DNA of 64,000 nt from assembly GCF_004310425.1 (NCBI RefSeq), contig NZ_SIUB01000010.1:1-64000 (forward strand), written 5' to 3'. The DNA comes from Hansschlegelia quercus (lineage in GTDB: Bacteria; Pseudomonadota; Alphaproteobacteria; Rhizobiales; Methylopilaceae). The position numbers and the translations under genes were made by a program. Below are positions 1 to 64,000 of this stretch, in pieces. The notes under the pieces were generated by a model. The model did not search any database and was not told the origin of the DNA. It was given only the letters and a program-made list of their open reading frames with translations. Numbering within the stretch: position 1 is the stretch's first letter; each line of letters begins with the position of its first letter.

Positions 1-105
1 GGCGGCGCCGAGGACAAGATCGCGGCGATGGAGGCCGCGGGCGTCCGCGTGTCGCCCAGCCCCGCAAGGCTCGGCAAGACGCTGGTCGAGCTGCTCAAGA
101 GCTAA
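1..105 (+). CDS. sucD: Succinyl-CoA ligase alpha subunit, C-terminal fragment
   Basis: Only the last 34 codons lie in the window, open from base 1 and ending in TAA at 103-105. The translation begins GGAEDKIAAMEAAGV and ends KTLVELLKS, which matches the C-terminal helix of the succinyl-CoA synthetase (ADP-forming) alpha subunit, as in the GADEKMAAMENAGV segment of the E. coli protein. The enzyme converts succinyl-CoA to succinate with substrate-level phosphorylation in the TCA cycle. Position just upstream of sucA and sucB, the usual alphaproteobacterial order, supports the call. The catalytic and nucleotide-binding parts lie outside the window. Confidence 0.85.
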   Translation, partial: GGAEDKIAAMEAAGVRVSPSPARLGKTLVELLKS

Positions 106-242
106 GGCCGCTTGAAGGATCGCGAAAGGTTTTGTGAACGGGCGACACGGGGATTTCGCAATTGAGGCGTTCTATCCCCCGGCATCGGGTCTATATTGCG
201 ATGCGATAGACGCTGCGGCTTAAACCTCAAGGCTCTCATCCG

Positions 243-3194
243 ATGTCCCGCCAGCCGGCGAACGACGCTTTCTCCCGCACCTCGTTCCTCTGGGGCGGCA
301 ACGCCGCCTACGTCGAGGACCTCCAGGCCCGCTACCAGGACGATCCGTCGTCAGTCGACGCCGAATGGCGCGCCTTCTTCGAGGATCTCGGAGACGAGCC
401 GGCCTCGGTGGAGCGCACGGCCGAAGGCCCCTCTTGGGAACGACCGAACTGGCCGATCCCCGCGAATGGCGAGCTGGTCTCGGCGCTCGATGGCAATTGG
501 GGCGCGATCGAGATCGCGATCGGCGACAAGCTGAAGGCGCGCGGCGCCGAGAAGGGCGCGCCGCTCACCGAAGAGCAGATCAAGGCCGCGACGCGCGACT
601 CCACGCGCGCGCTCATGATGATCAGGGCCTACCGGATCCGCGGCCATCTCGCCGCCGACCTCGACCCGCTGAAGCTGGACCATCGCGCCGAGCGCGAGGA
701 GCTCGCCCCGGAATCCTACGGCTTCTCCGACGCCGACCTCGACCGCAAGATATTCATCGACCACGTGCTCGGCCTCGAATTCGCGACCGTGCGCGAGATG
801 CTGGCGATCCTGAAGCGGACCTACTGCTCGACGCTCGGCGTGGAGTTCATGCACATCTCCGATCCGGCCGAGAAGGCGTGGATCCAGGAGCGCATCGAGG
901 GGCCGGACAAGGGCGTCGCCTTCACCCCCGAGGGCAAGAAGGCGATTCTCAACAAGCTGGTGGAAGCCGAGGGCTTCGAGAAATTTCTCGACGTCAAATA
1001 CACCGGCACCAAGCGCTTCGGCCTCGACGGCGGCGAGTCGATCGTCCCGGCGCTGGAGCAGATCATCAAGCGCGGCGGCGCGCTGGGCGTGCGCGAGATC
1101 GTAGTCGGCATGGCCCATCGCGGCCGCCTGAACATTCTGGCCCAGGTGCTCGGAAAGCCGCACCGCGCGATCTTCCATGAGTTCAAGGGCGGGTCTTGGA
1201 CGCCGGACGAGGTCGAAGGCTCGGGCGACGTCAAGTATCACCTTGGCGCATCGTCGGATCGCGAGTTCGACGGCAACAACGTCCATCTGTCGCTGACCGC
1301 GAACCCCTCGCATCTCGAGATCGTCGATCCCGTCGTGCTCGGCAAGGTGCGGGCGAAGCAGGACCAGCATCGTGACGTCGACCGCGTGCAGGTGCTGCCG
1401 CTGCTGATCCACGGCGACGCTGCATTCGCCGGCCAGGGCGTGATCGCGGAATGCTTCGGCCTGTCGGGCCTGCGCGGCCACAAGACCGGCGGCTCGCTGC
1501 ACGTCATCATCAACAATCAGATCGGCTTCACGACGAGCCCGCGCAACGCGCGCTCCTCGCCCTACCCGTCCGACGTCGCCAAGATGATCGAGGCGCCGAT
1601 CTTCCACGTGAACGGCGACGACCCGGAGGCGGTGACCTTCGCGGCCAAGATCGCGACCGAGTTCCGGCAGAAGTTCCACAAGCCGGTCGTGATCGACATC
1701 TTCTGCTATCGCCGCTTCGGCCACAATGAGGGCGACGAGCCGTCCTTCACGCAGCCGCGGATGTACAAGGTCATCCGCAAGCACCCGACCACGCTCGAGC
1801 TTTATTCCGGGCGGCTGGAGAAGGAAGGCGTCATCAAAGCTGGCGAGGCCGACGAGATGCGTCAGGCCTTCCGGTCGAAGCTCGAGGTCGAGTACGAGTC
1901 CGGGCAGTCTTACAAGCCGAACAAGGCCGACTGGCTGGACGGCCGATGGTCCGGCATCAAGGCGTCTAAGGACGTCGACGACGCGCGCCGCGGCAGGACC
2001 GGCGTGCCGGTCGACATCCTCAAGAACCTTGGCGCCAAGATCGGCTCGGCGCCCGAGGGCTTCGCGGTCCACCGCACTGTGCAGCGCCTGCTGGATAACC
2101 GCCGCAAGATGGTCGAGGACGGCGAAGGCGTCGACTGGGCGATGGCCGAGGCGCTGGCGCTGGGATCGCTGCTCGTGGAAGGCCGGCCGGTCCGCTTCGT
2201 CGGCCAGGACGTCGAGCGCGGCACGTTCAGCCAGCGCCATTCGGTGCTGACCGATCAGGAGACCGAAGCGCGCTTCACGCCGCTCTCCAACCTTGATCCC
2301 GAACAGGCGCGCTTCGAGATCATCAACTCGATGCTTTCCGAAGAAGCCGTGCTCGGCTTCGAATATGGCTACACGCTGGCCGAGCCGAACGCCCTGACAC
2401 TGTGGGAAGCGCAGTTCGGCGACTTCGCCAATGGCGCTCAGGTAATCGTCGACCAGTTCCTGTCGTCCGGCGAGCGCAAATGGCTGCGCATGTCGGGCCT
2501 CGTGATGCTGCTGCCGCACGGCTACGAAGGTCAGGGGCCGGAGCATTCCTCCGCCCGCCTCGAGCGCTATCTGCAGATGTGCGCCGAGGACAACATGCAG
2601 GTCGCGAACTGCACGACGCCAGCGAACTACTTCCACATCCTGCGGCGCCAGCTCGTCCGCGATTTCCGCAAGCCGCTGATCCTGATGACGCCGAAGTCGC
2701 TGCTCCGCCACAAGCGGGCAGTCTCGCCGCTCTCCATGATGGAGGACGGCTCCTCGTTCCACCGCCTGCTATGGGACGACGCGCAGCTTCACCCGGGTTC
2801 GACGCTCCAGCTCAAGCCGGACGCCGAGATCCGCCGCGTCGTCCTGTGCTCAGGCAAGGTTTATTATGACCTGCTGGAGGAGCGCGAGAAGCGCGGCGCG
2901 GACGACGTTTACGTCCTGCGCGTCGAGCAGCTCTATCCGTTCCCGGTGAAGGCCGCCGTCAACGAGCTCTCGCGCTTCAAGGACGCGGAGATCGTCTGGT
3001 GCCAGGAAGAGCCCAGGAACATGGGCGCCTGGTTCTTCGTCGAAACCTACATCGAATGGGTGCTGAACCAGATCGGCGCGAAGAACCGCCGGCCTCGCTA
3101 TGCCGGCCGCCCGGCCTCCGCAGCGACGGCGACAGGATTGATGTCGAAGCACCTCGCGCAGCTCCAGGCTTTCCTGAACGACGCGCTCGGTTGA
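243..3194 (+). CDS. sucA: 2-oxoglutarate dehydrogenase E1 component
   Basis: 983 residues, the usual length for SucA/OdhA. E1 is the thiamin-diphosphate decarboxylase of the 2-oxoglutarate dehydrogenase complex; it decarboxylates 2-oxoglutarate and passes the succinyl group to the lipoyl arm of E2. The N-terminus (SFLWGGNAAYVEDLQARY) is the family's E2-binding segment. GDAAFAGQG near residue 391 and NNQIGF near 424 form the ThDP/Mg site, and MAHRGRLN lies upstream. The C-terminal transketolase-like region contains LLPHGYEGQGPEHSSAR. The start is the ATG after a short AAGG stretch. It lies 137 bp after sucD and 129 bp before sucB, probably one operon. A perfect 8-bp inverted repeat at 3191-3215 overlaps its stop codon and lacks a T tract. 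Confidence 0.97.
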   Translation: MSRQPANDAFSRTSFLWGGNAAYVEDLQARYQDDPSSVDAEWRAFFEDLGDEPASVERTAEGPSWERPNWPIPANGELVSALDGNWGAIEIAIGDKLKARGAEKGAPLTEEQIKAATRDSTRALMMIRAYRIRGHLAADLDPLKLDHRAEREELAPESYGFSDADLDRKIFIDHVLGLEFATVREMLAILKRTYCSTLGVEFMHISDPAEKAWIQERIEGPDKGVAFTPEGKKAILNKLVEAEGFEKFLDVKYTGTKRFGLDGGESIVPALEQIIKRGGALGVREIVVGMAHRGRLNILAQVLGKPHRAIFHEFKGGSWTPDEVEGSGDVKYHLGASSDREFDGNNVHLSLTANPSHLEIVDPVVLGKVRAKQDQHRDVDRVQVLPLLIHGDAAFAGQGVIAECFGLSGLRGHKTGGSLHVIINNQIGFTTSPRNARSSPYPSDVAKMIEAPIFHVNGDDPEAVTFAAKIATEFRQKFHKPVVIDIFCYRRFGHNEGDEPSFTQPRMYKVIRKHPTTLELYSGRLEKEGVIKAGEADEMRQAFRSKLEVEYESGQSYKPNKADWLDGRWSGIKASKDVDDARRGRTGVPVDILKNLGAKIGSAPEGFAVHRTVQRLLDNRRKMVEDGEGVDWAMAEALALGSLLVEGRPVRFVGQDVERGTFSQRHSVLTDQETEARFTPLSNLDPEQARFEIINSMLSEEAVLGFEYGYTLAEPNALTLWEAQFGDFANGAQVIVDQFLSSGERKWLRMSGLVMLLPHGYEGQGPEHSSARLERYLQMCAEDNMQVANCTTPANYFHILRRQLVRDFRKPLILMTPKSLLRHKRAVSPLSMMEDGSSFHRLLWDDAQLHPGSTLQLKPDAEIRRVVLCSGKVYYDLLEEREKRGADDVYVLRVEQLYPFPVKAAVNELSRFKDAEIVWCQEEPRNMGAWFFVETYIEWVLNQIGAKNRRPRYAGRPASAATATGLMSKHLAQLQAFLNDALG

Positions 3195-3323
3195 TCGCGT
3201 ATCTGCGGCGATCAAGCGGAATTTCCTATGAGGGGGTCGGATTTTCCTCTCAGGCCGCCTATCCTGCATCCAGGCGGCGTTTTCCGGACACGAATGGGGA
3301 GGCTCTCTTAGGGGAGCGATCTG

Positions 3324-4616
3324 ATGGGCACTGAGATCCGCGTTCCGACGCTCGGCGAATCCGTGACCGAGGCCACGATCGGCCGATGGTTCAAGAAGCC
3401 GGGGGAAGCCGTCTCCGCAGACGAGCCCATCGTCGAACTTGAGACCGACAAGGTGACGCTGGAGGTGCCGGCGCCCGCCGCTGGCGTCCTCGGCGAATAT
3501 GAGGCGAAAGACGGCGAGACCGTCGGGGTCGGCGCCTTGCTCGGCTCGATCGAGGAAAGCGGCGGCGCTACGGCCGCCCCGAAGAAGCAACCGGAGGCGA
3601 AGGCCGCGGAGTCTGCAAAGGCCGAAGAGCCGAAGCCGATCAGAGACGACGCCAACGAAACCAAGCCGAAGACTGACGCGCCGAAAGCAAATGGCGCGGC
3701 CGACGATCAGGCGCCTTCCGTCCGCCGTCTAGCCGACGAGACTGGCATCAATCCGGCGAGCCTTCAGGGCACCGGCAAGGACGGCCGCGTCACCAAAGGC
3801 GACATGCTCGCCGCCGGCGAGAGCGGGGCGAGAGCACCGCAGAAGCCTGCGACCTCAGCGCCCGCGCCCGAGCCCGAGCCCGCCAAGATGCGCGCGCCTT
3901 CCGCGCCCGACGACGCCTCGCGCGAAGAGCGCGTGAAGATGACGAAACTGCGCCAGACGATCGCGCGGCGCCTCAAGGACGCGCAGAACACCGCGGCCAT
4001 GCTCACGACCTTCAACGAGGTCGACATGACGGGGGTCATGGCGCTCCGCGCGAAGTACAAGGACGTGTTCGAGAAGAAGCACGGCGTGAAGCTCGGCTTC
4101 ATGGGCTTCTTCGTGAAGGCGGTGATCCAGGCGCTAAAGGATCTTCCGGCGGTCAACGCCGAGATCGACGGGAGCGACCTCGTTTACAAGAACTACTATC
4201 ATATCGGCATCGCCGTCGGGACCGATAAAGGCCTTGTCGTGCCGGTGGTGCGCGACGCCGGCGAGAAGGGTCTCGCAGGCATTGAGAAGACGATCACGGA
4301 TTTCGGCAGGCGCGCACGCGACGGCAAGCTCGGGATCGACGAGATGCAGGGCGGCACGTTCACGATCACCAATGGCGGGATCTACGGCTCGCTTATGTCG
4401 ACGCCGATCCTGAATGCGCCGCAGTCGGGCATTCTCGGCATGCACAAGATCCAGGAGAGGCCGATGGCCGTCGGCGAGAAAATCGAGATCCGCCCGATGA
4501 TGTATCTCGCCCTCAGCTACGACCATCGCGTGGTGGACGGGAAAGAGGCCGTGACCTTCCTCGTGCGCGTCAAGGAAAGCCTCGAAGATCCGTCGCGACT
4601 TGTGATGGATCTCTGA
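3324..4616 (+). CDS. sucB: Dihydrolipoyllysine-residue succinyltransferase (E2 of 2-oxoglutarate dehydrogenase)
   Basis: 430 residues. E2 core of the 2-oxoglutarate dehydrogenase complex: accepts the succinyl group on lipoate and transfers it to CoA. Domains in order: one lipoyl domain (residues 1-78) with the lipoylated lysine at K43 in ETDKVTLEV; an Ala/Pro/Lys-rich linker; the E1/E3-binding domain at about 133-165 ([19 protein letters not shown]); and the trimeric catalytic domain, whose active-site motif SYDHRVVDG has H401 and D405. Cytoplasmic. It follows sucA, and a strong hairpin lies just after its stop codon, so transcription may end before the antisense SWIB gene. All key residues are present. 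Confidence 0.97.
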
Positions 4617-4623
4617 GAGGTCG

Positions 4624-4643
4624 GGGCGGCCGTGAGGCCGCCC
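4624..4643. terminator. Hairpin between convergent sucB and SWIB genes
   Basis: GGGCGGCC and GGCCGCCC form a perfect 8-bp GC-only stem around the tetraloop GTGA, between the stop codons of sucB and the antisense SWIB gene. No T tract follows on either strand, so intrinsic termination is only likely, not shown; being symmetric it could serve both genes. Confidence 0.45.
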
Positions 4644-4650
4644 GCTCGTC

Positions 4651-4974
4651 TCAGCTCAGATGGGCGTTGAGAAACTTGTTCATCTCGAACATCGTGGCCT
4701 TCTTCTTCCCGAAGATCTTCTCGAGCTTGTCGTCCGCAAGGATTTCGCGGCCGTCATCGGGGTTCTGAAGCTTATGCTTCTTGATGTATTCCCAGGTCTT
4801 GCTGACCACTGCGCTGCGCGCGAGCGGCTTGTCGCCTACGATGGCCGCGAGTTCGGCGGACGGCTTCACCTCGACGCTCAGCGCGTTGGGCTTCTTCGCT
4901 CCGGTAGACTTCTTCGGGGCGGCCGGCTTCTTGGCCGCCGCGGGCTTCTTTTCCGTGGTCTTCGTCGCCGCCAT
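4651..4974 (-). CDS. SWIB/MDM2-domain protein
   Basis: 107 residues. The first 30 are a Lys/Ala/Pro-rich basic tail resembling histone-H1-like tails (repeats of [14 protein letters not shown] type); residues 33-107 are a single SWIB/MDM2 fold ([20 protein letters not shown], then [20 protein letters not shown]). Stand-alone SWIB proteins with basic tails occur in chlamydiae and many alphaproteobacteria and are thought to bind DNA and affect nucleoid or topology, but their role is not settled. The gene lies antisense between sucB and lpdA, divergent from lpdA with 143 bp between the two starts. The function is a domain-level statement only. Confidence 0.85.
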
Positions 4975-5117
4975 TTCGTTGCATCCTTCCTAGGAGAGCT
5001 TGCGAGGGTACGCGAAACGACGTTCCCCGTGCAACAAACTCCATCGGCCTGCCGACGTTCCACACGGCGACGCACCGTTTAGTTCGAAACTTGAAGATAT
5101 CCGAGCGGAAGAGACAG

Positions 5118-6518
5118 ATGGCCTACGACCTCATCGTCATCGGAACCGGCCCCGGCGGCTATGTCTGCGCGATCCGCGCGGCGCAGCTCGGCCTCAAGGT
5201 GGCGGTGGTCGAGAAGCGGCCGACCTTCGGCGGCACCTGCCTCAACGTCGGCTGTATCCCCTCGAAGGCCCTGCTCCACGCCTCCGAGCTCTATGAGGAA
5301 GCCGGCCACAAGTTCGAAAAGCTCGGCATCGGCGTCGGCGAACTGACGCTCGACCTCGCGAAGATGATGGCCTTCAAGGATGAGGGCGTAGAGGGCAACA
5401 CGAAAGGCGTCGCCTTCCTGTTCAAGAAGAACAAGGTCGAGACTTTCACCGGCGTCGGCAAGATCCTCGGCGCCGGCAAGGTCGAGGTCGCGCTCGACCG
5501 CGGCGAAACTACGACGCTTGAGACCAAATCGATCGTCATCGCGACAGGCTCGGACATAGCGCGGCTCAAGGGTATCGAGATCGACGAGGAGACCATCGTG
5601 TCCTCAACCGGCGCGCTCACGCTGAAGTCCGTGCCGAAGAAGCTGGTGGTCGTCGGCGGCGGCGTGATCGGGCTTGAGTTGGGTTCGGTCTGGCGGCGGC
5701 TCGGCGCGGAGGTGCTGGTCGTCGAGTTCCTCGACCGCATCCTTCCCGGCATGGACGTCGACACCACCAAGCAGTTCCAGCGCCTGCTCGAGAAGCAGGG
5801 CATTCAGTTCAAGCTCGGCTCCAAGGTCACGTCAGCGGAGAAGGCCGGCGATGGCCTGAAGGTTTCCGTCGAGCCCGCCAAGGGCGGGGAGGCTGAGACG
5901 GTCGAGGCCGACGTCGTGCTGGTCGCGATCGGCCGCGTTCCCTACACCGCGGGCCTCGGCCTCGAAGAAGCCGGCGTGGCGCTCGACGAGCGCGGGCGGG
6001 TGAAGACCAACGGCCACTTCAAGACCAATGTCGACGGGATCTACGCCATCGGCGACGTCATCGCCGGTCCGATGCTCGCCCATAAGGCCGAGGATGAGGG
6101 CGTCGCGATCGCCGAGATCCTTGCGGGCAAGTCCGGCCACGTGAATTCCGGCGTCATCCCGAACGTGGTCTACACCTATCCCGAGGTCGCCTCAGTGGGG
6201 AAGACCGAGGAGGAGCTGAAGGCCGACGGCGCAGACTACAAAGCCGGCAAGTTCCCGTTCACGGCCAATGGCCGCGCCAAGGCGAACGCCACGACGGAAG
6301 GCTTCGTGAAGATCCTGGCTGACGCCAAGACCGACAAGGTCTTAGGCGTTCATATCGTCGGCCCCCGCGCCGGCGACCTGATCGCGGAGGCCGCCCTCGG
6401 GATGGAGTTTTCGGCCTCGTCCGAAGACATCGCCCGCACCTGTCACGCCCATCCGACGCTCGCCGAAGCCGTCAAGGAAGCCGCGCTCGCGGTGGACAGC
6501 CGCGCGATCCATATGTGA
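5118..6518 (+). CDS. lpdA: Dihydrolipoyl dehydrogenase (E3)
   Basis: 466 residues from the chosen ATG at 5118. A longer reading from 5091 adds nine residues before the conserved [16 protein letters not shown] start; GGAAGAG just upstream of 5118 is a fitting ribosome binding site. FAD-dependent E3 reoxidises dihydrolipoamide of 2-oxo acid dehydrogenases and makes NADH. Visible: FAD-binding GTGPGG (9-14), redox disulfide C41-C46 in [16 protein letters not shown]-binding [13 protein letters not shown] near 180, second FAD motif YAIGDV near 310, and the catalytic pair H445-E450 in [10 protein letters not shown]. Last gene of the sucAB-lpdA block; a palindromic repeat region follows. Confidence 0.97.
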
Positions 6519-6531
6519 GGCGGAGGATGTG

Positions 6532-6635
6532 CGCGCTTTGAGACGCCCGCTGATGCGGGCTCCTCAGCATGAGGATCGTGGAGAACCTCTAACCTCCTCA
6601 TGCTGAGGAGGCGCGAAGGGCCGCCTCGAAGCGCA
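6532..6635. repeat. REP-like palindromic element, family A, copy 1
   Basis: About 100 bp between convergent lpdA and dapF. CCTCAGCATGAGG (6562-6574) and its exact reverse complement (6596-6608) form a 13-bp core inverted repeat, flanked by outer arms of the GCGCTTTGAG/CTCGAAGCGC type. The same 13-bp core with similar flanks recurs at 31486-31604, which identifies it as a dispersed element rather than a private terminator. Confidence 0.7.
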
Positions 6636-6657
6636 CGCAAGGGCGGCCGGGATAAAA

Positions 6658-6686
6658 CGTCATCCCGGCTATACGCCGGGATGACG
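6658..6686. repeat. REP-like palindrome, family B, copy 1
   Basis: A perfect 12-bp inverted repeat (CGTCATCCCGGC, loop TATAC, then GCCGGGATGACG). Related TCATCCCGG / CCGGGATGACG ends recur near 16478 and 47228. It sits 17 bp before the dapF stop codon on the opposite strand, so it could also end transcription from both convergent genes. Confidence 0.7.
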
Positions 6687-6702
6687 AGCTTGTTCGCGCG
6701 CC

Positions 6703-7575
6703 TCAGGCCGCTTCCGAAAACATCTCGGCGGTCAGCCTGCCCCGGTGCTCCAACTCGGCCGGGCCGGTCATCAGGATGTGGTCGTCACCCTCGCGCCAGA
6801 CGATCCTCAGCGGCCCGCCCGGCAGCGTCACGGTGACGTCGCGTCCCGTGCGGCGGGTGCGGGCGGCGGAGACGGCGGCGGCGCAGGCGGCGGTGCCGCA
6901 GGCGAGCGTCAGCCCTGCGCCGCGCTCCCAGACCTTGAGCGTGATCGCCTCGGGCGACGTCACCTTGGCGAGCGAGATGTTGGCGCGCTCGGGAAAGATC
7001 GGGTGGTTCTCAAGCATCGGGCCGGCGCGGGCGAGATCGACCACGTCGAGATCGTCCACCCAGAAGATCGCGTGCGGATTGCCGACATTGGCGACAGAGG
7101 GCGAGTGGATCAGCGGGGCGTCGATCGGCCCGATCTGAAGCTCGATCGTGCGGGTGTCGGCAAACTCTTCCTCGAGCGGGATCTCCGCCCAGCCGAAGCG
7201 CGGCGCGCCCATATCGACGGTGACCTCGCCGAGCGCGCCCCCCGCGGAGCAGACCAGCAGGCCGGCCTTGGTCTCCAGTGTCAGCGCGTCGATTCCGGCT
7301 TCCCGCATCAGCAGATCCGCCACGCAGCGCGTGCCGTTGCCGCAGGCCGAGACCTCCGACCCGTCGGCGTTCAGGATGCGCATGAAGCCGGCCGTCCCGG
7401 GCGTCAGCGGATCGTGCAGCGCCATCAGCTGGTCGAAGCGGGTGTCCGGCCGGGCGCTCAGCGCGCGCGCCTCGCCCGCCGTCACGCGGGCGGACGTTCC
7501 CCGCAGGTCGACCACCAGGATCTCGTTGCCGAGCCCGTTCATCTTGGCGTAGGGGCGGTCGATCAGGGCGCTCAT
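6703..7575 (-). CDS. dapF: Diaminopimelate epimerase
   Basis: 290 residues. PLP-independent racemase converting LL- to meso-diaminopimelate for lysine and peptidoglycan synthesis. The two catalytic cysteines are present: C78 in SACGNGTRC and C226 in [11 protein letters not shown]. The N-terminus [13 protein letters not shown] is the family signature, and both pseudo-symmetric halves are intact. The gene follows a sulfonate-type ABC operon on the same strand after about 60 bp and may be co-transcribed with it, but it is a housekeeping gene with no functional tie. Convergent with lpdA; the gap holds two palindromic repeats. Confidence 0.96.
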
Positions 7576-7635
7576 GTCGGGCGGTCCGGTTTATGCCGCC
7601 CCTATATGCCTCTTAACCCGCCGTTTCGCGAGGCC

Positions 7636-8379
7636 TCAGGCCGCGCGGCGGCCGATCGCTTCGCCAAGCGCCCGCGCCACGCGGCGGGTCTCGCGGTCGA
7701 CGGTCTCCGAGCGCCGCTCGCGCGGGCGCGGGACGTCGATCGAGATGCGCTCGGCGATCCGGCCGGGATGGGCCGCCATCACCACCACCTCGTCGGCGAG
7801 ATAGACGGCCTCGTCGACGTCATGGGTGACGAGCACCAAGGTCGGACGAAGCTCAGCCCAGAGCTCCAGCAGATGGTCCTGCAGATCGGCCCGGGTGATG
7901 GCGTCCAGCGCGGAGAACGGCTCATCGAGCAGCAGCACCTTCGGGCGCACCACCAGCGCTCGGGCGAGCGCGGCGCGCTGCGCCTGTCCGCCGGAGAGCT
8001 GGCGCGGCCAGGCGTTCGCCTTCGCGGCGAGGCCCACCCGCTCCAGCGCCTGCGCCACGAGCGCCTTCCTCTCGGCCTCAGAGCTGTCCTCGAGCCCGAA
8101 GCCGACATTGCCGGCGACCGTGAGCCATGGCAGCAGGCGCGGCTCTTGGAACACAAGCCCGATTTCCTCGCGCGGCGCCGTCACCGGGCTTCCGTCGAGC
8201 GCGATCGCCCCGGCGCTGGCGGACTCGAGGCCGGCGATCAGCCGCAGCAGCGTGCTCTTCCCGCAGCCAGAGCCGCCGACGATTGCGAGAATCCGTCCGG
8301 GCTCGACGTCGAGCGACAGATGCGACAGCGCCTGCGCGCCGTCGAAGGCCTTGGAGACGTCCCTGACGGAGAGCGCCAT
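7636..8379 (-). CDS. ABC transporter ATP-binding protein, NitT/TauT/SsuB type
   Basis: 247 residues. ATPase subunit of an anion/sulfonate-type importer. Visible: Walker A GGSGCGKST, signature LSGGQAQR, Walker B LLLDEPFSALD and switch histidine VTHD. The pattern of EIGLVFQEPRLLPWLTV is typical of SsuB/TauB/NrtD relatives. It begins three bases after the permease stop, so it belongs to the three-gene importer unit ending here. Substrate is not readable from the ATPase; the adjacent flavin reductase and monooxygenase are compatible with an organosulfur or N-containing substrate. The gene itself is intact although the importer's binding protein is frameshifted. Confidence 0.9.
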   Translation of the reverse strand: MALSVRDVSKAFDGAQALSHLSLDVEPGRILAIVGGSGCGKSTLLRLIAGLESASAGAIALDGSPVTAPREEIGLVFQEPRLLPWLTVAGNVGFGLEDSSEAERKALVAQALERVGLAAKANAWPRQLSGGQAQRAALARALVVRPKVLLLDEPFSALDAITRADLQDHLLELWAELRPTLVLVTHDVDEAVYLADEVVVMAAHPGRIAERISIDVPRPRERRSETVDRETRRVARALGEAIGRRAA

Positions 8380-8382
8380 GGC

Positions 8383-9213
8383 TCAATCCTCCTCGCGCAC
8401 GACGTCCTGCCAGCGCAGCCATGGCGCGGAAGCCGCGACTAGCAAAGCGTCGCTGAGCTTGCCGAGCAGCGCGAAGATCAGGATCGTCGCGACGATCTGA
8501 TCGGGCTTGCCAAGCTGCTGGCCGTCGACCAGCAGATAGCCGAGCCCTTCGGACGCGCCCATGAATTCGGCGGCGACCACGAACATCCAGCCGAGGCCGA
8601 GGCCGGCTCGCAGCGCCAGCACATAGGCCGGCAGGATCGCGGGCAACAGAATGCGCCGGGCGAGCGCGACGCGGCCGAGCCGGAAGATGCGGCCGACCTC
8701 GACGGTCTTGCGGTCGACGGATGCGATCGCGCCCAAAACGCCGAGATAGACCGGGAAGAACACGCCGACCGAGATCAGCGCGACCTTCGACGTCTCGAAG
8801 ATGCCGAGCCACAGGATGAACAGCGGCACCCAGGCGATCGACGGCACGGCGCGCAGGCCCTGCAAGGTCGGGTCGACCACCCGCCGGGTCAGCGCGGAAG
8901 ACCCCGCGATCGCGCCGAGAGCCGTGCCCGAGGCGACGCCGATCGCGAATCCGACCGCGACGCGCCACACCGTCGCCCAGAGGTGGAGCGCGAGATCGCC
9001 GGTCGTCCAAAGCGCGCCCAGCGTCGCAAAGATGCGGCTCGGCGGGGCCATCAGCCGGCCGTCCGACAGGCCGAGGCGCACGGCGGCCTCCCATAAGAGC
9101 GCGAGGCCGACCGGCAGCGCGAGGCCGAGCGCCCAGCCCGCAATAAAACGGGAACGACGCCTTACGGCGTCGCCCTTCGCGTGCGTCAGCCCGGAGAGGC
9201 TGAAGTCCGTCAT
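8383..9213 (-). CDS. ABC transporter permease, SsuC/TauC type
   Basis: 276 residues, inner-membrane permease of the BPD_transp_1 (MetI-like) fold. Hydrophobic segments at about 28-48, 90-115, 125-150 and through the C-terminal half; the EAA-type loop that contacts the ATPase is RIFRLGRVALARRILLPAILPAYV. The start ATG overlaps the stop of the binding-protein gene by four bases (ATGA), indicating translational coupling: if ribosomes stop early at the upstream frameshift, expression of this permease may fall. Transport partner of the ATPase at 7636-8379. Confidence 0.9.
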   Translation of the reverse strand: MTDFSLSGLTHAKGDAVRRRSRFIAGWALGLALPVGLALLWEAAVRLGLSDGRLMAPPSRIFATLGALWTTGDLALHLWATVWRVAVGFAIGVASGTALGAIAGSSALTRRVVDPTLQGLRAVPSIAWVPLFILWLGIFETSKVALISVGVFFPVYLGVLGAIASVDRKTVEVGRIFRLGRVALARRILLPAILPAYVLALRAGLGLGWMFVVAAEFMGASEGLGYLLVDGQQLGKPDQIVATILIFALLGKLSDALLVAASAPWLRWQDVVREED

Positions 9214-10198
9214 TTCGCGGCGGCCGTCGTTTCCGCGACCTTGGCGTCGAAGCTGCGGTCGATGAGGGCGGCGGTGAAGCCCTTCACATCCGTCTCGGCG
9301 GGAATGACGCCGGCCTTGGCGAGCGCCTCGCCGGCCGCGACCACGGCGGAGGCCTCCTCTTCGCCGATCGGGCTATAGCTCAGCTTGGTCCGTTCCAGCT
9401 GCCGGGCGACGACGTCCTCAGGCAGCTTGGCGGCCTTGGCGAGCAGCGCTTTCAGCTCGGCGGGGTTCTCGATCGCCCATTTGCGGGCTTCGGCATAGGC
9501 CGTCAGCACCGTGTCGACGAGCGCCGGGTTCTCCTTGGCGAAGCTTCGCGCACGTTCAACGCGCCCCAGCTGTTGAGCGATGGGTCGCGGTAAAACAGCT
9601 TCGCGCCGTCCTGCAGCTCGGCGGAGGCCATCATCGGGTCGAGGCCGGCCCAGGCGTCGACGTCGCCGCGCTGGAGCGCGAGGCGGCCGTCGGCGTGCTG
9701 CAGCAGGACGAGCTTCACGTCCTTGTCGCTCAAGCCCTCGCGGGCGAGCGCGCGGACGAGGAAGATGTGCGGATCGGTGCCGCGGGTGACCGCGACGCGC
9801 TTGCCCTTGAGGTCGGCCAGCGACTTGATCGGGCTTTCGGCCCCGGCGACGAGCGCCGTCCATTCCGCCTTCGAATAGATCGAGACCGACTTGATCGGGT
9901 TGCCGTTGACGCGTGCGATCAAAGCGGCGGCGGAGGCGGAGGAGCCGAAGTCTAGCGAGCCGGCGTTGAGGAACTCAAGCGCCTTGTTGGAGCCGAGCGA
10001 CTGAACCCAGACGACCGAGATACCCTCGGGCTTCAAGGCCTTCTCAAGGAAGCCTTTCTCCTTAAGCGCGATGCTCACCGGGCTGTAAGTCGCCCAGTCC
10101 AGGCGGACTTCCGATGGCGCGGCGCTCGCGATCCCGGGAGCGAGAAGCATTGCGACGGCGGCGAAGGACAGCAGGCTGCGCCGGGACAGGAAGGCCAT
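9210..10198 (-). pseudogene. Frameshifted periplasmic sulfonate/nitrate-type substrate-binding protein (SsuA-like)
   Basis: Frame one (start 10198) gives a signal peptide (SRRSLLSFAAVAMLLAPGIASA) and the SsuA-like fold up to SWGALNVREA, then runs into a non-homologous tail ending at 9503. A second frame continues the protein as FAKENPALVDTVLTAYAEARKW through to a stop at 9210. The switch falls at about 9541-9548, where one base is missing between GCT and TCG codons; restoring it would give NVREAFAKENPALV and an uninterrupted protein of about 329 residues. No slippery heptamer is visible, so programmed slippage is unlikely. A real pseudogenising deletion and a sequencing error cannot be separated from sequence alone. 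First gene of the ABC unit with the permease and ATPase downstream. Confidence 0.8.
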
Positions 10199-10250
10199 GA
10201 CGAAGAGTCTCCGAAGAGCGCCCGACCCGGACGCATCTTTAAAGACACTC

Positions 10251-10276
10251 AGTCTATAAATTAAGTCAACTAGACT
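10251..10276. promoter_or_regulatory. Inverted repeat upstream of the SsuA-like gene
   Basis: AGTCTA (10251-10256) and TAGACT (10271-10276) with a 14-base AT-rich spacer lie in the 84-bp gap between the flavin reductase stop and the binding-protein start. Candidate operator or promoter element of the downstream ABC unit; no binding protein is known. Confidence 0.35.
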
Positions 10277-10282
10277 CTGCTG

Positions 10283-10801
10283 CTAGGTGCCTACGCAAGC
10301 CGGGAGGCTGTCGTAGCGCCGGCCGACATAGATCAGCGCGTCGCGCGGGGCGCCGCCGCCGATATGCAAGACCTCGCAGAAGAGCACCGCATGGGTGCCG
10401 ACGTCGACGACGCTCGAGATGCGGCAATCAAATGACGCTAGCGCGCCTTCGAGCACCGGCGCGCCGGTGCAAGCCGTCGTCCAGTTTGCGGCCGCGAAGC
10501 GCTCCTCGGAAGGCGTCTTGCCGCCGAACATGTTGGAGAGCGCAGTATGCTCCGGCGCGAGCGTGTTGACGCACAGACCGCCATTGGCGCGGAACGCCTC
10601 GCCGACCGAGCTGTCGCGCTTCACGCAGACGAGCAGGGTCGGCGGGCTGTCGGTGACGCTGCAGACCGCCGTCGCCGTGAAGCCGGCGCGGCCCGCAGGC
10701 CCGTCGGTCGTCACGACATTTACGGCCGCCGCAACCGTCGCCATCGCGTCGCGGTACTGGTCCTTGGTTACGGCGCCGTATGCTTCCGCGCATTGCGTCA
10801 T
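10283..10801 (-). CDS. Flavin reductase family protein (partner of flavin monooxygenase)
   Basis: 172 residues from the ATG at 10801. A much longer open frame extends upstream, but that part lies inside the monooxygenase gene in another frame. FMN-binding split-barrel reductase of the HpaC/RutF type: [38 protein letters not shown] and NTLA are family hallmarks. Such proteins use NAD(P)H to supply reduced FMN to two-component monooxygenases. It lies 47 bp downstream of the LLM-class monooxygenase on the same strand, which makes it the probable partner. Cytoplasmic. Confidence 0.88.
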
Positions 10802-10848
10802 GGCTTTGTCCGTTCGGGTCCGGGCCGGTTTCGAGGCGCCTTGGCGTC

Positions 10849-12162
10849 TCAAAACTCCAAGAGGTTGTCGCGCAGCTTCTCGTGGGCATAGGAGGTGCGC
10901 ACAAGGCCGCGCTTCTGCAGCGCGGGGACGAGCCCGTCCGCGATCTCCACGATGAACCGGCGGCTGACGCGCAGCACGGGCGTGGTGATCAGGAAGCCGT
11001 CGCCACCGACCTCCTCCATGATCTCGCCCATGCGATCCGCCACCGTGCCCGGCGTGCCGACCAGCTCCACGGAGGACACGAGCCCGCCGCCGCCATCGAC
11101 CACGAGTTCGCGGAGCGTCTTGCCGCTGCCCCATTGCTGGAACTTGTCGAGCGTGCCGGACTCGCCGTTCGTCACGAGCTTTTCGGGAATCGGCTTGTCG
11201 ACGTCGAACTGGGCGAAGTCGATCTCGGTGATGGCCGAGAGCGAAGCCAGCGTATCCACGATGAAGTGCTCGGAGCTCAGCATGCGCTCATACTTGGCGC
11301 GGGCCTCCTCGTCGGTCTCGCCGACAACCGGCGTGACGCAGAACATCACCTTGATCGTATCGGGATCGCGGCCGAGCTTTACGGCGCGTTCGCGGATGTC
11401 GTCGCGGAACTTCTTCATCTCCGCGACGCCGCTTGCGACCGAGATGATCGAATCCGCATGGGTCGCCGCGAAGTCGCGGCCCTTCGGCGAGGCGCCGGCT
11501 TGCACGTAAAGCGGCCGCCGCTGCGGCGAGGGCACCGTGTTGAGCGGCCCGCGGACCTTGTAGTATTTGCCCTCGTAGTCGATCGGATGGACCTTGGTCT
11601 CGTCGGCGTAGATGCCGGCGTCGCGATCGAGCACGACGGCGTCCGGTTCCCAGCTGTCGAACAGCTTGCCCATCACCTCCATGTATTCGTCCGCCATCTC
11701 GTAGCGCTGGTCGCGCGGCGGCAGCCGGTCCATGCCGAAATTCTTCGCCATCAGGTCTTCGGCGGAGGTCACGATGTTCCAGCCGAACCGGCCCTTGGTC
11801 AGGCTGTCGATCGTGGACGACAAGCGCGCCAGCATGAAGGGCGGATAGGCCATGGTCGACATGGTGGCGATGATCCCGAGCCGCGACGTCGCCATGCCCA
11901 TGGCGACCGCGAGCGGCGCGGGGTCGTGCTTCGGCACCATCATGCCGTGGTTGAGCGAGGCCTTGGACGAGCCGCCATAGGTCTGCGGGACCATCAGCTT
12001 GTCTTCGATCATGATGTAGTCGAAGCAGGCGCGCTCCAGCGTCTTCGCCATCTCGACATAGAACTGGCCGTCCCACGGGCTGCCGCCCTGGCCGAACGGC
12101 TCGCGCCATTCGTCGGGGGTGAAGTTCATGAACCAGGCGAGGTGAAAGCGCTTGTCGGCCAT
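10849..12162 (-). CDS. NtaA/SnaA/DszA-family flavin-dependent monooxygenase
   Basis: 437 residues; the length and pattern fit the NtaA/SnaA/DszA branch of bacterial-luciferase-like monooxygenases, which oxygenate C-N or C-S bonds with reduced FMN from a separate reductase. Visible: [10 protein letters not shown] at the N-terminus, the long Pro/Gly segment [22 protein letters not shown] near 145-155, and [21 protein letters not shown] near 235. It begins five bases after the stop of the urea-carboxylase-type ABC ATPase and precedes the flavin reductase, so transport and oxidation genes are in one operon. The substrate is unknown; an amide, nitrogen heterocycle, aminopolycarboxylate or sulfonate are all possible. 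Confidence 0.88.
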
Positions 12163-12167
12163 GTCTG

Positions 12168-13007
12168 TCAGTCCTTACGGGATGCGGCAGGCGTCGCCCG
12201 CTCGGCAGGGATCGCCTGCTCGGCAAGCGTCTTTTCGGCGGCGGCGCGCAGGCGCGCGGCTTCGAATTTCATGCTGTCGCGCACGATGCGCGGCTTGGCG
12301 CAGAAGTCGGATGTGATGCGGGCGCCGAAGCGCTCGGGCGCCTGCAGGTCCTTGCGGGGCCGGTCCACGGCGACGACGCGCGTGCCGAGATGGAAGGCCT
12401 CCATCAGATCGTGCGTGACCATCACGATCGTCATCGCCCGCTCCTCCCAGAGTTCGCGCACCAACACGTGCATCGAGCGCCGGGAGCCCGGATCGAGAGC
12501 GCCGAACGGCTCGTCGAGCAGCAGCACCTTCGGCTTGTTGATCAGCGCCTGGGCGATCGCGAGACGCTGCTGCATGCCGCCGGAAAGCTGCGCCGGATAT
12601 TTGTCCGCATGTTCGGCGAGGCCGACGCGCTCGAGCAGCGCCATCGCATCGTCCCTGAGGCTTTTGCGCTTCACCCCGAACAACCGGCCCAGCAGCGGCG
12701 AGCCTGCCCATTGCGGGCCCATCATGACGTTGCCCAGCACCGTCTTGTGCGGAAACACCGAGTAGCGCTGGAACACGACGCCGCGATCGGCGGTCGGCTC
12801 GGCCGCGATCGGCTGGCCGTCGAGCAGAATGCGTCCGCGCGTCGGACGCTCCTGGGCAAGCAGCATGCGCAGCAGCGTGGTCTTGCCGACGCCGCTCGGC
12901 CCGATGACGACCAGGAACTCATGGTCGGCGAGAGAGAAGTCGACGTCTTCCAGGACGATGTGGGCGCCATATTCCTTCCAGACGTGCTCGAAGCGGATCT
13001 CGGTCAT
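12168..13007 (-). CDS. ABC transporter ATP-binding protein, urea-carboxylase-associated type
   Basis: 279 residues. Walker A GPSGVGKTT, signature LSGGMQQR, Walker B LLLDEPFGALDPG, switch VTHD. The motifs DRGVVFQRYSVFPHKTVLGNV and the long C-terminal tail after about 215 (GARITSDFCAK) match the ATPases encoded beside urea/guanidine carboxylase genes in proteobacteria. Cytoplasmic motor for the permease at 13012-13830, four bases upstream. No carboxylase or allophanate hydrolase is in the window; the monooxygenase follows directly. The tail past residue 240 is rich in Ala/Glu and poorly conserved. Confidence 0.9.
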   Translation of the reverse strand: MTEIRFEHVWKEYGAHIVLEDVDFSLADHEFLVVIGPSGVGKTTLLRMLLAQERPTRGRILLDGQPIAAEPTADRGVVFQRYSVFPHKTVLGNVMMGPQWAGSPLLGRLFGVKRKSLRDDAMALLERVGLAEHADKYPAQLSGGMQQRLAIAQALINKPKVLLLDEPFGALDPGSRRSMHVLVRELWEERAMTIVMVTHDLMEAFHLGTRVVAVDRPRKDLQAPERFGARITSDFCAKPRIVRDSMKFEAARLRAAAEKTLAEQAIPAERATPAASRKD

Positions 13008-13011
13008 GCCT

Positions 13012-13830
13012 TCAAGCCTCCTTCAACCCGTTCCAGGGGAAGGCGTAGGCGGAGAGCTTGCGCAGGCCGTAGTCGAGCAGGAAGGCGAGCAGCGTGATCC
13101 AGACGACGTAAGGCAGGATCACGTCCATCGCGAGATAGCGGCGGACGAGGAAGATCCGGTAGCCGAGGCCGCCTTCCGCCGTTATCGCCTCCGCGGCGAT
13201 GACGAACAGCCAAGCCGCGCCGAGCGACAGCCGCACGGTGTCGATCAGGCGGGGCAGCACCTGCGGCAGCACGACGTCGAGGATCATCTGCCAAGTCGAG
13301 GCGCCCAGCGTCTGCGCCTTGATGATCTGCTCCCGCGGGATGGCGGAGACCGACAGCACCATGTCGCGCACCATCACCGGCGCGACGCCGAAGATGATCA
13401 GAATGATCTTGGACGCTTCGCCGAGGCCGAAGGCGATGAACAGGATCGGCAGCACCGCGAGCGGCGGGATGAGCGACAGCGCGGCGACGATCGGATCGAA
13501 GGTCGCGCGCAGATAGGGGATGAAGCCGATCAGCACGCCGAGGACGAGGCCTATCGCGGCCGAGATGCCGAGCCCCGCGCCGAGACGCGCGAGGCTGAGC
13601 CAGGTGTCGTACCAGAACAGCGGCTGGCCCGCGGTCGGATCGACCCGCCCGATCAGCCGCGCCATCGCCGCATAGAACGACGAGATCGCGGGCATGATCT
13701 TGTCGCCGGGATTGGCGGCGAGCCGCGCGTCCGAGGCGATGAGATAGGCCGCGATCGCGATCGCGATCGGAAGCGCGCCCAGCGCGATCCGCGCGGTCGT
13801 GCTCGGGTGATAGTTGACGATGCGCCGCAT
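13012..13830 (-). CDS. ABC transporter permease, urea-carboxylase-associated type
   Basis: 272 residues, six or so hydrophobic segments, BPD_transp_1 fold. The stretches DPIVAALSLIPPLAVLPILF, REQIIKAQTLGASTWQ and RIFLVRRYLAMDVILPYV closely resemble permeases annotated with urea-carboxylase-related importers, a family proposed to carry guanidine-like compounds. It is encoded 23 bp after the binding protein and four bases before the ATPase, so the three form one importer. The specific solute cannot be read from the sequence. Confidence 0.9.
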   Translation of the reverse strand: MRRIVNYHPSTTARIALGALPIAIAIAAYLIASDARLAANPGDKIMPAISSFYAAMARLIGRVDPTAGQPLFWYDTWLSLARLGAGLGISAAIGLVLGVLIGFIPYLRATFDPIVAALSLIPPLAVLPILFIAFGLGEASKIILIIFGVAPVMVRDMVLSVSAIPREQIIKAQTLGASTWQMILDVVLPQVLPRLIDTVRLSLGAAWLFVIAAEAITAEGGLGYRIFLVRRYLAMDVILPYVVWITLLAFLLDYGLRKLSAYAFPWNGLKEA

Positions 13831-13853
13831 CGGCTTCCGCCCCCGCCGGCCCG

Positions 13854-14939
13854 TCAGAGCTTCCCGTCGGCCGCGAGCTTGGTGAAAGTCGGGTCGATGC
13901 GAATGCGGATGTTCTTCTCCGATCCGAGCACCGATCCATCGCTCATCTGGATGCCGATCGCGTCGACGCTGTCGGCGCCCTGGCCATAAAGCCCCTGCTC
14001 GAAGCAGAAGGTGCGGACGTAGTTCCAGATCTCCTTGGTCTTCGCGGCGGTCAGGAAGGCGTGCGCCTCGACCGGCGAGAGGAAGAAGTGCGTGGTGTCC
14101 ATCTGCGTCTTAAGGCCCGCCTCGTCGGTGTTGAGGGCGGCCGCCATCACGGACTTCACCTCATCGGCCTTGGCCCCGCCTTCCTTGAGGTGGCCGAGGG
14201 CCTCGTACCAAGCGCCGGTGAAGGCCTTGCCGAAGTCGGGATTGTCCTTGAGCGTCTCGGTCTTGGCGACGAAAACGTCCATGATCTCGCCGGGGATCTG
14301 CGAGCTGTCGAAGATGATCTTCGAGCCCTGAGCGCCCTTCAACATGTCGGGGATCATCGGCTTCCACGAGACCGCGTGCTCCATCTGCGGCTGGCTGATG
14401 AAGGCGGCGGAGATCTCGGCGTCGGAGATATTGGTGGTCTTGACCGCGCCGACGCCCTTCATGCCGTTGATGATAAGCGCGCGGTTCAACAGGTAGTGCG
14501 AGACGCTGTACTGCAGCAGGAAGATGTCCTTGCCCTCGAGCTCCTTCACCGACTTGGCGGTCTTCGAAACGATGGCGTCGTTTCCGTTGGAGTAATCGCC
14601 GATCAGGAAGAGCGACGTGTCCACGCCGCCAGCGGCGGGCATCACCAGCTGGTCCATGTTCGCCATGGCGAAGGCGTCGAGGTCGCCGGCGATGAACTGG
14701 TTGATCCCCGCGACATAGTCGTTGATCTGAACGATCTCGACCTCAATGCCGTATTTGTCCGCCCAGCGCTTCATCGTGCCGGAGCTCTTCAGCCACTCCA
14801 GCGGCTCGAAGCCGACATAGACGGAATAGCCGATCTTGAAGGTCTTCTTCGCGGCGGCCTCGGCCGGTAGGGACAGCGCGGCGAAGGCGCCGATGCCGAT
14901 CGCGAGGCCGAGGGCGAGAAAGCGCAGGAAACGACGCAT
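13854..14939 (-). CDS. ABC transporter substrate-binding protein, urea-carboxylase-associated type
   Basis: 361 residues from the ATG at 14939, which begins a clear signal peptide (MRRFLRFLALGLAIGIGAF ending in an Ala-rich site near 29). The mature part contains YSVYVGFEPLEW, WADKYGIEVEIVQINDYV, DAFAMANMDQLVMPAAGGVD and GDYSNGNDAIVSK, the hallmark segments of periplasmic proteins paired with urea/guanidine-carboxylase-type importers. First gene of the leftward operon and divergent from a TetR gene; an 18-bp palindrome at 14979-14996 lies between. The open frame extends far upstream, but that part runs antisense through the TetR gene. Confidence 0.9.
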   Translation of the reverse strand: MRRFLRFLALGLAIGIGAFAALSLPAEAAAKKTFKIGYSVYVGFEPLEWLKSSGTMKRWADKYGIEVEIVQINDYVAGINQFIAGDLDAFAMANMDQLVMPAAGGVDTSLFLIGDYSNGNDAIVSKTAKSVKELEGKDIFLLQYSVSHYLLNRALIINGMKGVGAVKTTNISDAEISAAFISQPQMEHAVSWKPMIPDMLKGAQGSKIIFDSSQIPGEIMDVFVAKTETLKDNPDFGKAFTGAWYEALGHLKEGGAKADEVKSVMAAALNTDEAGLKTQMDTTHFFLSPVEAHAFLTAAKTKEIWNYVRTFCFEQGLYGQGADSVDAIGIQMSDGSVLGSEKNIRIRIDPTFTKLAADGKL

Positions 14940-14978
14940 CGCAGGCTCCTGGAACGGCGCGCCGGGGTCGACGGCGCT

Positions 14979-14996
14979 ATTAAACGCGTGTTTAAT
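14979..14996. promoter_or_regulatory. Probable TetR operator in divergent promoter
   Basis: ATTAAAC, four bases GCGT, then GTTTAAT: perfect 7-bp arms, AT-rich within a GC-rich genome, 39 bp from the binding-protein start and 48 bp from the chosen TetR start. Position and symmetry fit autoregulation by the neighbouring TetR protein together with control of the importer operon. Confidence 0.6.
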
Positions 14997-15044
14997 ATGA
15001 ACGAAGGCGCAGTCATTGTGCAGCGCAAAATTTGGGCGCCGAAA

Positions 15045-15737
15045 ATGGCTCGACAGTCTGGAATCAGAAGGGCGGCGCCTCAGTCGAATGCGCGGCCTGC
15101 GCACGCCGCGCGCAGCCTGGATGCGTCGACGAAAGGGGTCGCGCGCCGCCGGCTCGCGCCGGCCGAGCGCACCGAACTGATCCTCGACGGCGCGCTCAAG
15201 CTGTTCGCTGAACGGCACTACAGCACGGTCACCGTGCGCGATCTCGGGCTCGCCTGCGGCGTAAACCCGGCGCTCATCTATTATTACTTCGAGAGCAAGG
15301 AGCACCTGTTCGCCCAGGCGCTCGGCCACGCCATCGGCCAGCTCAACGCGGGCTATGCGGAGGCGAGCTCCGGCGGAGACGCCCGATCCCAGATCATGGC
15401 GTGGCTCGACATGCACGCCTCGATCGCGCCGACGCTGGTGCGCATGACGAAGCTCATGAGCGACTACGCCCCTAGCCGCCGGAGCGAGGATGCCGCCGCG
15501 GCGCTGATCGCGCAGTTCTACGCCCGCGAGCAGGCCCTCTTGGAGGACTGCATCGGACGCGGGATCGCCGCCGGCCAGTTCCGCGCGGTGGACGTCACCA
15601 AGACGGCGCGAGCGATCAGCCTCCATCTCGACGGCATCTTCTTTGCGTCCACGGCGCGCGGCGACGACCGCATCGCGGCCGACATCGAGGATTTGCGCGG
15701 GCTGGTCGCGGAGCTCCTCGACAAGTCCGTCGCCTAA
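15045..15737 (+). CDS. TetR/AcrR-family transcriptional regulator
   Basis: 230 residues from the ATG at 15045; in-frame GTG (14988) and ATG (14997) exist upstream, but the first lies inside the operator palindrome. N-terminal helix-turn-helix at about residues 38-84 (RTELILDGALKLFAERHYS, then VRDLGLACGVNPALIYYYFESKEHLF); the first 35 residues are a basic unstructured tail. The C-terminal ligand-binding helical domain has no informative motif. The domain layout resembles RutR-type regulators. Divergent from the ABC-monooxygenase operon and 32 bp upstream of the isochorismatase-fold hydrolase, so it probably controls both directions in response to the imported substrate. Confidence 0.85.
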   Translation: MARQSGIRRAAPQSNARPAHAARSLDASTKGVARRRLAPAERTELILDGALKLFAERHYSTVTVRDLGLACGVNPALIYYYFESKEHLFAQALGHAIGQLNAGYAEASSGGDARSQIMAWLDMHASIAPTLVRMTKLMSDYAPSRRSEDAAAALIAQFYAREQALLEDCIGRGIAAGQFRAVDVTKTARAISLHLDGIFFASTARGDDRIAADIEDLRGLVAELLDKSVA

Positions 15738-15769
15738 GCCTGCCGAAAGCCATTTCGACGAGATCGCCG

Positions 15770-16462
15770 ATGACGTCCTGGAAGACCGCCTACCGCTCGC
15801 TCTATTACGAAGGCGCCCCGGAGCCGCCGGACCCGATCCTCGTGAAGGGAAAAACGGCGCTGCTCGTGATCGACGTGCAGAACACCTATTTCGAGCGGCC
15901 GGATCGAGCGTCCCTATCGGGCGCCGAACGCGCCCGCTACGACGCCTGGACGCCGTTCCACGAACGCATGGCGGGTACGGTGATGCCCACCATCCAGCGG
16001 CTGCTGCAGCGCTTCCGTGACGGCGGCCTCGAGGTGATCTACGCCCGCATCGCCTGCCAGACGGGCGACGGCCGCGATCGCTCGCTTAGCCAGAAAAAGC
16101 CAGGCTGGAACGACCTGCTGCTTCCCAAGGACGAGCACGCTTCGCAGATCCCAGCCTCGATCGCGCCGAAGCCTGACGAGATCGTGGTCATCAAGACCAC
16201 CGACAGCGCGCTGACCGGCACCAACCTCAGGCTGACGCTGACCAATATCGGGATCAGCCACGTGATCTGCTGCGGCGTGTTCACCGATCAATGCGTCGCG
16301 TCGACCGTCCGCAGCCTCGCCGACGAGAGCTTCGACGTGATCGTGGTGGAGGACGCCTGTGCAGCGGGCGACCACGCGCTTCACCTGAAGGAGCTCGAGA
16401 TCATGAACATGATCTACTGCCACGTGATGAGCGCGGACGAGCTGATCGGCTATTTGCCTTAA
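15770..16462 (+). CDS. Isochorismatase-superfamily cysteine hydrolase (amidohydrolase-like)
   Basis: 230 residues. The superfamily Asp-Lys-Cys triad is visible: D35 in LLVIDVQNTYF, K142 in VIKTTDSAL and C175 in TDQCVASTVR. Members include nicotinamidase, ureidoacrylate hydrolase RutB, N-carbamoylsarcosine amidase and biuret hydrolase; all hydrolyse an amide or carbamoyl bond through the Cys. The neighbours (FMN-dependent monooxygenase, flavin reductase, urea-carboxylase-type importer, TetR) fit a role in cleaving an amide product of the oxygenase, but the substrate is not identifiable. Same strand as the TetR gene with a short gap, so probably co-transcribed; followed by a REP-like repeat. 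Confidence 0.87.
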   Translation: MTSWKTAYRSLYYEGAPEPPDPILVKGKTALLVIDVQNTYFERPDRASLSGAERARYDAWTPFHERMAGTVMPTIQRLLQRFRDGGLEVIYARIACQTGDGRDRSLSQKKPGWNDLLLPKDEHASQIPASIAPKPDEIVVIKTTDSALTGTNLRLTLTNIGISHVICCGVFTDQCVASTVRSLADESFDVIVVEDACAAGDHALHLKELEIMNMIYCHVMSADELIGYLP

Positions 16463-16477
16463 AGGCCGACGCCGCTT

Positions 16478-16582
16478 GTCATCCCGGCCGAGCTCCAGCG
16501 AGAGCCGGGATCGTCACCGGGATGGAGCTCGATACAGCGCACGATCCCGGATCGGCCTTTCAGCCGTCCGGAATGACGGCTG
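16478..16582. repeat. REP-like palindrome, family B, copy 2
   Basis: Begins with GTCATCCCGGCC and ends with CCGGAATGACGGC, with internal GGGATCG / CGATCCCGG units. It fills the gap between the convergent stop codons at 16462 and 16587. Same end sequences as the copies near 6658 and 47228. Confidence 0.65.
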
Positions 16583-16586
16583 AAAC

Positions 16587-18572
16587 CTACGCCGCCGCGG
16601 CTTCCTCGTTAGGATCCTCTCCGAAGGCGGCGTTGACCCGGTCGGCTCGCTCAAGGAAGGCGTGGGCGTCCTCCTTGCGCTCGAACACGTGGGGGGCGAG
16701 GCCGCGCTTCTTGAGCGCCTCCTGCATCTTGAGGCGCAGAAAGGCGTTCGTCGCGTAGCGCGACGTCGTCTGGTAATAGTGCTCCATCAGATATTCGATC
16801 ATCTCGGCGTAGTCGTCGTAGAGAGCTTCCGAGATGCGGAAGCCGTCGTGATTGACGACCGAGTTGACGCGCTTGCCGGCCTTTACGCAGGCGTCGACCA
16901 GCACCTTGCGCAGATCGTCGATGTCGCTCTTCTGGCGCGCATTCCAGCCCTCGAGGTTGAGGAACAGGATGTTGCGCTCCTCGTCATAGGAGACGCGCTC
17001 GGAGAGATTGAGGTTGAGCAGATCGGACAGCAGGTCCATCGGCTCGTCGCGGAAGATGCGCGCGTCCATCAGGACCGGCGCCTTCACGATCGGCTTGAAG
17101 TCCATATGGGCGAGGATGTCGCGCTCGATGTCGATCCCCGGCGCGACCTCGATCAGCTCCAGTCCGTCCTCGGTCAGCTCGAACACGCAGCGCTCGGTGA
17201 CGTAGATCACCGGTTGCCCGCGCTCGCAGGCGTAGGGGCCGGAGAACGTGTTCTGCTCGACCTGTTTCAGGAATTTGTGGGAGCGGCCTTCCTGGATGAT
17301 GTTCAACTTGCCGTCGGCGATCTCGATCTCGAGGCCGCCCACGGTGAAGGTGCCGGCGAACACGACGCAGCGGGCGTTCTGGCTGATGTTGATGAAGCCG
17401 CCGCAGCCGTTCAGCTTGCCGCCGAAGGACGAGGTGTTGACGTTGCCGGCCTCGTCGCACTCGGCCATGCCGAGGCAGGTCATGTCGAGGCCGCCGCCGT
17501 CGTAGAAGTCGAACATCTGGTTCTGGTCGATGACGCAGTCGGCGTTGGTCGCCGCCCCGAAGCTCGAGCCCGAGGCCAGCACGCCGCCGACCGCCCCGGC
17601 CTCGGTGGTCAGCGTGATGTAGGGCGTGACCTTCTCCTCGTTTGCGACCGAGGAGATGCCCTCCGGCGCGCCGACGCCCAGATTGACAACGCCGTTCGGC
17701 GGCAGCTCGAAGGCCGCGCGGCGGGCGATGACCTTGCGCGGATCGAGCTTCATCTTGGCGATGCCGGTGACCGGCACGCGGATCTGGCCCGCGAGCGCCG
17801 GATTGTGCATCACGCCGTAGTTCATGCGGTGCATCTCGGGCTCGGCGACCACGACGCAGTCGACCAGAATGCCGGGAACGCGAACGTCCTTCGGCAGCAG
17901 GAAGCCGTCATCGACGATGCGCTCGACCTGCGCCACGACGATGCCGCCATTGTTGCGGGCGGCCATCGCCTGGGCCAGCACGTCGAGGGTCAGCGCCTCC
18001 TTCTCCATCGAGATGTTACCCGAGGGGTCGGCCGAGGTGCCGCGGATGAAGGCGACGTCGATCTTGGTCGCCTTGTAGAACAGCCACTCCTCGCCATCGA
18101 CCTCGACGACCTTGACGATCTCCTCCTGGGTGAGGTCGTTCACGCGGCCGCCGCCATGGCGCGGGTCGACATAGGTGTGCAGGCCGACCTTCGAGAACAG
18201 GCCGGGCTGACCGGCCGCGCAGGCGCGGTAGAGTTGAGAGATGACGCCCTGCGGCAGGTTGTAGCCGAGGATCTCGTTGCGCTTGGCGGCTTCCGCGACC
18301 TTCGGCATGCGGCCGAAATTGGCCGCGATGACGCGGTTGAGCAGCCCCTTGTGATGCAGGCGGCCCGTGCCGAGGCCCTTCGAGTCGCCCGCGCCCGCAG
18401 TCATCACCAGCGTGAGATTCTTCGGCGATCCGGTCTCGACGAAGCGGCTCTCCAGCGCAGCGTGCAGCGCCTCGGGGATGCAGCTCTGGACGAAGCCCGT
18501 CGTCGTGACCACGTCATCGTCACGGATCAGCGCGATCGCTTCGGCGGCGGTAATGACCTTGTTTTTCTTCAT
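16587..18572 (-). CDS. Acyl-CoA:acetate/3-ketoacid CoA-transferase with C-terminal extension
   Basis: 661 residues. The first ~535 form the two-domain class I CoA-transferase fold of the propionate CoA-transferase (Pct/YdiF) type, which moves CoA between short-chain acids through a glutamyl-CoA intermediate; the catalytic residue is E324 in TTEAGAVGG. The N-terminal half has VTTTGFVQSCIPEALH and GNISMEKEALT. Beyond it is an extra segment of about 120 residues (FLNLEGWNARQKSDIDDLRK, then VVNHDGFRISEALYDDYAEM) that looks like a small alpha/beta (STAS-like) domain, absent from classical Pct. Monocistronic; convergent with the isochorismatase gene. The natural acid pair is unknown. Confidence 0.88.
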   Translation of the reverse strand: MKKNKVITAAEAIALIRDDDVVTTTGFVQSCIPEALHAALESRFVETGSPKNLTLVMTAGAGDSKGLGTGRLHHKGLLNRVIAANFGRMPKVAEAAKRNEILGYNLPQGVISQLYRACAAGQPGLFSKVGLHTYVDPRHGGGRVNDLTQEEIVKVVEVDGEEWLFYKATKIDVAFIRGTSADPSGNISMEKEALTLDVLAQAMAARNNGGIVVAQVERIVDDGFLLPKDVRVPGILVDCVVVAEPEMHRMNYGVMHNPALAGQIRVPVTGIAKMKLDPRKVIARRAAFELPPNGVVNLGVGAPEGISSVANEEKVTPYITLTTEAGAVGGVLASGSSFGAATNADCVIDQNQMFDFYDGGGLDMTCLGMAECDEAGNVNTSSFGGKLNGCGGFINISQNARCVVFAGTFTVGGLEIEIADGKLNIIQEGRSHKFLKQVEQNTFSGPYACERGQPVIYVTERCVFELTEDGLELIEVAPGIDIERDILAHMDFKPIVKAPVLMDARIFRDEPMDLLSDLLNLNLSERVSYDEERNILFLNLEGWNARQKSDIDDLRKVLVDACVKAGKRVNSVVNHDGFRISEALYDDYAEMIEYLMEHYYQTTSRYATNAFLRLKMQEALKKRGLAPHVFERKEDAHAFLERADRVNAAFGEDPNEEAAAA

Positions 18573-18779
18573 GGGCCCCGTCGATCCTCAACCTGACGTC
18601 GACAAGCCTTTCCGGCGCCCGGTTCGGCATGCCAAAGCGACGTCATCGCTCATGTATTTGATGCCCAACGGTAGTTGTTCATTTTCCATTACGCAATGCC
18701 GCCAATGTCGTAAGCCGAATTGAAGGCTTTCCATCTCGCACTTGCGAGATGACTTCAGAGAAAGCCGCGGAACGGCGTC

Positions 18780-18799
18780 AGCTAGACTTAAAGGTCTAG
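18780..18799. terminator. Perfect inverted repeat just downstream of ccdA
   Basis: GCTAGAC, six bases TTAAAG, then GTCTAGC, starting three bases after the ccdA stop codon on the minus strand. No T tract follows, so it is a possible terminator or a protein site upstream of the CoA-transferase gene; the position favours the first. Confidence 0.4.
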
Positions 18800-18802
18800 C
18801 GC

Positions 18803-19522
18803 TCAGAACCGCGTGGTGAACGCGGTGAGCCATTCAGGCGAGACTTGGACAAGCGCGGTCTCGACCGTCTTGTCGACGCCTGACGCCACGATAGCCCCGA
18901 CGGTGATGAGCAGCACGCCGAGAACGATCTTAGCAGTCCGGCCCGCGCTCCCGAGTCGGGAGCGCCAACGCGTCGTAAGTTCGCGCGAGACCATGCCGAG
19001 CGCCAGCAGCGGGACCGCCGCGCCGAGCCCGAAGACCAGCATGGTGAGCGCGACGGCGCCGAGGTTTTCTCCGCGCGCGGCGAGCACGGACGCCGCCCCG
19101 AGCGTCGGCCCGACGCAGGGGCTCCACACCGCACCGAGCAGCAGCCCGACGACGAACTGACCTGAGAGACCCGTCCGCGACGCCCCGTCGAGCCGCTCCG
19201 CCGCCCAGTGTCCGGCTGGACCGGCCGCCAGTGCGAACCGCGCCTGCGCGGCCGGCAGCAGCACGACGGCGCCGACCACGATCATCATGACAGCCGCGAC
19301 GGCGCGGAAAACGTCGCTGTCGAGGCCGATCGAGAAGCCGACGGTCGCCACGAACAGGCCGATGATGACGAAAGACAGCGCGAGGCCGCTCGCGAGCGCC
19401 AGTGGGCCGAGCCTGTGCTCGGAGGCCGCGGCCCCAAGCGCCAGCGGGACGATCGGCAGCACGCAGGGTGACAGGATCGAGACGAGGCCTGCGAGGAAGG
19501 CGAGGAGCAGGGTACCGGCCAC
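18803..19522 (-). CDS. CcdA-family transmembrane thiol-disulfide electron carrier
   Basis: 239 residues, six hydrophobic helices. CcdA/DsbD-beta proteins move reducing equivalents from cytoplasmic thioredoxin across the inner membrane. The two conserved cysteines are present in SILSPCVLPIVPL (helix 1) and VWSPCVGPT (helix 4). Last gene of a four-gene leftward operon (SoxYZ-like, CXXCW protein, thioredoxin-like, CcdA; gaps of 11-17 bp). In methylotrophs this set accompanies PQQ-dependent dehydrogenases, so CcdA probably keeps the periplasmic partners reduced. Confidence 0.92.
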   Translation of the reverse strand: MAGTLLLAFLAGLVSILSPCVLPIVPLALGAAASEHRLGPLALASGLALSFVIIGLFVATVGFSIGLDSDVFRAVAAVMMIVVGAVVLLPAAQARFALAAGPAGHWAAERLDGASRTGLSGQFVVGLLLGAVWSPCVGPTLGAASVLAARGENLGAVALTMLVFGLGAAVPLLALGMVSRELTTRWRSRLGSAGRTAKIVLGVLLITVGAIVASGVDKTVETALVQVSPEWLTAFTTRF

Positions 19523-19533
19523 GGCTTAAGGCC

Positions 19534-19917
19534 TTAGAGCGCGCGTTCGAGCAGATCCTCGATCCATTCAGGCTGCGGCTCGCCGACCGAGCGGCCGACC
19601 TCCTTGCCGCCCTTGTAGACGATCAGCGTGCTCTGGAGCTGCGCGCCGACCTTCCGCAGCGCGGGCTTATTCGTATCGAAGTCGATGTCGAAGGCCTGCA
19701 TCTTTGCGAACCGAGGGTCAGCCAACAACTTCTCAAGAACCGGATGCTGCGCCTTGCAGATCGGGCACCACGGCGCCGCGACATGGACGAGCACGGGCCC
19801 GCCGGAGGCGACCGCCGCGTCGAAGGCTTCCGCCGAGAAGGGAGCAGCGAAGGCGGGCGCCGCGCAGCACAGGATGGCCCCGGCGCAGGCGCCCGGCAGG
19901 AGGGGATTGCGGATCAT
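19534..19917 (-). CDS. Periplasmic thioredoxin-family protein
   Basis: 127 residues with an N-terminal signal peptide (to about A25) and a thioredoxin fold. Active site WCPIC (C51, C54) in VHVAAPWCPICKAQHPVLEK; the cis-Pro loop is represented by LQSTLIVYKGGKEVG. The dipeptide PI between the cysteines is unlike the GP of cytoplasmic thioredoxin. It sits between the CXXCW-motif protein and CcdA, and probably receives electrons from CcdA and passes them to the rhodanese-like or SoxYZ-like partner in the periplasm. Direction of electron flow is inference. Confidence 0.9.
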   Translation of the reverse strand: MIRNPLLPGACAGAILCCAAPAFAAPFSAEAFDAAVASGGPVLVHVAAPWCPICKAQHPVLEKLLADPRFAKMQAFDIDFDTNKPALRKVGAQLQSTLIVYKGGKEVGRSVGEPQPEWIEDLLERAL

Positions 19918-19929
19918 ATCGGCTGTCCT

Positions 19930-20511
19930 TCAGCGCTCGGCTGCGGGCGCTGTCGTCGCGCGCCAATCCGCGTCGATCCCGACGGGCACGGTCGGACGGT
20001 CGGATTCCTGCCAGCCATTGATGCCGGCCGGGAACCAGTGGACGTTGGTGAAGCCCCAACCGACGAGCCGCTTGCCGAGGTTCCAGCTCCCCCAGCAGTC
20101 CGGCTTGCAATAGGTGACGACCGGCTTCGAAAGATCACCGCCAGAGAGCGCCGTAGCGCGGTCCTTCAGCCTCTTTTCCTGCTCAGGCCGAAGGACGCCT
20201 TCGCCGGCGCCAGGCATCCAGACCGAGCCCGGGATCGCCCGATGCTGAGGCAGCCAGATCGCGGTCTTCGGCAACGTATCGGGTCGACGGTCGGCGGGGC
20301 CGACGTCGAGAAGAACCGCGCCCTTCTCGGCGAGATCTGCGACGGCCGCAGTCTCGACCACCTGTGCGCCTTTCAGCGTCGAAGGCGTGTAGCCCGCAAG
20401 TGCGCCGGTCCACAGACCATCGGGCTCGGGCGCCGAACCCGGGCCGCCGGCGAGCGCTGCCGCCGGCAGGAGCGCCAAGACAAGCGCCGCCTTAAGGAAA
20501 TCACGCGTCAT
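19930..20511 (-). CDS. Rhodanese-like PQQ-dependent catabolism-associated CXXCW motif protein
   Basis: 193 residues from the ATG at 20511 (an upstream in-frame start would overlap the SoxYZ-like gene). Signal peptide to about A21. Rhodanese fold with the family hallmark YCKPDCWGSWNLGKR (C135, C139, W140), followed by GWGFTNVHWFPAGINGWQ. This family occurs almost only beside PQQ-dependent alcohol dehydrogenase genes and their cytochromes; its biochemical role is unresolved, probably handling a thiol or sulfane group. Spacing of 12-17 bp on both sides shows operon membership. All hallmark residues are intact. Confidence 0.9.
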   Translation of the reverse strand: MTRDFLKAALVLALLPAAALAGGPGSAPEPDGLWTGALAGYTPSTLKGAQVVETAAVADLAEKGAVLLDVGPADRRPDTLPKTAIWLPQHRAIPGSVWMPGAGEGVLRPEQEKRLKDRATALSGGDLSKPVVTYCKPDCWGSWNLGKRLVGWGFTNVHWFPAGINGWQESDRPTVPVGIDADWRATTAPAAER

Positions 20512-20528
20512 GTCCCTGTCTCCCGAGC

Positions 20529-21335
20529 TCAGTTGCCCTGGGAGGGAACGTCGAAGGTCTTTTCCCAATGCGCGTTCGCGGTGTCGGTCGCCGCGACCGT
20601 GATCTTGCCGTTCGCCTCCGGCTTGAAGCCGAACTCGATCACCGGGTTCGAGGAGATCGAGATGTCGCCGTCGAGCGTGAAAACGTCCTTGTCGTTATAG
20701 GTGACCTTGATCGTCTTGATGTAGCGGGGCGGCGTGTAGGTGCGCTTCACCTGGTCCATCTGCATGCCCGAGAAGTTCGGATGGCGGATCATCAGCGTGG
20801 CGACGGCCGGCTTGCCGGGAGTCACCTCGTCGCGGACGCGCAGGCGCATGTCGCCCATCCCCTTCATCGCTTCCTCGTCGCTCGCGCCGACGGGCGCGGA
20901 GCAGCCGCCGCTCGCCTTCACGAAGTTGGCGGTCTCGACAAGGCGGCCGTCGGAGGTCTCAGCCACCGCGCGGACGTTGGAATAGGTGTTCACCCGCACG
21001 CGGAGCTTGGTGAGGCTGGCGTCGCCCGCGGGGCCGAAGGTGATCTTGCCGGCGACCGGCGCTGGATTGTCGTCGATGAACAGCGTCGCCGCCCTCACCT
21101 CGCCCGGACGAGAGGCCTTCAGCGCGATCGGCACCATGGAGGCGTCCTCGGCCCGAACCGGCGTGTCGAGCGAGACGAGGTCGCCATCCTCGACTTTGCG
21201 GTCGCCGAACACGGTCTGACGAAGCTCCGTCCAGCGCGCCTCGCGCTCGGCCTTGTCGTCGGCGGCGTGGGCGGCGGAGAGGGAAAGAGCGGCGGCGAGC
21301 CCGAAGGCCGCGGCGCGCGAGACATTCGCGATCAT
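20529..21335 (-). CDS. Quinoprotein dehydrogenase-associated SoxYZ-like carrier protein
   Basis: 268 residues from the ATG at 21335, preceded by GGAGGAA at good spacing. Signal peptide to about A25. The N-terminal part resembles SoxY: a covalent-carrier fold with a single Cys, C145, in KASGGCSAP, rather than at the extreme C-terminus as in true SoxY. The C-terminal part (LMIRHPNFSGMQMDQVKRTY) is SoxZ-like. The family is known as the SoxYZ-like carrier linked to quinoprotein dehydrogenases. First gene of the four-gene redox operon. No sulfur-oxidation genes are nearby, so a classical Sox role is unlikely. Confidence 0.9.
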   Translation of the reverse strand: MIANVSRAAAFGLAAALSLSAAHAADDKAEREARWTELRQTVFGDRKVEDGDLVSLDTPVRAEDASMVPIALKASRPGEVRAATLFIDDNPAPVAGKITFGPAGDASLTKLRVRVNTYSNVRAVAETSDGRLVETANFVKASGGCSAPVGASDEEAMKGMGDMRLRVRDEVTPGKPAVATLMIRHPNFSGMQMDQVKRTYTPPRYIKTIKVTYNDKDVFTLDGDISISSNPVIEFGFKPEANGKITVAATDTANAHWEKTFDVPSQGN

Positions 21336-21454
21336 GTGTTCCTCCGTGCGGCGCTCTGCGTCGCCTTTGGCCATGGGCCGGGTTCGCCCGGATTATGCGG
21401 CCTCGGAGTATACGCGCCATCCCGAACCTTCGTTACGCCTCCCGCTCTTATTGT

Positions 21455-22414
21455 TCAGCGGAGCGCGCGGTTGTGCAGCATCCGGCCGATGAGGTTGAGC
21501 AGCACTTGCGCGGCGAGGATCGAGGTGACGCCCGCCGGGTCATATTCGCGGGCGACCTCGACGAGGTCGACGCCGACCACCTCGCCCTGCTTGGTCAGGC
21601 CGTCGAGCAGCTCCAGCACCTCGTAGTACTGGAAGCCGCCATGGCTCGGCGTGCCGGTGCCGGGCGCGATGGACGGGTCGAAGCCGTCGATGTCGATCGT
21701 GACGTAATAGCGAGCCCCGGCCGGGATCCGCGCCAGCACGGCCTCGACGCCGAGCTTGCGGATCTGCCGGACGGACAGGATGTCGGAGCCCATGGCCCGC
21801 GCGTCCTCATAGCCTTCGCGGGCGGTGGACGAGACGTTGCGGATGCCGAGCTGCGTCAGGCCGGTGACGTAATCCCGCTCCGCCGCGCGCCGCATCGGAC
21901 TGCCATGGCCGTAGCGGACGCCGTGGCGCTCGTCGACGAAGTCGAGATGGGCGTCGAACTGCACGAGATGGATCGGCGCTTCGTCGGAAAAGGCGGCGAT
22001 GCAGGGGATGTTGACGGAGTGGTCGCCGCCGAGCACGACCGGGATCGCGCCGGCCTTCAGAATCGTCCGGACCGCCGTCTCGATATTGGCGTGGCTGCGG
22101 ATCGTGTCGGTATGGATCATGTCGGCGTCGCCGAGATCGACGATCCGGGCCTTGCCCGCCTCGAGATAGACGACGTCGTCTTCGTGGTCGTAGGCGCCGG
22201 AATGACCGAAGGCGAACAGGGTTGAGGCCTCGCGGATCGCCCGCGGTCCCGACCGCGCGCCTGAGCGCCATTGCGTGCCGAGATCGAACGGCGCGCCGAG
22301 GATGCAGACGTCCGCGTCAATCCGGTCCCAGTCGAGCTGCAGCGGATATTTGCCGAAGGTCGCGACGCCGACGAAGGGCAGATCGAGGCGCCCGCTTTCG
22401 TAGCCGTGGGCCAT
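21455..22414 (-). CDS. Arginase/agmatinase-superfamily ureohydrolase, paralog 1
   Basis: 319 residues. Binuclear-metal amidinohydrolase fold; all metal ligands are visible: H132 (GGDHS), D154, H156, D158 (DAHLD) and D241, D243 (DIDGFDP). Family reactions release urea from a guanidino group (agmatinase, guanidinobutyrase, guanidinopropionase, guanidine hydrolase). Last gene of the creatininase operon, two bases after its paralog. The specificity loop GHGSPMRR differs from the paralog's HGTPFRR, so the two probably differ in substrate or form a mixed oligomer. In this context creatine, guanidinoacetate or methylguanidine are candidate substrates; none is proven. Confidence 0.88.
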   Translation of the reverse strand: MAHGYESGRLDLPFVGVATFGKYPLQLDWDRIDADVCILGAPFDLGTQWRSGARSGPRAIREASTLFAFGHSGAYDHEDDVVYLEAGKARIVDLGDADMIHTDTIRSHANIETAVRTILKAGAIPVVLGGDHSVNIPCIAAFSDEAPIHLVQFDAHLDFVDERHGVRYGHGSPMRRAAERDYVTGLTQLGIRNVSSTAREGYEDARAMGSDILSVRQIRKLGVEAVLARIPAGARYYVTIDIDGFDPSIAPGTGTPSHGGFQYYEVLELLDGLTKQGEVVGVDLVEVAREYDPAGVTSILAAQVLLNLIGRMLHNRALR

Positions 22415-22416
22415 TG

Positions 22417-23376
22417 TCAGGTCCCCCGCGCGGCCACGTGGTCGGCCAGCACGCAGAGCAGCTCGAACATGATGGTCGCCCCCGTCATCGCAGTCAGCCC
22501 CGACGGGTCGAACGGCGGCGCGACTTCGACGAGGTCGGCGCCGATCACGTTCAGACCGGAGAGCTTGCGCACCATCGCCTGCGCCTCCCGGGTCGTGAAG
22601 CCGCCGATTTCCGGCGTGCCGGTGCCGGGCGCCTGGGACGGGTCGATGCCGTCGATGTCGAAGGTGACGTAGGTCGGCTTGTCGCCGAGGATCTCGCGCG
22701 CCTCCGCCATCACGTCGTCGACGCCGCGGGCGCAGAACTCCTCCATGAAGATCGTGCGCACTCCCGCGTCGCGCGCGAAGTCGAAGTTCCTGGGATCGCC
22801 GATCGAGCCGCGGATGCCGATCTGTACGAACCGCTTCGGGTCGATCAGCCCTTCCTCGATCCCGCGGCGGAACGGCGTGCCGTGATTGTATTTCTGGCCG
22901 AAGAATTCGTCATAGGTGTCGGAATGCGCGTCAAACTGGATGAGGCCGACTGGCTCCTCCGGTTTCAGCCCCCGCAGGATCGGCAGGGTGATGAGGTGGT
23001 CGCCGCCGCCGGTCAGCGGAAGCGCGCCGGCCGACTTGATGCGCGCATAAAACCCCTCGATGAGCGAAAGATTCTCCATCAGATCGAGCGGGTGCACCGG
23101 CGCGTCGCCGCAATCGGCGACCCGCGCGGCGTCGTAAGGCGAGCGCCACGTCGTATGATTGTAGCGGCGCATCAGCGAGGACTGGTTGCGCAGCTCCCGC
23201 GGCCCGTGGCGCGTGCCGGGTCGGTTCGTCACCGCGATGTCGAACGGCACGCCGACGATCGCGATGTCGACCTCCTCCGGCGCCATCACCGGCAGGCGCA
23301 TGAAGGTCGACATGCCAGCGAAGCGCGGAACGGCGCCGCTGTCGAGCGGTTCGGGATGAGCGGGTGCGTCGCTCAA
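22417..23376 (-). CDS. Arginase/agmatinase-superfamily ureohydrolase, paralog 2
   Basis: 319 residues when started at the TTG at 23376. This TTG overlaps the creatininase stop (TTGA), has GAGGAAGGAA seven or so bases upstream, and gives exactly the length of the neighbouring paralog; the longer reading from 23436 would overlap creatininase by 64 bases. Metal ligands are complete: H127 (GGGDHL), D149, H151, D153 (DAHSD) and D240, D242 (DIDGIDP). Closer in pattern to guanidinobutyrase/guanidinopropionase-type enzymes (HGTPFRRG, DPSQAPGTGTPE). Direct coupling to the creatininase gene makes it the leading candidate for removing urea from creatine; this is inference. Confidence 0.88.
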   Translation of the reverse strand: MSDAPAHPEPLDSGAVPRFAGMSTFMRLPVMAPEEVDIAIVGVPFDIAVTNRPGTRHGPRELRNQSSLMRRYNHTTWRSPYDAARVADCGDAPVHPLDLMENLSLIEGFYARIKSAGALPLTGGGDHLITLPILRGLKPEEPVGLIQFDAHSDTYDEFFGQKYNHGTPFRRGIEEGLIDPKRFVQIGIRGSIGDPRNFDFARDAGVRTIFMEEFCARGVDDVMAEAREILGDKPTYVTFDIDGIDPSQAPGTGTPEIGGFTTREAQAMVRKLSGLNVIGADLVEVAPPFDPSGLTAMTGATIMFELLCVLADHVAARGT

Positions 23377-24146
23377 AGTCCGAATTCCTTCCTCACCGCC
23401 GCGGTGATCAGCGCGACATGGTCGTCCATCAGCCACTGGCCCTTTTCCGCACTCGACCCGTGAGCGACGGCGAGCACGCCGGACGCCGGGCCGAAGCCCC
23501 TCGGCGTCGGCCAGATGTCGTAGGTCGGGAATTGCGCGGGGCCGTCCGAGGGGACCTTGTCCATCTCGACGAGATCAGGCCGTAGCAAAAGCATCAGCGA
23601 GGTCTCAAGCAGGCTGGCGTGCTCGAGCTCCGTGCCGGGGAAGCCGTCCGGGAACAGGCGGTCGAGCGTCTCGCGGCGCACGAAGTCCCAATATTCCAGC
23701 CGCATGGCTTGCATGTCCGCGATCCCGTCGCGGCGGAGCTCGCGCAGGCCGAGATCGAGACCTTCGACGGACGGCCACATGTTCTCGTAGTGGCCGATCA
23801 CGAGTACGATCCTGCGCACCCCGTCACGACCGAGGCCGCGGATGACATCGCGGATCACGAGCGAAAAAGTATGCGCGTCGAGGCTGGTCGTGCCCGGAAA
23901 CGCCTCGCCGCCGCCCGACCGCGGCATCGATTTGCAGCCGTAGGGAATGCACGGCGCGACGAGGCCGCCGACCTCCCGCGCCACGCGCTCGCAGACGCCG
24001 GTCGGCAGCACGACGTCGACGTTCATCGCCATGTGCGGACCGTGCTGCTCGGTGGCCCCGAGGGGCAGGAAGACCGGCGCGCCAGCCTTCACCTTGGCTT
24101 CGTATTCCGGCCAGCTCAGTTCGGCCATGAAGACGCTGTCGACCAT
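23373..24146 (-). CDS. Creatininase (creatinine amidohydrolase)
   Basis: 257 residues. Interconverts creatinine and creatine; hexameric binuclear Zn/Mn enzyme in characterised pseudomonads. From memory the sequence aligns nearly end to end with Pseudomonas creatininase: SVFMAELSWPEYEAKV, EQHGPHMAMNVDVVLPT, SGGGEAFPGTTSLD, GHYEN, YWDFV and LEHASLLETSLML. Metal ligands correspond to E33, H35, D44, H119 and E121. This is stronger than the general creatininase family, which also contains MftE and deformylases. Ten bases after an SDR gene and overlapping the TTG start of ureohydrolase 2, so it is in the middle of the operon. No M24-family creatinase is present nearby. Confidence 0.9.
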   Translation of the reverse strand: MVDSVFMAELSWPEYEAKVKAGAPVFLPLGATEQHGPHMAMNVDVVLPTGVCERVAREVGGLVAPCIPYGCKSMPRSGGGEAFPGTTSLDAHTFSLVIRDVIRGLGRDGVRRIVLVIGHYENMWPSVEGLDLGLRELRRDGIADMQAMRLEYWDFVRRETLDRLFPDGFPGTELEHASLLETSLMLLLRPDLVEMDKVPSDGPAQFPTYDIWPTPRGFGPASGVLAVAHGSSAEKGQWLMDDHVALITAAVRKEFGL

Positions 24147-24156
24147 CTTGATCCCC

Positions 24157-24867
24157 TCAGTGCATAGCGGCGCCGCCGTCGACGCTCACGCACTGCCCCG
24201 TGGTGAAGGTCGTCCGGCGGCTGGTCAGGAAAAGGATCGCCTCGGCCACCTCTTCGGCACGGCCGATCCGGCGCATCGGATTCAGCGTTTCGAGCGCCTG
24301 CTGCTCGGGCGTCATCGCGGCGAAGTTCAGCAGCGGCGTGTCGATCGGCCCCGGCGCGACCGCGTTGACCAGCACCTTCGGCGCGAGCTCCCGCGCCCAG
24401 GAGCGCGTGAGCGCGAGGATGGCGCCCTTGGTCGCGCAATAGCCCGACGCGCCGGCGCGGCCGAGATAGCCGAGCTCGGAGGCAATGTTGACGATGCGCC
24501 CCCCGTCTTCACCGAAGTGCTTCAGCGCCTCGCGAGCGATAAGGATCACCCCGCGCACGTTGACGGCGACCATGCGGTCGAACGCGGCGAGGTCGAAGCG
24601 TTCGAGCGGGCTTTCGAGATCGAGACCGGCGGAGCTCACGACGGCGTCGAGCCCGCCGAGCGTCTTGGAGGCCTCGGCCATCGCGGAAACCACCTGAGCC
24701 TCGTCGGCGAGGTCGCACGCGACCATCGGGAATGCCGAGGATATCGGCGCGATGTCGAGGCCCACGACCCTTGCGCCTTCTTCCGTGAGCCGCATTGCGC
24801 CGGCTCGGCCGATCCCGCTCGACGCCCCCGTGACGACGACGCGCAGCCCCTGATGCGGGCTCACCAT
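24157..24867 (-). CDS. SDR-family NAD(P)-dependent oxidoreductase
   Basis: 236 residues from the ATG at 24867, which overlaps the end of the upstream SDR gene by seven bases (ATGGTGA). Classical short-chain dehydrogenase: cofactor motif TGASSGIG at about 13-20, catalytic Ser-Tyr-Lys in ASELGYLGRAGASGYCATK, and PGPIDTPLL after it. The usual NNAG is SSAG here. Acts on an alcohol or ketone with NAD(P)H. Its place between the importer and creatininase in the same operon is unusual for creatinine catabolism; the substrate is unknown. Confidence 0.85.
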   Translation of the reverse strand: MVSPHQGLRVVVTGASSGIGRAGAMRLTEEGARVVGLDIAPISSAFPMVACDLADEAQVVSAMAEASKTLGGLDAVVSSAGLDLESPLERFDLAAFDRMVAVNVRGVILIAREALKHFGEDGGRIVNIASELGYLGRAGASGYCATKGAILALTRSWARELAPKVLVNAVAPGPIDTPLLNFAAMTPEQQALETLNPMRRIGRAEEVAEAILFLTSRRTTFTTGQCVSVDGGAAMH

Positions 24868-25616
24868 GGCGCTTCTCCCCTGTCTGCTCCGAGGCTCTGG
24901 CCGGTGACGCTCGCCGCAAGGTCCGAGGCGAGGAACAGGTAGGAGCCCGCAACGTCCTCCGGCTCCATGAAGCCCGGCAGCGCCTGGGCCGCGACGATCC
25001 CGTCGAGAAGCTCTTCTTCCGGCCGCCCTGCCCGCTCGGCCATCCGCGTCAGGGAGCGCAGCGACGCCTCCGTTTTGACCCAGCCTGGGCAGACGGCGTT
25101 GACGTTGATCCCGCGCGGGCCGAGCTCCTTCGCCCAGGTCTTGGTCAGCCCGATCACGGCGTGCTTCGACGCGACATAGGCGCCGAACTCCGCTTCCGCC
25201 GTGCGCGACCACACCGACGCCGTGTTGATGATGCGCCCGCCGGCCGACATCTTCGGCGCGAGCGCGCGGGTCATCAGGAAAGTCCCGACGACGTTGATCT
25301 CGAGGATGCGCCGGAAGGTCGCTTCGTTCTCGGACGAGAAATCGTCGAGCGGCGTCAGCCGCTCGTAGCCGGCGTTGTTCACCAGCACGTCGAGGCGGCC
25401 GATCGAGGCGGCGAAAGCCTCGACGGCGTAGGAGTCGGTGATGTCGGCGAGGACGCCGCGCGCGCCGAGCCGCTCGGCGGCCTCGAACACGCCCTCGTCG
25501 TCTGCGAGCATCGTGAGTTCCGCGCCGGCGGCGGAAAAGGCGCGCGCGATCCCGAGGCCGATGCCTCGGCTGGAACCCGTGACGACGACCGATCGGCCGG
25601 ATAGACCCTGCAGCAT
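24861..25616 (-). CDS. SDR-family NAD(P)-dependent oxidoreductase
   Basis: 251 residues. Classical SDR with TGSSRGIG (13-20), NNAGYE near 85, the catalytic triad in SVWSRTAEAEFGAYVASK, and PGWVKTEAS. The insertion MAERAGRPEEELLDGIVAAQ before the C-terminus is longer than in the downstream SDR, so the two are not recent duplicates. One base separates its start from the ATPase stop codon, which places it firmly in the importer-creatininase operon. May act with the other SDR on a hydroxylated side-chain or precursor of the guanidino compound; inference only. Confidence 0.85.
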   Translation of the reverse strand: MLQGLSGRSVVVTGSSRGIGLGIARAFSAAGAELTMLADDEGVFEAAERLGARGVLADITDSYAVEAFAASIGRLDVLVNNAGYERLTPLDDFSSENEATFRRILEINVVGTFLMTRALAPKMSAGGRIINTASVWSRTAEAEFGAYVASKHAVIGLTKTWAKELGPRGINVNAVCPGWVKTEASLRSLTRMAERAGRPEEELLDGIVAAQALPGFMEPEDVAGSYLFLASDLAASVTGQSLGADRGEAPW

Positions 25617-25617
25617 C

Positions 25618-26403
25618 TCAGAGCTCCCCGCCGGCTGCCGCGCGCACCACGCCGATCGCCTCGCGGCGGAGCGCGAAAAAGTCGTCCCCGTCGCGCATCT
25701 CCAGCGTCCGCTCTTCGCCGAGGCGCGTCTTCACGTCGATCTCGGCGACGATCCGCGTCGGGCGCTTCGAAAACACCACCACGCGGTCGGCGAGGAACAG
25801 CGCCTCCTCGACGTCGTGGGTGACAAACACCACCGTTTTGGCGTCGCGCCGCTGGATGCGGCGGAGTTCGGCCTGGAGCTGCTCGCGCCTGAGCGCGTCA
25901 AGCGCGCCGAAAGGCTCGTCCATCAGCAGCACGTCGGCGCCGGCGGCGAGCGTGCGGGCGATCGCGATGCGCTGCCGCATGCCGCCCGAAACCTGGTTCG
26001 GATAGCTGTCGGAGAACTCGTAGAGCCCGACGAGGTCGAGATAGCGTTCCGCGCGGACCGCCTTCTCCTGCTCCGACAGGTCCTTCCGGTACTTCATGCC
26101 GAAGGCGACGTTCTGTCCGACCGTCAGCCAGGGGAAGGACGAATAGGACTGGAACACCATGCCGCGCCGCCGGTCCGGGCGGCCGACCGGCTCACCGTCG
26201 AGGCGGATCTCGCCCGAGCTCGGCTGGTCGAGCCCGCCGACCATGCGCATCAGCGTGGTCTTGCCGCAGCCGGAGGGGCCGAGGAACGCCACGAACTCGT
26301 GGCGCGCGACTTCGAGATCGAAGGGCTGCTCGACGACCTGCACGGAGCCGAACCGCTTCGTGACGCCGTCGAACACGAGATGAGGAGTTGGCGCGGTCGC
26401 CAT
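25618..26403 (-). CDS. ABC transporter ATP-binding protein, NitT/TauT type
   Basis: 261 residues from the ATG at 26403, whose first base overlaps the permease stop (TGATG). The frame stays open further upstream, but only as a shadow of the permease. Walker A GPSGCGKTT, signature VSGGMRQR, Walker B LLMDEPFGALDALRR, switch VTHD. Energises import together with the permease and binding protein upstream; probably for creatinine, creatine or a related guanidino compound, given the downstream enzymes. Confidence 0.9.
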   Translation of the reverse strand: MATAPTPHLVFDGVTKRFGSVQVVEQPFDLEVARHEFVAFLGPSGCGKTTLMRMVGGLDQPSSGEIRLDGEPVGRPDRRRGMVFQSYSSFPWLTVGQNVAFGMKYRKDLSEQEKAVRAERYLDLVGLYEFSDSYPNQVSGGMRQRIAIARTLAAGADVLLMDEPFGALDALRREQLQAELRRIQRRDAKTVVFVTHDVEEALFLADRVVVFSKRPTRIVAEIDVKTRLGEERTLEMRDGDDFFALRREAIGVVRAAAGGEL

Positions 26404-27269
26404 CACAGATACCGGAAGGCGCGGCGGTGGATGGCGCGCAGAAGTTGATCGGTGGCGAGGCCGATCACGCCGATCAGCACCACGCCGGCCATCACCTCGG
26501 GCGTCTTCATGTAGCGGCGGGCGGCCCAGATCACGAAGCCGAGCCCGCTGTCGGCCGCGACGATTTCGGCGATGATCAGATAGGTCCAGCACCAGCCGAG
26601 CGTGATGCGGAGATTATCGATGAGGCTCGGCAGCATCGCGCGGAAGGCGACGTCCTTGAGCGCCTGCGCTTGGCTCGCCCCGATCGTGTAGGCGGTCTCG
26701 AAGTATTCGTTCGGCACGCGCCGCATGTCGTCCGCGACGAGCAGCACGAGCTGGAAGAAGGTGCCGAGCCACAACAGGAAGATCTTGGTCTCTTCGCCCA
26801 CGCCAAACCAGATGATCGAGAGCGGGACGAGCGCCGGGACCGGCAGATAGCGGATAAAGTCGATCGCCGGCTCGAGCGCCGCGCCGACCGGCCGGAAGCC
26901 GCTCATCGCCATGCCGATGGGGATCGCCATCACCGCGGCCAGCAGGAACGCGCCCCAGACGCGCAGCGTCGACACCCAGGCGTGCCAAGCGAGATGCTGG
27001 GTGGAGAACATCCGGCCCATCGCCGCGAGGATCTCGCTCGGCGCGGGGAAGAACAGCGGCGTCGTCAGACCGAGCCGGGCGACGAACTCCCAAAGCGCAA
27101 GGATCGCGATGCTGGAGGCGACCGCGATCACGGCGCCCCAGGGACGGGGCAGCGCTGCGCGTAGCCGGAAGGCGCCTCCGACCGCGGAGGGGCGCCGGCG
27201 GAGGCCGGCGTCCCTTGTCGCAGGGAGGGACGCCGCATCAGGAATGACGCGTCCCTCGGTCATGCTCAC
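26403..27269 (-). CDS. ABC transporter permease, NitT/TauT type
   Basis: 288 residues from GTG at 27269 (GTGA overlap with the binding-protein stop), or 286 from the ATG at 27263. BPD_transp_1 permease with hydrophobic segments from about residue 47 on; the ATPase-contact loop is FETAYTIGASQAQALKDVAF. The first ~40 residues are odd: GRVIPDAASLPATRDAGLRR is the translation of a GC-rich palindromic stretch (27193-27250) resembling the dispersed repeats of this genome, so the N-terminal tail seems to be repeat-derived. The membrane part is intact. Confidence 0.88.
   Translation of the reverse strand: MSMTEGRVIPDAASLPATRDAGLRRRPSAVGGAFRLRAALPRPWGAVIAVASSIAILALWEFVARLGLTTPLFFPAPSEILAAMGRMFSTQHLAWHAWVSTLRVWGAFLLAAVMAIPIGMAMSGFRPVGAALEPAIDFIRYLPVPALVPLSIIWFGVGEETKIFLLWLGTFFQLVLLVADDMRRVPNEYFETAYTIGASQAQALKDVAFRAMLPSLIDNLRITLGWCWTYLIIAEIVAADSGLGFVIWAARRYMKTPEVMAGVVLIGVIGLATDQLLRAIHRRAFRYL
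27193..27250. repeat. Palindromic repeat-like segment inside a permease gene
   Basis: Two adjacent hairpins: CGCCGGC/GCCGGCG (27193-27210) and GTCCCT/AGGGAC (27210-27231), followed by GGAATGACGCG, an end sequence similar to the intergenic repeats. It is read in frame as the N-terminal tail of the permease. Confidence 0.5.
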
Positions 27270-28258
27270 TTTGCGCCGGAGACGGCGGCCATGACGGACG
27301 AGTCGATCTGCGACTTGACGTCGAGCTTGGCGTCGGCGGCCTTGTTCTCGACGTTGAGGTCCATCACCGTGTCGAAGATGGCGTAGAGCGTTCCCGGCTT
27401 GTCCGGCGTGCCGATCAGCTTGGCCGTCTCCTCGGCTCCCGTGAACGTCAGGCTGGTGTCGAAGATGCCCTTCACCTCGGCGTCGCTGAGATTGTAGTGC
27501 GGCGCGGTCGTCTTGATGAATTCGGCAGGGTCGGACTTGTAGAGTTCGACGGCCTTGAAGATGCCCTTCATGAACTTCTGGTATTTCGTCGGATTGGTCT
27601 TCAGGTCATCCTGCCGGACATCGATCACGTCGATAATGATGTCGCTATCCTTTGACGACAGCAGCATCTTGCCGTTGCGCTGCGTCTGCGAGGACACCGC
27701 CTGCGACATGAACGGCTCGTAGGTGCCGATCGCGGCGATCGAGCTGTCGGCGAACACCGCCACCGTGTCCGGCGTCATGATGTTCTTGATGTTGAGGTCG
27801 TCGAGCGTCATGCCCTCCTTCTTGAGCGCGAGCTGAAGCAGGAGGCGTGCGGGGATGTTCGGCTCCACCGCGACGGTCTTGCCCTTGAGATCCTTGATCG
27901 AGGCGATCGATCCGTCCGCGATCACGCCGTCGCCGCCGACAGACTTGTCAATCGTGCCGATGATCACGCCCGGGGTGTTCGCGTCGCGGGGACGCCCCTG
28001 GTGCTCTCCGACGGTGCGCATGTCGACTTCGATGTCGCCGCGCGTCATTGCCGCGAGAACGTTCGAGCGGTCGTCTTCGAACCGCATGTCGACGTCGAGC
28101 CCCAGTTCCTTGAAGTACCCTTTGTCGATCGCGACGAAGACCGGCGCATAGCCCGGCCAGGTCGGAGCGAGAACCCTGAGCGTGTCCGCCGCGAGGGCGG
28201 GACCCGCCGCAAGCAGACCCAGGCTGGCGACGACAAGCGTATGACGAAGACGTCCCAT
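27266..28258 (-). CDS. ABC transporter substrate-binding protein, NitT/TauT type
   Basis: 330 residues from the ATG at 28258, chosen because GGAGG lies just upstream; an alternative ATG at 28270 has no ribosome binding site. Signal peptide MGRLRHTLVVASLGLLAAG ending near A24. The mature part has APTWPGYAPVFVAIDKGYFKE, SIKDLKGKTVAVEPN and AIGTYEPFMSQA, as in taurine/nitrate/thiamine-precursor-type binding proteins; it does not resemble the aliphatic-sulfonate proteins closely. First gene of the creatininase operon and divergent from a LysR gene, so its ligand is probably the operon's substrate. Confidence 0.9.
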   Translation of the reverse strand: MGRLRHTLVVASLGLLAAGPALAADTLRVLAPTWPGYAPVFVAIDKGYFKELGLDVDMRFEDDRSNVLAAMTRGDIEVDMRTVGEHQGRPRDANTPGVIIGTIDKSVGGDGVIADGSIASIKDLKGKTVAVEPNIPARLLLQLALKKEGMTLDDLNIKNIMTPDTVAVFADSSIAAIGTYEPFMSQAVSSQTQRNGKMLLSSKDSDIIIDVIDVRQDDLKTNPTKYQKFMKGIFKAVELYKSDPAEFIKTTAPHYNLSDAEVKGIFDTSLTFTGAEETAKLIGTPDKPGTLYAIFDTVMDLNVENKAADAKLDVKSQIDSSVMAAVSGAK

Positions 28259-28332
28259 GGCGACCTCCATTCGGTGCTGGAGGGATCATTTCGCGCTTTC
28301 GCATCGACGGATATCGCTTTTGTTGGAATGAT

Positions 28333-28352
28333 ACATCGACCGACATCGATGT
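28333..28352. promoter_or_regulatory. Probable LysR operator between importer operon and regulator
   Basis: ACATCGA (28333-28339) followed, three bases on, by the perfect 10-bp palindrome ACATCGATGT (28343-28352). It lies in the 108-bp divergent gap, 14 bp before the LysR start. A repeated half-site plus palindrome is typical of LysR-type binding regions. Confidence 0.5.
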
Positions 28353-28366
28353 AAGACCAGACCCCC

Positions 28367-29293
28367 ATGGACGCCCGCCCCAAAGCCCGCATGCGCAGGC
28401 TCGACAATATCGACCTGCGGCTGCTGCGCGTCTTTCTGACGCTGGCAGAATCCGGTGGCTTCGCGGACGCGCAGATCAATCTCAACCTGTCTCAATCGAC
28501 GCTCTCGACCCACCTATCCTCGCTCGAGCGAAAACTCGGCGGTCAGCTCTGCGAGCGCGGCCGGGGAGGCTTCCGCCTGACGCCGTTCGGCGAGGCGGCC
28601 TACGCCGCGGCGCGACGGCTGTTCGACGACGTCGACGCCTTCCACGCCCGCATCGGCCGCGATCAGCAGCGTCTCGTCGGACGGTTGCGGGTCGGCGTGG
28701 TCGACGGCGTGGTGACCAATCCCAAGCTCGGCCTCCAGACTGCGTTCAGCCGCTACATGGGCTATGCGGCCGAGGTCTTCGTCGACCTCGAGCTTGGCAC
28801 CCCGCTGGAGCTCGAACAGGCGCTGATGGACGGACGGCGGGACATCGTCGTCGGCCCGTTCAGCCAGAAGGCGCCGGGCCTCGTCTATGCGCCGCTCTGC
28901 CGCGAGCCGCACGCGCTCTATTGCGGCAAAGGGCACCCGCTGTTCGAGCGACCGGACAAATCGATCCGGCACGAGGACATCGAGGAGGCGCTGTTCTCGG
29001 TGCGCCGCTACCGCCACCTCGACGACCTCTATCGTGTGAACCATCCGCGGGCGAGCGGCGCAGTGATGCATATGGAGGCCCAGACGATGCTGATCCTGTC
29101 GGGACGTTTTGTCGGCTATCTGCCGAACCATATCGGCGATCACTGGGCGGCGCGCGGCGAGATGCGCGTCATCCGCCGCGAGGGCTACGGGTTCGAATCC
29201 CAGCACTTCGTCGCGACTCGGCGGCCGAAGGGAGAGCTTCCGCTGGTCGACGCCTTCGTGGACGAGCTGAAGCGGCAGGCGGCGGAAGGCTAG
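28367..29293 (+). CDS. LysR-family transcriptional regulator of the creatininase operon
   Basis: 308 residues. N-terminal winged helix-turn-helix at about residues 15-75 (LRLLRVFLTLAESGGFADAQ, then NLSQSTLSTHLSSLERKLG) and a periplasmic-binding-like effector domain from about 100 (RLRVGVVDGVVTNPK). Divergent from the ABC-SDR-creatininase-ureohydrolase operon with paired half-sites between them, so it is the likely activator in response to the imported compound. Its TAG stop shares a CTAG with the stop codon of the convergent phnE-like gene. Confidence 0.88.
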   Translation: MDARPKARMRRLDNIDLRLLRVFLTLAESGGFADAQINLNLSQSTLSTHLSSLERKLGGQLCERGRGGFRLTPFGEAAYAAARRLFDDVDAFHARIGRDQQRLVGRLRVGVVDGVVTNPKLGLQTAFSRYMGYAAEVFVDLELGTPLELEQALMDGRRDIVVGPFSQKAPGLVYAPLCREPHALYCGKGHPLFERPDKSIRHEDIEEALFSVRRYRHLDDLYRVNHPRASGAVMHMEAQTMLILSGRFVGYLPNHIGDHWAARGEMRVIRREGYGFESQHFVATRRPKGELPLVDAFVDELKRQAAEG

Positions 29294-30816
29294 GCGCGGT
29301 CGATAGACGCCGTCGAGAGCCGCACCGGCAAGCGCTCGATCCTCAGCGATTTTCGGAGCGCCCGCGACAGCGCGTCCACGGCGATCGCCATGCAGCCCGT
29401 GGCGAGGATCAGCACGACGGCGACGTCGAGCCTCAGCTCCGAGATCGCGGCGTCGACGTGGAAGCCGAGGGTCGCGACGCCCAAGATGCCGAAGATCGCG
29501 CTTTCCCGGAGGATGATCTCCCAGCGATAGAGCAGATAAGCGAGGAACTGCCCGTAAGCGCGCGGCACGACTTCGTAGGCGTAGAGGTTCACGCCGCGCG
29601 GCGCGTCGGGGCGGTAGGCGAGACCGTCGACATGGCGGCCCATGAGATAGCCGATGATGCCGGCATTGTGGATCGAGAGCGCGATGATCGCGGGCAGCAT
29701 GGATGGCCCGAAGAGCTGCAGCAGCACGTAAGCAAGGACATATTCCGGCGTCGAGCGCACGACGACCAGCAGAATGCGGCCGAGCGGCTGGCCGAGCCGG
29801 CCCGTGAAGCGGCGCGAGACCAGCGGGAGCAGTGCGAGCGCCCCGGCGCCCGTCGCAACCAGCGCAAGCTGCGACAGGACGAGCGTCTCGAGCGCGCCGG
29901 GCAGGATCTGCTCGGTCACGATCGACCTCAGCCATGCGCCGAAGCGGCTCCAGGTCTCGAGGCTGAGCCAGTCGCCGTTCCGGAGCGGCGCGGGCATGAT
30001 AGCGCGACCGAAGCGAAGAAGGTTGCTCGAGACGTCTCCCGAACCGCCCATAGACGGCAGCGCGAGGATCGCGGCCGCGAACAGCAGCGGCAGCGTGCGG
30101 GCGCGCGCCCAGAGCCGCCGGGATCCGATCAGCACATAGAAGACAAGCAGCAGCGCGCCGGCCTCGGCGTAGCGCCCCTGCCGGAAGGCGCTCTCGAGGT
30201 AGAAGCCCATCGTCGGCAAGCCGATGAAGCCGAGCACGAGCGTCGAGCGCATGGCGCATTCGAGCCGGTACAGCGTGTAGGTCTTCATACGCACGGCCAA
30301 ATCCGGCAGCCGCGCATAGAAGAACGCCGAGACGGTCGAGGTGGCCTTCGGCAGGGCGACGAGGGCGGAAAGGTCCGCCTCCTCGATCATCTCTGAATAA
30401 ACCTTTGCGCAGATGCCGGCGTAGGGCAGCGCGATGGCGAGCACGCCTGTGATCGCCGACAGGCCAAAGACCTGCATCAACAGCAGCGCCCAGAACAATT
30501 CGTGCACCGACCGCACCAGCGCGCAGGCGATGCGCACCGTCCGCGAGCGCGCGAAGACGATCGCGAGCAGGAAGCCGGCCCCCGCGCCGAGCGTGACGCC
30601 GACCACCGCGAAGGCCAGCGTGCTGACCACGCTCCATCCCGCGATCGCGGCAAAATCCGGAGCCGCCAGGCCGGCGAACATCCGGCGGAGTTCGCCGAAC
30701 GGATCCATCGTCGTGACCGCAAGATCGGCGAACAGCAGCGAGACGGCGGCGAGCAAGACGAAGGCCCGCGTCGCCGAGAGGTAGCCGCGCGGCAGGATGG
30801 CGGCCAATGCGGACAT
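29290..30816 (-). CDS. Fused PhnE-type ABC permease (two permease domains)
   Basis: 508 residues, about twice a normal PhnE (about 260-290). Two BPD_transp_1 domains in tandem: the first about 60-240 with contact loop YARLPDLAVRMKTYTLYRLE, the second about 300-490 with VVPRAYGQFLAYLLYRWEI. Each has the PhnE-like ESA/ESAIFG-type end (ATLGFHVDAAISELR in the second). One chain would supply both halves of the channel. Last gene of phnDCE order on the minus strand. Likely substrate is phosphonate, phosphite or another oxyanion; this cannot be settled from the permease. Confidence 0.88.
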   Translation of the reverse strand: MSALAAILPRGYLSATRAFVLLAAVSLLFADLAVTTMDPFGELRRMFAGLAAPDFAAIAGWSVVSTLAFAVVGVTLGAGAGFLLAIVFARSRTVRIACALVRSVHELFWALLLMQVFGLSAITGVLAIALPYAGICAKVYSEMIEEADLSALVALPKATSTVSAFFYARLPDLAVRMKTYTLYRLECAMRSTLVLGFIGLPTMGFYLESAFRQGRYAEAGALLLVFYVLIGSRRLWARARTLPLLFAAAILALPSMGGSGDVSSNLLRFGRAIMPAPLRNGDWLSLETWSRFGAWLRSIVTEQILPGALETLVLSQLALVATGAGALALLPLVSRRFTGRLGQPLGRILLVVVRSTPEYVLAYVLLQLFGPSMLPAIIALSIHNAGIIGYLMGRHVDGLAYRPDAPRGVNLYAYEVVPRAYGQFLAYLLYRWEIILRESAIFGILGVATLGFHVDAAISELRLDVAVVLILATGCMAIAVDALSRALRKSLRIERLPVRLSTASIDRA

Positions 30817-30822
30817 CGTGCC

Positions 30823-31569
30823 TCAGGCCTCGAAGAACGGCGCGAGGTCGGCTGCGGACAGCGCGCGGGACGGCTGATCCAGCACGATCCGCCCGTCGTC
30901 CAGCACGACGATCCTGTCCACGTGGTCGAGCGCAAGCGGCGCGTCGTGGAGCACGAGGATCGTCGTTTCCGAGCGCTCCGCGATGCGCGCGAGGATCGCC
31001 GCGCCCTGCCGGCGATCGAGCGCCGAGACCGGTTCGTCGGCGACGATCACCGGTCGTCCGTCATAGAGCGCGCGGGCCACAGAGACGCGCTGGCGCTGGC
31101 CTCCCGAAAGCGCGCCAGCCTTGGAGAACAGCTCGGCTTCCAGCTCGACCAGCGCCAGCGTTTCGCGGACCGCCGCGACGTCCGCCTGTGCCGGCCGGAC
31201 GAGGGTCCAAAGATTCCGAAGCGTCGAGCGGCGATCGAGCCGGCCCATATAGACGTTGTGGAACACGCTGAGCGCGTCGACGAGCGCGGAGGCCTGCGGC
31301 GCGAGCGCGACCTGGCCGCCGAGTTCGCGGTGGATCAGGTTCACCAGCGTGGATTTGCCCGCCCCCGACCGTCCCATTAGCGCGACGCGCTCGCCCGCGT
31401 AAATCGTGAGGTCGATCCCTCGAAGAGCGGCGCGGCCGCCATAGCCCGCGGTGGCGTTCTTGAGATGGATGAGCGGAGCGGGCGTGCGTGCTTCGAGACG
31501 CCCCGGCTCGCGCCGCGGCTCCTCAGCATGAGGACCGTCTCTGCTGACGAGAGTCTTCTCGCCCCTCAT
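30823..31569 (-). CDS. PhnC-type ABC transporter ATP-binding protein with repeat-derived N-terminus
   Basis: 248 residues if started at the ATG at 31569. Walker A GRSGAGKST, signature LSGGQRQR, Walker B VIVADEPVSALDRR, switch LVLHD; PhnC-like spacing. Homology begins at about PLIHLKNATAGYGG, but no ATG, GTG or TTG lies between there and the palindromic element at 31486-31604. The nearest usable ATG lies inside that element's inner stem, and a further one (31665) lies inside the upstream binding-protein gene. The protein thus seems to carry about 30 repeat-encoded residues. Six bases separate its stop from the permease start. Confidence 0.82.
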   Translation of the reverse strand: MRGEKTLVSRDGPHAEEPRREPGRLEARTPAPLIHLKNATAGYGGRAALRGIDLTIYAGERVALMGRSGAGKSTLVNLIHRELGGQVALAPQASALVDALSVFHNVYMGRLDRRSTLRNLWTLVRPAQADVAAVRETLALVELEAELFSKAGALSGGQRQRVSVARALYDGRPVIVADEPVSALDRRQGAAILARIAERSETTILVLHDAPLALDHVDRIVVLDDGRIVLDQPSRALSAADLAPFFEA

Positions 31570-31604
31570 GCTGAGGAGGCTCGAAGAGCCGGCTCGAAGC
31601 ACGC
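31486..31604. repeat. REP-like palindromic element, family A, copy 2, overlapping phnC start
   Basis: Outer arms GCGTGCTTCGAG (31486-31497) and its exact complement (31593-31604); inner arms CCTCAGCATGAGG (31521-31533) and its exact complement (31564-31576). The inner arms are identical to those at 6562-6608. It lies between phnD and phnC and supplies the probable phnC start codon. Confidence 0.75.
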
Positions 31605-31618
31605 AGAACCCATCCGCC

Positions 31619-32479
31619 TCAATCCAGCAGGCCTGTCGCTTTGCCGACCTCCTCGACGGGCGCATAGGCGGCGTTGTCGACCGGGATGAACTTCGAGCGG
31701 CCGAACGGATCGAGGATCGCGCGGTCCGTCACCTCGATCAGCGCCGCCTTGAGCCTTCCCGTGAAGCCTGCGCCATATGTCTCGTCGACGTCGCCGCGGA
31801 CCGTCCACTGGTAGTCCGGGAAGGGCGGGCTCTCCCAGATGATCTTGACCTTGGCCGCATCGACCTTGCCCGCCTTCACGTCGAGATCCCAGACGGAATA
31901 ATCGACCGCGCCGACCTCGAAGGCGCCGGACTGGACGAGTTGGATGGTGCGGCTGTGGTCGCCGGAGAAGCCGACCCTTGAGAACACCTGCTCGGGCGTC
32001 TTGCCCGGAAAGGCCTGCCGGATGAAGTGCTCCGGCATCACCCGGCCGGAGGTCGAGGAGCGAGCGCCGAAGGTGAAGGTCTTGCCGGCGGCTTCCTTTG
32101 GAAAGTCAGCCGTCTTCTCGAGACCCGTCGCGGCGTTGGCGATGAAATAGGTCTTGAAGGCGGCATCCTCGGCGCCTTGCGCAAGCGCCTGTGCGCCGGG
32201 ATTGGCTTTGCGGGCCTGCACGCCGGTGAAACCGCCGAACCAAGCGAGTTGCACGTCGCCGTTCGTGAAGGCGGTGACCGCCGCGGGATAACTCTTCACC
32301 GGCAGATATTTGACCGAAACGCCGAGCTTGCCCTGAAGATACTCGGCGACCTTGGTGAACCGCTCGACCAGGCGGCTTTCGTCCTGGTCGGGGATGGCGG
32401 TGAAGACGAAGGCGGCTTGGCTGAACGCCTGACCGCAGAGCGCGAGCAAGGCGGCGAATGCGATGACGATGCGCCTCAC
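31619..32479 (-). CDS. PhnD-type substrate-binding protein (phosphonate/phosphite/oxyanion importer)
   Basis: 286 residues with signal peptide (MRRIVIAFAALLALCGQAFS). PhnD/phosphite-binding family: FVFTAIPDQDESRLVERF, YPAAVTAFTNGDVQLAWFGG, GKTFTFGARSSTSGRVMPE and DYSVWDLD. The SSTSG-type anion loop is present. First gene of phnD-phnC-phnE. Similar proteins are variously annotated for phosphonate, phosphite or selenate; no C-P lyase or phosphite dehydrogenase lies in the window, so the ligand stays open. The gene is divergent from the transglutaminase-like gene, with 228 bp between them in which no further gene is seen. Confidence 0.88.
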   Translation of the reverse strand: MRRIVIAFAALLALCGQAFSQAAFVFTAIPDQDESRLVERFTKVAEYLQGKLGVSVKYLPVKSYPAAVTAFTNGDVQLAWFGGFTGVQARKANPGAQALAQGAEDAAFKTYFIANAATGLEKTADFPKEAAGKTFTFGARSSTSGRVMPEHFIRQAFPGKTPEQVFSRVGFSGDHSRTIQLVQSGAFEVGAVDYSVWDLDVKAGKVDAAKVKIIWESPPFPDYQWTVRGDVDETYGAGFTGRLKAALIEVTDRAILDPFGRSKFIPVDNAAYAPVEEVGKATGLLD

Positions 32480-32707
32480 GGGCGACCTCCTCGTGATCGT
32501 ATGACGTCTTTGCCGCGATCTTTGAGCTCGCGGAGCGACTTTTGTCGCGCGTCATGCGTCCAAGAGGAAGCGGGTTATTTTGAAAAGCGAGGAGCCTTAG
32601 GTCGAAAAATCAGCTTTTCCGGCCCGGCGCCGGGCGGAAAATCCATTTACAGTCGCCGCCATCAAGAGCGGCGCGGACGCGCCCGCCGCGCCAAGGACCT
32701 TTTCACG

Positions 32708-33568
32708 ATGAAGTTCAAGCTCGGCTGCGACCTCGAATATAAGATCCTCGAGGAGACCGTCTTCATCTTCAACTTCCAGGTCGCGAAGCTCCAGCGCCAC
32801 AAGGCGCTGACGGACAGCCTGACGCTGAAGCCCGACCTCCCGGTCGTCGACTACACCGTCCCGGATCTTCAAAACCGCTACATCCGAGTGCTTGCTCAGC
32901 CCGGCGACTTCTCGGTGCACTACACAGCCGAGGTCGACCTCCACGTCCACCGCGCCGATCCTACTGGAGTGCGCGAGATGGACGTCCGAGACCTGCCGCT
33001 CGACATCCTGCCCCAGTTGCTGCCGAGCCGCTTCGTCCCGTCCGACCGTCTAGCGGATTTCGCCTATCGCGAATTCGGCGATTTTCCCCGTGGCTACGAG
33101 CGGGTCAGCGCGATCTGCAGCTGGATCTACCAGAACATCGACTACCGGCGCGGCAGCAGCAATTCCGAGACGACGGCGACCGAGATCTTGATCCGGCGCG
33201 CGGGCGTCTGCCGCGACTTCGCGCATCTCGGCATCGCTTTCTGCCGCGCGCTCGGCATCCCCGCGCGGCTTGTCAGCTGCTACGCGTTCGGCCTGTCTCC
33301 GGCCGATTTCCACGCGGTGTTCGAGGCCTATCTCGACGGCCGCTGGTGGCTGTTCGACGCGACGCGGCAGGCGGCGCTCGACGGGCTGGTGCGGATCGGC
33401 GTCGGCCGAGACGCCGCCGAGATCGCGTTCTCGACGCCGTTCGGATTGATGGAGGCCGGCCCGATCAACATCTGGATCGAGCGCGCCGACGGCGAGCCCG
33501 AGCCGACGCCGCGCACGACCGATGCGATCTCGACCGAAGAGCCCGCGCCGAACGCCGGCGCGGCGTGA
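32708..33568 (+). CDS. Transglutaminase-like cysteine protease family protein
   Basis: 286 residues from the ATG at 32708 (AAGGA upstream); the frame is open further upstream only as antisense to phnD. An N-terminal beta-sandwich of the bacterial transglutaminase type (FKLGCDLEYKILEETVFIFN) is followed by the catalytic domain at about 140-240 with the triad Cys in RAGVCRDFAHL, His in ADFHAVFEAYL and Asp in WWLFDATR. Members often modify or cleave peptides or act beside circularly permuted ATP-grasp proteins, but none of those is here. No signal peptide. Its stop abuts the stop of the PQQ enzyme gene with no gap. Exact role unknown. Confidence 0.87.
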   Translation: MKFKLGCDLEYKILEETVFIFNFQVAKLQRHKALTDSLTLKPDLPVVDYTVPDLQNRYIRVLAQPGDFSVHYTAEVDLHVHRADPTGVREMDVRDLPLDILPQLLPSRFVPSDRLADFAYREFGDFPRGYERVSAICSWIYQNIDYRRGSSNSETTATEILIRRAGVCRDFAHLGIAFCRALGIPARLVSCYAFGLSPADFHAVFEAYLDGRWWLFDATRQAALDGLVRIGVGRDAAEIAFSTPFGLMEAGPINIWIERADGEPEPTPRTTDAISTEEPAPNAGAA

Positions 33569-35362
33569 TCAGTCCGGCAGCCCGAACGCGATCACCGCGC
33601 CGCCCTGGCGAAAGCCCCAGATCTGGCTGCCGCCGGCGGCGACCGCGACATACTCCGTTCCGTCGACCGCGTAGGCCATCGGCGGGGCGTTGACGCCGGC
33701 GCCGCAATTGAAGCTCCACAGCGTCTCGCCGGTCGCTGAATCGAAGGCCGAGAGGTCGCCGCTTCCCTCCCCGTTGAACACCAGCCCGCCGGCGGTCGCG
33801 AGCGTGCCGCCGATCAGCGGCTCGGGCGTCCGGCGTTGCCAGAGGATCTTGCCGCCGGCCTTCAGGTCGATAGCGCTCAGGAGCCCGTACATCCCCTCCT
33901 TCACCGGCTCGATGCTGAAGAAGCGCACGGCGGGCTTGTCGGCCGTCGCCGCAATCTCCTGGGCTCGATAGGTCGAGGGCCAGTGCATGGCGGCGACGAA
34001 GGCGCGGCCGGCCTGCTCGTCGACCGCCGCGGGCGACCAGTTCGAGCCGCCGCCGACGCCGGGCGCGATGACGATTCCCTCCTTCGTCGGCGCGCGGAAC
34101 AGGTTGGTCTGCGGCGCGTAAGGCTCGGACTTGAACAGCAGTTCGCCGGTCGCGCGGTCGTGGACGAAGTACCAGCCGAGCTTGCTCGCCTGACCGACCG
34201 CCGCGACCTTGCGGCCACTGACTTCGACGTCGAACAAGGCCGGCGGGCTCGCGACGTCGTAGCCCCAAAGGTCGTGCGGCACCTGCTGGTAGTGCCAGAC
34301 GAGCTTGCCGGTCTTGGCGTCGATCGCGACCAGCGAGGAGGTATAGAGATTGTCGCCCGGCCGGCTTTCCCCCGCGACCTGCGGACTCGGATTGCCGATG
34401 CCAAGGTAGAGCAGCCCGGTTTTCGAATCGAGCGCGGGCGCGTGCCAGATCGAGCCGCCGCCGAACTTCCAGGCGTCCTTGTGCTCGGGCGCCGCCGCCT
34501 TCTCGGCCGGGATGTCGCGCTCCAGCTTCACGCCATAGGCCGTCTCCTGCGAGAACGCGCCCTCCCAGTCTTCCCTGGTGCTCTCGAAGGTCCAGATTCG
34601 CGCGCCGGTCTTGGCGTCGAAGGCGGCGAGGAAGCCCGGCCTTCCGTAGCGCCCGGCGACGCCGACGACCGCGCCGAGCGGCGCGCCGGGCCGGTCGCTG
34701 TCGAGATGCAGGCCGTAGCCGACGCCGGTGATGCCGACGATGACCTTGCCGTCATAAACCAGCGGCGCCGAGTTCGCCCCGATGCCCGTCGCGCCGGCGA
34801 CTGCGCCCTTCATCGCCGCGTCGCCGCCTCGAATCGTGGCGCTGTCCTCGCTCGGCGCCTCAGCGTCGGTCGCGGGCGCAAGCGCCACATCGAACACGAC
34901 CTTTCCAGTCGCTTGATCAAGCGCGACGAGGCGGGCGTCGACGGTCGCGACATAGACGAGCCCGTAGCCCAGCGCGACGCCGCGATTGGCCGGGCCGCAG
35001 CAGAGTTTCTTGGTCGTCGCCTTGTGTTCGTAGCGCCAGCGCTCGCGGCCCGTCTTCGCGTCGATCGCGATGACGTGGGAGAACGGCGCGGAGAGGTACA
35101 TCACCCCGTCGGCGACGAGCGGGGTCGTCTGGAAGGTCGCGGCGTAGCCGGTCTGATAGATCCACTTCGGGACGAGACGCTTCACCGACGTCCGATCAAT
35201 TGCGGAAAGCGGCGAGAACCGGCTGTCGCCATAGTCGCGGCCGGGCAAGATCCAGTTCCCCGTGTCCGAGCCTGCGCTTTGCAGACGGGCGTCGTCGATC
35301 GGCGCGGCCCTGCCTGGCGCTGCGGCGAGCAGAAGCGCCAGGATGATGTGGAAACGCTTCAT
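33569..35362 (-). CDS. PQQ-dependent dehydrogenase-type eight-bladed propeller protein
   Basis: 597 residues with signal peptide (to about A20), so periplasmic. Eight W-type propeller blades (AIDAKTGRERW, AFDAKTGARIW, AIDAKTGKLVW, AFDSATGETLW). The vicinal Cys pair C121-C122 in LCCGPANRG matches the disulfide ring under PQQ in methanol/ethanol dehydrogenases, and IGNPSPQ near 322 matches the metal-site loop. Two usual residues look absent by eye: the metal-ligand Glu (here GAVVGVAGRYG) and the catalytic Asp (H363-D364-L-W366-G367-Y-D369, Gly where WD is usual). No heme motif. Divergent from a TonB-dependent receptor. Substrate unknown; altered or unusual chemistry is possible. Confidence 0.82.
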   Translation of the reverse strand: MKRFHIILALLLAAAPGRAAPIDDARLQSAGSDTGNWILPGRDYGDSRFSPLSAIDRTSVKRLVPKWIYQTGYAATFQTTPLVADGVMYLSAPFSHVIAIDAKTGRERWRYEHKATTKKLCCGPANRGVALGYGLVYVATVDARLVALDQATGKVVFDVALAPATDAEAPSEDSATIRGGDAAMKGAVAGATGIGANSAPLVYDGKVIVGITGVGYGLHLDSDRPGAPLGAVVGVAGRYGRPGFLAAFDAKTGARIWTFESTREDWEGAFSQETAYGVKLERDIPAEKAAAPEHKDAWKFGGGSIWHAPALDSKTGLLYLGIGNPSPQVAGESRPGDNLYTSSLVAIDAKTGKLVWHYQQVPHDLWGYDVASPPALFDVEVSGRKVAAVGQASKLGWYFVHDRATGELLFKSEPYAPQTNLFRAPTKEGIVIAPGVGGGSNWSPAAVDEQAGRAFVAAMHWPSTYRAQEIAATADKPAVRFFSIEPVKEGMYGLLSAIDLKAGGKILWQRRTPEPLIGGTLATAGGLVFNGEGSGDLSAFDSATGETLWSFNCGAGVNAPPMAYAVDGTEYVAVAAGGSQIWGFRQGGAVIAFGLPD

Positions 35363-35626
35363 GACGCTGCTCTCTCCGGCCGCTCAGGCGAGGCGGGATA
35401 ATGGAGCGCGCGCGTTTTCAAGCAACGCCTGCTTTAGCCGCGATATGAGCAGACCGCGCCCCGTTCTCTCCTAAGAGATAATAATAATGTTGCAGATCAG
35501 CATCTTAGGCGATCAAATCAAGTTGTGTTCGCAGGATGGCAACTTGATGGCGGGAAGGTTTCCCGTCTAATGGGGCCGAGCCGTCCTACGAGGCGGCCGG
35601 GGAAACGTTTGCGTTCGGGGGCCGAG

Positions 35627-38089
35627 ATGATTCGTGGCGCGTCGCGTCTATTGTTGTGTTCGACTGTCAGCCTTTCGGCGCTGCTCGCAATCGCTCCTGC
35701 CAAGGCGCAGGACGGGTCAACCTCTCTCGAAGAGATCGACGTCATCGGCACCACGCCGATCGGAGGTGACGGGCTCGACCGTGACAAGGTTCCGTCGGCT
35801 GTCACGAGCGTGACGCAGAGCGACTTCTCCGGCGTGTCCCAACGCTCGGTCTCTGAAGCGATCGCGCGCAAGACCCCCTCCGTCAGCCTCGCCGACGTGC
35901 AGGGCAATCCGTACTTCAAGGACTTCTACTTCCGCGGCTTCGTCGCCTCGCCGCTGAACGGCACGCCGCAGGGCATCGCCGTCTATCAGAACGGCGTCCG
36001 CCAGAACGAGGCGTTCGGCGACACCGTCAACTTCGATCTCATCCCGGAGGTCGCGATCGACCGCGCCGACGTCTTCACCAACAATCCGGTGTTCGGCCTC
36101 AACGCGCTCGGCGGCGCGCTGAACATCAAGATGAAGAACGGCTTCACCTATCAGGGCCTCGAGACCGAGTTCCTGGCGGGCTCCTTCGGAAAGTATTCCG
36201 GCAACGCCCAATGGGGCCAGCAGTTCGGAAACTGGTCGGCCTATCTGGCGCTCGAGGGCGAGCGTGACGGCGGCTGGCGCGACTTCTCGAACTCGAACGT
36301 CAAACGGCTCTACGGCGACATCGGCTACAAGGGCGACGCCGCCGAGATCCACTTCAACGTGTCGCTGGCTGACACCCATCTCGGCGTGGTTGGCCCGACC
36401 CCGCAAGAACTGCTCGACCGCGATGGGCGGAAGGCCGTCTATACCGGCCCGCAGACCACCGACAACAAGGCCGCCCAGTTCAACCTGACGGGCCAGTTCG
36501 ACCTTTCGAACGCCTGGTCGCTGCAGACCAACGCCTATTATCGCCGCTTCAAGCAGAGCCATGTCGACGGCAACGACACCGACGTCCGACTCTGCGAGGA
36601 TCCTGTGCTCGCAGCAGCCGGAAATCTCTGCCTCGAGGCCGATGACATCATCGACCCCGCGACCGGCACAAATCCGGACGACGACGATCCGCGCCTGATC
36701 GTGCGGGACAAGAACGGGAACCCGGTCGTCGCGCCTGCCGGCTTCGAGGACCGCCCGGGTTCGATCGAGCGATCCTGGACGAAGTCCCAGACCGTCGGCG
36801 GCACCGCTCAGGCCACCAACACAAATGAATTGTGGGGCAAGACCAACCACTTCGTGGTGGGCGTCAGCTACGACCACGGTTGGACCGATTTCCGGGGCAA
36901 CAGCGAACTCGGCATCATCCCGGATGACCTGCAGGTCGACGGGACGGGCGACATCTATCACACGACCATTCCCGGCGGGATTCTGCCGACGGACGTGAAG
37001 ACCCGGAACGACTATCTCGGGATCTACGCGAGCAACACGCTCGATGTCACCGATCGCCTGTCGGCCACCATCGGTGCGCGGCTGAACTACGCGCATATCT
37101 CGCTCAAGGACTTCAGTCCGTTCGTCAACTACTCGGATGAAGCCATGACGATCCCCGCGGGGTCGGGCATCGATGGCAAGCACAACTTCACCCGCTTCAA
37201 TCCGATGGCGGGCGTGACCTACAAAATCACGCCTGAGACCACGGCTTACGCCAGCTATTCCGAGACGAACCGCGCGCCGACGCCGCTCGAGCTCGCCTGC
37301 GCCGATCCGTCGAATCCCTGCCAGCTCGAGGGCTTCCTGGTCTCTGATCCGCCTCTGAAGCAGGTCGTGACCCGGACCGGCGAGATCGGCCTGCGCGGCC
37401 ACACGACTCCCGGCTTCGGCGGCCTCCTCAACTGGAAGGTCGGCGGCTATTTCGCCTACAACAACAACGACATCCTAACGATCCCGAGCTTCATCACCGG
37501 CCGCGGCTACTTCCGGAACGCCGGGGACACCCAGCGCGCAGGCGTCGAGCTCTCGGCGGACTACCAGACCGACACCTGGGGCATGTACGCGAACTACAGC
37601 TATATCGACGCGACCTTCCGGTCGAACGTGACGCTCGGTTCGCCGAACAGTCCATCGGCGAACGGCGCAGGCGAGATCAACGTCCGCAAGGGCGACCATC
37701 TCCCCGCCATTCCGGAGCATCAGGCGAAGATCGGCGTCGCCTGGCGGCCCGTTCCGAAGCTGACGCTCGGCGCGGACGTGGTGATCATGTCGAGCCAGTA
37801 TCTCGTCGGCGACGAGTCCAATCAGGAGCGGAAGCTCAAGGGCTATGCAGTGTTCAACGCCAACGCGTCCTGGCAGGTCACCGACCAGATCCGCGTGTTC
37901 GGCCTGATCGATAACGTGTTCAATCAGCGCTACGCGACCTACGGCACGTTCTACGACAATGACGACATCGAGTTCCTGAACCTCTCGGGCAGCCGGAGCA
38001 TCACGCCGGCCCGCCCGCGCGGCGCCTATGTCGGCGTGGGCTACAAATTCACGGCCGACGCCGCCCCGGTGCTCGTCACGAAGAACTGA
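35627..38089 (+). CDS. TonB-dependent outer-membrane receptor
   Basis: 820 residues from the ATG at 35627, which begins a signal peptide (IRGASRLLLCSTVSLSALLA, cleaved near AKAQ); a frame open from 35525 adds a non-signal leader. TonB box LEEIDVIGTTP near 30, plug domain with DKVPSAVTSVTQSDF and GFVASPLNGTPQGIAVYQNGVRQNEAFGD, and a 22-strand barrel to the C-terminus. The plug pattern resembles FecA/PqqU-like receptors more than heme receptors. The barrel-ending strand GVGYKF is followed by 12 extra residues. Ligand unknown; adjacency to a PQQ-type enzyme suggests PQQ or a metal chelate. Ends at an intrinsic terminator. Confidence 0.9.
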   Translation: MIRGASRLLLCSTVSLSALLAIAPAKAQDGSTSLEEIDVIGTTPIGGDGLDRDKVPSAVTSVTQSDFSGVSQRSVSEAIARKTPSVSLADVQGNPYFKDFYFRGFVASPLNGTPQGIAVYQNGVRQNEAFGDTVNFDLIPEVAIDRADVFTNNPVFGLNALGGALNIKMKNGFTYQGLETEFLAGSFGKYSGNAQWGQQFGNWSAYLALEGERDGGWRDFSNSNVKRLYGDIGYKGDAAEIHFNVSLADTHLGVVGPTPQELLDRDGRKAVYTGPQTTDNKAAQFNLTGQFDLSNAWSLQTNAYYRRFKQSHVDGNDTDVRLCEDPVLAAAGNLCLEADDIIDPATGTNPDDDDPRLIVRDKNGNPVVAPAGFEDRPGSIERSWTKSQTVGGTAQATNTNELWGKTNHFVVGVSYDHGWTDFRGNSELGIIPDDLQVDGTGDIYHTTIPGGILPTDVKTRNDYLGIYASNTLDVTDRLSATIGARLNYAHISLKDFSPFVNYSDEAMTIPAGSGIDGKHNFTRFNPMAGVTYKITPETTAYASYSETNRAPTPLELACADPSNPCQLEGFLVSDPPLKQVVTRTGEIGLRGHTTPGFGGLLNWKVGGYFAYNNNDILTIPSFITGRGYFRNAGDTQRAGVELSADYQTDTWGMYANYSYIDATFRSNVTLGSPNSPSANGAGEINVRKGDHLPAIPEHQAKIGVAWRPVPKLTLGADVVIMSSQYLVGDESNQERKLKGYAVFNANASWQVTDQIRVFGLIDNVFNQRYATYGTFYDNDDIEFLNLSGSRSITPARPRGAYVGVGYKFTADAAPVLVTKN

Positions 38090-39071
38090 CGGCTCCGTCC
38101 GATCCAAGCACCGAAAAGGCCGCTCCGAGCGCCGGGGCGGCCTTTTTCAGTTCCGGGGCGACCTCTCTCGCGAGAATCCCGCGCGCGAGCGCTGCGACGT
38201 CGGCGGGCAGGCGGCCGAATTGGTGGCGGAAGGCGACGAGGGTGAGTTGGCGGCGGAGCTGCGGCCCTGGGGTCGGGACGAATTCGATCGTCGAGAGGTC
38301 CCCGCCCCCCTCGTAGAGACAGAGCGGCGTCGTAATCGCGAAATGTCCGCCTCTGGCGACCATCGCGGAGACGCCGTAGGGCGTGTCGAACTCCATCGCT
38401 CGCGGGATCTCCAGCCCGAGGCGCCTGAGATGGCGGTCGATGTCGACGCCAGTGGAGGAGCGCGCGCTGAAGCGGACAAAGCCGAGCTCGGAGGCCAACG
38501 CCGCGAGATCGGCGACGGACGAAACAGGGCGCGATCCCCTTGGCTTCGCGAGCAGATAGTTTTCGGCGACGATCGGCCAGCGCTCCAGACCGGTCATGTC
38601 GCCAAGATCGTCGACGCCGATCATCAGGTCGAGATTGCGGGTGACGAGCGCCGAGGCGTGGGCGCTGGTTAGGCCGGAATAGACCGAGGCCTCGTCGGCG
38701 CGTGCGGCGAGGTGCTGCGCGAGCGGGGCCGCGAAGGCGCGCGACAGCGAGTCCACAAGCCCCACGCGGACGAGCGACAAGCGCCCGCGAGACGCTTCGC
38801 GCATCATTGGTCCAATCTGCCGCGCCTCCGACAGCAGCGCGCTCGCGCGCTGGCGGAGCAGTGCGCCGGCGGTGGTCAGCGCAAGTGGCCGAACACTGCG
38901 GTCGAACAGCGGTGCGCCGAGCCGCGACTCGAGCTCGGCGATCGCAAGCGAGACGGCGGGCTGCGTAAGCCCCATCCGTCGCGCCGCGGCCGCCATGCCG
39001 CCCGCTTCGCAGACGGCGAGGAAGATCGAGAGCGACCGGAGGTCGAAGGGAAGGTCGTCAGAGCGTGACAT
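38076..39071 (-). CDS. LysR-family transcriptional regulator next to the sarcosine oxidase operon
   Basis: 331 residues. Winged helix-turn-helix at 10-70 (LRSLSIFLAVCEAGGMAAAA, then MGLTQPAVSLAIAELESRLG) and an effector domain from about 95. Divergent from soxB with a CTCAA/TTGAG palindrome in the gap, so it is the probable regulator of soxBDAG. The last about 20 codons are encoded by the terminator of the convergent receptor gene, and its stop overlaps the receptor stop by 14 bases; the natural C-terminus may have been extended through this junction. Confidence 0.87.
   Translation of the reverse strand: MSRSDDLPFDLRSLSIFLAVCEAGGMAAAARRMGLTQPAVSLAIAELESRLGAPLFDRSVRPLALTTAGALLRQRASALLSEARQIGPMMREASRGRLSLVRVGLVDSLSRAFAAPLAQHLAARADEASVYSGLTSAHASALVTRNLDLMIGVDDLGDMTGLERWPIVAENYLLAKPRGSRPVSSVADLAALASELGFVRFSARSSTGVDIDRHLRRLGLEIPRAMEFDTPYGVSAMVARGGHFAITTPLCLYEGGGDLSTIEFVPTPGPQLRRQLTLVAFRHQFGRLPADVAALARGILAREVAPELKKAAPALGAAFSVLGSDGAVSSS
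38114..38146 (+). terminator. Rho-independent terminator after the TonB receptor gene
   Basis: AAAAGGCCGCTCC pairs with GGGGCGGCCTTTT (one G-T pair) around a seven-base loop, ending in a run of five T. Located 25 bp after the receptor stop codon. The A-rich 5' side makes it nearly symmetric, so it may also act on the minus strand; it lies inside the last codons of the convergent LysR gene. Confidence 0.75.
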
Positions 39072-39120
39072 GGGCCGGGAACCTCGTCATCCGCCAATGC
39101 CCTGCAAGCTAGCACTATAA

Positions 39121-39137
39121 CTCAAACTTATATTGAG
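39121..39137. promoter_or_regulatory. Probable LysR operator upstream of soxB
   Basis: CTCAA, seven AT-rich bases, then TTGAG: a perfect inverted repeat in the 120-bp divergent gap between the LysR gene and soxB, 55 bp before the soxB start. The shape is like the CTCAA half-sites used by GcvA-like LysR proteins. Confidence 0.5.
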
Positions 39138-39191
39138 CGCTCTGTCGACGCAGTCCATCGTCCCGGCTGACGAACCGTGGACTTGGCGCAC

Positions 39192-40451
39192 ATGTCGACC
39201 GATCGCTACTCGATCTTCTCCGTGCTCCGTGAATCCCTGCGCGGGCATTCCGGCTGGAAGCCAGCGTGGCGCGACGCCGAGCCCAAGGCGGCTTACGACG
39301 TCGTCATCGTCGGCGGCGGCGGCCACGGTCTGGCCACCGCCCATTATCTCGCGAGCCGCTACGGCATCAGGAACGTCGCCGTGGTCGAGAAGGGCTGGAT
39401 CGGCGGCGGCAATGTCGGCCGCAACACCACGATCGTCCGCTCCAACTATCTGCTGCCCGGCAACATCCCATTCTACGAGCACTCGATGAAGCTCTGGGAG
39501 GGGCTGGAGCAGGACCTTAACTATAACGCCATGGTCAGCCAGCGCGGCGTGGTGAACCTGTTCCATTCCGACGGCCAGCGCGACGCCTATGCCCGGCGGG
39601 GCAACGCGATGCGGCTGCACGGCGTCGACGCGGAATTGCTCGACGTCGCGGAGCTCAAGCGCATCCTGCCGATGCTCGACTTCGACAATGCGCGCTTCCC
39701 AATCAAGGGCGCGCTGCGCCAGAAGCGCGGCGGCACGGTGCGACACGACGCTGTCGCTTGGGGCTATGCCCGCGCAGCGGACGGACGCGGCGTCGACATC
39801 ATCCAGAATTGCGAGGTCACCGGGTTCCGCATCGAGGACGGCCGCATCCGCGGCGTCGAGACGACCCGCGGCTTCATCGGAGCGGGGAAGGTCGGGCTCG
39901 CCTGCGCCGGAAACTCATCGCGCGTCGCCCAGATGGCGGGCCTGAGGCTGCCGATCGAGAGCCACGTTCTGCAGGCCTTTGTGTCGGAGGGCATAAAGCC
40001 GTTTATCGACACGGTCTGCACCTTCGGCGCCGGGCACTTCTACATCTCGCAGTCCGACAAGGGCGGCCTGGTCTTTGGCGGCGATCTCGACGGCTACAAC
40101 TCCTACGCCCAGCGCGGGAGCCTGCCGACGGTCGAGGACGTCTGCGAAGGCGGCATGGCGCTGATGCCGTCGATCGGCCGGGTGAAGATGCTGCGCTCCT
40201 GGGGCGGGATCATGGACATGTCGATGGACGGTTCTCCGATCATCGACACGACGCCTGTCGACGGGCTCTATCTCAACGCCGGCTGGTGCTATGGCGGCTT
40301 CAAGGCGACGCCGGCCTCCGGCGACTGCTTCGCCCATCTGATCGCCCGAGACGCGCCCCACCTTGTCGCGACCGCCTATCGCCTCGACCGTTTCGCCCGC
40401 GGGCGGACGATCGACGAAAAGGGCGTCGGCGCGCAGCCCAATTTGCACTGA
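39192..40451 (+). CDS. soxB: Sarcosine oxidase beta subunit
   Basis: 419 residues from the ATG at 39192, which gives the family start MSTDRYSIFSVLRESLRGH; an in-frame GTG at 39177 adds five residues. FAD-binding GGGGHGLATAHYLA at about 41-54. The conserved H185 in GTVRHDAVAWGYARA is where the covalent 8alpha-FMN is attached in characterised enzymes. Demethylates sarcosine to glycine with O2, giving H2O2 and a C1 unit passed to tetrahydrofolate on the alpha subunit. First gene of soxB-D-A-G with gaps of 10 bp or overlaps. Confidence 0.95.
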   Translation: MSTDRYSIFSVLRESLRGHSGWKPAWRDAEPKAAYDVVIVGGGGHGLATAHYLASRYGIRNVAVVEKGWIGGGNVGRNTTIVRSNYLLPGNIPFYEHSMKLWEGLEQDLNYNAMVSQRGVVNLFHSDGQRDAYARRGNAMRLHGVDAELLDVAELKRILPMLDFDNARFPIKGALRQKRGGTVRHDAVAWGYARAADGRGVDIIQNCEVTGFRIEDGRIRGVETTRGFIGAGKVGLACAGNSSRVAQMAGLRLPIESHVLQAFVSEGIKPFIDTVCTFGAGHFYISQSDKGGLVFGGDLDGYNSYAQRGSLPTVEDVCEGGMALMPSIGRVKMLRSWGGIMDMSMDGSPIIDTTPVDGLYLNAGWCYGGFKATPASGDCFAHLIARDAPHLVATAYRLDRFARGRTIDEKGVGAQPNLH

Positions 40452-40461
40452 GGCTGATCCC

Positions 40462-40746
40462 ATGCGCATCGCCTGCCCCCATTGCGGCCTCCGCGGCGTC
40501 GACGAGTTCGCCTATTTCGGCGACGCGAGCGTAACGCGCCCCGCCGCCGACGCGGCCGAAACCGCGTTCGCGGATTACGTCTATCTCCGCGACAACCCCG
40601 CCGGCGCTCACCGCGAGCTCTGGAGCCACGCGCTCGGCTGCCAGTCCTGGCTGGTGGTGACACGGGACACCCGCAGCCACGCGATCGAGACCGTCGAGGC
40701 GGCGCGAGACGTGGCGCTGGCGCGGACTTCGGAGGCGCAGTCGTGA
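40462..40746 (+). CDS. soxD: Sarcosine oxidase delta subunit
   Basis: 94 residues from the ATG at 40462. The zinc-binding delta subunit of heterotetrameric sarcosine oxidase: CPHCG at residues 5-9, then WSHALGC in the second half, giving the expected Cys/His ligands. Typical length is 90-105. It ends in TGA overlapped by the GTG start of soxA (GTGA), so the two are translationally coupled. Needed for assembly of the complex. Confidence 0.93.
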   Translation: MRIACPHCGLRGVDEFAYFGDASVTRPAADAAETAFADYVYLRDNPAGAHRELWSHALGCQSWLVVTRDTRSHAIETVEAARDVALARTSEAQS

Positions 40747-43724
40747 GCCAGTCCCATCGCTTGCCCCAAGGCGGGCTGATCGACCGCGCTAAGCCGGTCT
40801 CCTTCGCCTTCGACGGCAAGCGGCTCGACGGCTACGCCGGCGACACGCTGGCCTCCGCGCTCGTCGCGAACGGGGTGAAGCTCGTCGCCCGTTCGTTCAA
40901 GTATCATCGCCCGCGCGGGATCCTCACCGCGGGCTTCGAGGAGCCGAACGCGCTGGTCGAGCTCAGAAGCGGCGCCCGGCGCGAGCCGAACGTGCGGGCG
41001 ACGACAGCCGAACTGTTCGAAGGCCTCGAGGCGCGGAGCCAGAACCGCTGGCCGTCTCTCGCCTTCGACCTGATGGCGGTGAACCAGCTCGCCTCCCCGG
41101 CCTTTGTCGCGGGCTTCTACTACAAGACCTTCATGTGGCCGGCGGCCCTCTGGGAGAAGCTCTATGAGCCTCTGATCCGCCGGGCTGCGGGTCTTGGCCG
41201 CGCGGCGGACGCAGCCGACCCCGACTCCTACGAAAAGGCTACGGCGTATTGCGACGTGCTGGTGATCGGCGCGGGGCCCGCCGGCCTCGCTGCAGCGCTC
41301 GCCGCCGGTCGCTCCGGCGCACGGGTGATCCTCGCCGACGACGACTTCCTGATGGGCGGCCGCCTGAACGCGCAGCGCTTCGAGATCGACGGGAACTCCT
41401 CCTCGTCCTTCGCGTCGTCGATCGTCGCCGAGCTTAGGAGCCTTCCTGAAGTCACGCTGTTGCCGCGGACCACGATCACCGGCGTGCATGACGGCGGCGT
41501 CTATGGCGCGCTGGAGCGGGTTTCGGACCATCTCGCGACGCCCGCCCCGCACCAGCCGCGCCAGCGTTTCTGGCGCATCGTCGCCAAGCGCGCGGTGCTC
41601 GCGACCGGCGCGATCGAGCGGCCGATCCCGTTCGGCAACAACGATCTGCCGGGCGTGATGCTCGCAGGCGCGGTCAGCGCCTATCTCAACCGCTTCGGGG
41701 CGGCGCCGGGCAAGCGCGCGGTCGTCTACGCCAACAATGACGACGCGGCGAAGACCGTCGGCGATCTCGTTGCGGCGGGCTGCGAGGTGGCCGCCGTCAT
41801 CGACGCGCGCGGCGACGCGCCAGCCCTGCACGAGGCGGCGAGGGCCTGCGGCGCGACGCTGGTGTTCGGCCGCACTGTCGCGCGCGCCTATGGCTTCCAG
41901 GAGGTCTCCGGCGTGGAGGTCTCCGGCCCCAAGGGCGACAGCTTCAACGTGCCCTGCGACCTCGTCGCCGTCTCCGGCGGCTGGAGTCCCGCGATTCAGT
42001 TGACGAACCATCTGAATGGACGGCCGAAATGGGACGAGCGGCTCGCCGCCTTCCTGCCCGGCGTCACGCCACCCGGCATGATCGTCGTCGGCTCCGCGAA
42101 TGGCGAATACGGTCTGCGCGACGCCTTCGTCACCGGCGCGCGCGCCGGCGCCGAAGCGGCGGATTCCTGTGGGTTCAGCGGTCCAGGCTTCCAGACGCCT
42201 CGGCTCCTGCCGGAACCAGAAGAGGCGTACGGCGACGGTCCATGGCGCCCGACGATCAAGCGCGGCAAGGCGTTCGTCGACTTCCAGAACGACGTCACGG
42301 TCGCCGACGTCGAACTGTCGGCGCGCGAGGGCTTCCGCTCCGTCGAGCACCTCAAGCGCTACACCACGCTTGGCATGGCGACCGACCAGGGCAAGACCTC
42401 AAACGTCATCGGCCTCGCGCTGATGGCCGAGATCACGGGCAAATCGATCCCCGACACCGGCGTGACGATGAACCGGCCGCCTTACACGCCGGTCGCGATC
42501 GGCGCTCTCGGCGGCGCGCATCGGCACAAGGAGTTCAAGCCGACCCGCCTGCCGCCCTCGCATTTCTGGGCGGAGGAGCAGGGCGCGGTCTTCGTCGAGA
42601 CCGGTCAGTGGATGCGCGCGGCCTACTTCCCTCGAACCGGCGAGACCGACTGGCTACAGATCGCGACCCGCGAGATCAACACCGTCCGCTCCAAGGTCGG
42701 CGTCTATGACGCGTCAACGCTGGGCAAGATCGACATCCAGGGGCCGGACGCCGCGACCCTGCTCGACAAGGTCTACGTCAACGCCTTCGCGTCGCTTGGC
42801 GTCGGCAAGGCCCGCTACGGGCTGATGCTGCGCGAAGACGGCATGGCGATGGATGACGGCACCACGACGCGGCTGGGCGAGAACCACTATTACATGACGA
42901 CCACGACCGCGAACGCGGCGGGCGTAATGCGTCATCTCGAGTTCTGCAAGCAATGGCTCTGGCCGGAGCTCGACGTCCACATGACGTCGGTCACGGACCA
43001 ATGGGCGCAATACGCCATCGCCGGTCCGCGCTCTCGCGACGTCGTGGCGGCTTTGGTCGACGACGGGTTCGACGTTTCCAACGAGGCGCTGCCTTACATG
43101 GGCGCGACCGAACTGACGGTGTGCGGCGGCGTGAAGGCGCGGCTGTTCCGGCTCTCCTTCTCGGGCGAGCTCGCCTACGAGCTGGCGGTTCCCGCGCGCT
43201 ACGGCGACGCGATGATCCGCGCGATCGTCAAGGCGGGCGAGCCCTTCGGCATCTGCCCCTATGGGGCCGAGGCTCTCGCGATCATGCGCATCGAGAAGGG
43301 CCACGCCGCCGGTCCCGAGCTGAACGGGATGACCACAGGCGCTGATCTCGGCATGGGCCGAATGATGTCCAAGAAGAAGGATTTCATCGGCCGCGCCATG
43401 GCAGGCCGCGAAGGCCTTGCCGATTCGGCTCGCCCCGTCCTCGTCGGCTTCCGGCCGGTGGACCGCTCGGCGCGGCTGCGCTCCGGCGCGCATTTCCTGC
43501 CGAAGGGCGCCGGCAACGAGGCTGCGAACGACGAGGGCTACATGACCTCGACGGCCTACTCGCCCTCGAACGGGCACTGGATCGGCCTCGGCTTCCTTTC
43601 TCGCGGTTCGGAGCGCATGGGCGAGATCGTCCGCGCCTACGACCCCGTGCGCGCCGGCGACATCGAGGTCGAAGTCGTCTCCCCCGTCTTCGTCGATCCG
43701 GAAGGAGCGCGTCTTCGTGCCTGA
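40743..43724 (+). CDS. soxA: Sarcosine oxidase alpha subunit
   Basis: 993 residues from the GTG at 40743; the frame is open upstream only as a shadow of soxD. N-terminal region with the LDGYAGDTLASALVANGV start of the family, then an NAD-binding half (VLVIGAGPAGLAAALAAGRSG near 172-192; CDLVAVSGGWSP near 415), then a C-terminal GcvT-like tetrahydrofolate domain from about 600 (PYTPVAIGALGGAHRHKEF through GPRSRDVVAALVDD and CPYGAEALAIMRIEKGHAAG). Couples sarcosine oxidation by the beta subunit to formation of methylene-tetrahydrofolate. Overlaps soxG by eight bases. Confidence 0.95.
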   Translation: MSQSHRLPQGGLIDRAKPVSFAFDGKRLDGYAGDTLASALVANGVKLVARSFKYHRPRGILTAGFEEPNALVELRSGARREPNVRATTAELFEGLEARSQNRWPSLAFDLMAVNQLASPAFVAGFYYKTFMWPAALWEKLYEPLIRRAAGLGRAADAADPDSYEKATAYCDVLVIGAGPAGLAAALAAGRSGARVILADDDFLMGGRLNAQRFEIDGNSSSSFASSIVAELRSLPEVTLLPRTTITGVHDGGVYGALERVSDHLATPAPHQPRQRFWRIVAKRAVLATGAIERPIPFGNNDLPGVMLAGAVSAYLNRFGAAPGKRAVVYANNDDAAKTVGDLVAAGCEVAAVIDARGDAPALHEAARACGATLVFGRTVARAYGFQEVSGVEVSGPKGDSFNVPCDLVAVSGGWSPAIQLTNHLNGRPKWDERLAAFLPGVTPPGMIVVGSANGEYGLRDAFVTGARAGAEAADSCGFSGPGFQTPRLLPEPEEAYGDGPWRPTIKRGKAFVDFQNDVTVADVELSAREGFRSVEHLKRYTTLGMATDQGKTSNVIGLALMAEITGKSIPDTGVTMNRPPYTPVAIGALGGAHRHKEFKPTRLPPSHFWAEEQGAVFVETGQWMRAAYFPRTGETDWLQIATREINTVRSKVGVYDASTLGKIDIQGPDAATLLDKVYVNAFASLGVGKARYGLMLREDGMAMDDGTTTRLGENHYYMTTTTANAAGVMRHLEFCKQWLWPELDVHMTSVTDQWAQYAIAGPRSRDVVAALVDDGFDVSNEALPYMGATELTVCGGVKARLFRLSFSGELAYELAVPARYGDAMIRAIVKAGEPFGICPYGAEALAIMRIEKGHAAGPELNGMTTGADLGMGRMMSKKKDFIGRAMAGREGLADSARPVLVGFRPVDRSARLRSGAHFLPKGAGNEAANDEGYMTSTAYSPSNGHWIGLGFLSRGSERMGEIVRAYDPVRAGDIEVEVVSPVFVDPEGARLRA

Positions 43725-44286
43725 GCCCCTCCTCGCCCGCTCCGCGCTCCGAGCGCACGTCGCCCCGGAGATCGCCGCACCGGCCCCTGGCGTCGTTCTC
43801 CGGGAGCGCACAGATCTCACCCTGGCCTCGGTCGCCGCCTTCAAGGGCCGAGAGGCGGAACTCGCGGACGCGGTGCGCTCGGCCTACGGGATCGAGCTGC
43901 CGACGACGCCGACGCGGGTCGCCGCCGGAGAGGTCGCCTTCGTCTGGGCCGGCCCCGGCAAATGGCTCGCGACCGCGACAGGACCCGTGGATTTCTCGAC
44001 GCTTCCCGCAGCCGTGGCGGACCAGTCGGACGGCCGCTCTGTCCTGTCGGTTTCCGGCGAGAGAGCGCGCGAGACGCTTGCAACGCTGATCGCGATCGAC
44101 CTGCATCCCCGCGCGTTTACGTCCGGCGACGCGGCGCTGACGCATGCGGCGTCGATCTCGGTCCATCTCTGGCAGACGGACGACGCCCCGACCTACGAGA
44201 TCGCGGTCTTCCGCTCCTACGCCGCGACGCTGTGGCGTTGGCTGGTCCATGCCGGCCAGAGCCGCGGGATCGACGCGAAGCTCTGA
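43717..44286 (+). CDS. soxG: Sarcosine oxidase gamma subunit
   Basis: 189 residues from GTG at 43717, overlapping the end of soxA by eight bases. GcvT-related gamma subunit: AFVWAGPGKWLATA, LSVSGERARETLATLIAIDLHPRAF and FRSYAATLWRWLVHAGQ are family segments. It closes the heterotetramer operon. No glyA, purU or folD follows in this window, unlike many sox loci, so the C1 unit must be handled by genes elsewhere. Confidence 0.93.
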   Translation: MPEPLLARSALRAHVAPEIAAPAPGVVLRERTDLTLASVAAFKGREAELADAVRSAYGIELPTTPTRVAAGEVAFVWAGPGKWLATATGPVDFSTLPAAVADQSDGRSVLSVSGERARETLATLIAIDLHPRAFTSGDAALTHAASISVHLWQTDDAPTYEIAVFRSYAATLWRWLVHAGQSRGIDAKL

Positions 44287-44346
44287 GACCGACGGCAGAG
44301 CCGCGCCGCTTTCGATTTTAGCCCGCCTCCGATAGCCTGCGTGAAA

Positions 44347-44361
44347 TTTCCTCCGAGGAAA
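44347..44361. promoter_or_regulatory. Probable autoregulatory operator of the XRE-cupin gene
   Basis: TTTCCTC, one base C, then GAGGAAA: a perfect 15-bp palindrome whose right arm also contains the ribosome binding site (GAGGAA, 6-10 bp before the start). Binding here would block both promoter clearance and translation start. Confidence 0.55.
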
Positions 44362-44366
44362 ACACC

Positions 44367-45020
44367 ATGGCCGAGGGTTCAGCGGGAGCAGCGAAGGCCG
44401 AGGCCGACGAAGCCTACGTCACCGGCTCCAACGCGCCGGCGGCCGTCGAGCGGCGCACGCTCGAACAGGCGATCGGCCTGCAGATCCGGCATCACCGCAA
44501 GCTGATGGGCCTGACCGTCGCCGAACTCGCGGCGGCCGCGAGCGTGTCGACCGGCATGCTCTCGAAGATCGAGAACGGCCAGATTTCGCCCTCGCTCACG
44601 ACGCTGCAGACGCTGGCGGCCGCTCTTAACGTGCCGATCAGCCTGCTGTTTTCGGAGTTCGAGGAACGCCGGGACTGCTCCTACGTGGCGGCCGGCCAGG
44701 GCGTCGTCATCCAGCGGCGCGGCACCAAGGTCGGCCACAAATACGAGCTGCTCGGCCACATGCTCGGCGGGCCCGTGGCGTGCGAGCCCTACCTCATCAC
44801 GCTCACCGAGGACGCCGCGCCCTACACCGCCTTCCAGCACGAGGGCACGGAGCTGATCTACATGCTGACCGGCGAGGTGATCTACGCCCACGCCGGCAAC
44901 AGCTATCACCTCAGGCCCGGCGACAGCCTGCTGTTCGACTCAGGGGCGCCGCACGGGCCGGAGCGGCTTGTGGCGAAGCCGATGACCTATCTTTCGATCA
45001 TCATGTACGAGAAGGAGTGA
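44367..45020 (+). CDS. XRE-family HTH regulator with C-terminal cupin domain
   Basis: 217 residues. HTH_3 domain at about 32-85 (LQIRHHRKLMGLTVAELAAA, then SVSTGMLSKIENGQISPSLT) and cupin_2 sensor at about 135-205 (AFQHEGTELIYMLTGEVIYAH, then LRPGDSLLFDSGAPHGPERL). Such MerR-unrelated XRE-cupin proteins often control amine, amino-acid or glycine-betaine/sarcosine catabolism. It lies 80 bp downstream of soxG on the same strand with its own palindromic operator, so it may co-regulate the sox operon together with the upstream LysR protein. Confidence 0.88.
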   Translation: MAEGSAGAAKAEADEAYVTGSNAPAAVERRTLEQAIGLQIRHHRKLMGLTVAELAAAASVSTGMLSKIENGQISPSLTTLQTLAAALNVPISLLFSEFEERRDCSYVAAGQGVVIQRRGTKVGHKYELLGHMLGGPVACEPYLITLTEDAAPYTAFQHEGTELIYMLTGEVIYAHAGNSYHLRPGDSLLFDSGAPHGPERLVAKPMTYLSIIMYEKE

Positions 45021-45106
45021 CGCGCGCATCCGTCCGCCGCCGCGCAATCCGCAGCAGGGCATGACGGTTCGACCCGACGCACTAACGCGGCCCTAGGGCA
45101 CGTTAG

Positions 45107-45268
45107 TCATTCGACCGCGGCGACGGTCTGGGGCGGAGGCGTAGCGACGCTGTAATAGGCCTCCATTCCCCAGCTCGCCGTCAGCGCGATCAGGGACATA
45201 GCCCCGATCCTCGACGGCCAGCAGGCGAAGGCGCGACGCAGATTCATTCTGACGTGGATCGATGTCAT
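45107..45268 (-). CDS. Small hypothetical protein with one membrane segment
   Basis: 53 residues, not recognised. GGAAGAGAG lies four bases before the ATG at 45268, a strong ribosome binding site. Basic N-terminus (HVRMNLRRAF), one hydrophobic stretch at about 21-36 (IGAMSLIALTASWGM), then a short Pro-rich tail (VATPPPQTVAAVE). It could be a secreted or single-pass peptide. Antisense to its surroundings, between the XRE-cupin gene and ffh. Real coding status is uncertain; supported by the start region and composition only. Confidence 0.5.
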   Translation of the reverse strand: MTSIHVRMNLRRAFACWPSRIGAMSLIALTASWGMEAYYSVATPPPQTVAAVE

Positions 45269-45679
45269 GGCTCTCTTCCGCTTTCAGCGGCCAAGACCCG
45301 CACGCGCCCCGTAATCGGAGAGCTTTTAAGTATCGACGTCCAGTTCTTCGCAGTTGCGAGACGAACTGGAATTCGTCCAAGTAGAGCCGCGTGCGCGCGA
45401 TTACCGTCGATATAGTCGACTTCGTTCGGCGAGGCGACAGCGAATGCCGGGAAAGACCCGTTGCGCGACCCTCGGTCGCAATTGGGACGCCAGCGCAGGT
45501 TGACGCGAGAGAGCGCCGCCTGTACCTCCACGACCATCTGACGAGGTCAGACCGCAGCCAAGCCGCCCGTGCCGACGAGTCCGGGGGGTCAACGTCCGCC
45601 GACGCGATGCGTCCGCGGGCGCGATTTGCGTTGTGGTCGTCGGCCTGGACCAGAACTGAACTCCAGCCCTGAGAGGCGC
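45269..45679. other. 411-bp gap before ffh with two inverted repeats
   Basis: No convincing gene. CCAGTTC (45340-45346) and GAACTGG (45363-45369) enclose TTCGCA/TGCGA, giving a compact hairpin; GTCGA/TCGAC with five central bases lies at 45406-45420. Base composition is less GC-rich than in neighbouring genes, as expected of regulatory DNA. The SRP RNA was looked for here and not found. Confidence 0.4.
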
Positions 45680-47215
45680 ATGTTCGACGCATTGACCGAC
45701 CGCCTCGGCGGCATTCTCGACAGGCTGACCCGCCGCGGCGCGCTCACCGAGGCGGACGTCGCCGAGGCGATGCGCGAGGTGCGCCGGGCGCTGCTCGAGG
45801 CCGACGTCGCGCTCGAGGTCGCGCGCGACTTCATCGACCGGGTGAAGGCTCGCGCCGTCGGCGTCGACGTCGTGAAGTCGGTCACGCCCGGCCAGATGGT
45901 CGTCAAGATCGTCCACGACGAACTGGTGAAGACGCTCGGTTCGGAAGCGCAGGGCATCAGCCTCGCCGCCTCCGCGCCGGTGCCAATCCTGATGGTCGGC
46001 CTGCAGGGCTCGGGCAAGACGACCTCGACCGCCAAGATCGGCCGCCGCCTCACCACGCGCGAAAAGCGCAAGGTGCTGATGGCCTCGCTCGACACGCGCC
46101 GTCCGGCAGCGATGGAGCAGCTCGCGATGCTCGGAGAGCAGACCGGCGTCGCCACGCTGCCGATCGTGCCCGGCCAGACCGCGGTCCAGATCGCCAAGCG
46201 CGCGATGGAGGCGGGACGGCTCGGCGGCTACGACGTGGTCCTGCTCGACACCGCCGGCCGCACGACCATCGACGAGGCGCTGATGGCCGAGGTCGTCGAG
46301 GTCAAGCGCGCCGTCAGTCCGCACGAGGTGCTGCTGGTCGCTGACGCGCTGACCGGCCAGGACGCGGTCGTCACCGCCCGCGCCTTCGATGGCGCGCTTG
46401 GCGTCACCGGCATCGTGCTGACCCGCCTCGACGGCGATGGTCGCGGCGGCGCCGCGCTCTCGATGCGCGCCGTCACGGGCAAGCCGATCAAGCTCGTCGG
46501 CGTCGGCGAGAAGTTCGACGCGGTCGACGAGTTCGATCCGCAGCGCATCGCGAACCGCATCCTCGGTCAGGGCGACGTCGTCGCGCTCGTCGAGAAGGCC
46601 GCCGCCGCGATCGACGCCGAGCAGGCTCAGAAGGCCGCTGAGCGCATGCGGAAGGGTCAGTTCGACCTGAACGACCTGAAGGAGCAGCTCTGCCAGATGC
46701 AGAAGCTCGGCGGCATGTCGGGCATCATGTCGCTGATGCCCGGCGTCGCGAACCTCAAGAAGCAGATGGCCGGCGCGAACATCGATGAGAGCGTGTTCAA
46801 GCGCCAGGCCGCGATCATCGACTCCATGACCAAGGCCGAGCGCCGCAACCCCGACCTGCTGAAGGCGAGCCGCAAGAAGCGCGTCGCCGCGGGTTCGGGC
46901 GCCAAGGTCGAGGACGTCAACAAGCTCCTCAAGATGCACCGCCAGATGGCGGACATGATGAAGATGATGGGCAAGGGCGCGAAGTCCGGCCGCGGCCCGC
47001 TCGCAGGCTTGGGCTCCGCGCTCGGCTTCGGCGGCGGCGCCCCGCAGCTGCCGCCCGAGGCGCTGGAGGAGCTGAAGGCCGGCAAGATGCCGACGAACCT
47101 GCCGCCTGGCTTCCCAGGCGCCGGGGGCGGCCTGCCCCCCGGTTTTCCGGGCATGGGCGGCGGCCCGAAGCTGCCCGGACTCGGCGGCTTCCCCGGCATA
47201 GGGAAGAAGAAGTGA
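45680..47215 (+). CDS. ffh: Signal recognition particle protein
   Basis: 511 residues from the ATG at 45680, the family start MFDALTDRLGGILDRLTRRG. GTPase subunit of SRP; binds signal sequences at the ribosome and delivers them to FtsY. N domain to about 90; G domain with GLQGSGKTT (G1), DTRRPAA, DTAGR (G3) and TRLDGDGRGG (G4; Arg where Lys is common); Met-rich M domain from about 320 (MQKLGGMSGIMSLMPG). The C-terminus is a long Gly/Pro tail (PPGFPGAGGGLPPGFPG) typical of alphaproteobacteria. Followed by rpsP and rimM, with a palindromic repeat in between. Confidence 0.96.
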   Translation: MFDALTDRLGGILDRLTRRGALTEADVAEAMREVRRALLEADVALEVARDFIDRVKARAVGVDVVKSVTPGQMVVKIVHDELVKTLGSEAQGISLAASAPVPILMVGLQGSGKTTSTAKIGRRLTTREKRKVLMASLDTRRPAAMEQLAMLGEQTGVATLPIVPGQTAVQIAKRAMEAGRLGGYDVVLLDTAGRTTIDEALMAEVVEVKRAVSPHEVLLVADALTGQDAVVTARAFDGALGVTGIVLTRLDGDGRGGAALSMRAVTGKPIKLVGVGEKFDAVDEFDPQRIANRILGQGDVVALVEKAAAAIDAEQAQKAAERMRKGQFDLNDLKEQLCQMQKLGGMSGIMSLMPGVANLKKQMAGANIDESVFKRQAAIIDSMTKAERRNPDLLKASRKKRVAAGSGAKVEDVNKLLKMHRQMADMMKMMGKGAKSGRGPLAGLGSALGFGGGAPQLPPEALEELKAGKMPTNLPPGFPGAGGGLPPGFPGMGGGPKLPGLGGFPGIGKKK

Positions 47216-47227
47216 GTTTTTGGCGAG

Positions 47228-47332
47228 ACGTCATCCCGTTCGAAGCGCAGCGCAGGGCCGGGATCGTCAGCCGAATGGAACGCAGATCCTGAGAACGATC
47301 CCGGACCGGCAAGAGCCATCCGGGATGACGAG
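47228..47332. repeat. REP-like palindrome, family B, copy 3
   Basis: Starts with GACGTCATCCCG and ends with CATCCGGGATGACGAG, with GGGATCG and CGATCCCGG inside; matches the copies near 6658 and 16478 at its ends. Lies between ffh and rpsP, which are probably co-transcribed, so it is within an mRNA. Confidence 0.65.
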
Positions 47333-47355
47333 CTAGAGAAGAAGGAAAGATAAAG

Positions 47356-47715
47356 ATGTCCCTGAAGATCCGTCTCGCCCGCGGCGGCGCCAAGAAGCGT
47401 CCGTTCTACCGCATCGTCGTCGCCGACTCGCGCTATCCGCGTGACGGCCGGTTCATCGAGCGGATCGGCTCGTTTAACCCGCTGCTCGCGAAGGACGCCG
47501 CCGACCGCGTGGTGCTAGACCTCGAGAAGGCCAAGGAGTGGCTGGCGAAGGGCGCGACCCCGACCGACCGCGTGCACCGCTTCCTAGACGACGCCGGCCT
47601 GCTGAAGCGCGAGGCCCGCAACAATCCGAAGAAGGCCGAACCCGGCAAGAAGGCTCAGGAGCGCGCCGCCGCCGCCAAGGCCGCCGAAGGCTCGAGCGAC
47701 GAAGCCGCAGCGTAA
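47356..47715 (+). CDS. rpsP: 30S ribosomal protein S16
   Basis: 119 residues; start [20 protein letters not shown] is the S16 signature, followed by [18 protein letters not shown] and a C-terminal Lys/Ala-rich extension from about 85 typical of Hyphomicrobiales. AAGGAAAG eight or so bases upstream is a good ribosome binding site. Binds 16S rRNA in 30S assembly. Order ffh-rpsP-rimM is common in bacteria. Confidence 0.96.
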
Positions 47716-47730
47716 AGCTGCGCCTGAACG

Positions 47731-47904
47731 GACGTCGTCCCGGACCGCCTACGGTCGATCCGGGATCGTCCTAAACATAACGCATGAAGCGCTGCCTCGC
47801 GTTCCCGGCCTTGAGCCGGGACCCAGAGCCGTTCGGTCGCCGAGCGACGCGCAGATCTCCTGCTAACGGAGCGCGTCTGGGTCCCGGCTCAAGGCCGGGA
47901 CGCG
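47731..47904. repeat. Two palindromic repeats between rpsP and rimM
   Basis: First unit GTCCCGGA/TCCGGGAT at 47736-47766. Second unit 47800-47904: CCCGGCCTTGAGCCGGGACC and its inverted copy 50 bp later, arms of about 24 bp, enough to form a long hairpin within the rpsP-rimM transcript. Confidence 0.65.
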
Positions 47905-47930
47905 GATGCAGCGGATGATCGAGAATTCTC

Positions 47931-48473
47931 ATGCCCCCTCGCCTCGTCCAGCTCGGCGTCATCGGCGCGCCTCATGGCGTGCGGGGAGAGCTCCGCGTCA
48001 AATCCTTCACGGCGGACCCGAAGGCGCTCGCCGGCTATCGCCCTCTCACCGACGCGGCAGGGACTAAATCCTTCGAGATCGCCTCGGCGCGGCCGATCAA
48101 GGACGACATGCTGGTGGTCCGCTTCAAGAGCGTCGGCACGCGCGAAGCCGCGGCTGCGCTGACCGGCGTCGGGCTGTACGCGCCCCGCGAGGCGCTGCCG
48201 CCGGCCGAGGATGACGACGAGTTCTATCACGCCGACCTGATCGGCCTGCGCGCCGAGACGGCGGATGCCGGCCTCGTCGGCGAAATCACCGCGATGCAGA
48301 ATTTCGGCGCCGACGACCTGCTGGAAATCAAGCTCGCGGGCGAACGGCGCACGATCTATCTGCCGTTCACCAAGGCGGTCGCGCCGATTGTGGACATCGC
48401 CGGCGGACGCGTCGTGGTCGATCCGCCGGAAGGCGCGCTCGACGCGCCGGGGAAGGACGAGCCGGAAGGCTAG
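47931..48473 (+). CDS. rimM: Ribosome maturation factor RimM
   Basis: 180 residues. N-terminal RimM barrel (LVQLGVIGAPHGVRGELRVK, with GAPHGVRGE the family motif) and C-terminal PRC-type barrel (EFYHADLIGLRAET, then VGEITAMQNFGADDLLEI). Assists maturation of the 30S 3' head domain with S19. Follows rpsP; trmD, the usual next gene, does not follow here because two leftward genes come next. Confidence 0.95.
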   Translation: MPPRLVQLGVIGAPHGVRGELRVKSFTADPKALAGYRPLTDAAGTKSFEIASARPIKDDMLVVRFKSVGTREAAAALTGVGLYAPREALPPAEDDDEFYHADLIGLRAETADAGLVGEITAMQNFGADDLLEIKLAGERRTIYLPFTKAVAPIVDIAGGRVVVDPPEGALDAPGKDEPEG

Positions 48474-48482
48474 CCTAAGGCC

Positions 48483-48743
48483 TTATGCTACGCGCGTGGT
48501 CGGGCGGAACGGGATGACGGCGGCCATTTTCGACTTCTCGCGCCGAGGCAGCGCGCCGAGCGTCATGACGGTCTCCACCGCCGCGCGCATCTGCTCCAGA
48601 TCGTCCGGATCGATTTCGGCGTCGGGCGCGATCGTCGCCGCGGCGCCGATCAGCGCCCCGAACACGACGCGGGGGTCCTCGCCGCAGCGCTGAAGGGTCA
48701 GCGCCAGCCTCAGCACCACTGCGTTCACGTCGTCATTGGACAT
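48483..48743 (-). CDS. Hypothetical protein, 86 residues
   Basis: Not recognised. From the ATG at 48743 (AGGTGA upstream; a GTG at 48755 is the alternative). Soluble, acidic in the middle, no membrane segment: an N-terminal helix NAVVLRLALTLQRCG, a small hydrophobic stretch GALIGAAATIAPDAEI, then DDLEQMRAAVETVMTLG and a basic end with IPFRPTTR. Looks like a small helical protein. Ten bases from the convergent rimM stop. No functional hint from neighbours. Confidence 0.6.
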   Translation of the reverse strand: MSNDDVNAVVLRLALTLQRCGEDPRVVFGALIGAAATIAPDAEIDPDDLEQMRAAVETVMTLGALPRREKSKMAAVIPFRPTTRVA

Positions 48744-48904
48744 GGCTGCAATCACCTGAACGAGTTACTAAGAACATTTCTGAAGCCGATCGGCTGCAGG
48801 CCTGGATCACAGGGACGGTCGCTGCGAATCATTTGGGAAACTCAGCCTTTACTTCGCATCGAGCGGAACTGAGAAGAAAACGCGGCGGAATACGGGCGAC
48901 TCCA

Positions 48905-49402
48905 TCATGCGAGCCGTAGCTCCGGCGGGTCGAGCGTCGCCTGCAACCGCCGGGCGGCAAGCCGGGCGAAGCGCAGGCTGACCGCCTTGCGGCGCGCGCC
49001 GGCGAGCCTGTGAGGCTCGCCTTGCCGGATCACCGCCGCGCCGTATCGGTCGGCGACGATCAGCCCGACCTCCGCCGGAATAAGCGTCTGTGGAAAGTCT
49101 CCGCCGACGCAGAAGAAGAAGTCGTCGCAGAAGTCGCGATAGTCGCGCCACTTCCTGTCCGTACGGAAATCCTGGGGCCCGGATTTGATCTCGACGACCG
49201 CGATCTCGCCCGAGGGACCGAGCGCCATGACGTCCGCCCGCCGGCCCGACTTCAGCGGGAACTCCAGCAGGCACGAATAGTCCGCTGCCGCAAAGTAACG
49301 GCACACGCCGCGGGCCAGCCCCGCCGCCACGCCGGAAAGCGACGACCCGCGCTCCGCGGGAACAGCGTCCGTCAACTCATCCAGTGAAAGCCTGTTCTCC
49401 AT
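48905..49402 (-). CDS. mmcB: MmcB-family DNA repair protein
   Basis: 165 residues. PD-(D/E)xK-like nuclease fold with the active-site pattern of Asp in RRADVMALGPSGEIAVVEIKSG (D, then E-x-K). The middle part DFRTDRKWRDYRDFCDDFFF and the C-terminal AGARRKAVSLRFARLAARRL match MmcB of Caulobacter, a DNA-damage-induced protein acting in lesion tolerance with ImuB/DnaE2-type polymerases. Monocistronic here. The nuclease activity is a family inference. Confidence 0.87.
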   Translation of the reverse strand: MENRLSLDELTDAVPAERGSSLSGVAAGLARGVCRYFAAADYSCLLEFPLKSGRRADVMALGPSGEIAVVEIKSGPQDFRTDRKWRDYRDFCDDFFFCVGGDFPQTLIPAEVGLIVADRYGAAVIRQGEPHRLAGARRKAVSLRFARLAARRLQATLDPPELRLA

Positions 49403-49450
49403 ACGTTCCAGTATGCCACGAAAGAGAAACGCTGCAAGTGGATAAGCGCG

Positions 49451-50080
49451 TCAGCCTCGCAACAGCGTGGACAGCCGGTCGCGATTTAGCGCAAGCCATT
49501 GCAGCGCGAGCAAAAGATAGGCCGTGCGCGGTCGTGGGTCGCCGAGGCTTGCTATAGCGTCGTCGATCAAGACCACAAAGGGGCGTGTGGCTTCCCGCTC
49601 CTCCGCCGCCCCGGCATGTTCGAGGGCTTTCGACGAGTCCACCTCGACGAGGAAGAGCGCGGCGTTCTCGTCGGCGATGCCGGGGGACGGCATGAAATCG
49701 AACAGCCGCACGGCCCGCCCGGCTTCGAGCCCGGTCTCCTCCATCGTCTCGCGACGGGCGGCGATCTCCAGGTCCTCGCCGGGCTCGACGCGGCCGGCGA
49801 CGATCTCGACAAGGTCGCCCTTCCCCGTCGCAAGCGCGGCGGGCGCGCGGAACTGGCGGATCAGCACCAGCGCATCGCGCTCGAGATCGACCAGCAGCGC
49901 GCCGATGCAGGGGCCGGCGCGCAGCACCTCGCGATTCTGCTCGATCTCAGCCCGCGGACCCGAGGCCGGCAGCGTGACGCGCCACCGCTCAAGCCGACGA
50001 TAGCCGTCATGCAGCAGTTCCGGCCCTTCAAGCTCGGCGTCCGCTTCAGCGTCGGCGAGCCGCTCGTCATATCCGCTCAT
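49451..50080 (-). CDS. NUDIX hydrolase, ADP-ribose pyrophosphatase-like
   Basis: 209 residues. The Nudix box is complete: G, five residues, E, seven residues, RETMEETG in the stretch from GRVEPGEDLEIAARR onward. IRQFRAPAAL before it and FDFMPSPGIADE after it fit the ADP-ribose/nucleoside-diphosphate-sugar pyrophosphatase branch (NudF-like). Its ATG overlaps the stop of the YejF-type ATPase gene (ATGA), so it is the last gene of the peptide-importer operon although its function seems unrelated. Confidence 0.87.
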   Translation of the reverse strand: MSGYDERLADAEADAELEGPELLHDGYRRLERWRVTLPASGPRAEIEQNREVLRAGPCIGALLVDLERDALVLIRQFRAPAALATGKGDLVEIVAGRVEPGEDLEIAARRETMEETGLEAGRAVRLFDFMPSPGIADENAALFLVEVDSSKALEHAGAAEEREATRPFVVLIDDAIASLGDPRPRTAYLLLALQWLALNRDRLSTLLRG

Positions 50081-51705
50081 TGTGCGACGGCCTCGGTCTT
50101 CCGCGCGTCAAGGTCGAAGGCCGCGGCGAGCAGCGCGCGGGTGTAGTCAGACTTCGGCGCGGCCATCAGCTCGCGCGCCGGGCCCTGCTCCACCACCTTG
50201 CCGTTCCGCATCACCACCACCTCGTTCGCGAGAGCGCGCACGACCTTGAGGTCGTGGCTGATAAACAGGAAGGCGAGCTTCCGGCTCGCCTGCACGGCGC
50301 GCAGCAGATCGACGATCTGCGCCTGCACGGACATGTCGAGCGCGCTGGTCGGCTCGTCCAAAACGATGAAGGAGGGCTCGAGCGCGAGCGCGCGGGCGAT
50401 CGCGATGCGCTGGCGCTGGCCGCCGGAGAACTCGTGGGGGTAGCGGTCCATCGCGGCGGGATCGAGCCCAACATCCTCGAGCGCGCGGGCGACCGCGGCG
50501 CGTTTGTCACGGGCGCCCAGCCGCTTGCCCTGCACGCCAAGGCCTTCCGCCACGATGTCGAGCACCGCCATGCGGGGGCTGAGCGAGCCATAGGGGTCCT
50601 GGAAGACGATCTGCATCTCGCGCCGGAGCGGCCGCATCGCGGCGAAGCCAAGGCCGTCGATCGGCTTGCCCAGCCACGCGATGCGGCCCTCGCTCGCGAT
50701 CAGCCGCAGGATCGCGAGGCCGAGCGTCGTCTTTCCCGAACCGCTCTCACCGACAACGCCCACCGTCTGGCCTTCGCGCAAGGTCAGGCTGACGCCGTCG
50801 ACGGCCTTCACGTGGGCCACCGTGCGGCGGAAGAAGCCGCGCTTCACCGGGAACCAGACCTTGAGATCCTCGACGGTTACCAGCGGCTTCGCGTCGGGCT
50901 GGGCCGCGGGCGGCGCGCCCTTCGGCTCGGCGGCGAGGAGCTTCTTGGTGTAGGCGTGCTCAGGGTTCGAGAACACCCGGCCCGTCGGCCCCTGCTCGAC
51001 GATGCGGCCGCCGGTCATGACGCAGACCCGGTCGGCAACGCGCCTGACGATCCCGAGGTCGTGGGTGATGAACAGCATCGCCATGCCGAGCCGGGACTGC
51101 ATCTCCTTCAGCAATGCGAGGATCTGGGCCTGCACCGTCACGTCGAGCGCGGTGGTCGGCTCGTCGGCGATCAAAAGATCCGGCTCGTTCGCGAGCGCCA
51201 TCGCGATCATCACGCGCTGGCGCTGCCCACCGGAAAGCTGGTGAGGAAAGGCGTCGAGCCGTTCTTCCGGGTTCGGGATGCCGACCTGCGTCAGCAGCTC
51301 GATCACGCGCGCGCGGCATTTCTGAGCGGACCAGCCGCAATGGATTTTCAGGATTTCGCCGACCTGCCGCTCGATCGAGTGCAGCGGGTTGAGCGACGTC
51401 ATCGGCTCCTGAAAGACCATGGAGATATCGGCGCCGCGCACGCTCCGCAGCGCCTTCTCCGGCGCCTTCAGCAGATCCTTGCCCGCGAACAGGATTTCGC
51501 CCGAGGGATGACTCGCCGCGGGATAGGCGAGCAGCCGAACGATCGAGAGCGCGGTGACGGACTTCCCCGACCCGCTTTCCCCGACGAGCGCCAGCGTCTC
51601 TCCTTTGGCGAGGTCGAACGACACGCGGTCGACGGCGAGCGACGAGCCGCCCTCGACGGCGAAGGCCACCGACAGGTCGCGGACGGAGAGGAGAGGGGCG
51701 GTCAC
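50077..51705 (-). CDS. yejF: YejF-type ABC ATPase, two fused nucleotide-binding domains
   Basis: 542 residues from GTG at 51705 (GTGA overlap with the permease stop); the frame is open upstream only as a shadow. Two ATPase domains: the first with [29 protein letters not shown]; the second with [29 protein letters not shown]; linker near 265-285. This double layout identifies the peptide/microcin C importer type (YejF, DppDF-like). Energises the YejB/YejE channel. Intact Walker motifs in both halves. Confidence 0.92.
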
Positions 51706-52898
51706 CGGAACGTCTTCCGCGGGTCGAAGGCGTCGCGCACCGCCTCGCCAACAAAGATCAGCAGCGACAGCATCACGGCGATCACCATGAAGCCCGAGAT
51801 TCCGAGCCAGGGGGCCTGAAGGTTGGACTTGCCCTGGCTGAGCAGCTCCCCAAGCGAGGGGGAGCCCGGCGGCAGGCCGAAGCCGAGGAAATCGAGCGCG
51901 GTCAGCGTGCTGATCGAGCCCGAGAGGATAAAGGGCATGAATGTCATGGTCGCGACCATGGCGTTCGGCAGAAGATGGCGGCCCATGATCGCGAGGTTCG
52001 AGACGCCGAGGGCGCGGGCTGCCCGGACATATTCGAAGTTGCGGCCGCGCAGGAACTCCGCGCGCACCACGCCGACCAGCGAGACCCAGGAGAACAGCAA
52101 CAGGATGGCGAGCAACGTCCAGACGCTGGGCGCGAGCACCGAGGACAGAATGATCAGCAGATAAAGCGTCGGCACCGAGGTCCAGATCTCGATGAAGCGC
52201 TGGAACAGCAGGTCCGTCCAGCCGCCGAAATAACCTTGCACCGCGCCGGCGGCGACGCCGACGATCGACGACAGGATGGTGAGCGCTAGTCCGAACAGCA
52301 CCGAAAGCCGAAAGCCGTAGAGCAGACGCGCGAACACGTCGCGGCCCTGGTCGTCGGTGCCGAGCCAGTTCCACTCGATGTCGGCGCAGCCGCGGGCTTT
52401 CGGGGCGTCGGCCGAGGTCTGCGGCGCGGGATCGCCGGAGGGCGTGCGCCCGGCGCGGGCGCTGGCGCATTGCGCGTCGGTCAGCATCCAGGTCGGAGGC
52501 GAGGGCGCGGGCGTCGGCAGGTTGAGGTTGATCGTGTTGAAGCTGTAGCGCACGGGCGGCCAGAGCATGTAGCCGCCGGACTTGCGGATCAGCTCCTGCA
52601 GATAGGGGTCGCGGTAGTCCGCTTCGGTGTCGAAATCGCCGCCAAAGGTCGTCTCGGAGTAGCTCTTGAACGCCGGGAAATAGAACGCGTCGTCATATTT
52701 CACGAGGAACGGCTTGTCGTTCGCGATCAGCTCCGCGAACAGGCTGACGACGAAGATCAGCATGAAGGCGAGGAACGACCAGTAGCCGCGCTTGTTGGCG
52801 CGGAAGTTGGCGAGCCGCCGGCGGTTGATCGGCGACAGTCCGCGACGGGGAGCCGGAACAGGCGGGGCCGCGGGCGAGGCGAGCAGGGCGTCGGACAC
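51702..52898 (-). CDS. yejE: YejE-type peptide ABC permease
   Basis: 398 residues from GTG at 52898 with GGGAGG seven bases upstream; a TTG at 52904 overlapping the YejB stop is the alternative. An N-terminal 'OppC-like' anchor helix at about 35-55 (YWSFLAFMLIFVVSLFAELI), a 100-residue periplasmic insert with TWMLTDAQC, then five membrane segments from about 190; contact loop EYVRAARALGVSNLAIMGRH. Partner of YejB. Longer than generic OppC because of the insert, as is typical for YejE. Confidence 0.92.
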   Translation of the reverse strand: MSDALLASPAAPPVPAPRRGLSPINRRRLANFRANKRGYWSFLAFMLIFVVSLFAELIANDKPFLVKYDDAFYFPAFKSYSETTFGGDFDTEADYRDPYLQELIRKSGGYMLWPPVRYSFNTINLNLPTPAPSPPTWMLTDAQCASARAGRTPSGDPAPQTSADAPKARGCADIEWNWLGTDDQGRDVFARLLYGFRLSVLFGLALTILSSIVGVAAGAVQGYFGGWTDLLFQRFIEIWTSVPTLYLLIILSSVLAPSVWTLLAILLLFSWVSLVGVVRAEFLRGRNFEYVRAARALGVSNLAIMGRHLLPNAMVATMTFMPFILSGSISTLTALDFLGFGLPPGSPSLGELLSQGKSNLQAPWLGISGFMVIAVMLSLLIFVGEAVRDAFDPRKTFR

Positions 52899-52900
52899 GC

Positions 52901-54013
52901 TCAAACCTCCCGCGTCTCGAAGTCGATGCGCGGGTCGACCCACATGTAAGAGAGGTCGGAGATCAGCGCGACGACGAGGCCCAAAAGCGAGAAGATGTAG
53001 AGGTTGGCGAACACCACGGCGTAGTCGCGGTTGACGATCGACTCGAAGCCCAGCAGCCCGAGCCCGTCGAGCGAGAAGATCGTCTCGATCAGCAGCGCGC
53101 CGGAAAAGAACGCGCCGATGAAGGCGCCCGGAAAGCCCGCAATCAGCAGCAGCATCGCGTTGCGGAAGACGTGACGGTAGAGCACCTGGTTCTCGGTCAG
53201 CCCCTTCATCCGCGCGGTCTGGACGTATTGCTTGCGGATTTCGTCGAGGAACGAGTTCTTCGTCAGCAGCGTGGTGGTCGCAAAGGCCGAGATGGCAAGC
53301 GCCGACAGCGGCAGCGCCATGTGCCAAGCATAGTCGACGACCTTCCCCCACAGCGACAGCTGCGCCCAATTGTCGGAAGTCAGGCCCCTGAGCGGAAACC
53401 AGTCCAGGAACGTGCCCCCGGCGAACAGCACGATCAGCAGGATCGCGAACAGGAAGCCGGGGATGGCGTAGCCGATCACGATCACGCTGGAGGTCCACAC
53501 GTCGAAGCGCGAGCCGTCGCGCACCGCTTTGGCGACGCCGAGCGGCACCGAGATCATGTAGGAGATCAGCGTCATCCAGAGGCCGAGCGAGATCGACACC
53601 GGCATCTTCTCGAGGATGAGGTCGACCACGTCGATGTCGCGGAAATAAGAGCGGCCGAAGTCGAAGCGGGCGTAGTCCCACATCATCTTGCCGAAGCGCT
53701 CCAGCGGCGGCTTGTCGAAGCCGAACTGCTTTTCGAGCTGCTTGATGAATTCGGGGTCCAGCCCCTGCGCCCCGCGATATTTCGAGGTGACGGGGTCGTT
53801 CGAAGCGGCGCGATTCTGCGTCGCATTGGCCATGTCGTTGCCGGACCCGCCGGAGATGCGGCTGGTCGCGTCGCCGCCCTGCCCCGTCACCTGCGCGATG
53901 ACGCGCTCCACCGGCCCGCCGGGCGCGAACTGGATGATGACGAACGACACCAGCATGATCCCGATCAGGGTCGGGATCATCAGCAGGACACGGCGCAGGA
54001 GGTAAGCGGGCAC
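52901..54013 (-). CDS. yejB: YejB-type peptide ABC permease
   Basis: 370 residues, start MPAYLLRRVLLMIPTLIGIM as in OppB/DppB proteins, first helix at 10-30. The long loop 60-100 with GAQGLDPEFIKQLEKQFGFD is the YejB mark. Contact loop RMKGLTENQVLYRHVFRNAM near 245. Forms the channel with YejE. A six-base gap separates it from the unrelated 161-residue ORF upstream. Confidence 0.92.
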   Translation of the reverse strand: MPAYLLRRVLLMIPTLIGIMLVSFVIIQFAPGGPVERVIAQVTGQGGDATSRISGGSGNDMANATQNRAASNDPVTSKYRGAQGLDPEFIKQLEKQFGFDKPPLERFGKMMWDYARFDFGRSYFRDIDVVDLILEKMPVSISLGLWMTLISYMISVPLGVAKAVRDGSRFDVWTSSVIVIGYAIPGFLFAILLIVLFAGGTFLDWFPLRGLTSDNWAQLSLWGKVVDYAWHMALPLSALAISAFATTTLLTKNSFLDEIRKQYVQTARMKGLTENQVLYRHVFRNAMLLLIAGFPGAFIGAFFSGALLIETIFSLDGLGLLGFESIVNRDYAVVFANLYIFSLLGLVVALISDLSYMWVDPRIDFETREV

Positions 54014-54019
54014 TAGGCG

Positions 54020-54505
54020 TCAGCCGTTTACTTGCGGAGAGACGACAGACGCACCCAACGGCAACAGCTGATTCTTTTCGTAATGGTCGGATAAAAACAA
54101 GAGAGCGTTCTTATCAGCGGGGCTGAGCTTCGCCTTCGTTAGATCCCAAGAAAGGCGGCTCTTTCGATCAAGCCACATGATCTGATTATAGACGTCGATT
54201 GGCAGAGGCTCGATTGAGTCGATTACGGCATCCCCGCCCTCAACCTCCGCTCCGGTCCTCCGGTCGAAGATGTAGTCGCGCGGAACGATCAGCCGCCTTG
54301 CGTGAATCGCCGTCTCGTCAATCGACGTTATTATGCAAGTCATATTGGCGGACGAGCCGGGCGAACTTGCATGCACGACATCGCCCGCAAGAAGCCTAGT
54401 CAGCATTTCCTCGCGCGGCGGCTGGACGCTCAAGTCTTCTCCGGAGCAGATCGCGCAAGTCTGCTCCTGCGCCTCTCTCTTACGCGCCGGATCGCCGTCT
54501 CTCAC
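54020..54505 (-). CDS. Hypothetical protein inserted in the peptide-importer operon
   Basis: 161 residues, not recognised. Starts at GTG 54505 overlapping the stop of the second binding-protein gene (GTGA); a start at the ATG of MLTRLLAGDV is possible. Near the N-terminus CAICSGEDL has a CxxC pair. The rest is soluble, with IVPRDYIFDRRTGAEVEGGD and IDVYNQIMWLDRKSRLSWDL. Base composition is visibly less GC-rich than in the neighbours (for example TAATGGTCGGATAAAAAC near 54080), suggesting later acquisition. Not part of known Yej systems; no function assigned. Confidence 0.6.
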   Translation of the reverse strand: MRDGDPARKREAQEQTCAICSGEDLSVQPPREEMLTRLLAGDVVHASSPGSSANMTCIITSIDETAIHARRLIVPRDYIFDRRTGAEVEGGDAVIDSIEPLPIDVYNQIMWLDRKSRLSWDLTKAKLSPADKNALLFLSDHYEKNQLLPLGASVVSPQVNG

Positions 54506-56418
54506 GCCTTCACCCCCGCCTTATCGGCCTTCTCCGCATCCCACCACCAGAACTCCGGCGCGCCGCGCGTGTAGCGCGGTTTCTGCGCGGGGTGCGAGAA
54601 GGCGTCCCAATAGGCCAGCGTATGGCTGTCCTTGTACCAGGCGGGGACCCAGAAATTCAGCGACCGCAGCACCCGGTCGAGCGCGCGGCACGCGACGTTC
54701 AGTTCCTCACGCGACTTAGCCGACAGGATCGCCTCAACCATCGCGTCGACGGCGGGGTAGGCGATGCCGGAGAGGTTCTGCGAGCCCTGCACGGCGGCCG
54801 ATTCCGAGGAATAGACCTGCCTCAGGCCCTCGCCGGGTGTCGAGGACATCGACATGCGCTGGCTCACGACGTCGTAGTCGAACGCGTTCATGCGTTGCTG
54901 GTATTGGGCCGCGTCCACCATGCGGATCGACGCCTCGACGCCGATGATCTTGAGCCCGGCGATGAACTTCGAGACATGCGGGTCGAGCCCGGGATCGAAC
55001 TCCAGGAACTCGATCGTCAGCGGCTCGCCCGCGGCGTTCACCGCGCGGCCGTCCTTCGGCGCGTAGCCGGCCTCGCGCAGCAGCCTTTGCGCCTGCCGGA
55101 GTAGATTGCGGTCCTGACCCGAGCCGTCGGACACGGGCGGAACAGGCGGTTCGCCGAACACGCTATCCGGCAGCTTGTCTCGGAACGGCTCTAGCAGCGC
55201 GAGCTCCGGCCCTTGCGCCGCGCCCATCGCCATCATCTCCGGCGCGCCCTGGAACACCGAGACCGTGCGCTTGTAGGCGCCGAACATCAGATTCCTGTTC
55301 ATCCACTCGAAATCGAAAGCGAGGTTCAGCGCCTCGCGGATTTTCGGGTCCTGAAACTTCTTCCGACGGAGATTGAAGAACCAGCCCTGCCCGCCCGAGG
55401 GCGTCAGGTCGGGAAGCGTCTCGCGCACGACCTTGTTCTCGCGCACGCCGGGGAAGTCGTAGCCGGTCGCCCAGGTCCGAGAGGTGAACTCCTCGCGGAA
55501 CAGATAGGCGCGGGCCTTGAAGGCCTCGAAGCCGACGTCGCGGTCGCGGAAGAACTCGAAACGCTGGCGGTCGAAGTTCGACCTGCCGACGTTCACGGCT
55601 AAGTCCTTCGCCCAATAATCGGCGACCCGCTCGAACTCGATGAAGCGGCCCTGCTCGAAGCGGCCGACCTTGTAGGGGCCGGAGCCGAGCGGCGGCTCCA
55701 AGGTCGAGGCGTCGAACGGCTTTGCTGAATAATACGCCTTCGAGAAGATCGGCAGCGCAGCCAGCGTCAGCGGCAGGTCGCGGGTCCGCTTCGGCGACAG
55801 GCGCAGCGTGACGACGTCCTCGGACTCGATGTCGACGCGCTCCAGGTCGTGGATCGACTGCGCGATCAGCGGATGGCCCCGCGCTTTAAGCGTCTCGAGC
55901 GACCATTTCACGTCGTCAGCCGTCAGCCGCGAGCCGTCGTGGAACCGCGCCTCGGGACGGAGGCGAAAGCGATAGGCGAGGCCGTCGCCGGAGACCGCGA
56001 CGGACTTGGCGATCAGCCCGTAGAGCGCGTCCGGCTCGTCGTCGGCGCGCGCCATCAGCGTGTCGAAGACGAGGTCCATCCCCTGCGCGCCGTCGCCCTT
56101 GAGGATGTAGGCGTTCAGCGTGTTGAAGGTGGTGAAGCTCTGGTTCAGCGAGCGGTTCGGCGGGACCTGACTGAACGTACCCCCCTTCGGCGCGGCGGGG
56201 TTCACATAGTCGAAATGGGGGAAGTCGGCGGGATATTGGAGCTCGCCGAACGCGGAGAGCCCATGGCGTTCCGGCCCGAAGGCCTTCGGATCGCCGTCGA
56301 CTGCTCCGGCCGCGGCCGGAGCGCCCTCCTGCGCCCAAGCGCGCGGCGCGAACAGGCCCAACGCGGTCGCGGCGCCGACATAGGCCAGCGTTTCACGGCG
56401 AGAGGGCGCCCCGCTCAA
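54502..56418 (-). CDS. YejA-type peptide-binding protein, paralog 2
   Basis: 638 residues from TTG at 56418, which overlaps the stop of the first binding-protein gene (TTGA). Tat-like or Sec signal (SRRETLAYVGAATALGLFAP, then AWAQ). SBP_bac_5 fold: PADFPHFDYVNPAAPKGG, FRLRPEARFHDGSRLTADDV, GSGPYKVGRF, ALNLAFDFEWMNRNLMFG and FWWWDAEKAD at the end. YejA relatives bind peptides such as microcin C. Likely shares the YejBEF channel with the upstream paralog. Confidence 0.9.
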   Translation of the reverse strand: MSGAPSRRETLAYVGAATALGLFAPRAWAQEGAPAAAGAVDGDPKAFGPERHGLSAFGELQYPADFPHFDYVNPAAPKGGTFSQVPPNRSLNQSFTTFNTLNAYILKGDGAQGMDLVFDTLMARADDEPDALYGLIAKSVAVSGDGLAYRFRLRPEARFHDGSRLTADDVKWSLETLKARGHPLIAQSIHDLERVDIESEDVVTLRLSPKRTRDLPLTLAALPIFSKAYYSAKPFDASTLEPPLGSGPYKVGRFEQGRFIEFERVADYWAKDLAVNVGRSNFDRQRFEFFRDRDVGFEAFKARAYLFREEFTSRTWATGYDFPGVRENKVVRETLPDLTPSGGQGWFFNLRRKKFQDPKIREALNLAFDFEWMNRNLMFGAYKRTVSVFQGAPEMMAMGAAQGPELALLEPFRDKLPDSVFGEPPVPPVSDGSGQDRNLLRQAQRLLREAGYAPKDGRAVNAAGEPLTIEFLEFDPGLDPHVSKFIAGLKIIGVEASIRMVDAAQYQQRMNAFDYDVVSQRMSMSSTPGEGLRQVYSSESAAVQGSQNLSGIAYPAVDAMVEAILSAKSREELNVACRALDRVLRSLNFWVPAWYKDSHTLAYWDAFSHPAQKPRYTRGAPEFWWWDAEKADKAGVKA

Positions 56419-58265
56419 GGCCGTCCGCCCACGGCTTTGGCTTTCTCGGCGTTCCACCACCACACGGTGGGGAAGAGCGAGCCGACCGGCGGCAGCCTGT
56501 CGGGACGGGAGAAGCGATCCCAGCGCGCGGTGCGGTCGGCGACGCTGGAGAACTGCGGCACGACGTAATTGTGCGCGAGCAGCACGCGGTCGAGCGCGTG
56601 CGTCGCGGCGACGAGTTCCTCGCGGTCCTTGGCGTAGATCAGGCGATCGATCAGCGCGTCGATGCCTGCGTCCTTGATGCCGACGACGTTCTGCGTGCCG
56701 GCCACGTCGGCCGCCGCCGAGCCCCACTGGTCGCGCTGCTCGTTGCCCGGCGAGAGCGACTGGCCCCAGCCCATGGTGATGACGTCGAAGTCGAAGCTGC
56801 GGATGCGGTTGACGTACTGGCTGTCGTCCAGCAGCCGCTGGCGGACCTCGATCCCGAGCCGCTCCAGCGCCGGGACATAGAAGCTCAGGATCCGCTCCGC
56901 GCTTGGGTCGGCGTAGATGAACTCGACGACGAAGGTTTCGCCCTTGGCGTTCTTCAGCGCCGGCTTGCCGCCGTCGCGGCTGACGGTCCAGCCCGCCTGC
57001 TTCAGCAGGTCCACCGCCTCGCGCAAATTCTTGCGCGCGAGCTCCGGCGAGCCGCCGACGGGGTTCGCATAAGGCGTCGTGAACACCTCGGCCGGGATCT
57101 TGTCGCGGACGCTCTCCAGGATCTCCTTCTCACGGCCGTCCGGCAGGCCCTTCGAGGCGAGCTCCGTGCCGAAGAAATAGCTGTCGATCCGGACGTATTG
57201 GCCGAACATGATCGTCCGATTGATCTCCTCGAAGTCGAAGGCGAGGTTGAAGGCGCGGCGCACGCGCGGATCGGCGAACTTTTCGCGGCGGGTGTTGAAG
57301 GCGTAGGCCTGCATGCGGCCGGACTGGCTGTCCCTGAACTGCTCGAGCACGACGCGCTTCTGCTCGACCGCCGGGAAGGCGTAGGCCGTCGCCCAGTTCT
57401 TCGCGCTGTTCTCCTCGCGATAGTCGAACTGGTCGCCCTTGAACGCTTCCACCAAGACGGTCGTGTCGCGGAAATAATCGTAGCGGATTTCGTCGAAATT
57501 GTTGGTCCCGACGCGCACCGGGAGCTTCGCGCCCCAATAGTCCGGCACGCGCTCGTAGGCGATCCAGCGGCCGGGCGCGAAATCCTTGATGCGGTACGGG
57601 CCGGAGCCGACCGGTTTTTCGAGCGTGCCCTCATCGATGTTGCGCTTCTTGCCCGAAGCGTCGGCGCCCTCCCAGAAATGCTTGGGCAGGATCTGGAGCT
57701 GGCCGACGATCTGCGGCAGTTCGCGATTGCCGGGGCCGGAGAAGGTGAAGGTCACCTCGCGCTCGCCCGTGGCCTCGGCCTTCGTGACGTCGTGATAGTA
57801 GCGCTGGAGCAGCGGGTTGACGCGCTTCAGCGTCTCGAACGACCAGACGACGTCTTCAACGGTCACGGGCGCGCCGTCGTTGAACCGGGCCTCGGGGCGC
57901 AGCCGGAAGGTCGCCGACGAGAAGTCGGCGGGATATTTCACGGCCTCGGCGATCAGTCCGTATTCGGTCGACGGCTCGTCGAAGGCATGTTCCATCAGGG
58001 TGTCGTAGACGAGGCTCAGGCCCGCGGCCTCGCTGCCGCGCGGGATGAAGCCGTTGAAGCTGTCGAACCCGCCGAACGCGCCAAGCCGCACCCGACCGCC
58101 TTTGGGCGCATCGGGATTCACATAGTCGAAATGCGCGAAGCCTTCTGGGTATTTGACGTCGCCCATCAGCGAGACGCCGTGACGCCACGCCTTCGGCGCC
58201 TGGGCTGTCGCGGGCGCGGCGAAGGCGAGGATGGCGACGAGAAGGCTTGCTGCGCGGAACGTCAT
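56415..58265 (-). CDS. yejA: YejA-type peptide-binding protein, paralog 1
   Basis: 616 residues with a Sec signal peptide (MTFRAASLLVAILAFAAPAT, cleaved near AQA). SBP_bac_5 protein with YPEGFAHFDYVNPDAPKGG, TFRLRPEARFNDGAPVTVED, GSGPYRIKDFAPGRWIAYER, AFNLAFDFEEINRTIMFGQY and VWWWNAEKAK. First gene of the operon yejA1-yejA2-orf161-yejB-yejE-yejF-nudix, all coupled by short gaps or stop/start overlaps. The two binding proteins share layout but are well diverged, so the duplication is old. Confidence 0.92.
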   Translation of the reverse strand: MTFRAASLLVAILAFAAPATAQAPKAWRHGVSLMGDVKYPEGFAHFDYVNPDAPKGGRVRLGAFGGFDSFNGFIPRGSEAAGLSLVYDTLMEHAFDEPSTEYGLIAEAVKYPADFSSATFRLRPEARFNDGAPVTVEDVVWSFETLKRVNPLLQRYYHDVTKAEATGEREVTFTFSGPGNRELPQIVGQLQILPKHFWEGADASGKKRNIDEGTLEKPVGSGPYRIKDFAPGRWIAYERVPDYWGAKLPVRVGTNNFDEIRYDYFRDTTVLVEAFKGDQFDYREENSAKNWATAYAFPAVEQKRVVLEQFRDSQSGRMQAYAFNTRREKFADPRVRRAFNLAFDFEEINRTIMFGQYVRIDSYFFGTELASKGLPDGREKEILESVRDKIPAEVFTTPYANPVGGSPELARKNLREAVDLLKQAGWTVSRDGGKPALKNAKGETFVVEFIYADPSAERILSFYVPALERLGIEVRQRLLDDSQYVNRIRSFDFDVITMGWGQSLSPGNEQRDQWGSAAADVAGTQNVVGIKDAGIDALIDRLIYAKDREELVAATHALDRVLLAHNYVVPQFSSVADRTARWDRFSRPDRLPPVGSLFPTVWWWNAEKAKAVGGRP

Positions 58266-58426
58266 CTGGCGGGGCGAAGACCCTTCGGGCTCGGTTGGTG
58301 CGATGGCGGCGATTATGCGAGTTTATCGCGGCGCCTTCCAGACCGCGGGTCCCACGCGCCGCGGCATGTGAAAAGGCCGGGCGCTTTGGCCCGGCCTCCT
58401 CGGTTCTTCAGATCGCCAAGCTGGGA

Positions 58427-59635
58427 TCAGGGCTGCTTCGGCTGTTCGGCTCCGGGGGCAGGCGCTGCAGGGGCAGGCCCGGCGGGAGCCGGCGCAGGCT
58501 CTGCCGGGGCAGCCGGAGCCGCAGGGGCCGGAGAGGGCTCCGCAGGAGCGGCGGGCGCCGGAGCGGGCTCGCCCGGCTTGTCGGCTTCCGAGCCGCCGCC
58601 GGACTGCTCGTTCGCGGGCTTCGGGGCCTGCTGCTCCGGCGCGGCGGGAGCCGACGCTGCGGGAGCCGCGGGCGCGCCGGCCGGGGCCGCCGCGGGCGTC
58701 GCGCCGCCGAGCTCCTGCGGCTTGTCGGAGTTCTTGTTCAGCCAAGCGATCAGCGCCGCGCGCTCGTCCTCGTTCTTGATGCCGGCGAAGGCCATCGTGG
58801 TGCCGGGCACCATGGCCTTCGGATCCGTCAGCCACTTGTCGAGCGACGCGATATCCCAGACGCCGCCGGTCTTCTTCATCGGCTCGGAATATTCGAAGCC
58901 TTCCATGTGGGCGTGCTTCAGCCCGACGATGCCGTAAAGGTTCGGCCCGAGCTTGGCGGGCTCTCCCTTGCCGAACGAGTGGCAGGCCGCGCACTTCTTC
59001 GACGTCTGCTGGCCCTTGGCGGGATCGGCGGAGGCGACCTTCGCCTCGAAGCCGCCCGCCGCGGGCGCGCCGCCGGCCGCAGCCGCGGGTTCGGCGGCCT
59101 TGGCCTCAGCCGCGGGAATCGGCTTCGGGGCGTCCGAATTCTTGTTGAGATAGGCGACGAGGTTCGCGCGCTCTTCCGGGTTCTTGATGCCCGCGAACGC
59201 CATTGTCGTACCGGCGATGTACGCCTTCGGATCCGTCAGCCATTTGTCGAGCGAGGCGAAGTCCCACTCGCCGCCCGACTTCTTCATCGGGTCGGAATAG
59301 CCGAAGCCTTCCATGTGGGCGTGCTTCAGCCCGACGATGCCGTAGAGGTTCGGCCCCATCTTGGCGGGCTCGCCCTTGCCGAACGAATGGCAGGCGCCGC
59401 ACTTCTTGGAGACCTGCTCGCCCTTCGCCGGATCGGCCTTGGCGAGCAGCACGTTGAAGTCTTCGCCCTTGGGCGCGCCGCCGGCGGGCGCAGCCTCTTT
59501 GACCTCGACGGGATAACCAGCCTTTTCCGGCTTCTTGTCGTGGAAGATGCCCCCAGCGAGCACGTTGACGCCCACCACGACGGTCAGCGCGCCAAGGATC
59601 GCCCCCGCGATCTTGTTCAGTTCAAACGCGTTCAT
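58427..59635 (-). CDS. Membrane-anchored cytochrome c with two tandem near-identical heme domains
   Basis: 402 residues from the ATG at 59635. CycM/cytochrome c552-like: uncleaved N-terminal anchor at about 8-31, then two class I cytochrome c domains, heme sites CGACH (79-83) and CAACH (215-219), exactly 136 residues apart. Almost all of each 95-residue domain is repeated (FGKGEPAK, GPNLYGIVGLKHAHMEGF, LDKWLTDPKA, GTTMAFAGIKN with the axial Met). The usual protein has one domain (about 180-200 residues). A 90-residue Ala/Pro/Glu-rich tail follows. Probably carries electrons from the bc1 complex to oxidase at the membrane surface. Divergent from kdsB. Confidence 0.9.
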   Translation of the reverse strand: MNAFELNKIAGAILGALTVVVGVNVLAGGIFHDKKPEKAGYPVEVKEAAPAGGAPKGEDFNVLLAKADPAKGEQVSKKCGACHSFGKGEPAKMGPNLYGIVGLKHAHMEGFGYSDPMKKSGGEWDFASLDKWLTDPKAYIAGTTMAFAGIKNPEERANLVAYLNKNSDAPKPIPAAEAKAAEPAAAAGGAPAAGGFEAKVASADPAKGQQTSKKCAACHSFGKGEPAKLGPNLYGIVGLKHAHMEGFEYSEPMKKTGGVWDIASLDKWLTDPKAMVPGTTMAFAGIKNEDERAALIAWLNKNSDKPQELGGATPAAAPAGAPAAPAASAPAAPEQQAPKPANEQSGGGSEADKPGEPAPAPAAPAEPSPAPAAPAAPAEPAPAPAGPAPAAPAPGAEQPKQP

Positions 59636-59863
59636 GGTCTCTCCGGCTCGTCGGCGGCCGGATCTCGCCAAAAGACCGCCTGGCGCATTTTTGCGCTTCC
59701 TCCAAAAAATCGCTCAACGCAGGCGGAAATGAACGCCTGCGGCCGAGCGGAGGGGACGCTAACCGGTTTTGCCGAAGCGCCGCAACTCGGCTATCAGGGC
59801 GCCGCTCACCTTTTGGAGAGCGCGCTAGCCGAAGGTCTACGCGCGCCGAACCGGACCTGATCG

Positions 59864-60634
59864 ATGCCGACCGTCCGCGCCCCGTCGCGCCCCCTCGTCC
59901 TCGTCCCCGCGCGTCTCGCGGCGACCCGCCTGCCGAACAAGCCGCTGGCCGACATCCACGGCGAGCCGATGATCGTCCACGTCTGGCGCCGCGCCACCGA
60001 GGCCGGCGTCGGACCTGTCGTCGTCGCGACCGATTCCGTTGATGTGGCGGAAGCGATCAAGAGCGTCGGCGGACAGGCCGTGATGACGCGCGCCGACCAT
60101 CCTTCAGGCTCGGACCGCATCGCCGAGGCGCTCGATCAGATCGATCCGGCGCGCGATTTCGGCGTGGTGATCAATCTGCAGGGCGACTTGCCGACGCTCG
60201 ACCCGCTCAGCGTGCGCCGCGCGCTGACGCCGCTCGAAGACCCCGACGTCGATATCTCGACCCTCGTCGCCGAGATTACGCGCGAGGAGGAGAAGACTGC
60301 GCCTGATGTTGTGAAGATGGTCGGCTCGGAGGTCACGCCCGGCCGCTTCCGCTGTCTCTACTTCACGAGAGCGACCGCCCCGACCGGGCCGGGGCCGCTC
60401 TACCACCACATCGGACTTTACGCCTATCGCCGCGAGGCGCTGGAGCGCTTCGTCAAGCTGCCGCCTTCGCCGCTCGAGATGCGCGAAAAGCTCGAGCAGC
60501 TTCGCGCGCTGGAGGCCGGGATGCGCGTCGACGCGGTGAAGGTCGACGCGGTTCCGCTCGGCGTCGACACGCCGGAGGATCTGGAGCGCGCCCGCGCGCT
60601 GCTGATCCATGCGGCCGAAGGGGTTCCCTCGTGA
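59864..60634 (+). CDS. kdsB: 3-deoxy-manno-octulosonate cytidylyltransferase
   Basis: 256 residues. Activates Kdo with CTP to CMP-Kdo for lipopolysaccharide core synthesis. Motifs: [20 protein letters not shown] at 11-30, [13 protein letters not shown] near 80, [12 protein letters not shown] near 105, [15 protein letters not shown] near 185 and the final [11 protein letters not shown]. All nucleotide- and metal-site residues of the family are in place. Its stop overlaps the GTG start of pheA by four bases. Confidence 0.95.
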
Positions 60635-61506
60635 CGGCCAGGATCGCCTACCAGGGAGAGCCCGGCGCCAACTCGCACGTCGCCTGCGCGGACGTCTATC
60701 CCGCGCTGGAGGCGCTGCCCTGCCCAAGCTTTGAGGACGCGCTGGACGCGGTCGCCTCGGGCAAAGCCGAGCTCGGCATGATCCCGATCGAGAACTCGGC
60801 GAACGGCCGGGTCGCCGACGTCCATCATCTCATGCCGTCGTCGAAGCTCCACATCGTCGGCGAGTACTTCATGCCCGTGCACCACCAGCTGATGGCGGTT
60901 CCCGGCGCGACGCTCGATACGGTGAAGACCGTGCAAAGCCATGTGCAGGCGCTCGGCCAGTGCCGCAAGCGCATGCGCGCGCTCGGGCTCAAAGCTCTGA
61001 TCGGCGCCGACACCGCGGGCTCCGCGGCCGAGATCGCGCAGGCCGGCGACCCGACCCGCGCCGCGATCGCCTCCACGCTTGCGGCGGAGGTTTATGGCCT
61101 CGACATTCTGGCGCGCGACGTCGAGGACAGTCCGAACAACACCACCCGCTTCGTCGTCCTGTCGCGCGAGAAGGCCTGGGCGCGGCCGGGCCGTGGGCTC
61201 GTGGTCACCACCTTCGTGTTCAAGGTCCGCAACCTTCCGGCGGCGCTCTACAAGGCGCTCGGAGGTTTCGCGACCAACGGGCTGAACATGACGAAGCTCG
61301 AAAGCTATCAGCTCGACGGCGGCTTCGTCGCGACGCAGTTCTACGCCGACGTCGAGGGCCACCCGAAGGACGCCGGCCTGAAGCGCGCGCTCGAGGAGCT
61401 GAAGTTCTTCTCGAGCGAACTTGCGATCCTCGGCGTCTACCCCGCCCACGATTTCCGGGTGGCGGCGCGCGCGCTGGAGGCGCAGGCGGCGGCGAAGCGG
61501 CGATAG
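60631..61506 (+). CDS. pheA: Prephenate dehydratase
   Basis: 291 residues from GTG at 60631. Monofunctional prephenate dehydratase, making phenylpyruvate for phenylalanine synthesis. Catalytic domain to about 185 with [26 protein letters not shown] and the conserved NNTTRFVVL (TRF motif). C-terminal ACT regulatory domain from about 198 with [11 protein letters not shown] and [12 protein letters not shown]. kdsB-pheA order is common in alphaproteobacteria. Feedback inhibition by phenylalanine is a family property. Confidence 0.95.
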
Positions 61507-61648
61507 AGGCTTTACCCCCGTCAATCGTTCGCGGAACGGCGATCGCCTGCGTGCAGCACGGTCGCCGGAACTTCCTTGCAGCCGCGCCGCTGGACGGACC
61601 GCCCTCTCCGCACGACCTAAGCGCTCTCATCAGACGCGGAGCGCTTCC

Positions 61649-62440
61649 ATGAACATCGACCTCACCGGCAAGATCGCGATCGTCACCGGCTCGACGGTCG
61701 GCATCGGCCACGCCGTCGCGATCGGCCTGGCGCGCACCGGCGCGACCGTGATCGTCAATGGCCGCAAGCAGGAGGCCGTCGAGAAGGCGATCGCCAAGAT
61801 CAAGGAGGCGGTCGCCGGCGCCAAGGTCGAGGGCGTCGCGGCCGATCTCGGGACGGCGGACGGCGTCTCCGCCTTTGTCGCGGCGATCCCGTCCGCCGAC
61901 ATCCTCGTCAACAATGTCGGCATCTTCGATCCCAAGGATTTCTTCGACGTTCCGGATGAGGAGTGGTCGCGCTTCTTCGAGGTCAACGTCATGTCGGGCG
62001 TGCGCCTGTCGCGGGCCTATGCCCAGGCGATGGCGGAGCGCGGCTGGGGGCGGATCGTGTTCATCTCCTCCGAGTCGGGGATCAACATCCCCGTCGAGAT
62101 GATCCATTACGGCTTCACCAAGACCGCCCAGCTCTCGATCTCGCGCGGCCTCGCCAAGCGGCTCAGGGGAACCGGCGTCACGGTCAATGCGGTGCTGCCC
62201 GGACCCACGCTGTCGGAAGGCGTCGCGGAGATGCTGAAGGACGAGGTGGCCAAGACCGGCCAGACGCTCGAGGAGGTCGGCGAGGCCTTCGTGAAGGCGC
62301 ACCGGCCGAGCTCGATCATCCAGCGCGCGGCGACCGTCGAGGAGGTCGCGAACATGGTCGTCTACGTCTGCTCCGAGCAGGCGTCCGCGACCACCGGCGC
62401 GTCGCTGCGGGTGGACGGCGGCGTCGTCGATACGATCTGA
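61649..62440 (+). CDS. SDR-family NAD(P)-dependent oxidoreductase
   Basis: 263 residues from the ATG at 61649. Classical [15 protein letters not shown] at 14-25, NNVGIFDP near 88, catalytic Ser-Tyr-Lys in [26 protein letters not shown] near 185. The Val in NNVG and the insert [20 protein letters not shown] place it in a group often annotated as 3-oxoacyl-ACP reductase-like, but this is not fatty-acid context. Followed 76 bp later by a RutE-like gene; possibly one operon. Substrate unknown. Confidence 0.85.
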
Positions 62441-62516
62441 GGCGCGCCCTTTTCGCGGATGCGAAAGGCGCGCTAGAACGCTCCTCCCTCCCGTTCTTCC
62501 GAGAAGGATGATCCCC

Positions 62517-63119
62517 GTGTCCGGACCGCACCGCCCGCCGCTTGACGACGCGAGCCTCGACGCCCTGTTCCGCGCCGCCCGCACGCATAATTCGTTCAAG
62601 CCGGAGCCGGTGTCAGAAACGACGATCCGGGCGCTGTTCGAGCTCGTGAAGATGGGCCCGACCAGCGCGAACGGCCTGCCGGGCCGCTTCGTGTTCATCA
62701 CCTCCGAGGCCGGCAAGGCGAAGCTCGCGCCCGCTTTGTCCTCGAACAATCGAGAGAAGACGCTGAAGGCGCCCGTCGTCGCCATCGTCGCGCACGACAT
62801 GCGCTGGCTCGACAACCTTCCGCGCTTCTTCCCGCATGTGGACGCCAAGAGCTGGTTCGAGGGCAACCAGGCCTCCATCGAGGAGACCGCTTTCCGCAAC
62901 GGCACGCTGATGGGCGGCTACCTCATCATGGCCGCCCGCTCGCTCGGCCTCGATTGCGGCCCGATGTCGGGCTTCGACAAGGCCAAGGTCGACGAGGCCT
63001 TCTTCGAGGGCACGACCTTCCGCACGAACTTCCTCGTCAACCTCGGCTATGGCGACGGAGAGAAGATGTTCGAGCGCCTCCCCCGCCCGGACTTCGACGA
63101 GTTCTGCAGGATCGCGTGA
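62517..63119 (+). CDS. RutE-like malonic semialdehyde reductase / nitroreductase
   Basis: 200 residues from GTG at 62517, chosen because AGAAGG lies eight bases before it; the ATG at 62508 directly abuts that site. Nitroreductase fold: [56 protein letters not shown] and [20 protein letters not shown] closely follow RutE of the pyrimidine-degradation pathway, which reduces malonic semialdehyde. No other rut gene is adjacent; the nearest functionally related genes are the monooxygenase, flavin reductase and isochorismatase-fold genes near 10-16 kb. FMN-dependent, cytoplasmic. Confidence 0.87.
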
Positions 63120-63142
63120 GGGGGCTTTCGAACGTAGAACGA

Positions 63143-63233
63143 CGCCGTCATCCTCCGGCTTGACCGGAGGATCCATCTCGGACGTCGAGCGCGGGCTCTG
63201 ACATGGATGGTCCGGTCGAGCCGGACCATGACG
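63143..63233. repeat. Paired palindromic repeats upstream of tsaB
   Basis: Two hairpins: TCCTCCGG/CCGGAGGA at 63151-63171 and ATGGTCCGG/CCGGACCAT at 63208-63230, with GTCATCC at the left end and ATGACGC at the right end as in the other intergenic repeats. Lies between the RutE-like gene and tsaB. Confidence 0.6.
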
Positions 63234-63303
63234 CTTGATGATGCGCGGCGTCACAAAGTCTCGCCTGCTGGCGCAGCTTCTCGAACCTGATACTCCACCC
63301 CGC

Positions 63304-63981
63304 ATGCGCATGCTCGCGATCGATACGGCGCTCGGCGCCTGTTCCGTCGCCGTCGTCGAGACGGAAGGCGGTGAGGCGCGCGTGGTCTCCGTTCCCATGG
63401 AGCGTGGCCACGCGGAGGCGCTGATGCCGCTCGTGGCCGGGGCGCTGGCCGCGGCTGGAGGCCTTCAGACCATCGAGCGGATCGCCGTCACCGTCGGTCC
63501 CGGCAGTTTTACGGGACTGCGCGTCGGGCTTGCTTGCGCGCGGGCGCTCGCGCTCGGCGCCAAGATCCCCGTCGTCGGAGTTTCGACGCTGACGGCGCTC
63601 GCGGCCCCTGCGCTCGATAGCGGTGAAGGCGTAGCGCCGGTGGCGAGCGCGATCGACGCGCGGCACGGCCGCGTGTTCTTCCAGGTTTTTTCCGGCGACG
63701 GACGGCCGCTCGTTGCGCCGCGCATCACCGACGCCCGCGACGCCGCCCGCGCGCTTGGCGATGGGCCGGCGCTCGTCGTCGGCTCGGGCGCCGGACTCGT
63801 GATCGCCGCGGCGGAGAACGGCGCGGCGGCGCTCTCCGATGGACCGCACGTCGCGCCGGATCCGATCTGGATCGCGCGGCTCGGCGCCGCTGGTGATCCC
63901 GAGACCTCGCCGCCGAGGCCGCTCTACCTCAAGGCCGCCGACGCGCACCCGTCGGTCAGCGGTCTTATCGCGCGCGTCTGA
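63304..63981 (+). CDS. tsaB: tRNA threonylcarbamoyladenosine biosynthesis protein TsaB
   Basis: 225 residues from the ATG at 63304 (start MRMLAIDTALGACSVAV as in TsaB; a frame open from 63235 runs through the repeat and is not used). ASKHA-type fold: VTVGPGSFTGLRVGLACARAL at about 62-82 is the family core, and DARHGRVFFQVFSG the second. Partner of TsaD in adding t6A to tRNAs reading ANN codons. No ribosome binding site stands out. rimI and other usual neighbours would lie beyond the window end. Confidence 0.93.
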   Translation: MRMLAIDTALGACSVAVVETEGGEARVVSVPMERGHAEALMPLVAGALAAAGGLQTIERIAVTVGPGSFTGLRVGLACARALALGAKIPVVGVSTLTALAAPALDSGEGVAPVASAIDARHGRVFFQVFSGDGRPLVAPRITDARDAARALGDGPALVVGSGAGLVIAAAENGAAALSDGPHVAPDPIWIARLGAAGDPETSPPRPLYLKAADAHPSVSGLIARV

Positions 63982-64000
63982 GAACGAGGGAACGGCGTCG

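Follow-up and report, generated by a model that had tools for sequence, protein, structure and literature searches.

The eight tightly packed minus-strand genes at positions 21455–28258 of the window (the whole stretch of 64,000 nucleotides of Hansschlegelia quercus DNA analyzed here) encode an importer, two short-chain dehydrogenases (SDRs), a creatininase-family enzyme and two arginase-fold ureohydrolases. This gene set probably breaks down a guanidine-type compound for its nitrogen, and the compound probably differs from creatinine. We regard the full reading, a nitrogen-scavenging operon in which a cyclic guanidine-type compound, small and distinct from creatinine, is handled serially, as evenly balanced between right and wrong.

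All eight open reading frames lie on the minus strand where the original prediction had placed them, and Pfam matches backed its family assignments. In the direction of transcription, these are an NMT1/SsuA-type substrate-binding protein of an ABC importer (27266–28258; NMT1), an ABC permease (26403–27269; BPD_transp_1), an ABC ATPase (25618–26403; ABC_tran), SDRa (24861–25616; adh_short/adh_short_C2), SDRb (24157–24867; adh_short_C2), a creatininase-family cyclic amidohydrolase without Trp174 (23373–24146), the ureohydrolase UH2 of the guanidino-acid hydrolase type (22417–23376) and the ureohydrolase UH1 (21455–22414). With start codons read from the sequence, the successive junctions are an overlap of 4 bases, an overlap of 1 (the ATPase ATG is at 26403), a gap of 1, an overlap of 7, a gap of 10, an overlap of 4 and a gap of 2, so that the predicted limit of ten bases holds, with junctions ranging from an overlap of 7 to a gap of 10. 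A SoxYZ-type gene is located directly downstream of UH1; as a sulfur clue, it was set aside.

The company of the creatininase was surveyed in 80 loci, the best 80 of the 174 relatives found, part of which are on short contigs; genome-wide searches took in 41 of the 80 locus genomes. None of these best 80 of 174 had a creatinase gene in the DNA examined around the creatininase, and 76 had an SDR gene within 5.5 kb of it (SDRb label in 76, on the same strand in 69; SDRa label in 58; the cyanobacterial SDR label is loose, with 29–35% identity and on the opposite strand). Of the best 80 of 174 loci, 47 had UH2 alongside the creatininase, on the creatininase strand in all 47 and at most ∼300 bp away in 42, so the creatininase–UH2 pairing is more than chance. 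The pairing without creatinase that the original prediction had suggested looking for in other genomes is thus present there. Near the creatininase, 17 of the same best 80 of 174 loci carried a biuret-hydrolase-like isochorismatase (under the BiuH cut-off, 241 vs 370) and four a weakly DDAH-like enzyme (best PDB match only 36.8 bits), while 12 had no recognized release enzyme, L053, L056 and L061 among them being contig ends or short contigs. At least five changes of the release-enzyme label are needed on the creatininase tree while the creatininase–SDR company persists, the arginase-fold enzyme being swapped for other amidino/ureido hydrolases in other clades. The ureohydrolase, biuret-hydrolase-like and DDAH-like families take open amidino or ureido compounds as their substrates, and creatininase yields products of this kind. 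Serial action fits because of these swaps, which argue fairly strongly that the creatininase acts immediately ahead of the ureohydrolase. Unrelated hydrolase families taking each other's place at the same step would clearly exemplify non-orthologous replacement. The gene set is widely shared, its related loci being spread over alpha- and beta-proteobacteria and cyanobacteria.

The creatininase scored 354.8 bits against TIGR04448, whose curated equivalog cut-off is 235; the IolN and MftE models also matched, weakly (64 and 84 bits, each under its cut-off). As judged from sequence, its fold is fixed by the solved Pseudomonas putida creatininase (1j2t), with which it shares the family, about half of the residues, Trp154, His178, Glu183 and, as predicted, all five metal ligands (P. 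putida E34, H36, D45, H120 and E122). Its active-site residues are kept except at position 174, where Thr stands in place of the P. putida gate residue Trp174, a change that the earlier reading had missed. All 19 creatinase-linked rows (from 17 loci) retained Trp174, which was missing from 81 of 83 SDR-linked rows, the exceptions being L116 and L142 (Embleya); in L116, the SDR label is just 29% alike and a cytosine deaminase gene adjoins. Sources of the creatinase-linked rows were class genomes and 22 of the first 24 plasmid hits (without H7 and H22), the creatinase label in the unannotated plasmid records L133, L138, L140 and L141 being a BLAST match. Removed from the alignment were L090, L124 and L126 (window copies), segments of ≤180 residues and the plasmid relative L115, whose match covered only query residues 71–257; L128 and L129 duplicate L083 and L084. 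In our trees, which are quick IQ-TREE runs with SH-aLRT support only and several long branches, the creatinase-linked creatininases form one separate clade (SH-aLRT 99) that holds the P. putida enzyme, and the window creatininase falls outside it. The Trp174 pattern reflects few independent events, with three Trp/non-Trp changes and one change of company on the tree. Members of the window branch score as creatininase, and two plasmid copies are annotated as such; because the branch is separate, lacks the gate residue and has a creatinase in none of the best 80 of 174 loci, annotations of creatinine use derived from it may be wrong.

The nearest solved protein to UH2 was the 3-guanidinopropionase 3nip (417 bits) and that to UH1 was 1wog (186 bits). 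Both exceeded the cut-off of 174.3 of the agmatinase model TIGR01230 (UH1 183.8, UH2 203.3), but neither reached the cut-off of 302 of the agmatinase model NF002564. The complete metal ligands predicted for both are borne out: all six are kept in UH1 and UH2, and the binuclear set is complete in 34 of 34 UH1 rows and 49 of 49 UH2 rows. The two proteins differ at GbuA position 72, which is Arg in 48 of the 49 UH2 rows, that of the window included, and in none of the 34 UH1 rows, the window UH1 having Ala. The UH2 set includes the third arginase-family gene of the same genome and the UH1 set the distant row L144; both are long branches in the ureohydrolase tree. In GbuA, Arg72 forms a cap over the neighboring active site, where contact with the carboxylate would be possible (PMC9772407).

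In the serial scheme, the ABC importer would bring in the substrate, and one or both SDRs would oxidize a ring carbinol to a cyclic amide or, alternatively, an alcohol to an aldehyde that cyclizes with the guanidine to a hemiaminal and is converted to the cyclic amide. The two-metal site of the creatininase paralogue would then open this lactam to a guanidino acid, which UH2, as a guanidino-acid type enzyme, would split to give urea and an amino acid, the urea then being turned into ammonia by urease; the genome has two urease alpha matches. UH1 might act on a related guanidine that lacks this acid head group, or it might assemble with UH2, in which case the Arg of UH2 may reach into the UH1 active site. 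A candidate chain would run from guanidinoethanol via glycocyamidine and guanidinoacetate to glycine and urea, with a three-carbon version via 3-guanidinopropionate. The roles of the SDRs, the exact ring and the part played by UH1 are speculative, as is the hemiaminal–lactam step, a reasoned proposal. Should the serial model be right, the operon would provide a short list of testable enzymes and small compounds and add a natural route for guanidine nitrogen. More tentatively, and on balance doubtfully, we propose a widespread route for cyclic guanidines and cyclic ureas, in which an SDR-made lactam is opened by a Trp174-less creatininase and nitrogen is removed by interchangeable arginase, isochorismatase or DDAH-like enzymes, perhaps with a UH1–UH2 mixed complex.

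The original prediction was that creatininase converts creatinine to creatine and that one or both ureohydrolases, as a non-orthologous creatinase, yield sarcosine and urea, sarcosine oxidase finishing the pathway. Its operon, here also seen to be conserved, its lack of creatinase and, through the release-enzyme swaps, its serial logic are supported. A Shinella creatinase query gave no M24 creatinase in the genome at E ≤ 1e-10; M24 matches were confined to two open frames, 279 and 652 aa long, which are probably, at a guess from their size, methionine aminopeptidase and aminopeptidase P. A close creatinase (64%) was found in one of 43 genomes having this creatininase type. Creatinine turnover stays conceivable because the creatininase, with its metal ligands kept, scores far over the curated cut-off, and the creatine reading stays alive because sarcosine oxidase genes are present (two soxB/soxA-type sets over cut-off, one inside the window). 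Creatine as the substrate was not supported: in contrast to the P. putida creatinase pathway, there is no creatinase here, the creatininase has Thr174 and falls outside the clade, the importer is of another family than at canonical creatinase-linked loci, and SDR genes are added. Creatinine catabolism has no need of SDR genes, which this account leaves unexplained. Moreover, Acidocella aromatica holds both a window-type creatininase and a Trp174 creatininase with creatinase, and neither creatine nor guanidinoacetate is hydrolysed by a human enzyme of the ureohydrolase family that is close to GbuA (PMC9772407). Overall, we consider the creatinine–creatine pathway unlikely; guanidinoacetate, the alternative ureohydrolase substrate in the same prediction, is possible.

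The creatininase and the ureohydrolases could also be a bundle of separate nitrogen-scavenging enzymes with different imported substrates and nothing but regulation in common. The loci without a recognized release enzyme and the difference between UH1 and UH2 at the Arg72 position speak for this, but the strand and spacing of UH2 relative to the creatininase, and its replacement by other hydrolase families rather than simple loss, make it quite unlikely. A sulfonate route, in which an imported guanidino sulfonate (e.g. taurocyamine) is desulfonated by an FMN monooxygenase to guanidinoacetaldehyde, which is then cyclized, oxidized, opened and split, would account for the SsuA/TauA-like binding proteins and for the minus-strand pair at 10283–12162. 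This pair comprises an FMN monooxygenase of the NtaA/DmoA family (10849–12162; TIGR03860, 428 bits, over cut-off) and a RutF-like flavin reductase (10283–10801; TIGR03615, 238.8 bits, slightly under the cut-off of 254.75). Relatives of the monooxygenase (78–79%) adjoin creatininase–SDR genes in loci L122 and L021, 19 of 41 related genomes have an orthologue at ≥76%, and matches at E ≤ 1e-150 occur in 6 of 385 class genomes, its own included. However, the enzyme is closer to dimethyl-sulfide monooxygenase than to SsuD, the orthologue is missing from about half of the related genomes, with kinship as a confounder, and in H. plantiphila it sits on a different contig. The monooxygenase may possibly be an entry step linked to the operon, the link being weak for it and for the flavin reductase, and the sulfonate route as a whole is very unlikely. 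Least probable, to the point of being remote, is that the creatininase paralogue cleaves an SDR-made non-lactam bond, the ureohydrolases being a side branch. The SDR genes do precede the creatininase, and IolN, whose model matches weakly, as does that of MftE, is a creatininase-family member that by its name cleaves a non-lactam bond; yet the match to creatininase is far stronger than that to IolN, and the active-site residues besides 174 are kept.

Among known systems, the closest solved relatives of UH2 are P. aeruginosa GpuA (3nip, 3-guanidinopropionase) and GbuA (3nio, guanidinobutyrase), which have the same ligands and the Arg72 equivalent; unlike these, UH2 is encoded behind a creatininase and SDRs, together with a UH1 that lacks the Arg. 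The tandem ureohydrolases MefH/DmgH, described as a metformin and dimethylguanidine hydrolase (PMC11399263), likewise come from two adjoining arginase-fold genes in a single operon. In MefH/DmgH, four of the six metal ligands are gone from one subunit and the genes sit next to hypAB chaperone genes, whereas UH1 and UH2 both keep all ligands, with no degenerate site of this type, and no hypAB is among these eight genes. In an archaeal MAG, a creatininase-like gene has a biuret hydrolase gene in its vicinity (PMC12625717), resembling our beta-proteobacterial loci with their isochorismatase-type hydrolase; this is a single MAG, and the passages on it that were consulted mention no SDR or ureohydrolase. 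Our search of open-licence papers returned none holding both ‘creatininase’ and ‘ureohydrolase’, nor the pairing itself, apart from the archaeal case in PMC12625717.

The binding protein scored 99.7 bits against TIGR01728, under the cut-off of 163.5, and its weak PDB matches were taurine- and pyrimidine-precursor-binding proteins. Homologues of all three importer genes were present in only 31 of the best 80 of 174 loci. A Rieske oxygenase of H. plantiphila was rejected as a missing step, its best match in the H. quercus genome being only 27% and falling within a gene for glycine-betaine monooxygenase on contig 3. A guanidine riboswitch as an inducer clue was likewise dropped, since scanning the window against Rfam at gathering thresholds gave the ffh sRNA as the sole match. 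Divergent from the operon, on the plus strand, is a LysR-type regulator gene (28367–29293; Pfam HTH_1 and LysR_substrate). Between it and the binding-protein gene lies a palindrome (28332–28353) with 8-base arms and a 6-base spacer, possibly a LysR operator; its score was reached in 7 of 300 shuffles, and a similar palindrome was found in 8 of the 16 relatives scanned.

The eight genes of the original prediction are all present on the minus strand at 21455–28258, nearly touching, and are transcribed in the order NMT1/SsuA-type binding protein, permease, ATPase, SDRa (24861–25616), SDRb (24157–24867), creatininase family protein (23373–24146) and the ureohydrolases UH2 (22417–23376) and UH1 (21455–22414). 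A LysR-type regulator gene (28367–29293) diverges from the operon, and the 108-base gap between it and the binding protein gene contains a palindrome (28332–28353; 8-base arms, 6-base spacer), the score of which was matched by 7 of 300 shuffles. The best palindromes were judged similar to this one in L004, L005, L009, L010, L012, L016, L017 and L047 (L-numbers denote loci with creatininase relatives) and not similar in the other eight of 16 relatives scanned. Taken together with the comparisons below, this is likely to be a conserved, uncharacterised guanidine-nitrogen operon.

We scanned the gene company of CREATININASE, the window creatininase, in the best 80 of 174 relatives. No creatinase was found in the examined DNA of these loci, some of which are on short contigs. 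Within 5.5 kb of the creatininase, we observed an SDR label in 76 of the 80 loci, SDRa in 58, UH2 in 47 and UH1 in 32, with fifteen loci containing UH2 but no UH1. The pairing of creatininase and ureohydrolase, with no creatinase in the examined DNA, recurs in the 47 UH2 loci. UH2 always shared the creatininase strand (47/47) and was within about 300 bases in 42 cases; in L003, L005 and L031, the two are separated by a Rieske oxygenase gene. SDRb was on the creatininase strand in 69 loci. In the cyanobacterial loci, the SDR-labelled gene is just 29–35% alike and on the opposite strand, and may thus be a different gene. Two cyanobacterial loci also carry a second, distant creatininase-family gene flanked by two weak Rieske-oxygenase matches (L073, 15464–18727; L063, about 10200–12300). 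All three importer genes had homologues in 31 of the 80 loci. In ten annotated plasmid loci where creatininase accompanies an M24 gene, the transporter was instead either a spermidine-type ABC system or a cytosine permease, and the stretch examined contained no SDR gene. On an Ensifer adhaerens OV14 plasmid (L144, 1430–8759), an unannotated creatininase relative (39%) lies near two genes annotated as speB-type, possibly an independent pairing.

Other hydrolases take the place next to the creatininase as well: a biuret-hydrolase-like isochorismatase was present within 5.5 kb in 17 of the 80 loci (241 bits against the biuret hydrolase model, below its cut-off of 370) and a DDAH-like gene, a weak match, in four. 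No recognised release enzyme was present in 12 loci, three of which (L053, L056, L061) are on short contigs or at the end of a contig. We found no report of the creatininase–ureohydrolase pairing in the open-access literature; one study (PMC12625717) describes an archaeal MAG in which a creatininase-like gene lies near a biuret hydrolase.

In an unrooted tree of 116 creatininases (quick search without bootstrap, long branches), creatinase-linked rows and the P. putida enzyme formed one clade (SH-aLRT 99), and the window protein fell in a separate clade of 48 rows (SH-aLRT 96). The release-enzyme label changed at least five times on this tree. The gate residue Trp174 (P. putida numbering), part of a loop that shuts over the substrate and important for activity, was present in all 19 creatinase-linked rows (17 loci) and in two of 83 SDR-linked rows (L116, L142); among the seven rows that carry neither label, five had it. 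The remaining SDR-linked rows had Thr (28), Ile (21), Phe (21), Tyr (6), Val (4) or Ala (1). This pattern is clean, yet based on few independent events, given three Trp/non-Trp changes and one change of company on the tree. In the deposited 3a6e sequence, this position is occupied by Phe. A tandem pair of creatininase genes in L087 (1423–3105) has Trp174 in both copies, with no creatinase in the short stretch examined, and the creatininase of a Salipiger plasmid (L122, 8001–8750) has Asn in place of the metal ligand His120.

Both creatininase types can occur in one genome, which argues for two functions. In Acidocella aromatica, a Trp174 creatininase shares its contig with a creatinase, and a different contig encodes a Thr174 creatininase together with SDRb. 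Six further genomes have a Trp174 copy in addition to the SDR-linked copy, without a close creatinase; second copies are also present in genomes G391, G407 and G408, which are outside this count. Of the 43 genomes that contain the SDR-linked type, Acidocella alone had a close creatinase (64%); M24 matches in eleven others did not exceed 30%, against 81–82% in two control genomes. While the curated score of the window protein is that of a creatininase, its clade, gate residue and gene company place it in a distinct branch. The original interpretation is partly supported: creatinine is an unlikely substrate, and serial action fits the release-enzyme swaps.

Creatininase and release enzyme most likely act serially, the main support being that unrelated release enzymes swap behind a constant creatininase–SDR core. 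The creatininase would open a cyclic amide to a guanidino or ureido acid, from which ureohydrolase, isochorismatase or DDAH-like protein would remove nitrogen by unrelated routes. We infer that SDR oxidation may supply the lactam, starting either from a ring carbinol or from an alcohol that cyclises onto the guanidine in its aldehyde form. Oxygenases (Rieske, desaturase-fold, FMN-type, FAD-type) occurred in 28 of the 80 loci, and we regard oxygenation as an optional first step. In Methyloligella (L044, 10001–14381), a Rieske oxygenase gene and the ethanolamine ammonia-lyase genes eutB and eutC come after the creatininase.

The closest solved structures were P. aeruginosa 3-guanidinopropionase for UH2 (417 bits) and a D. 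radiodurans protein deposited as agmatinase for UH1 (186 bits). In PMC9772407, GbuA Arg72 is described as capping the active site from the adjacent subunit, where it could contact the substrate carboxylate. Its equivalent is present in 48 of 49 UH2 rows and in none of 34 UH1 rows (Ala 17, Ser 16, Cys 1). Both keep the metal ligands, and UH1 rows form one clade (96). UH1 and UH2 are hence not redundant. A mixed UH1–UH2 complex is conceivable, as this Arg acts across subunits, but fifteen loci have UH2 without UH1, and neither protein is degenerate, unlike the metal-free subunit of the known mixed ureohydrolases MefH/DmgH (PMC11399263). PMC9772407 also reports that a GbuA-like human enzyme hydrolyses neither guanidinoacetate nor creatine, which calls for caution in reading either substrate from homology.

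In the H. quercus genome (3.58 Mb, 17 contigs), a creatinase query gave no match at E ≤ 1e-10; two M24 matches were present. The window creatininase and its Hansschlegelia plantiphila counterpart share 95% identity. Besides UH1 and UH2, the genome has a third arginase-family gene, along with two urease alpha matches and two sarcosine-oxidase-type sets, so that H. quercus can probably use urea and sarcosine would be no dead end. One set, soxB/soxA/soxG, is in the window (39177–44286), flanked by an upstream LysR gene and a downstream HTH-cupin gene; the other (contig 3) adjoins choline dehydrogenase, serine ammonia-lyase and glycine-betaine-monooxygenase-like genes.

A transport/oxygenase module (7636–16462) encodes a TIGR03427 'putative urea' ABC importer, an NtaA/DmoA-type FMN monooxygenase, a RutF-like flavin reductase, SsuABC-like importer proteins and an isochorismatase; a small plus-strand gene resembles one beside the SDR genes of L021. 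Its monooxygenase, reductase and importer genes (10283–14939) lie about 6.5–11 kb beyond UH1, and relatives adjoin creatininase–SDR genes in the Salipiger plasmid (L122) and Ancylobacter crimeensis (L021). Monooxygenase orthologues of 76% or more were present in 19 of 41 related genomes, and six of 385 class genomes, H. quercus included, had a match at E ≤ 1e-150; co-occurrence with the creatininase type is confounded by kinship. In H. plantiphila, the monooxygenase and creatininase genes are on different contigs. The SsuA-like binding protein (9210–10198) is short, its 231 aa spanning roughly the initial two thirds of the family model, and a 99-aa ORF comes next, as though the frame were broken. 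Elsewhere in the window (31619–32479), a binding protein scored above the cut-off for TIGR04553, a putative selenate ABC transporter.
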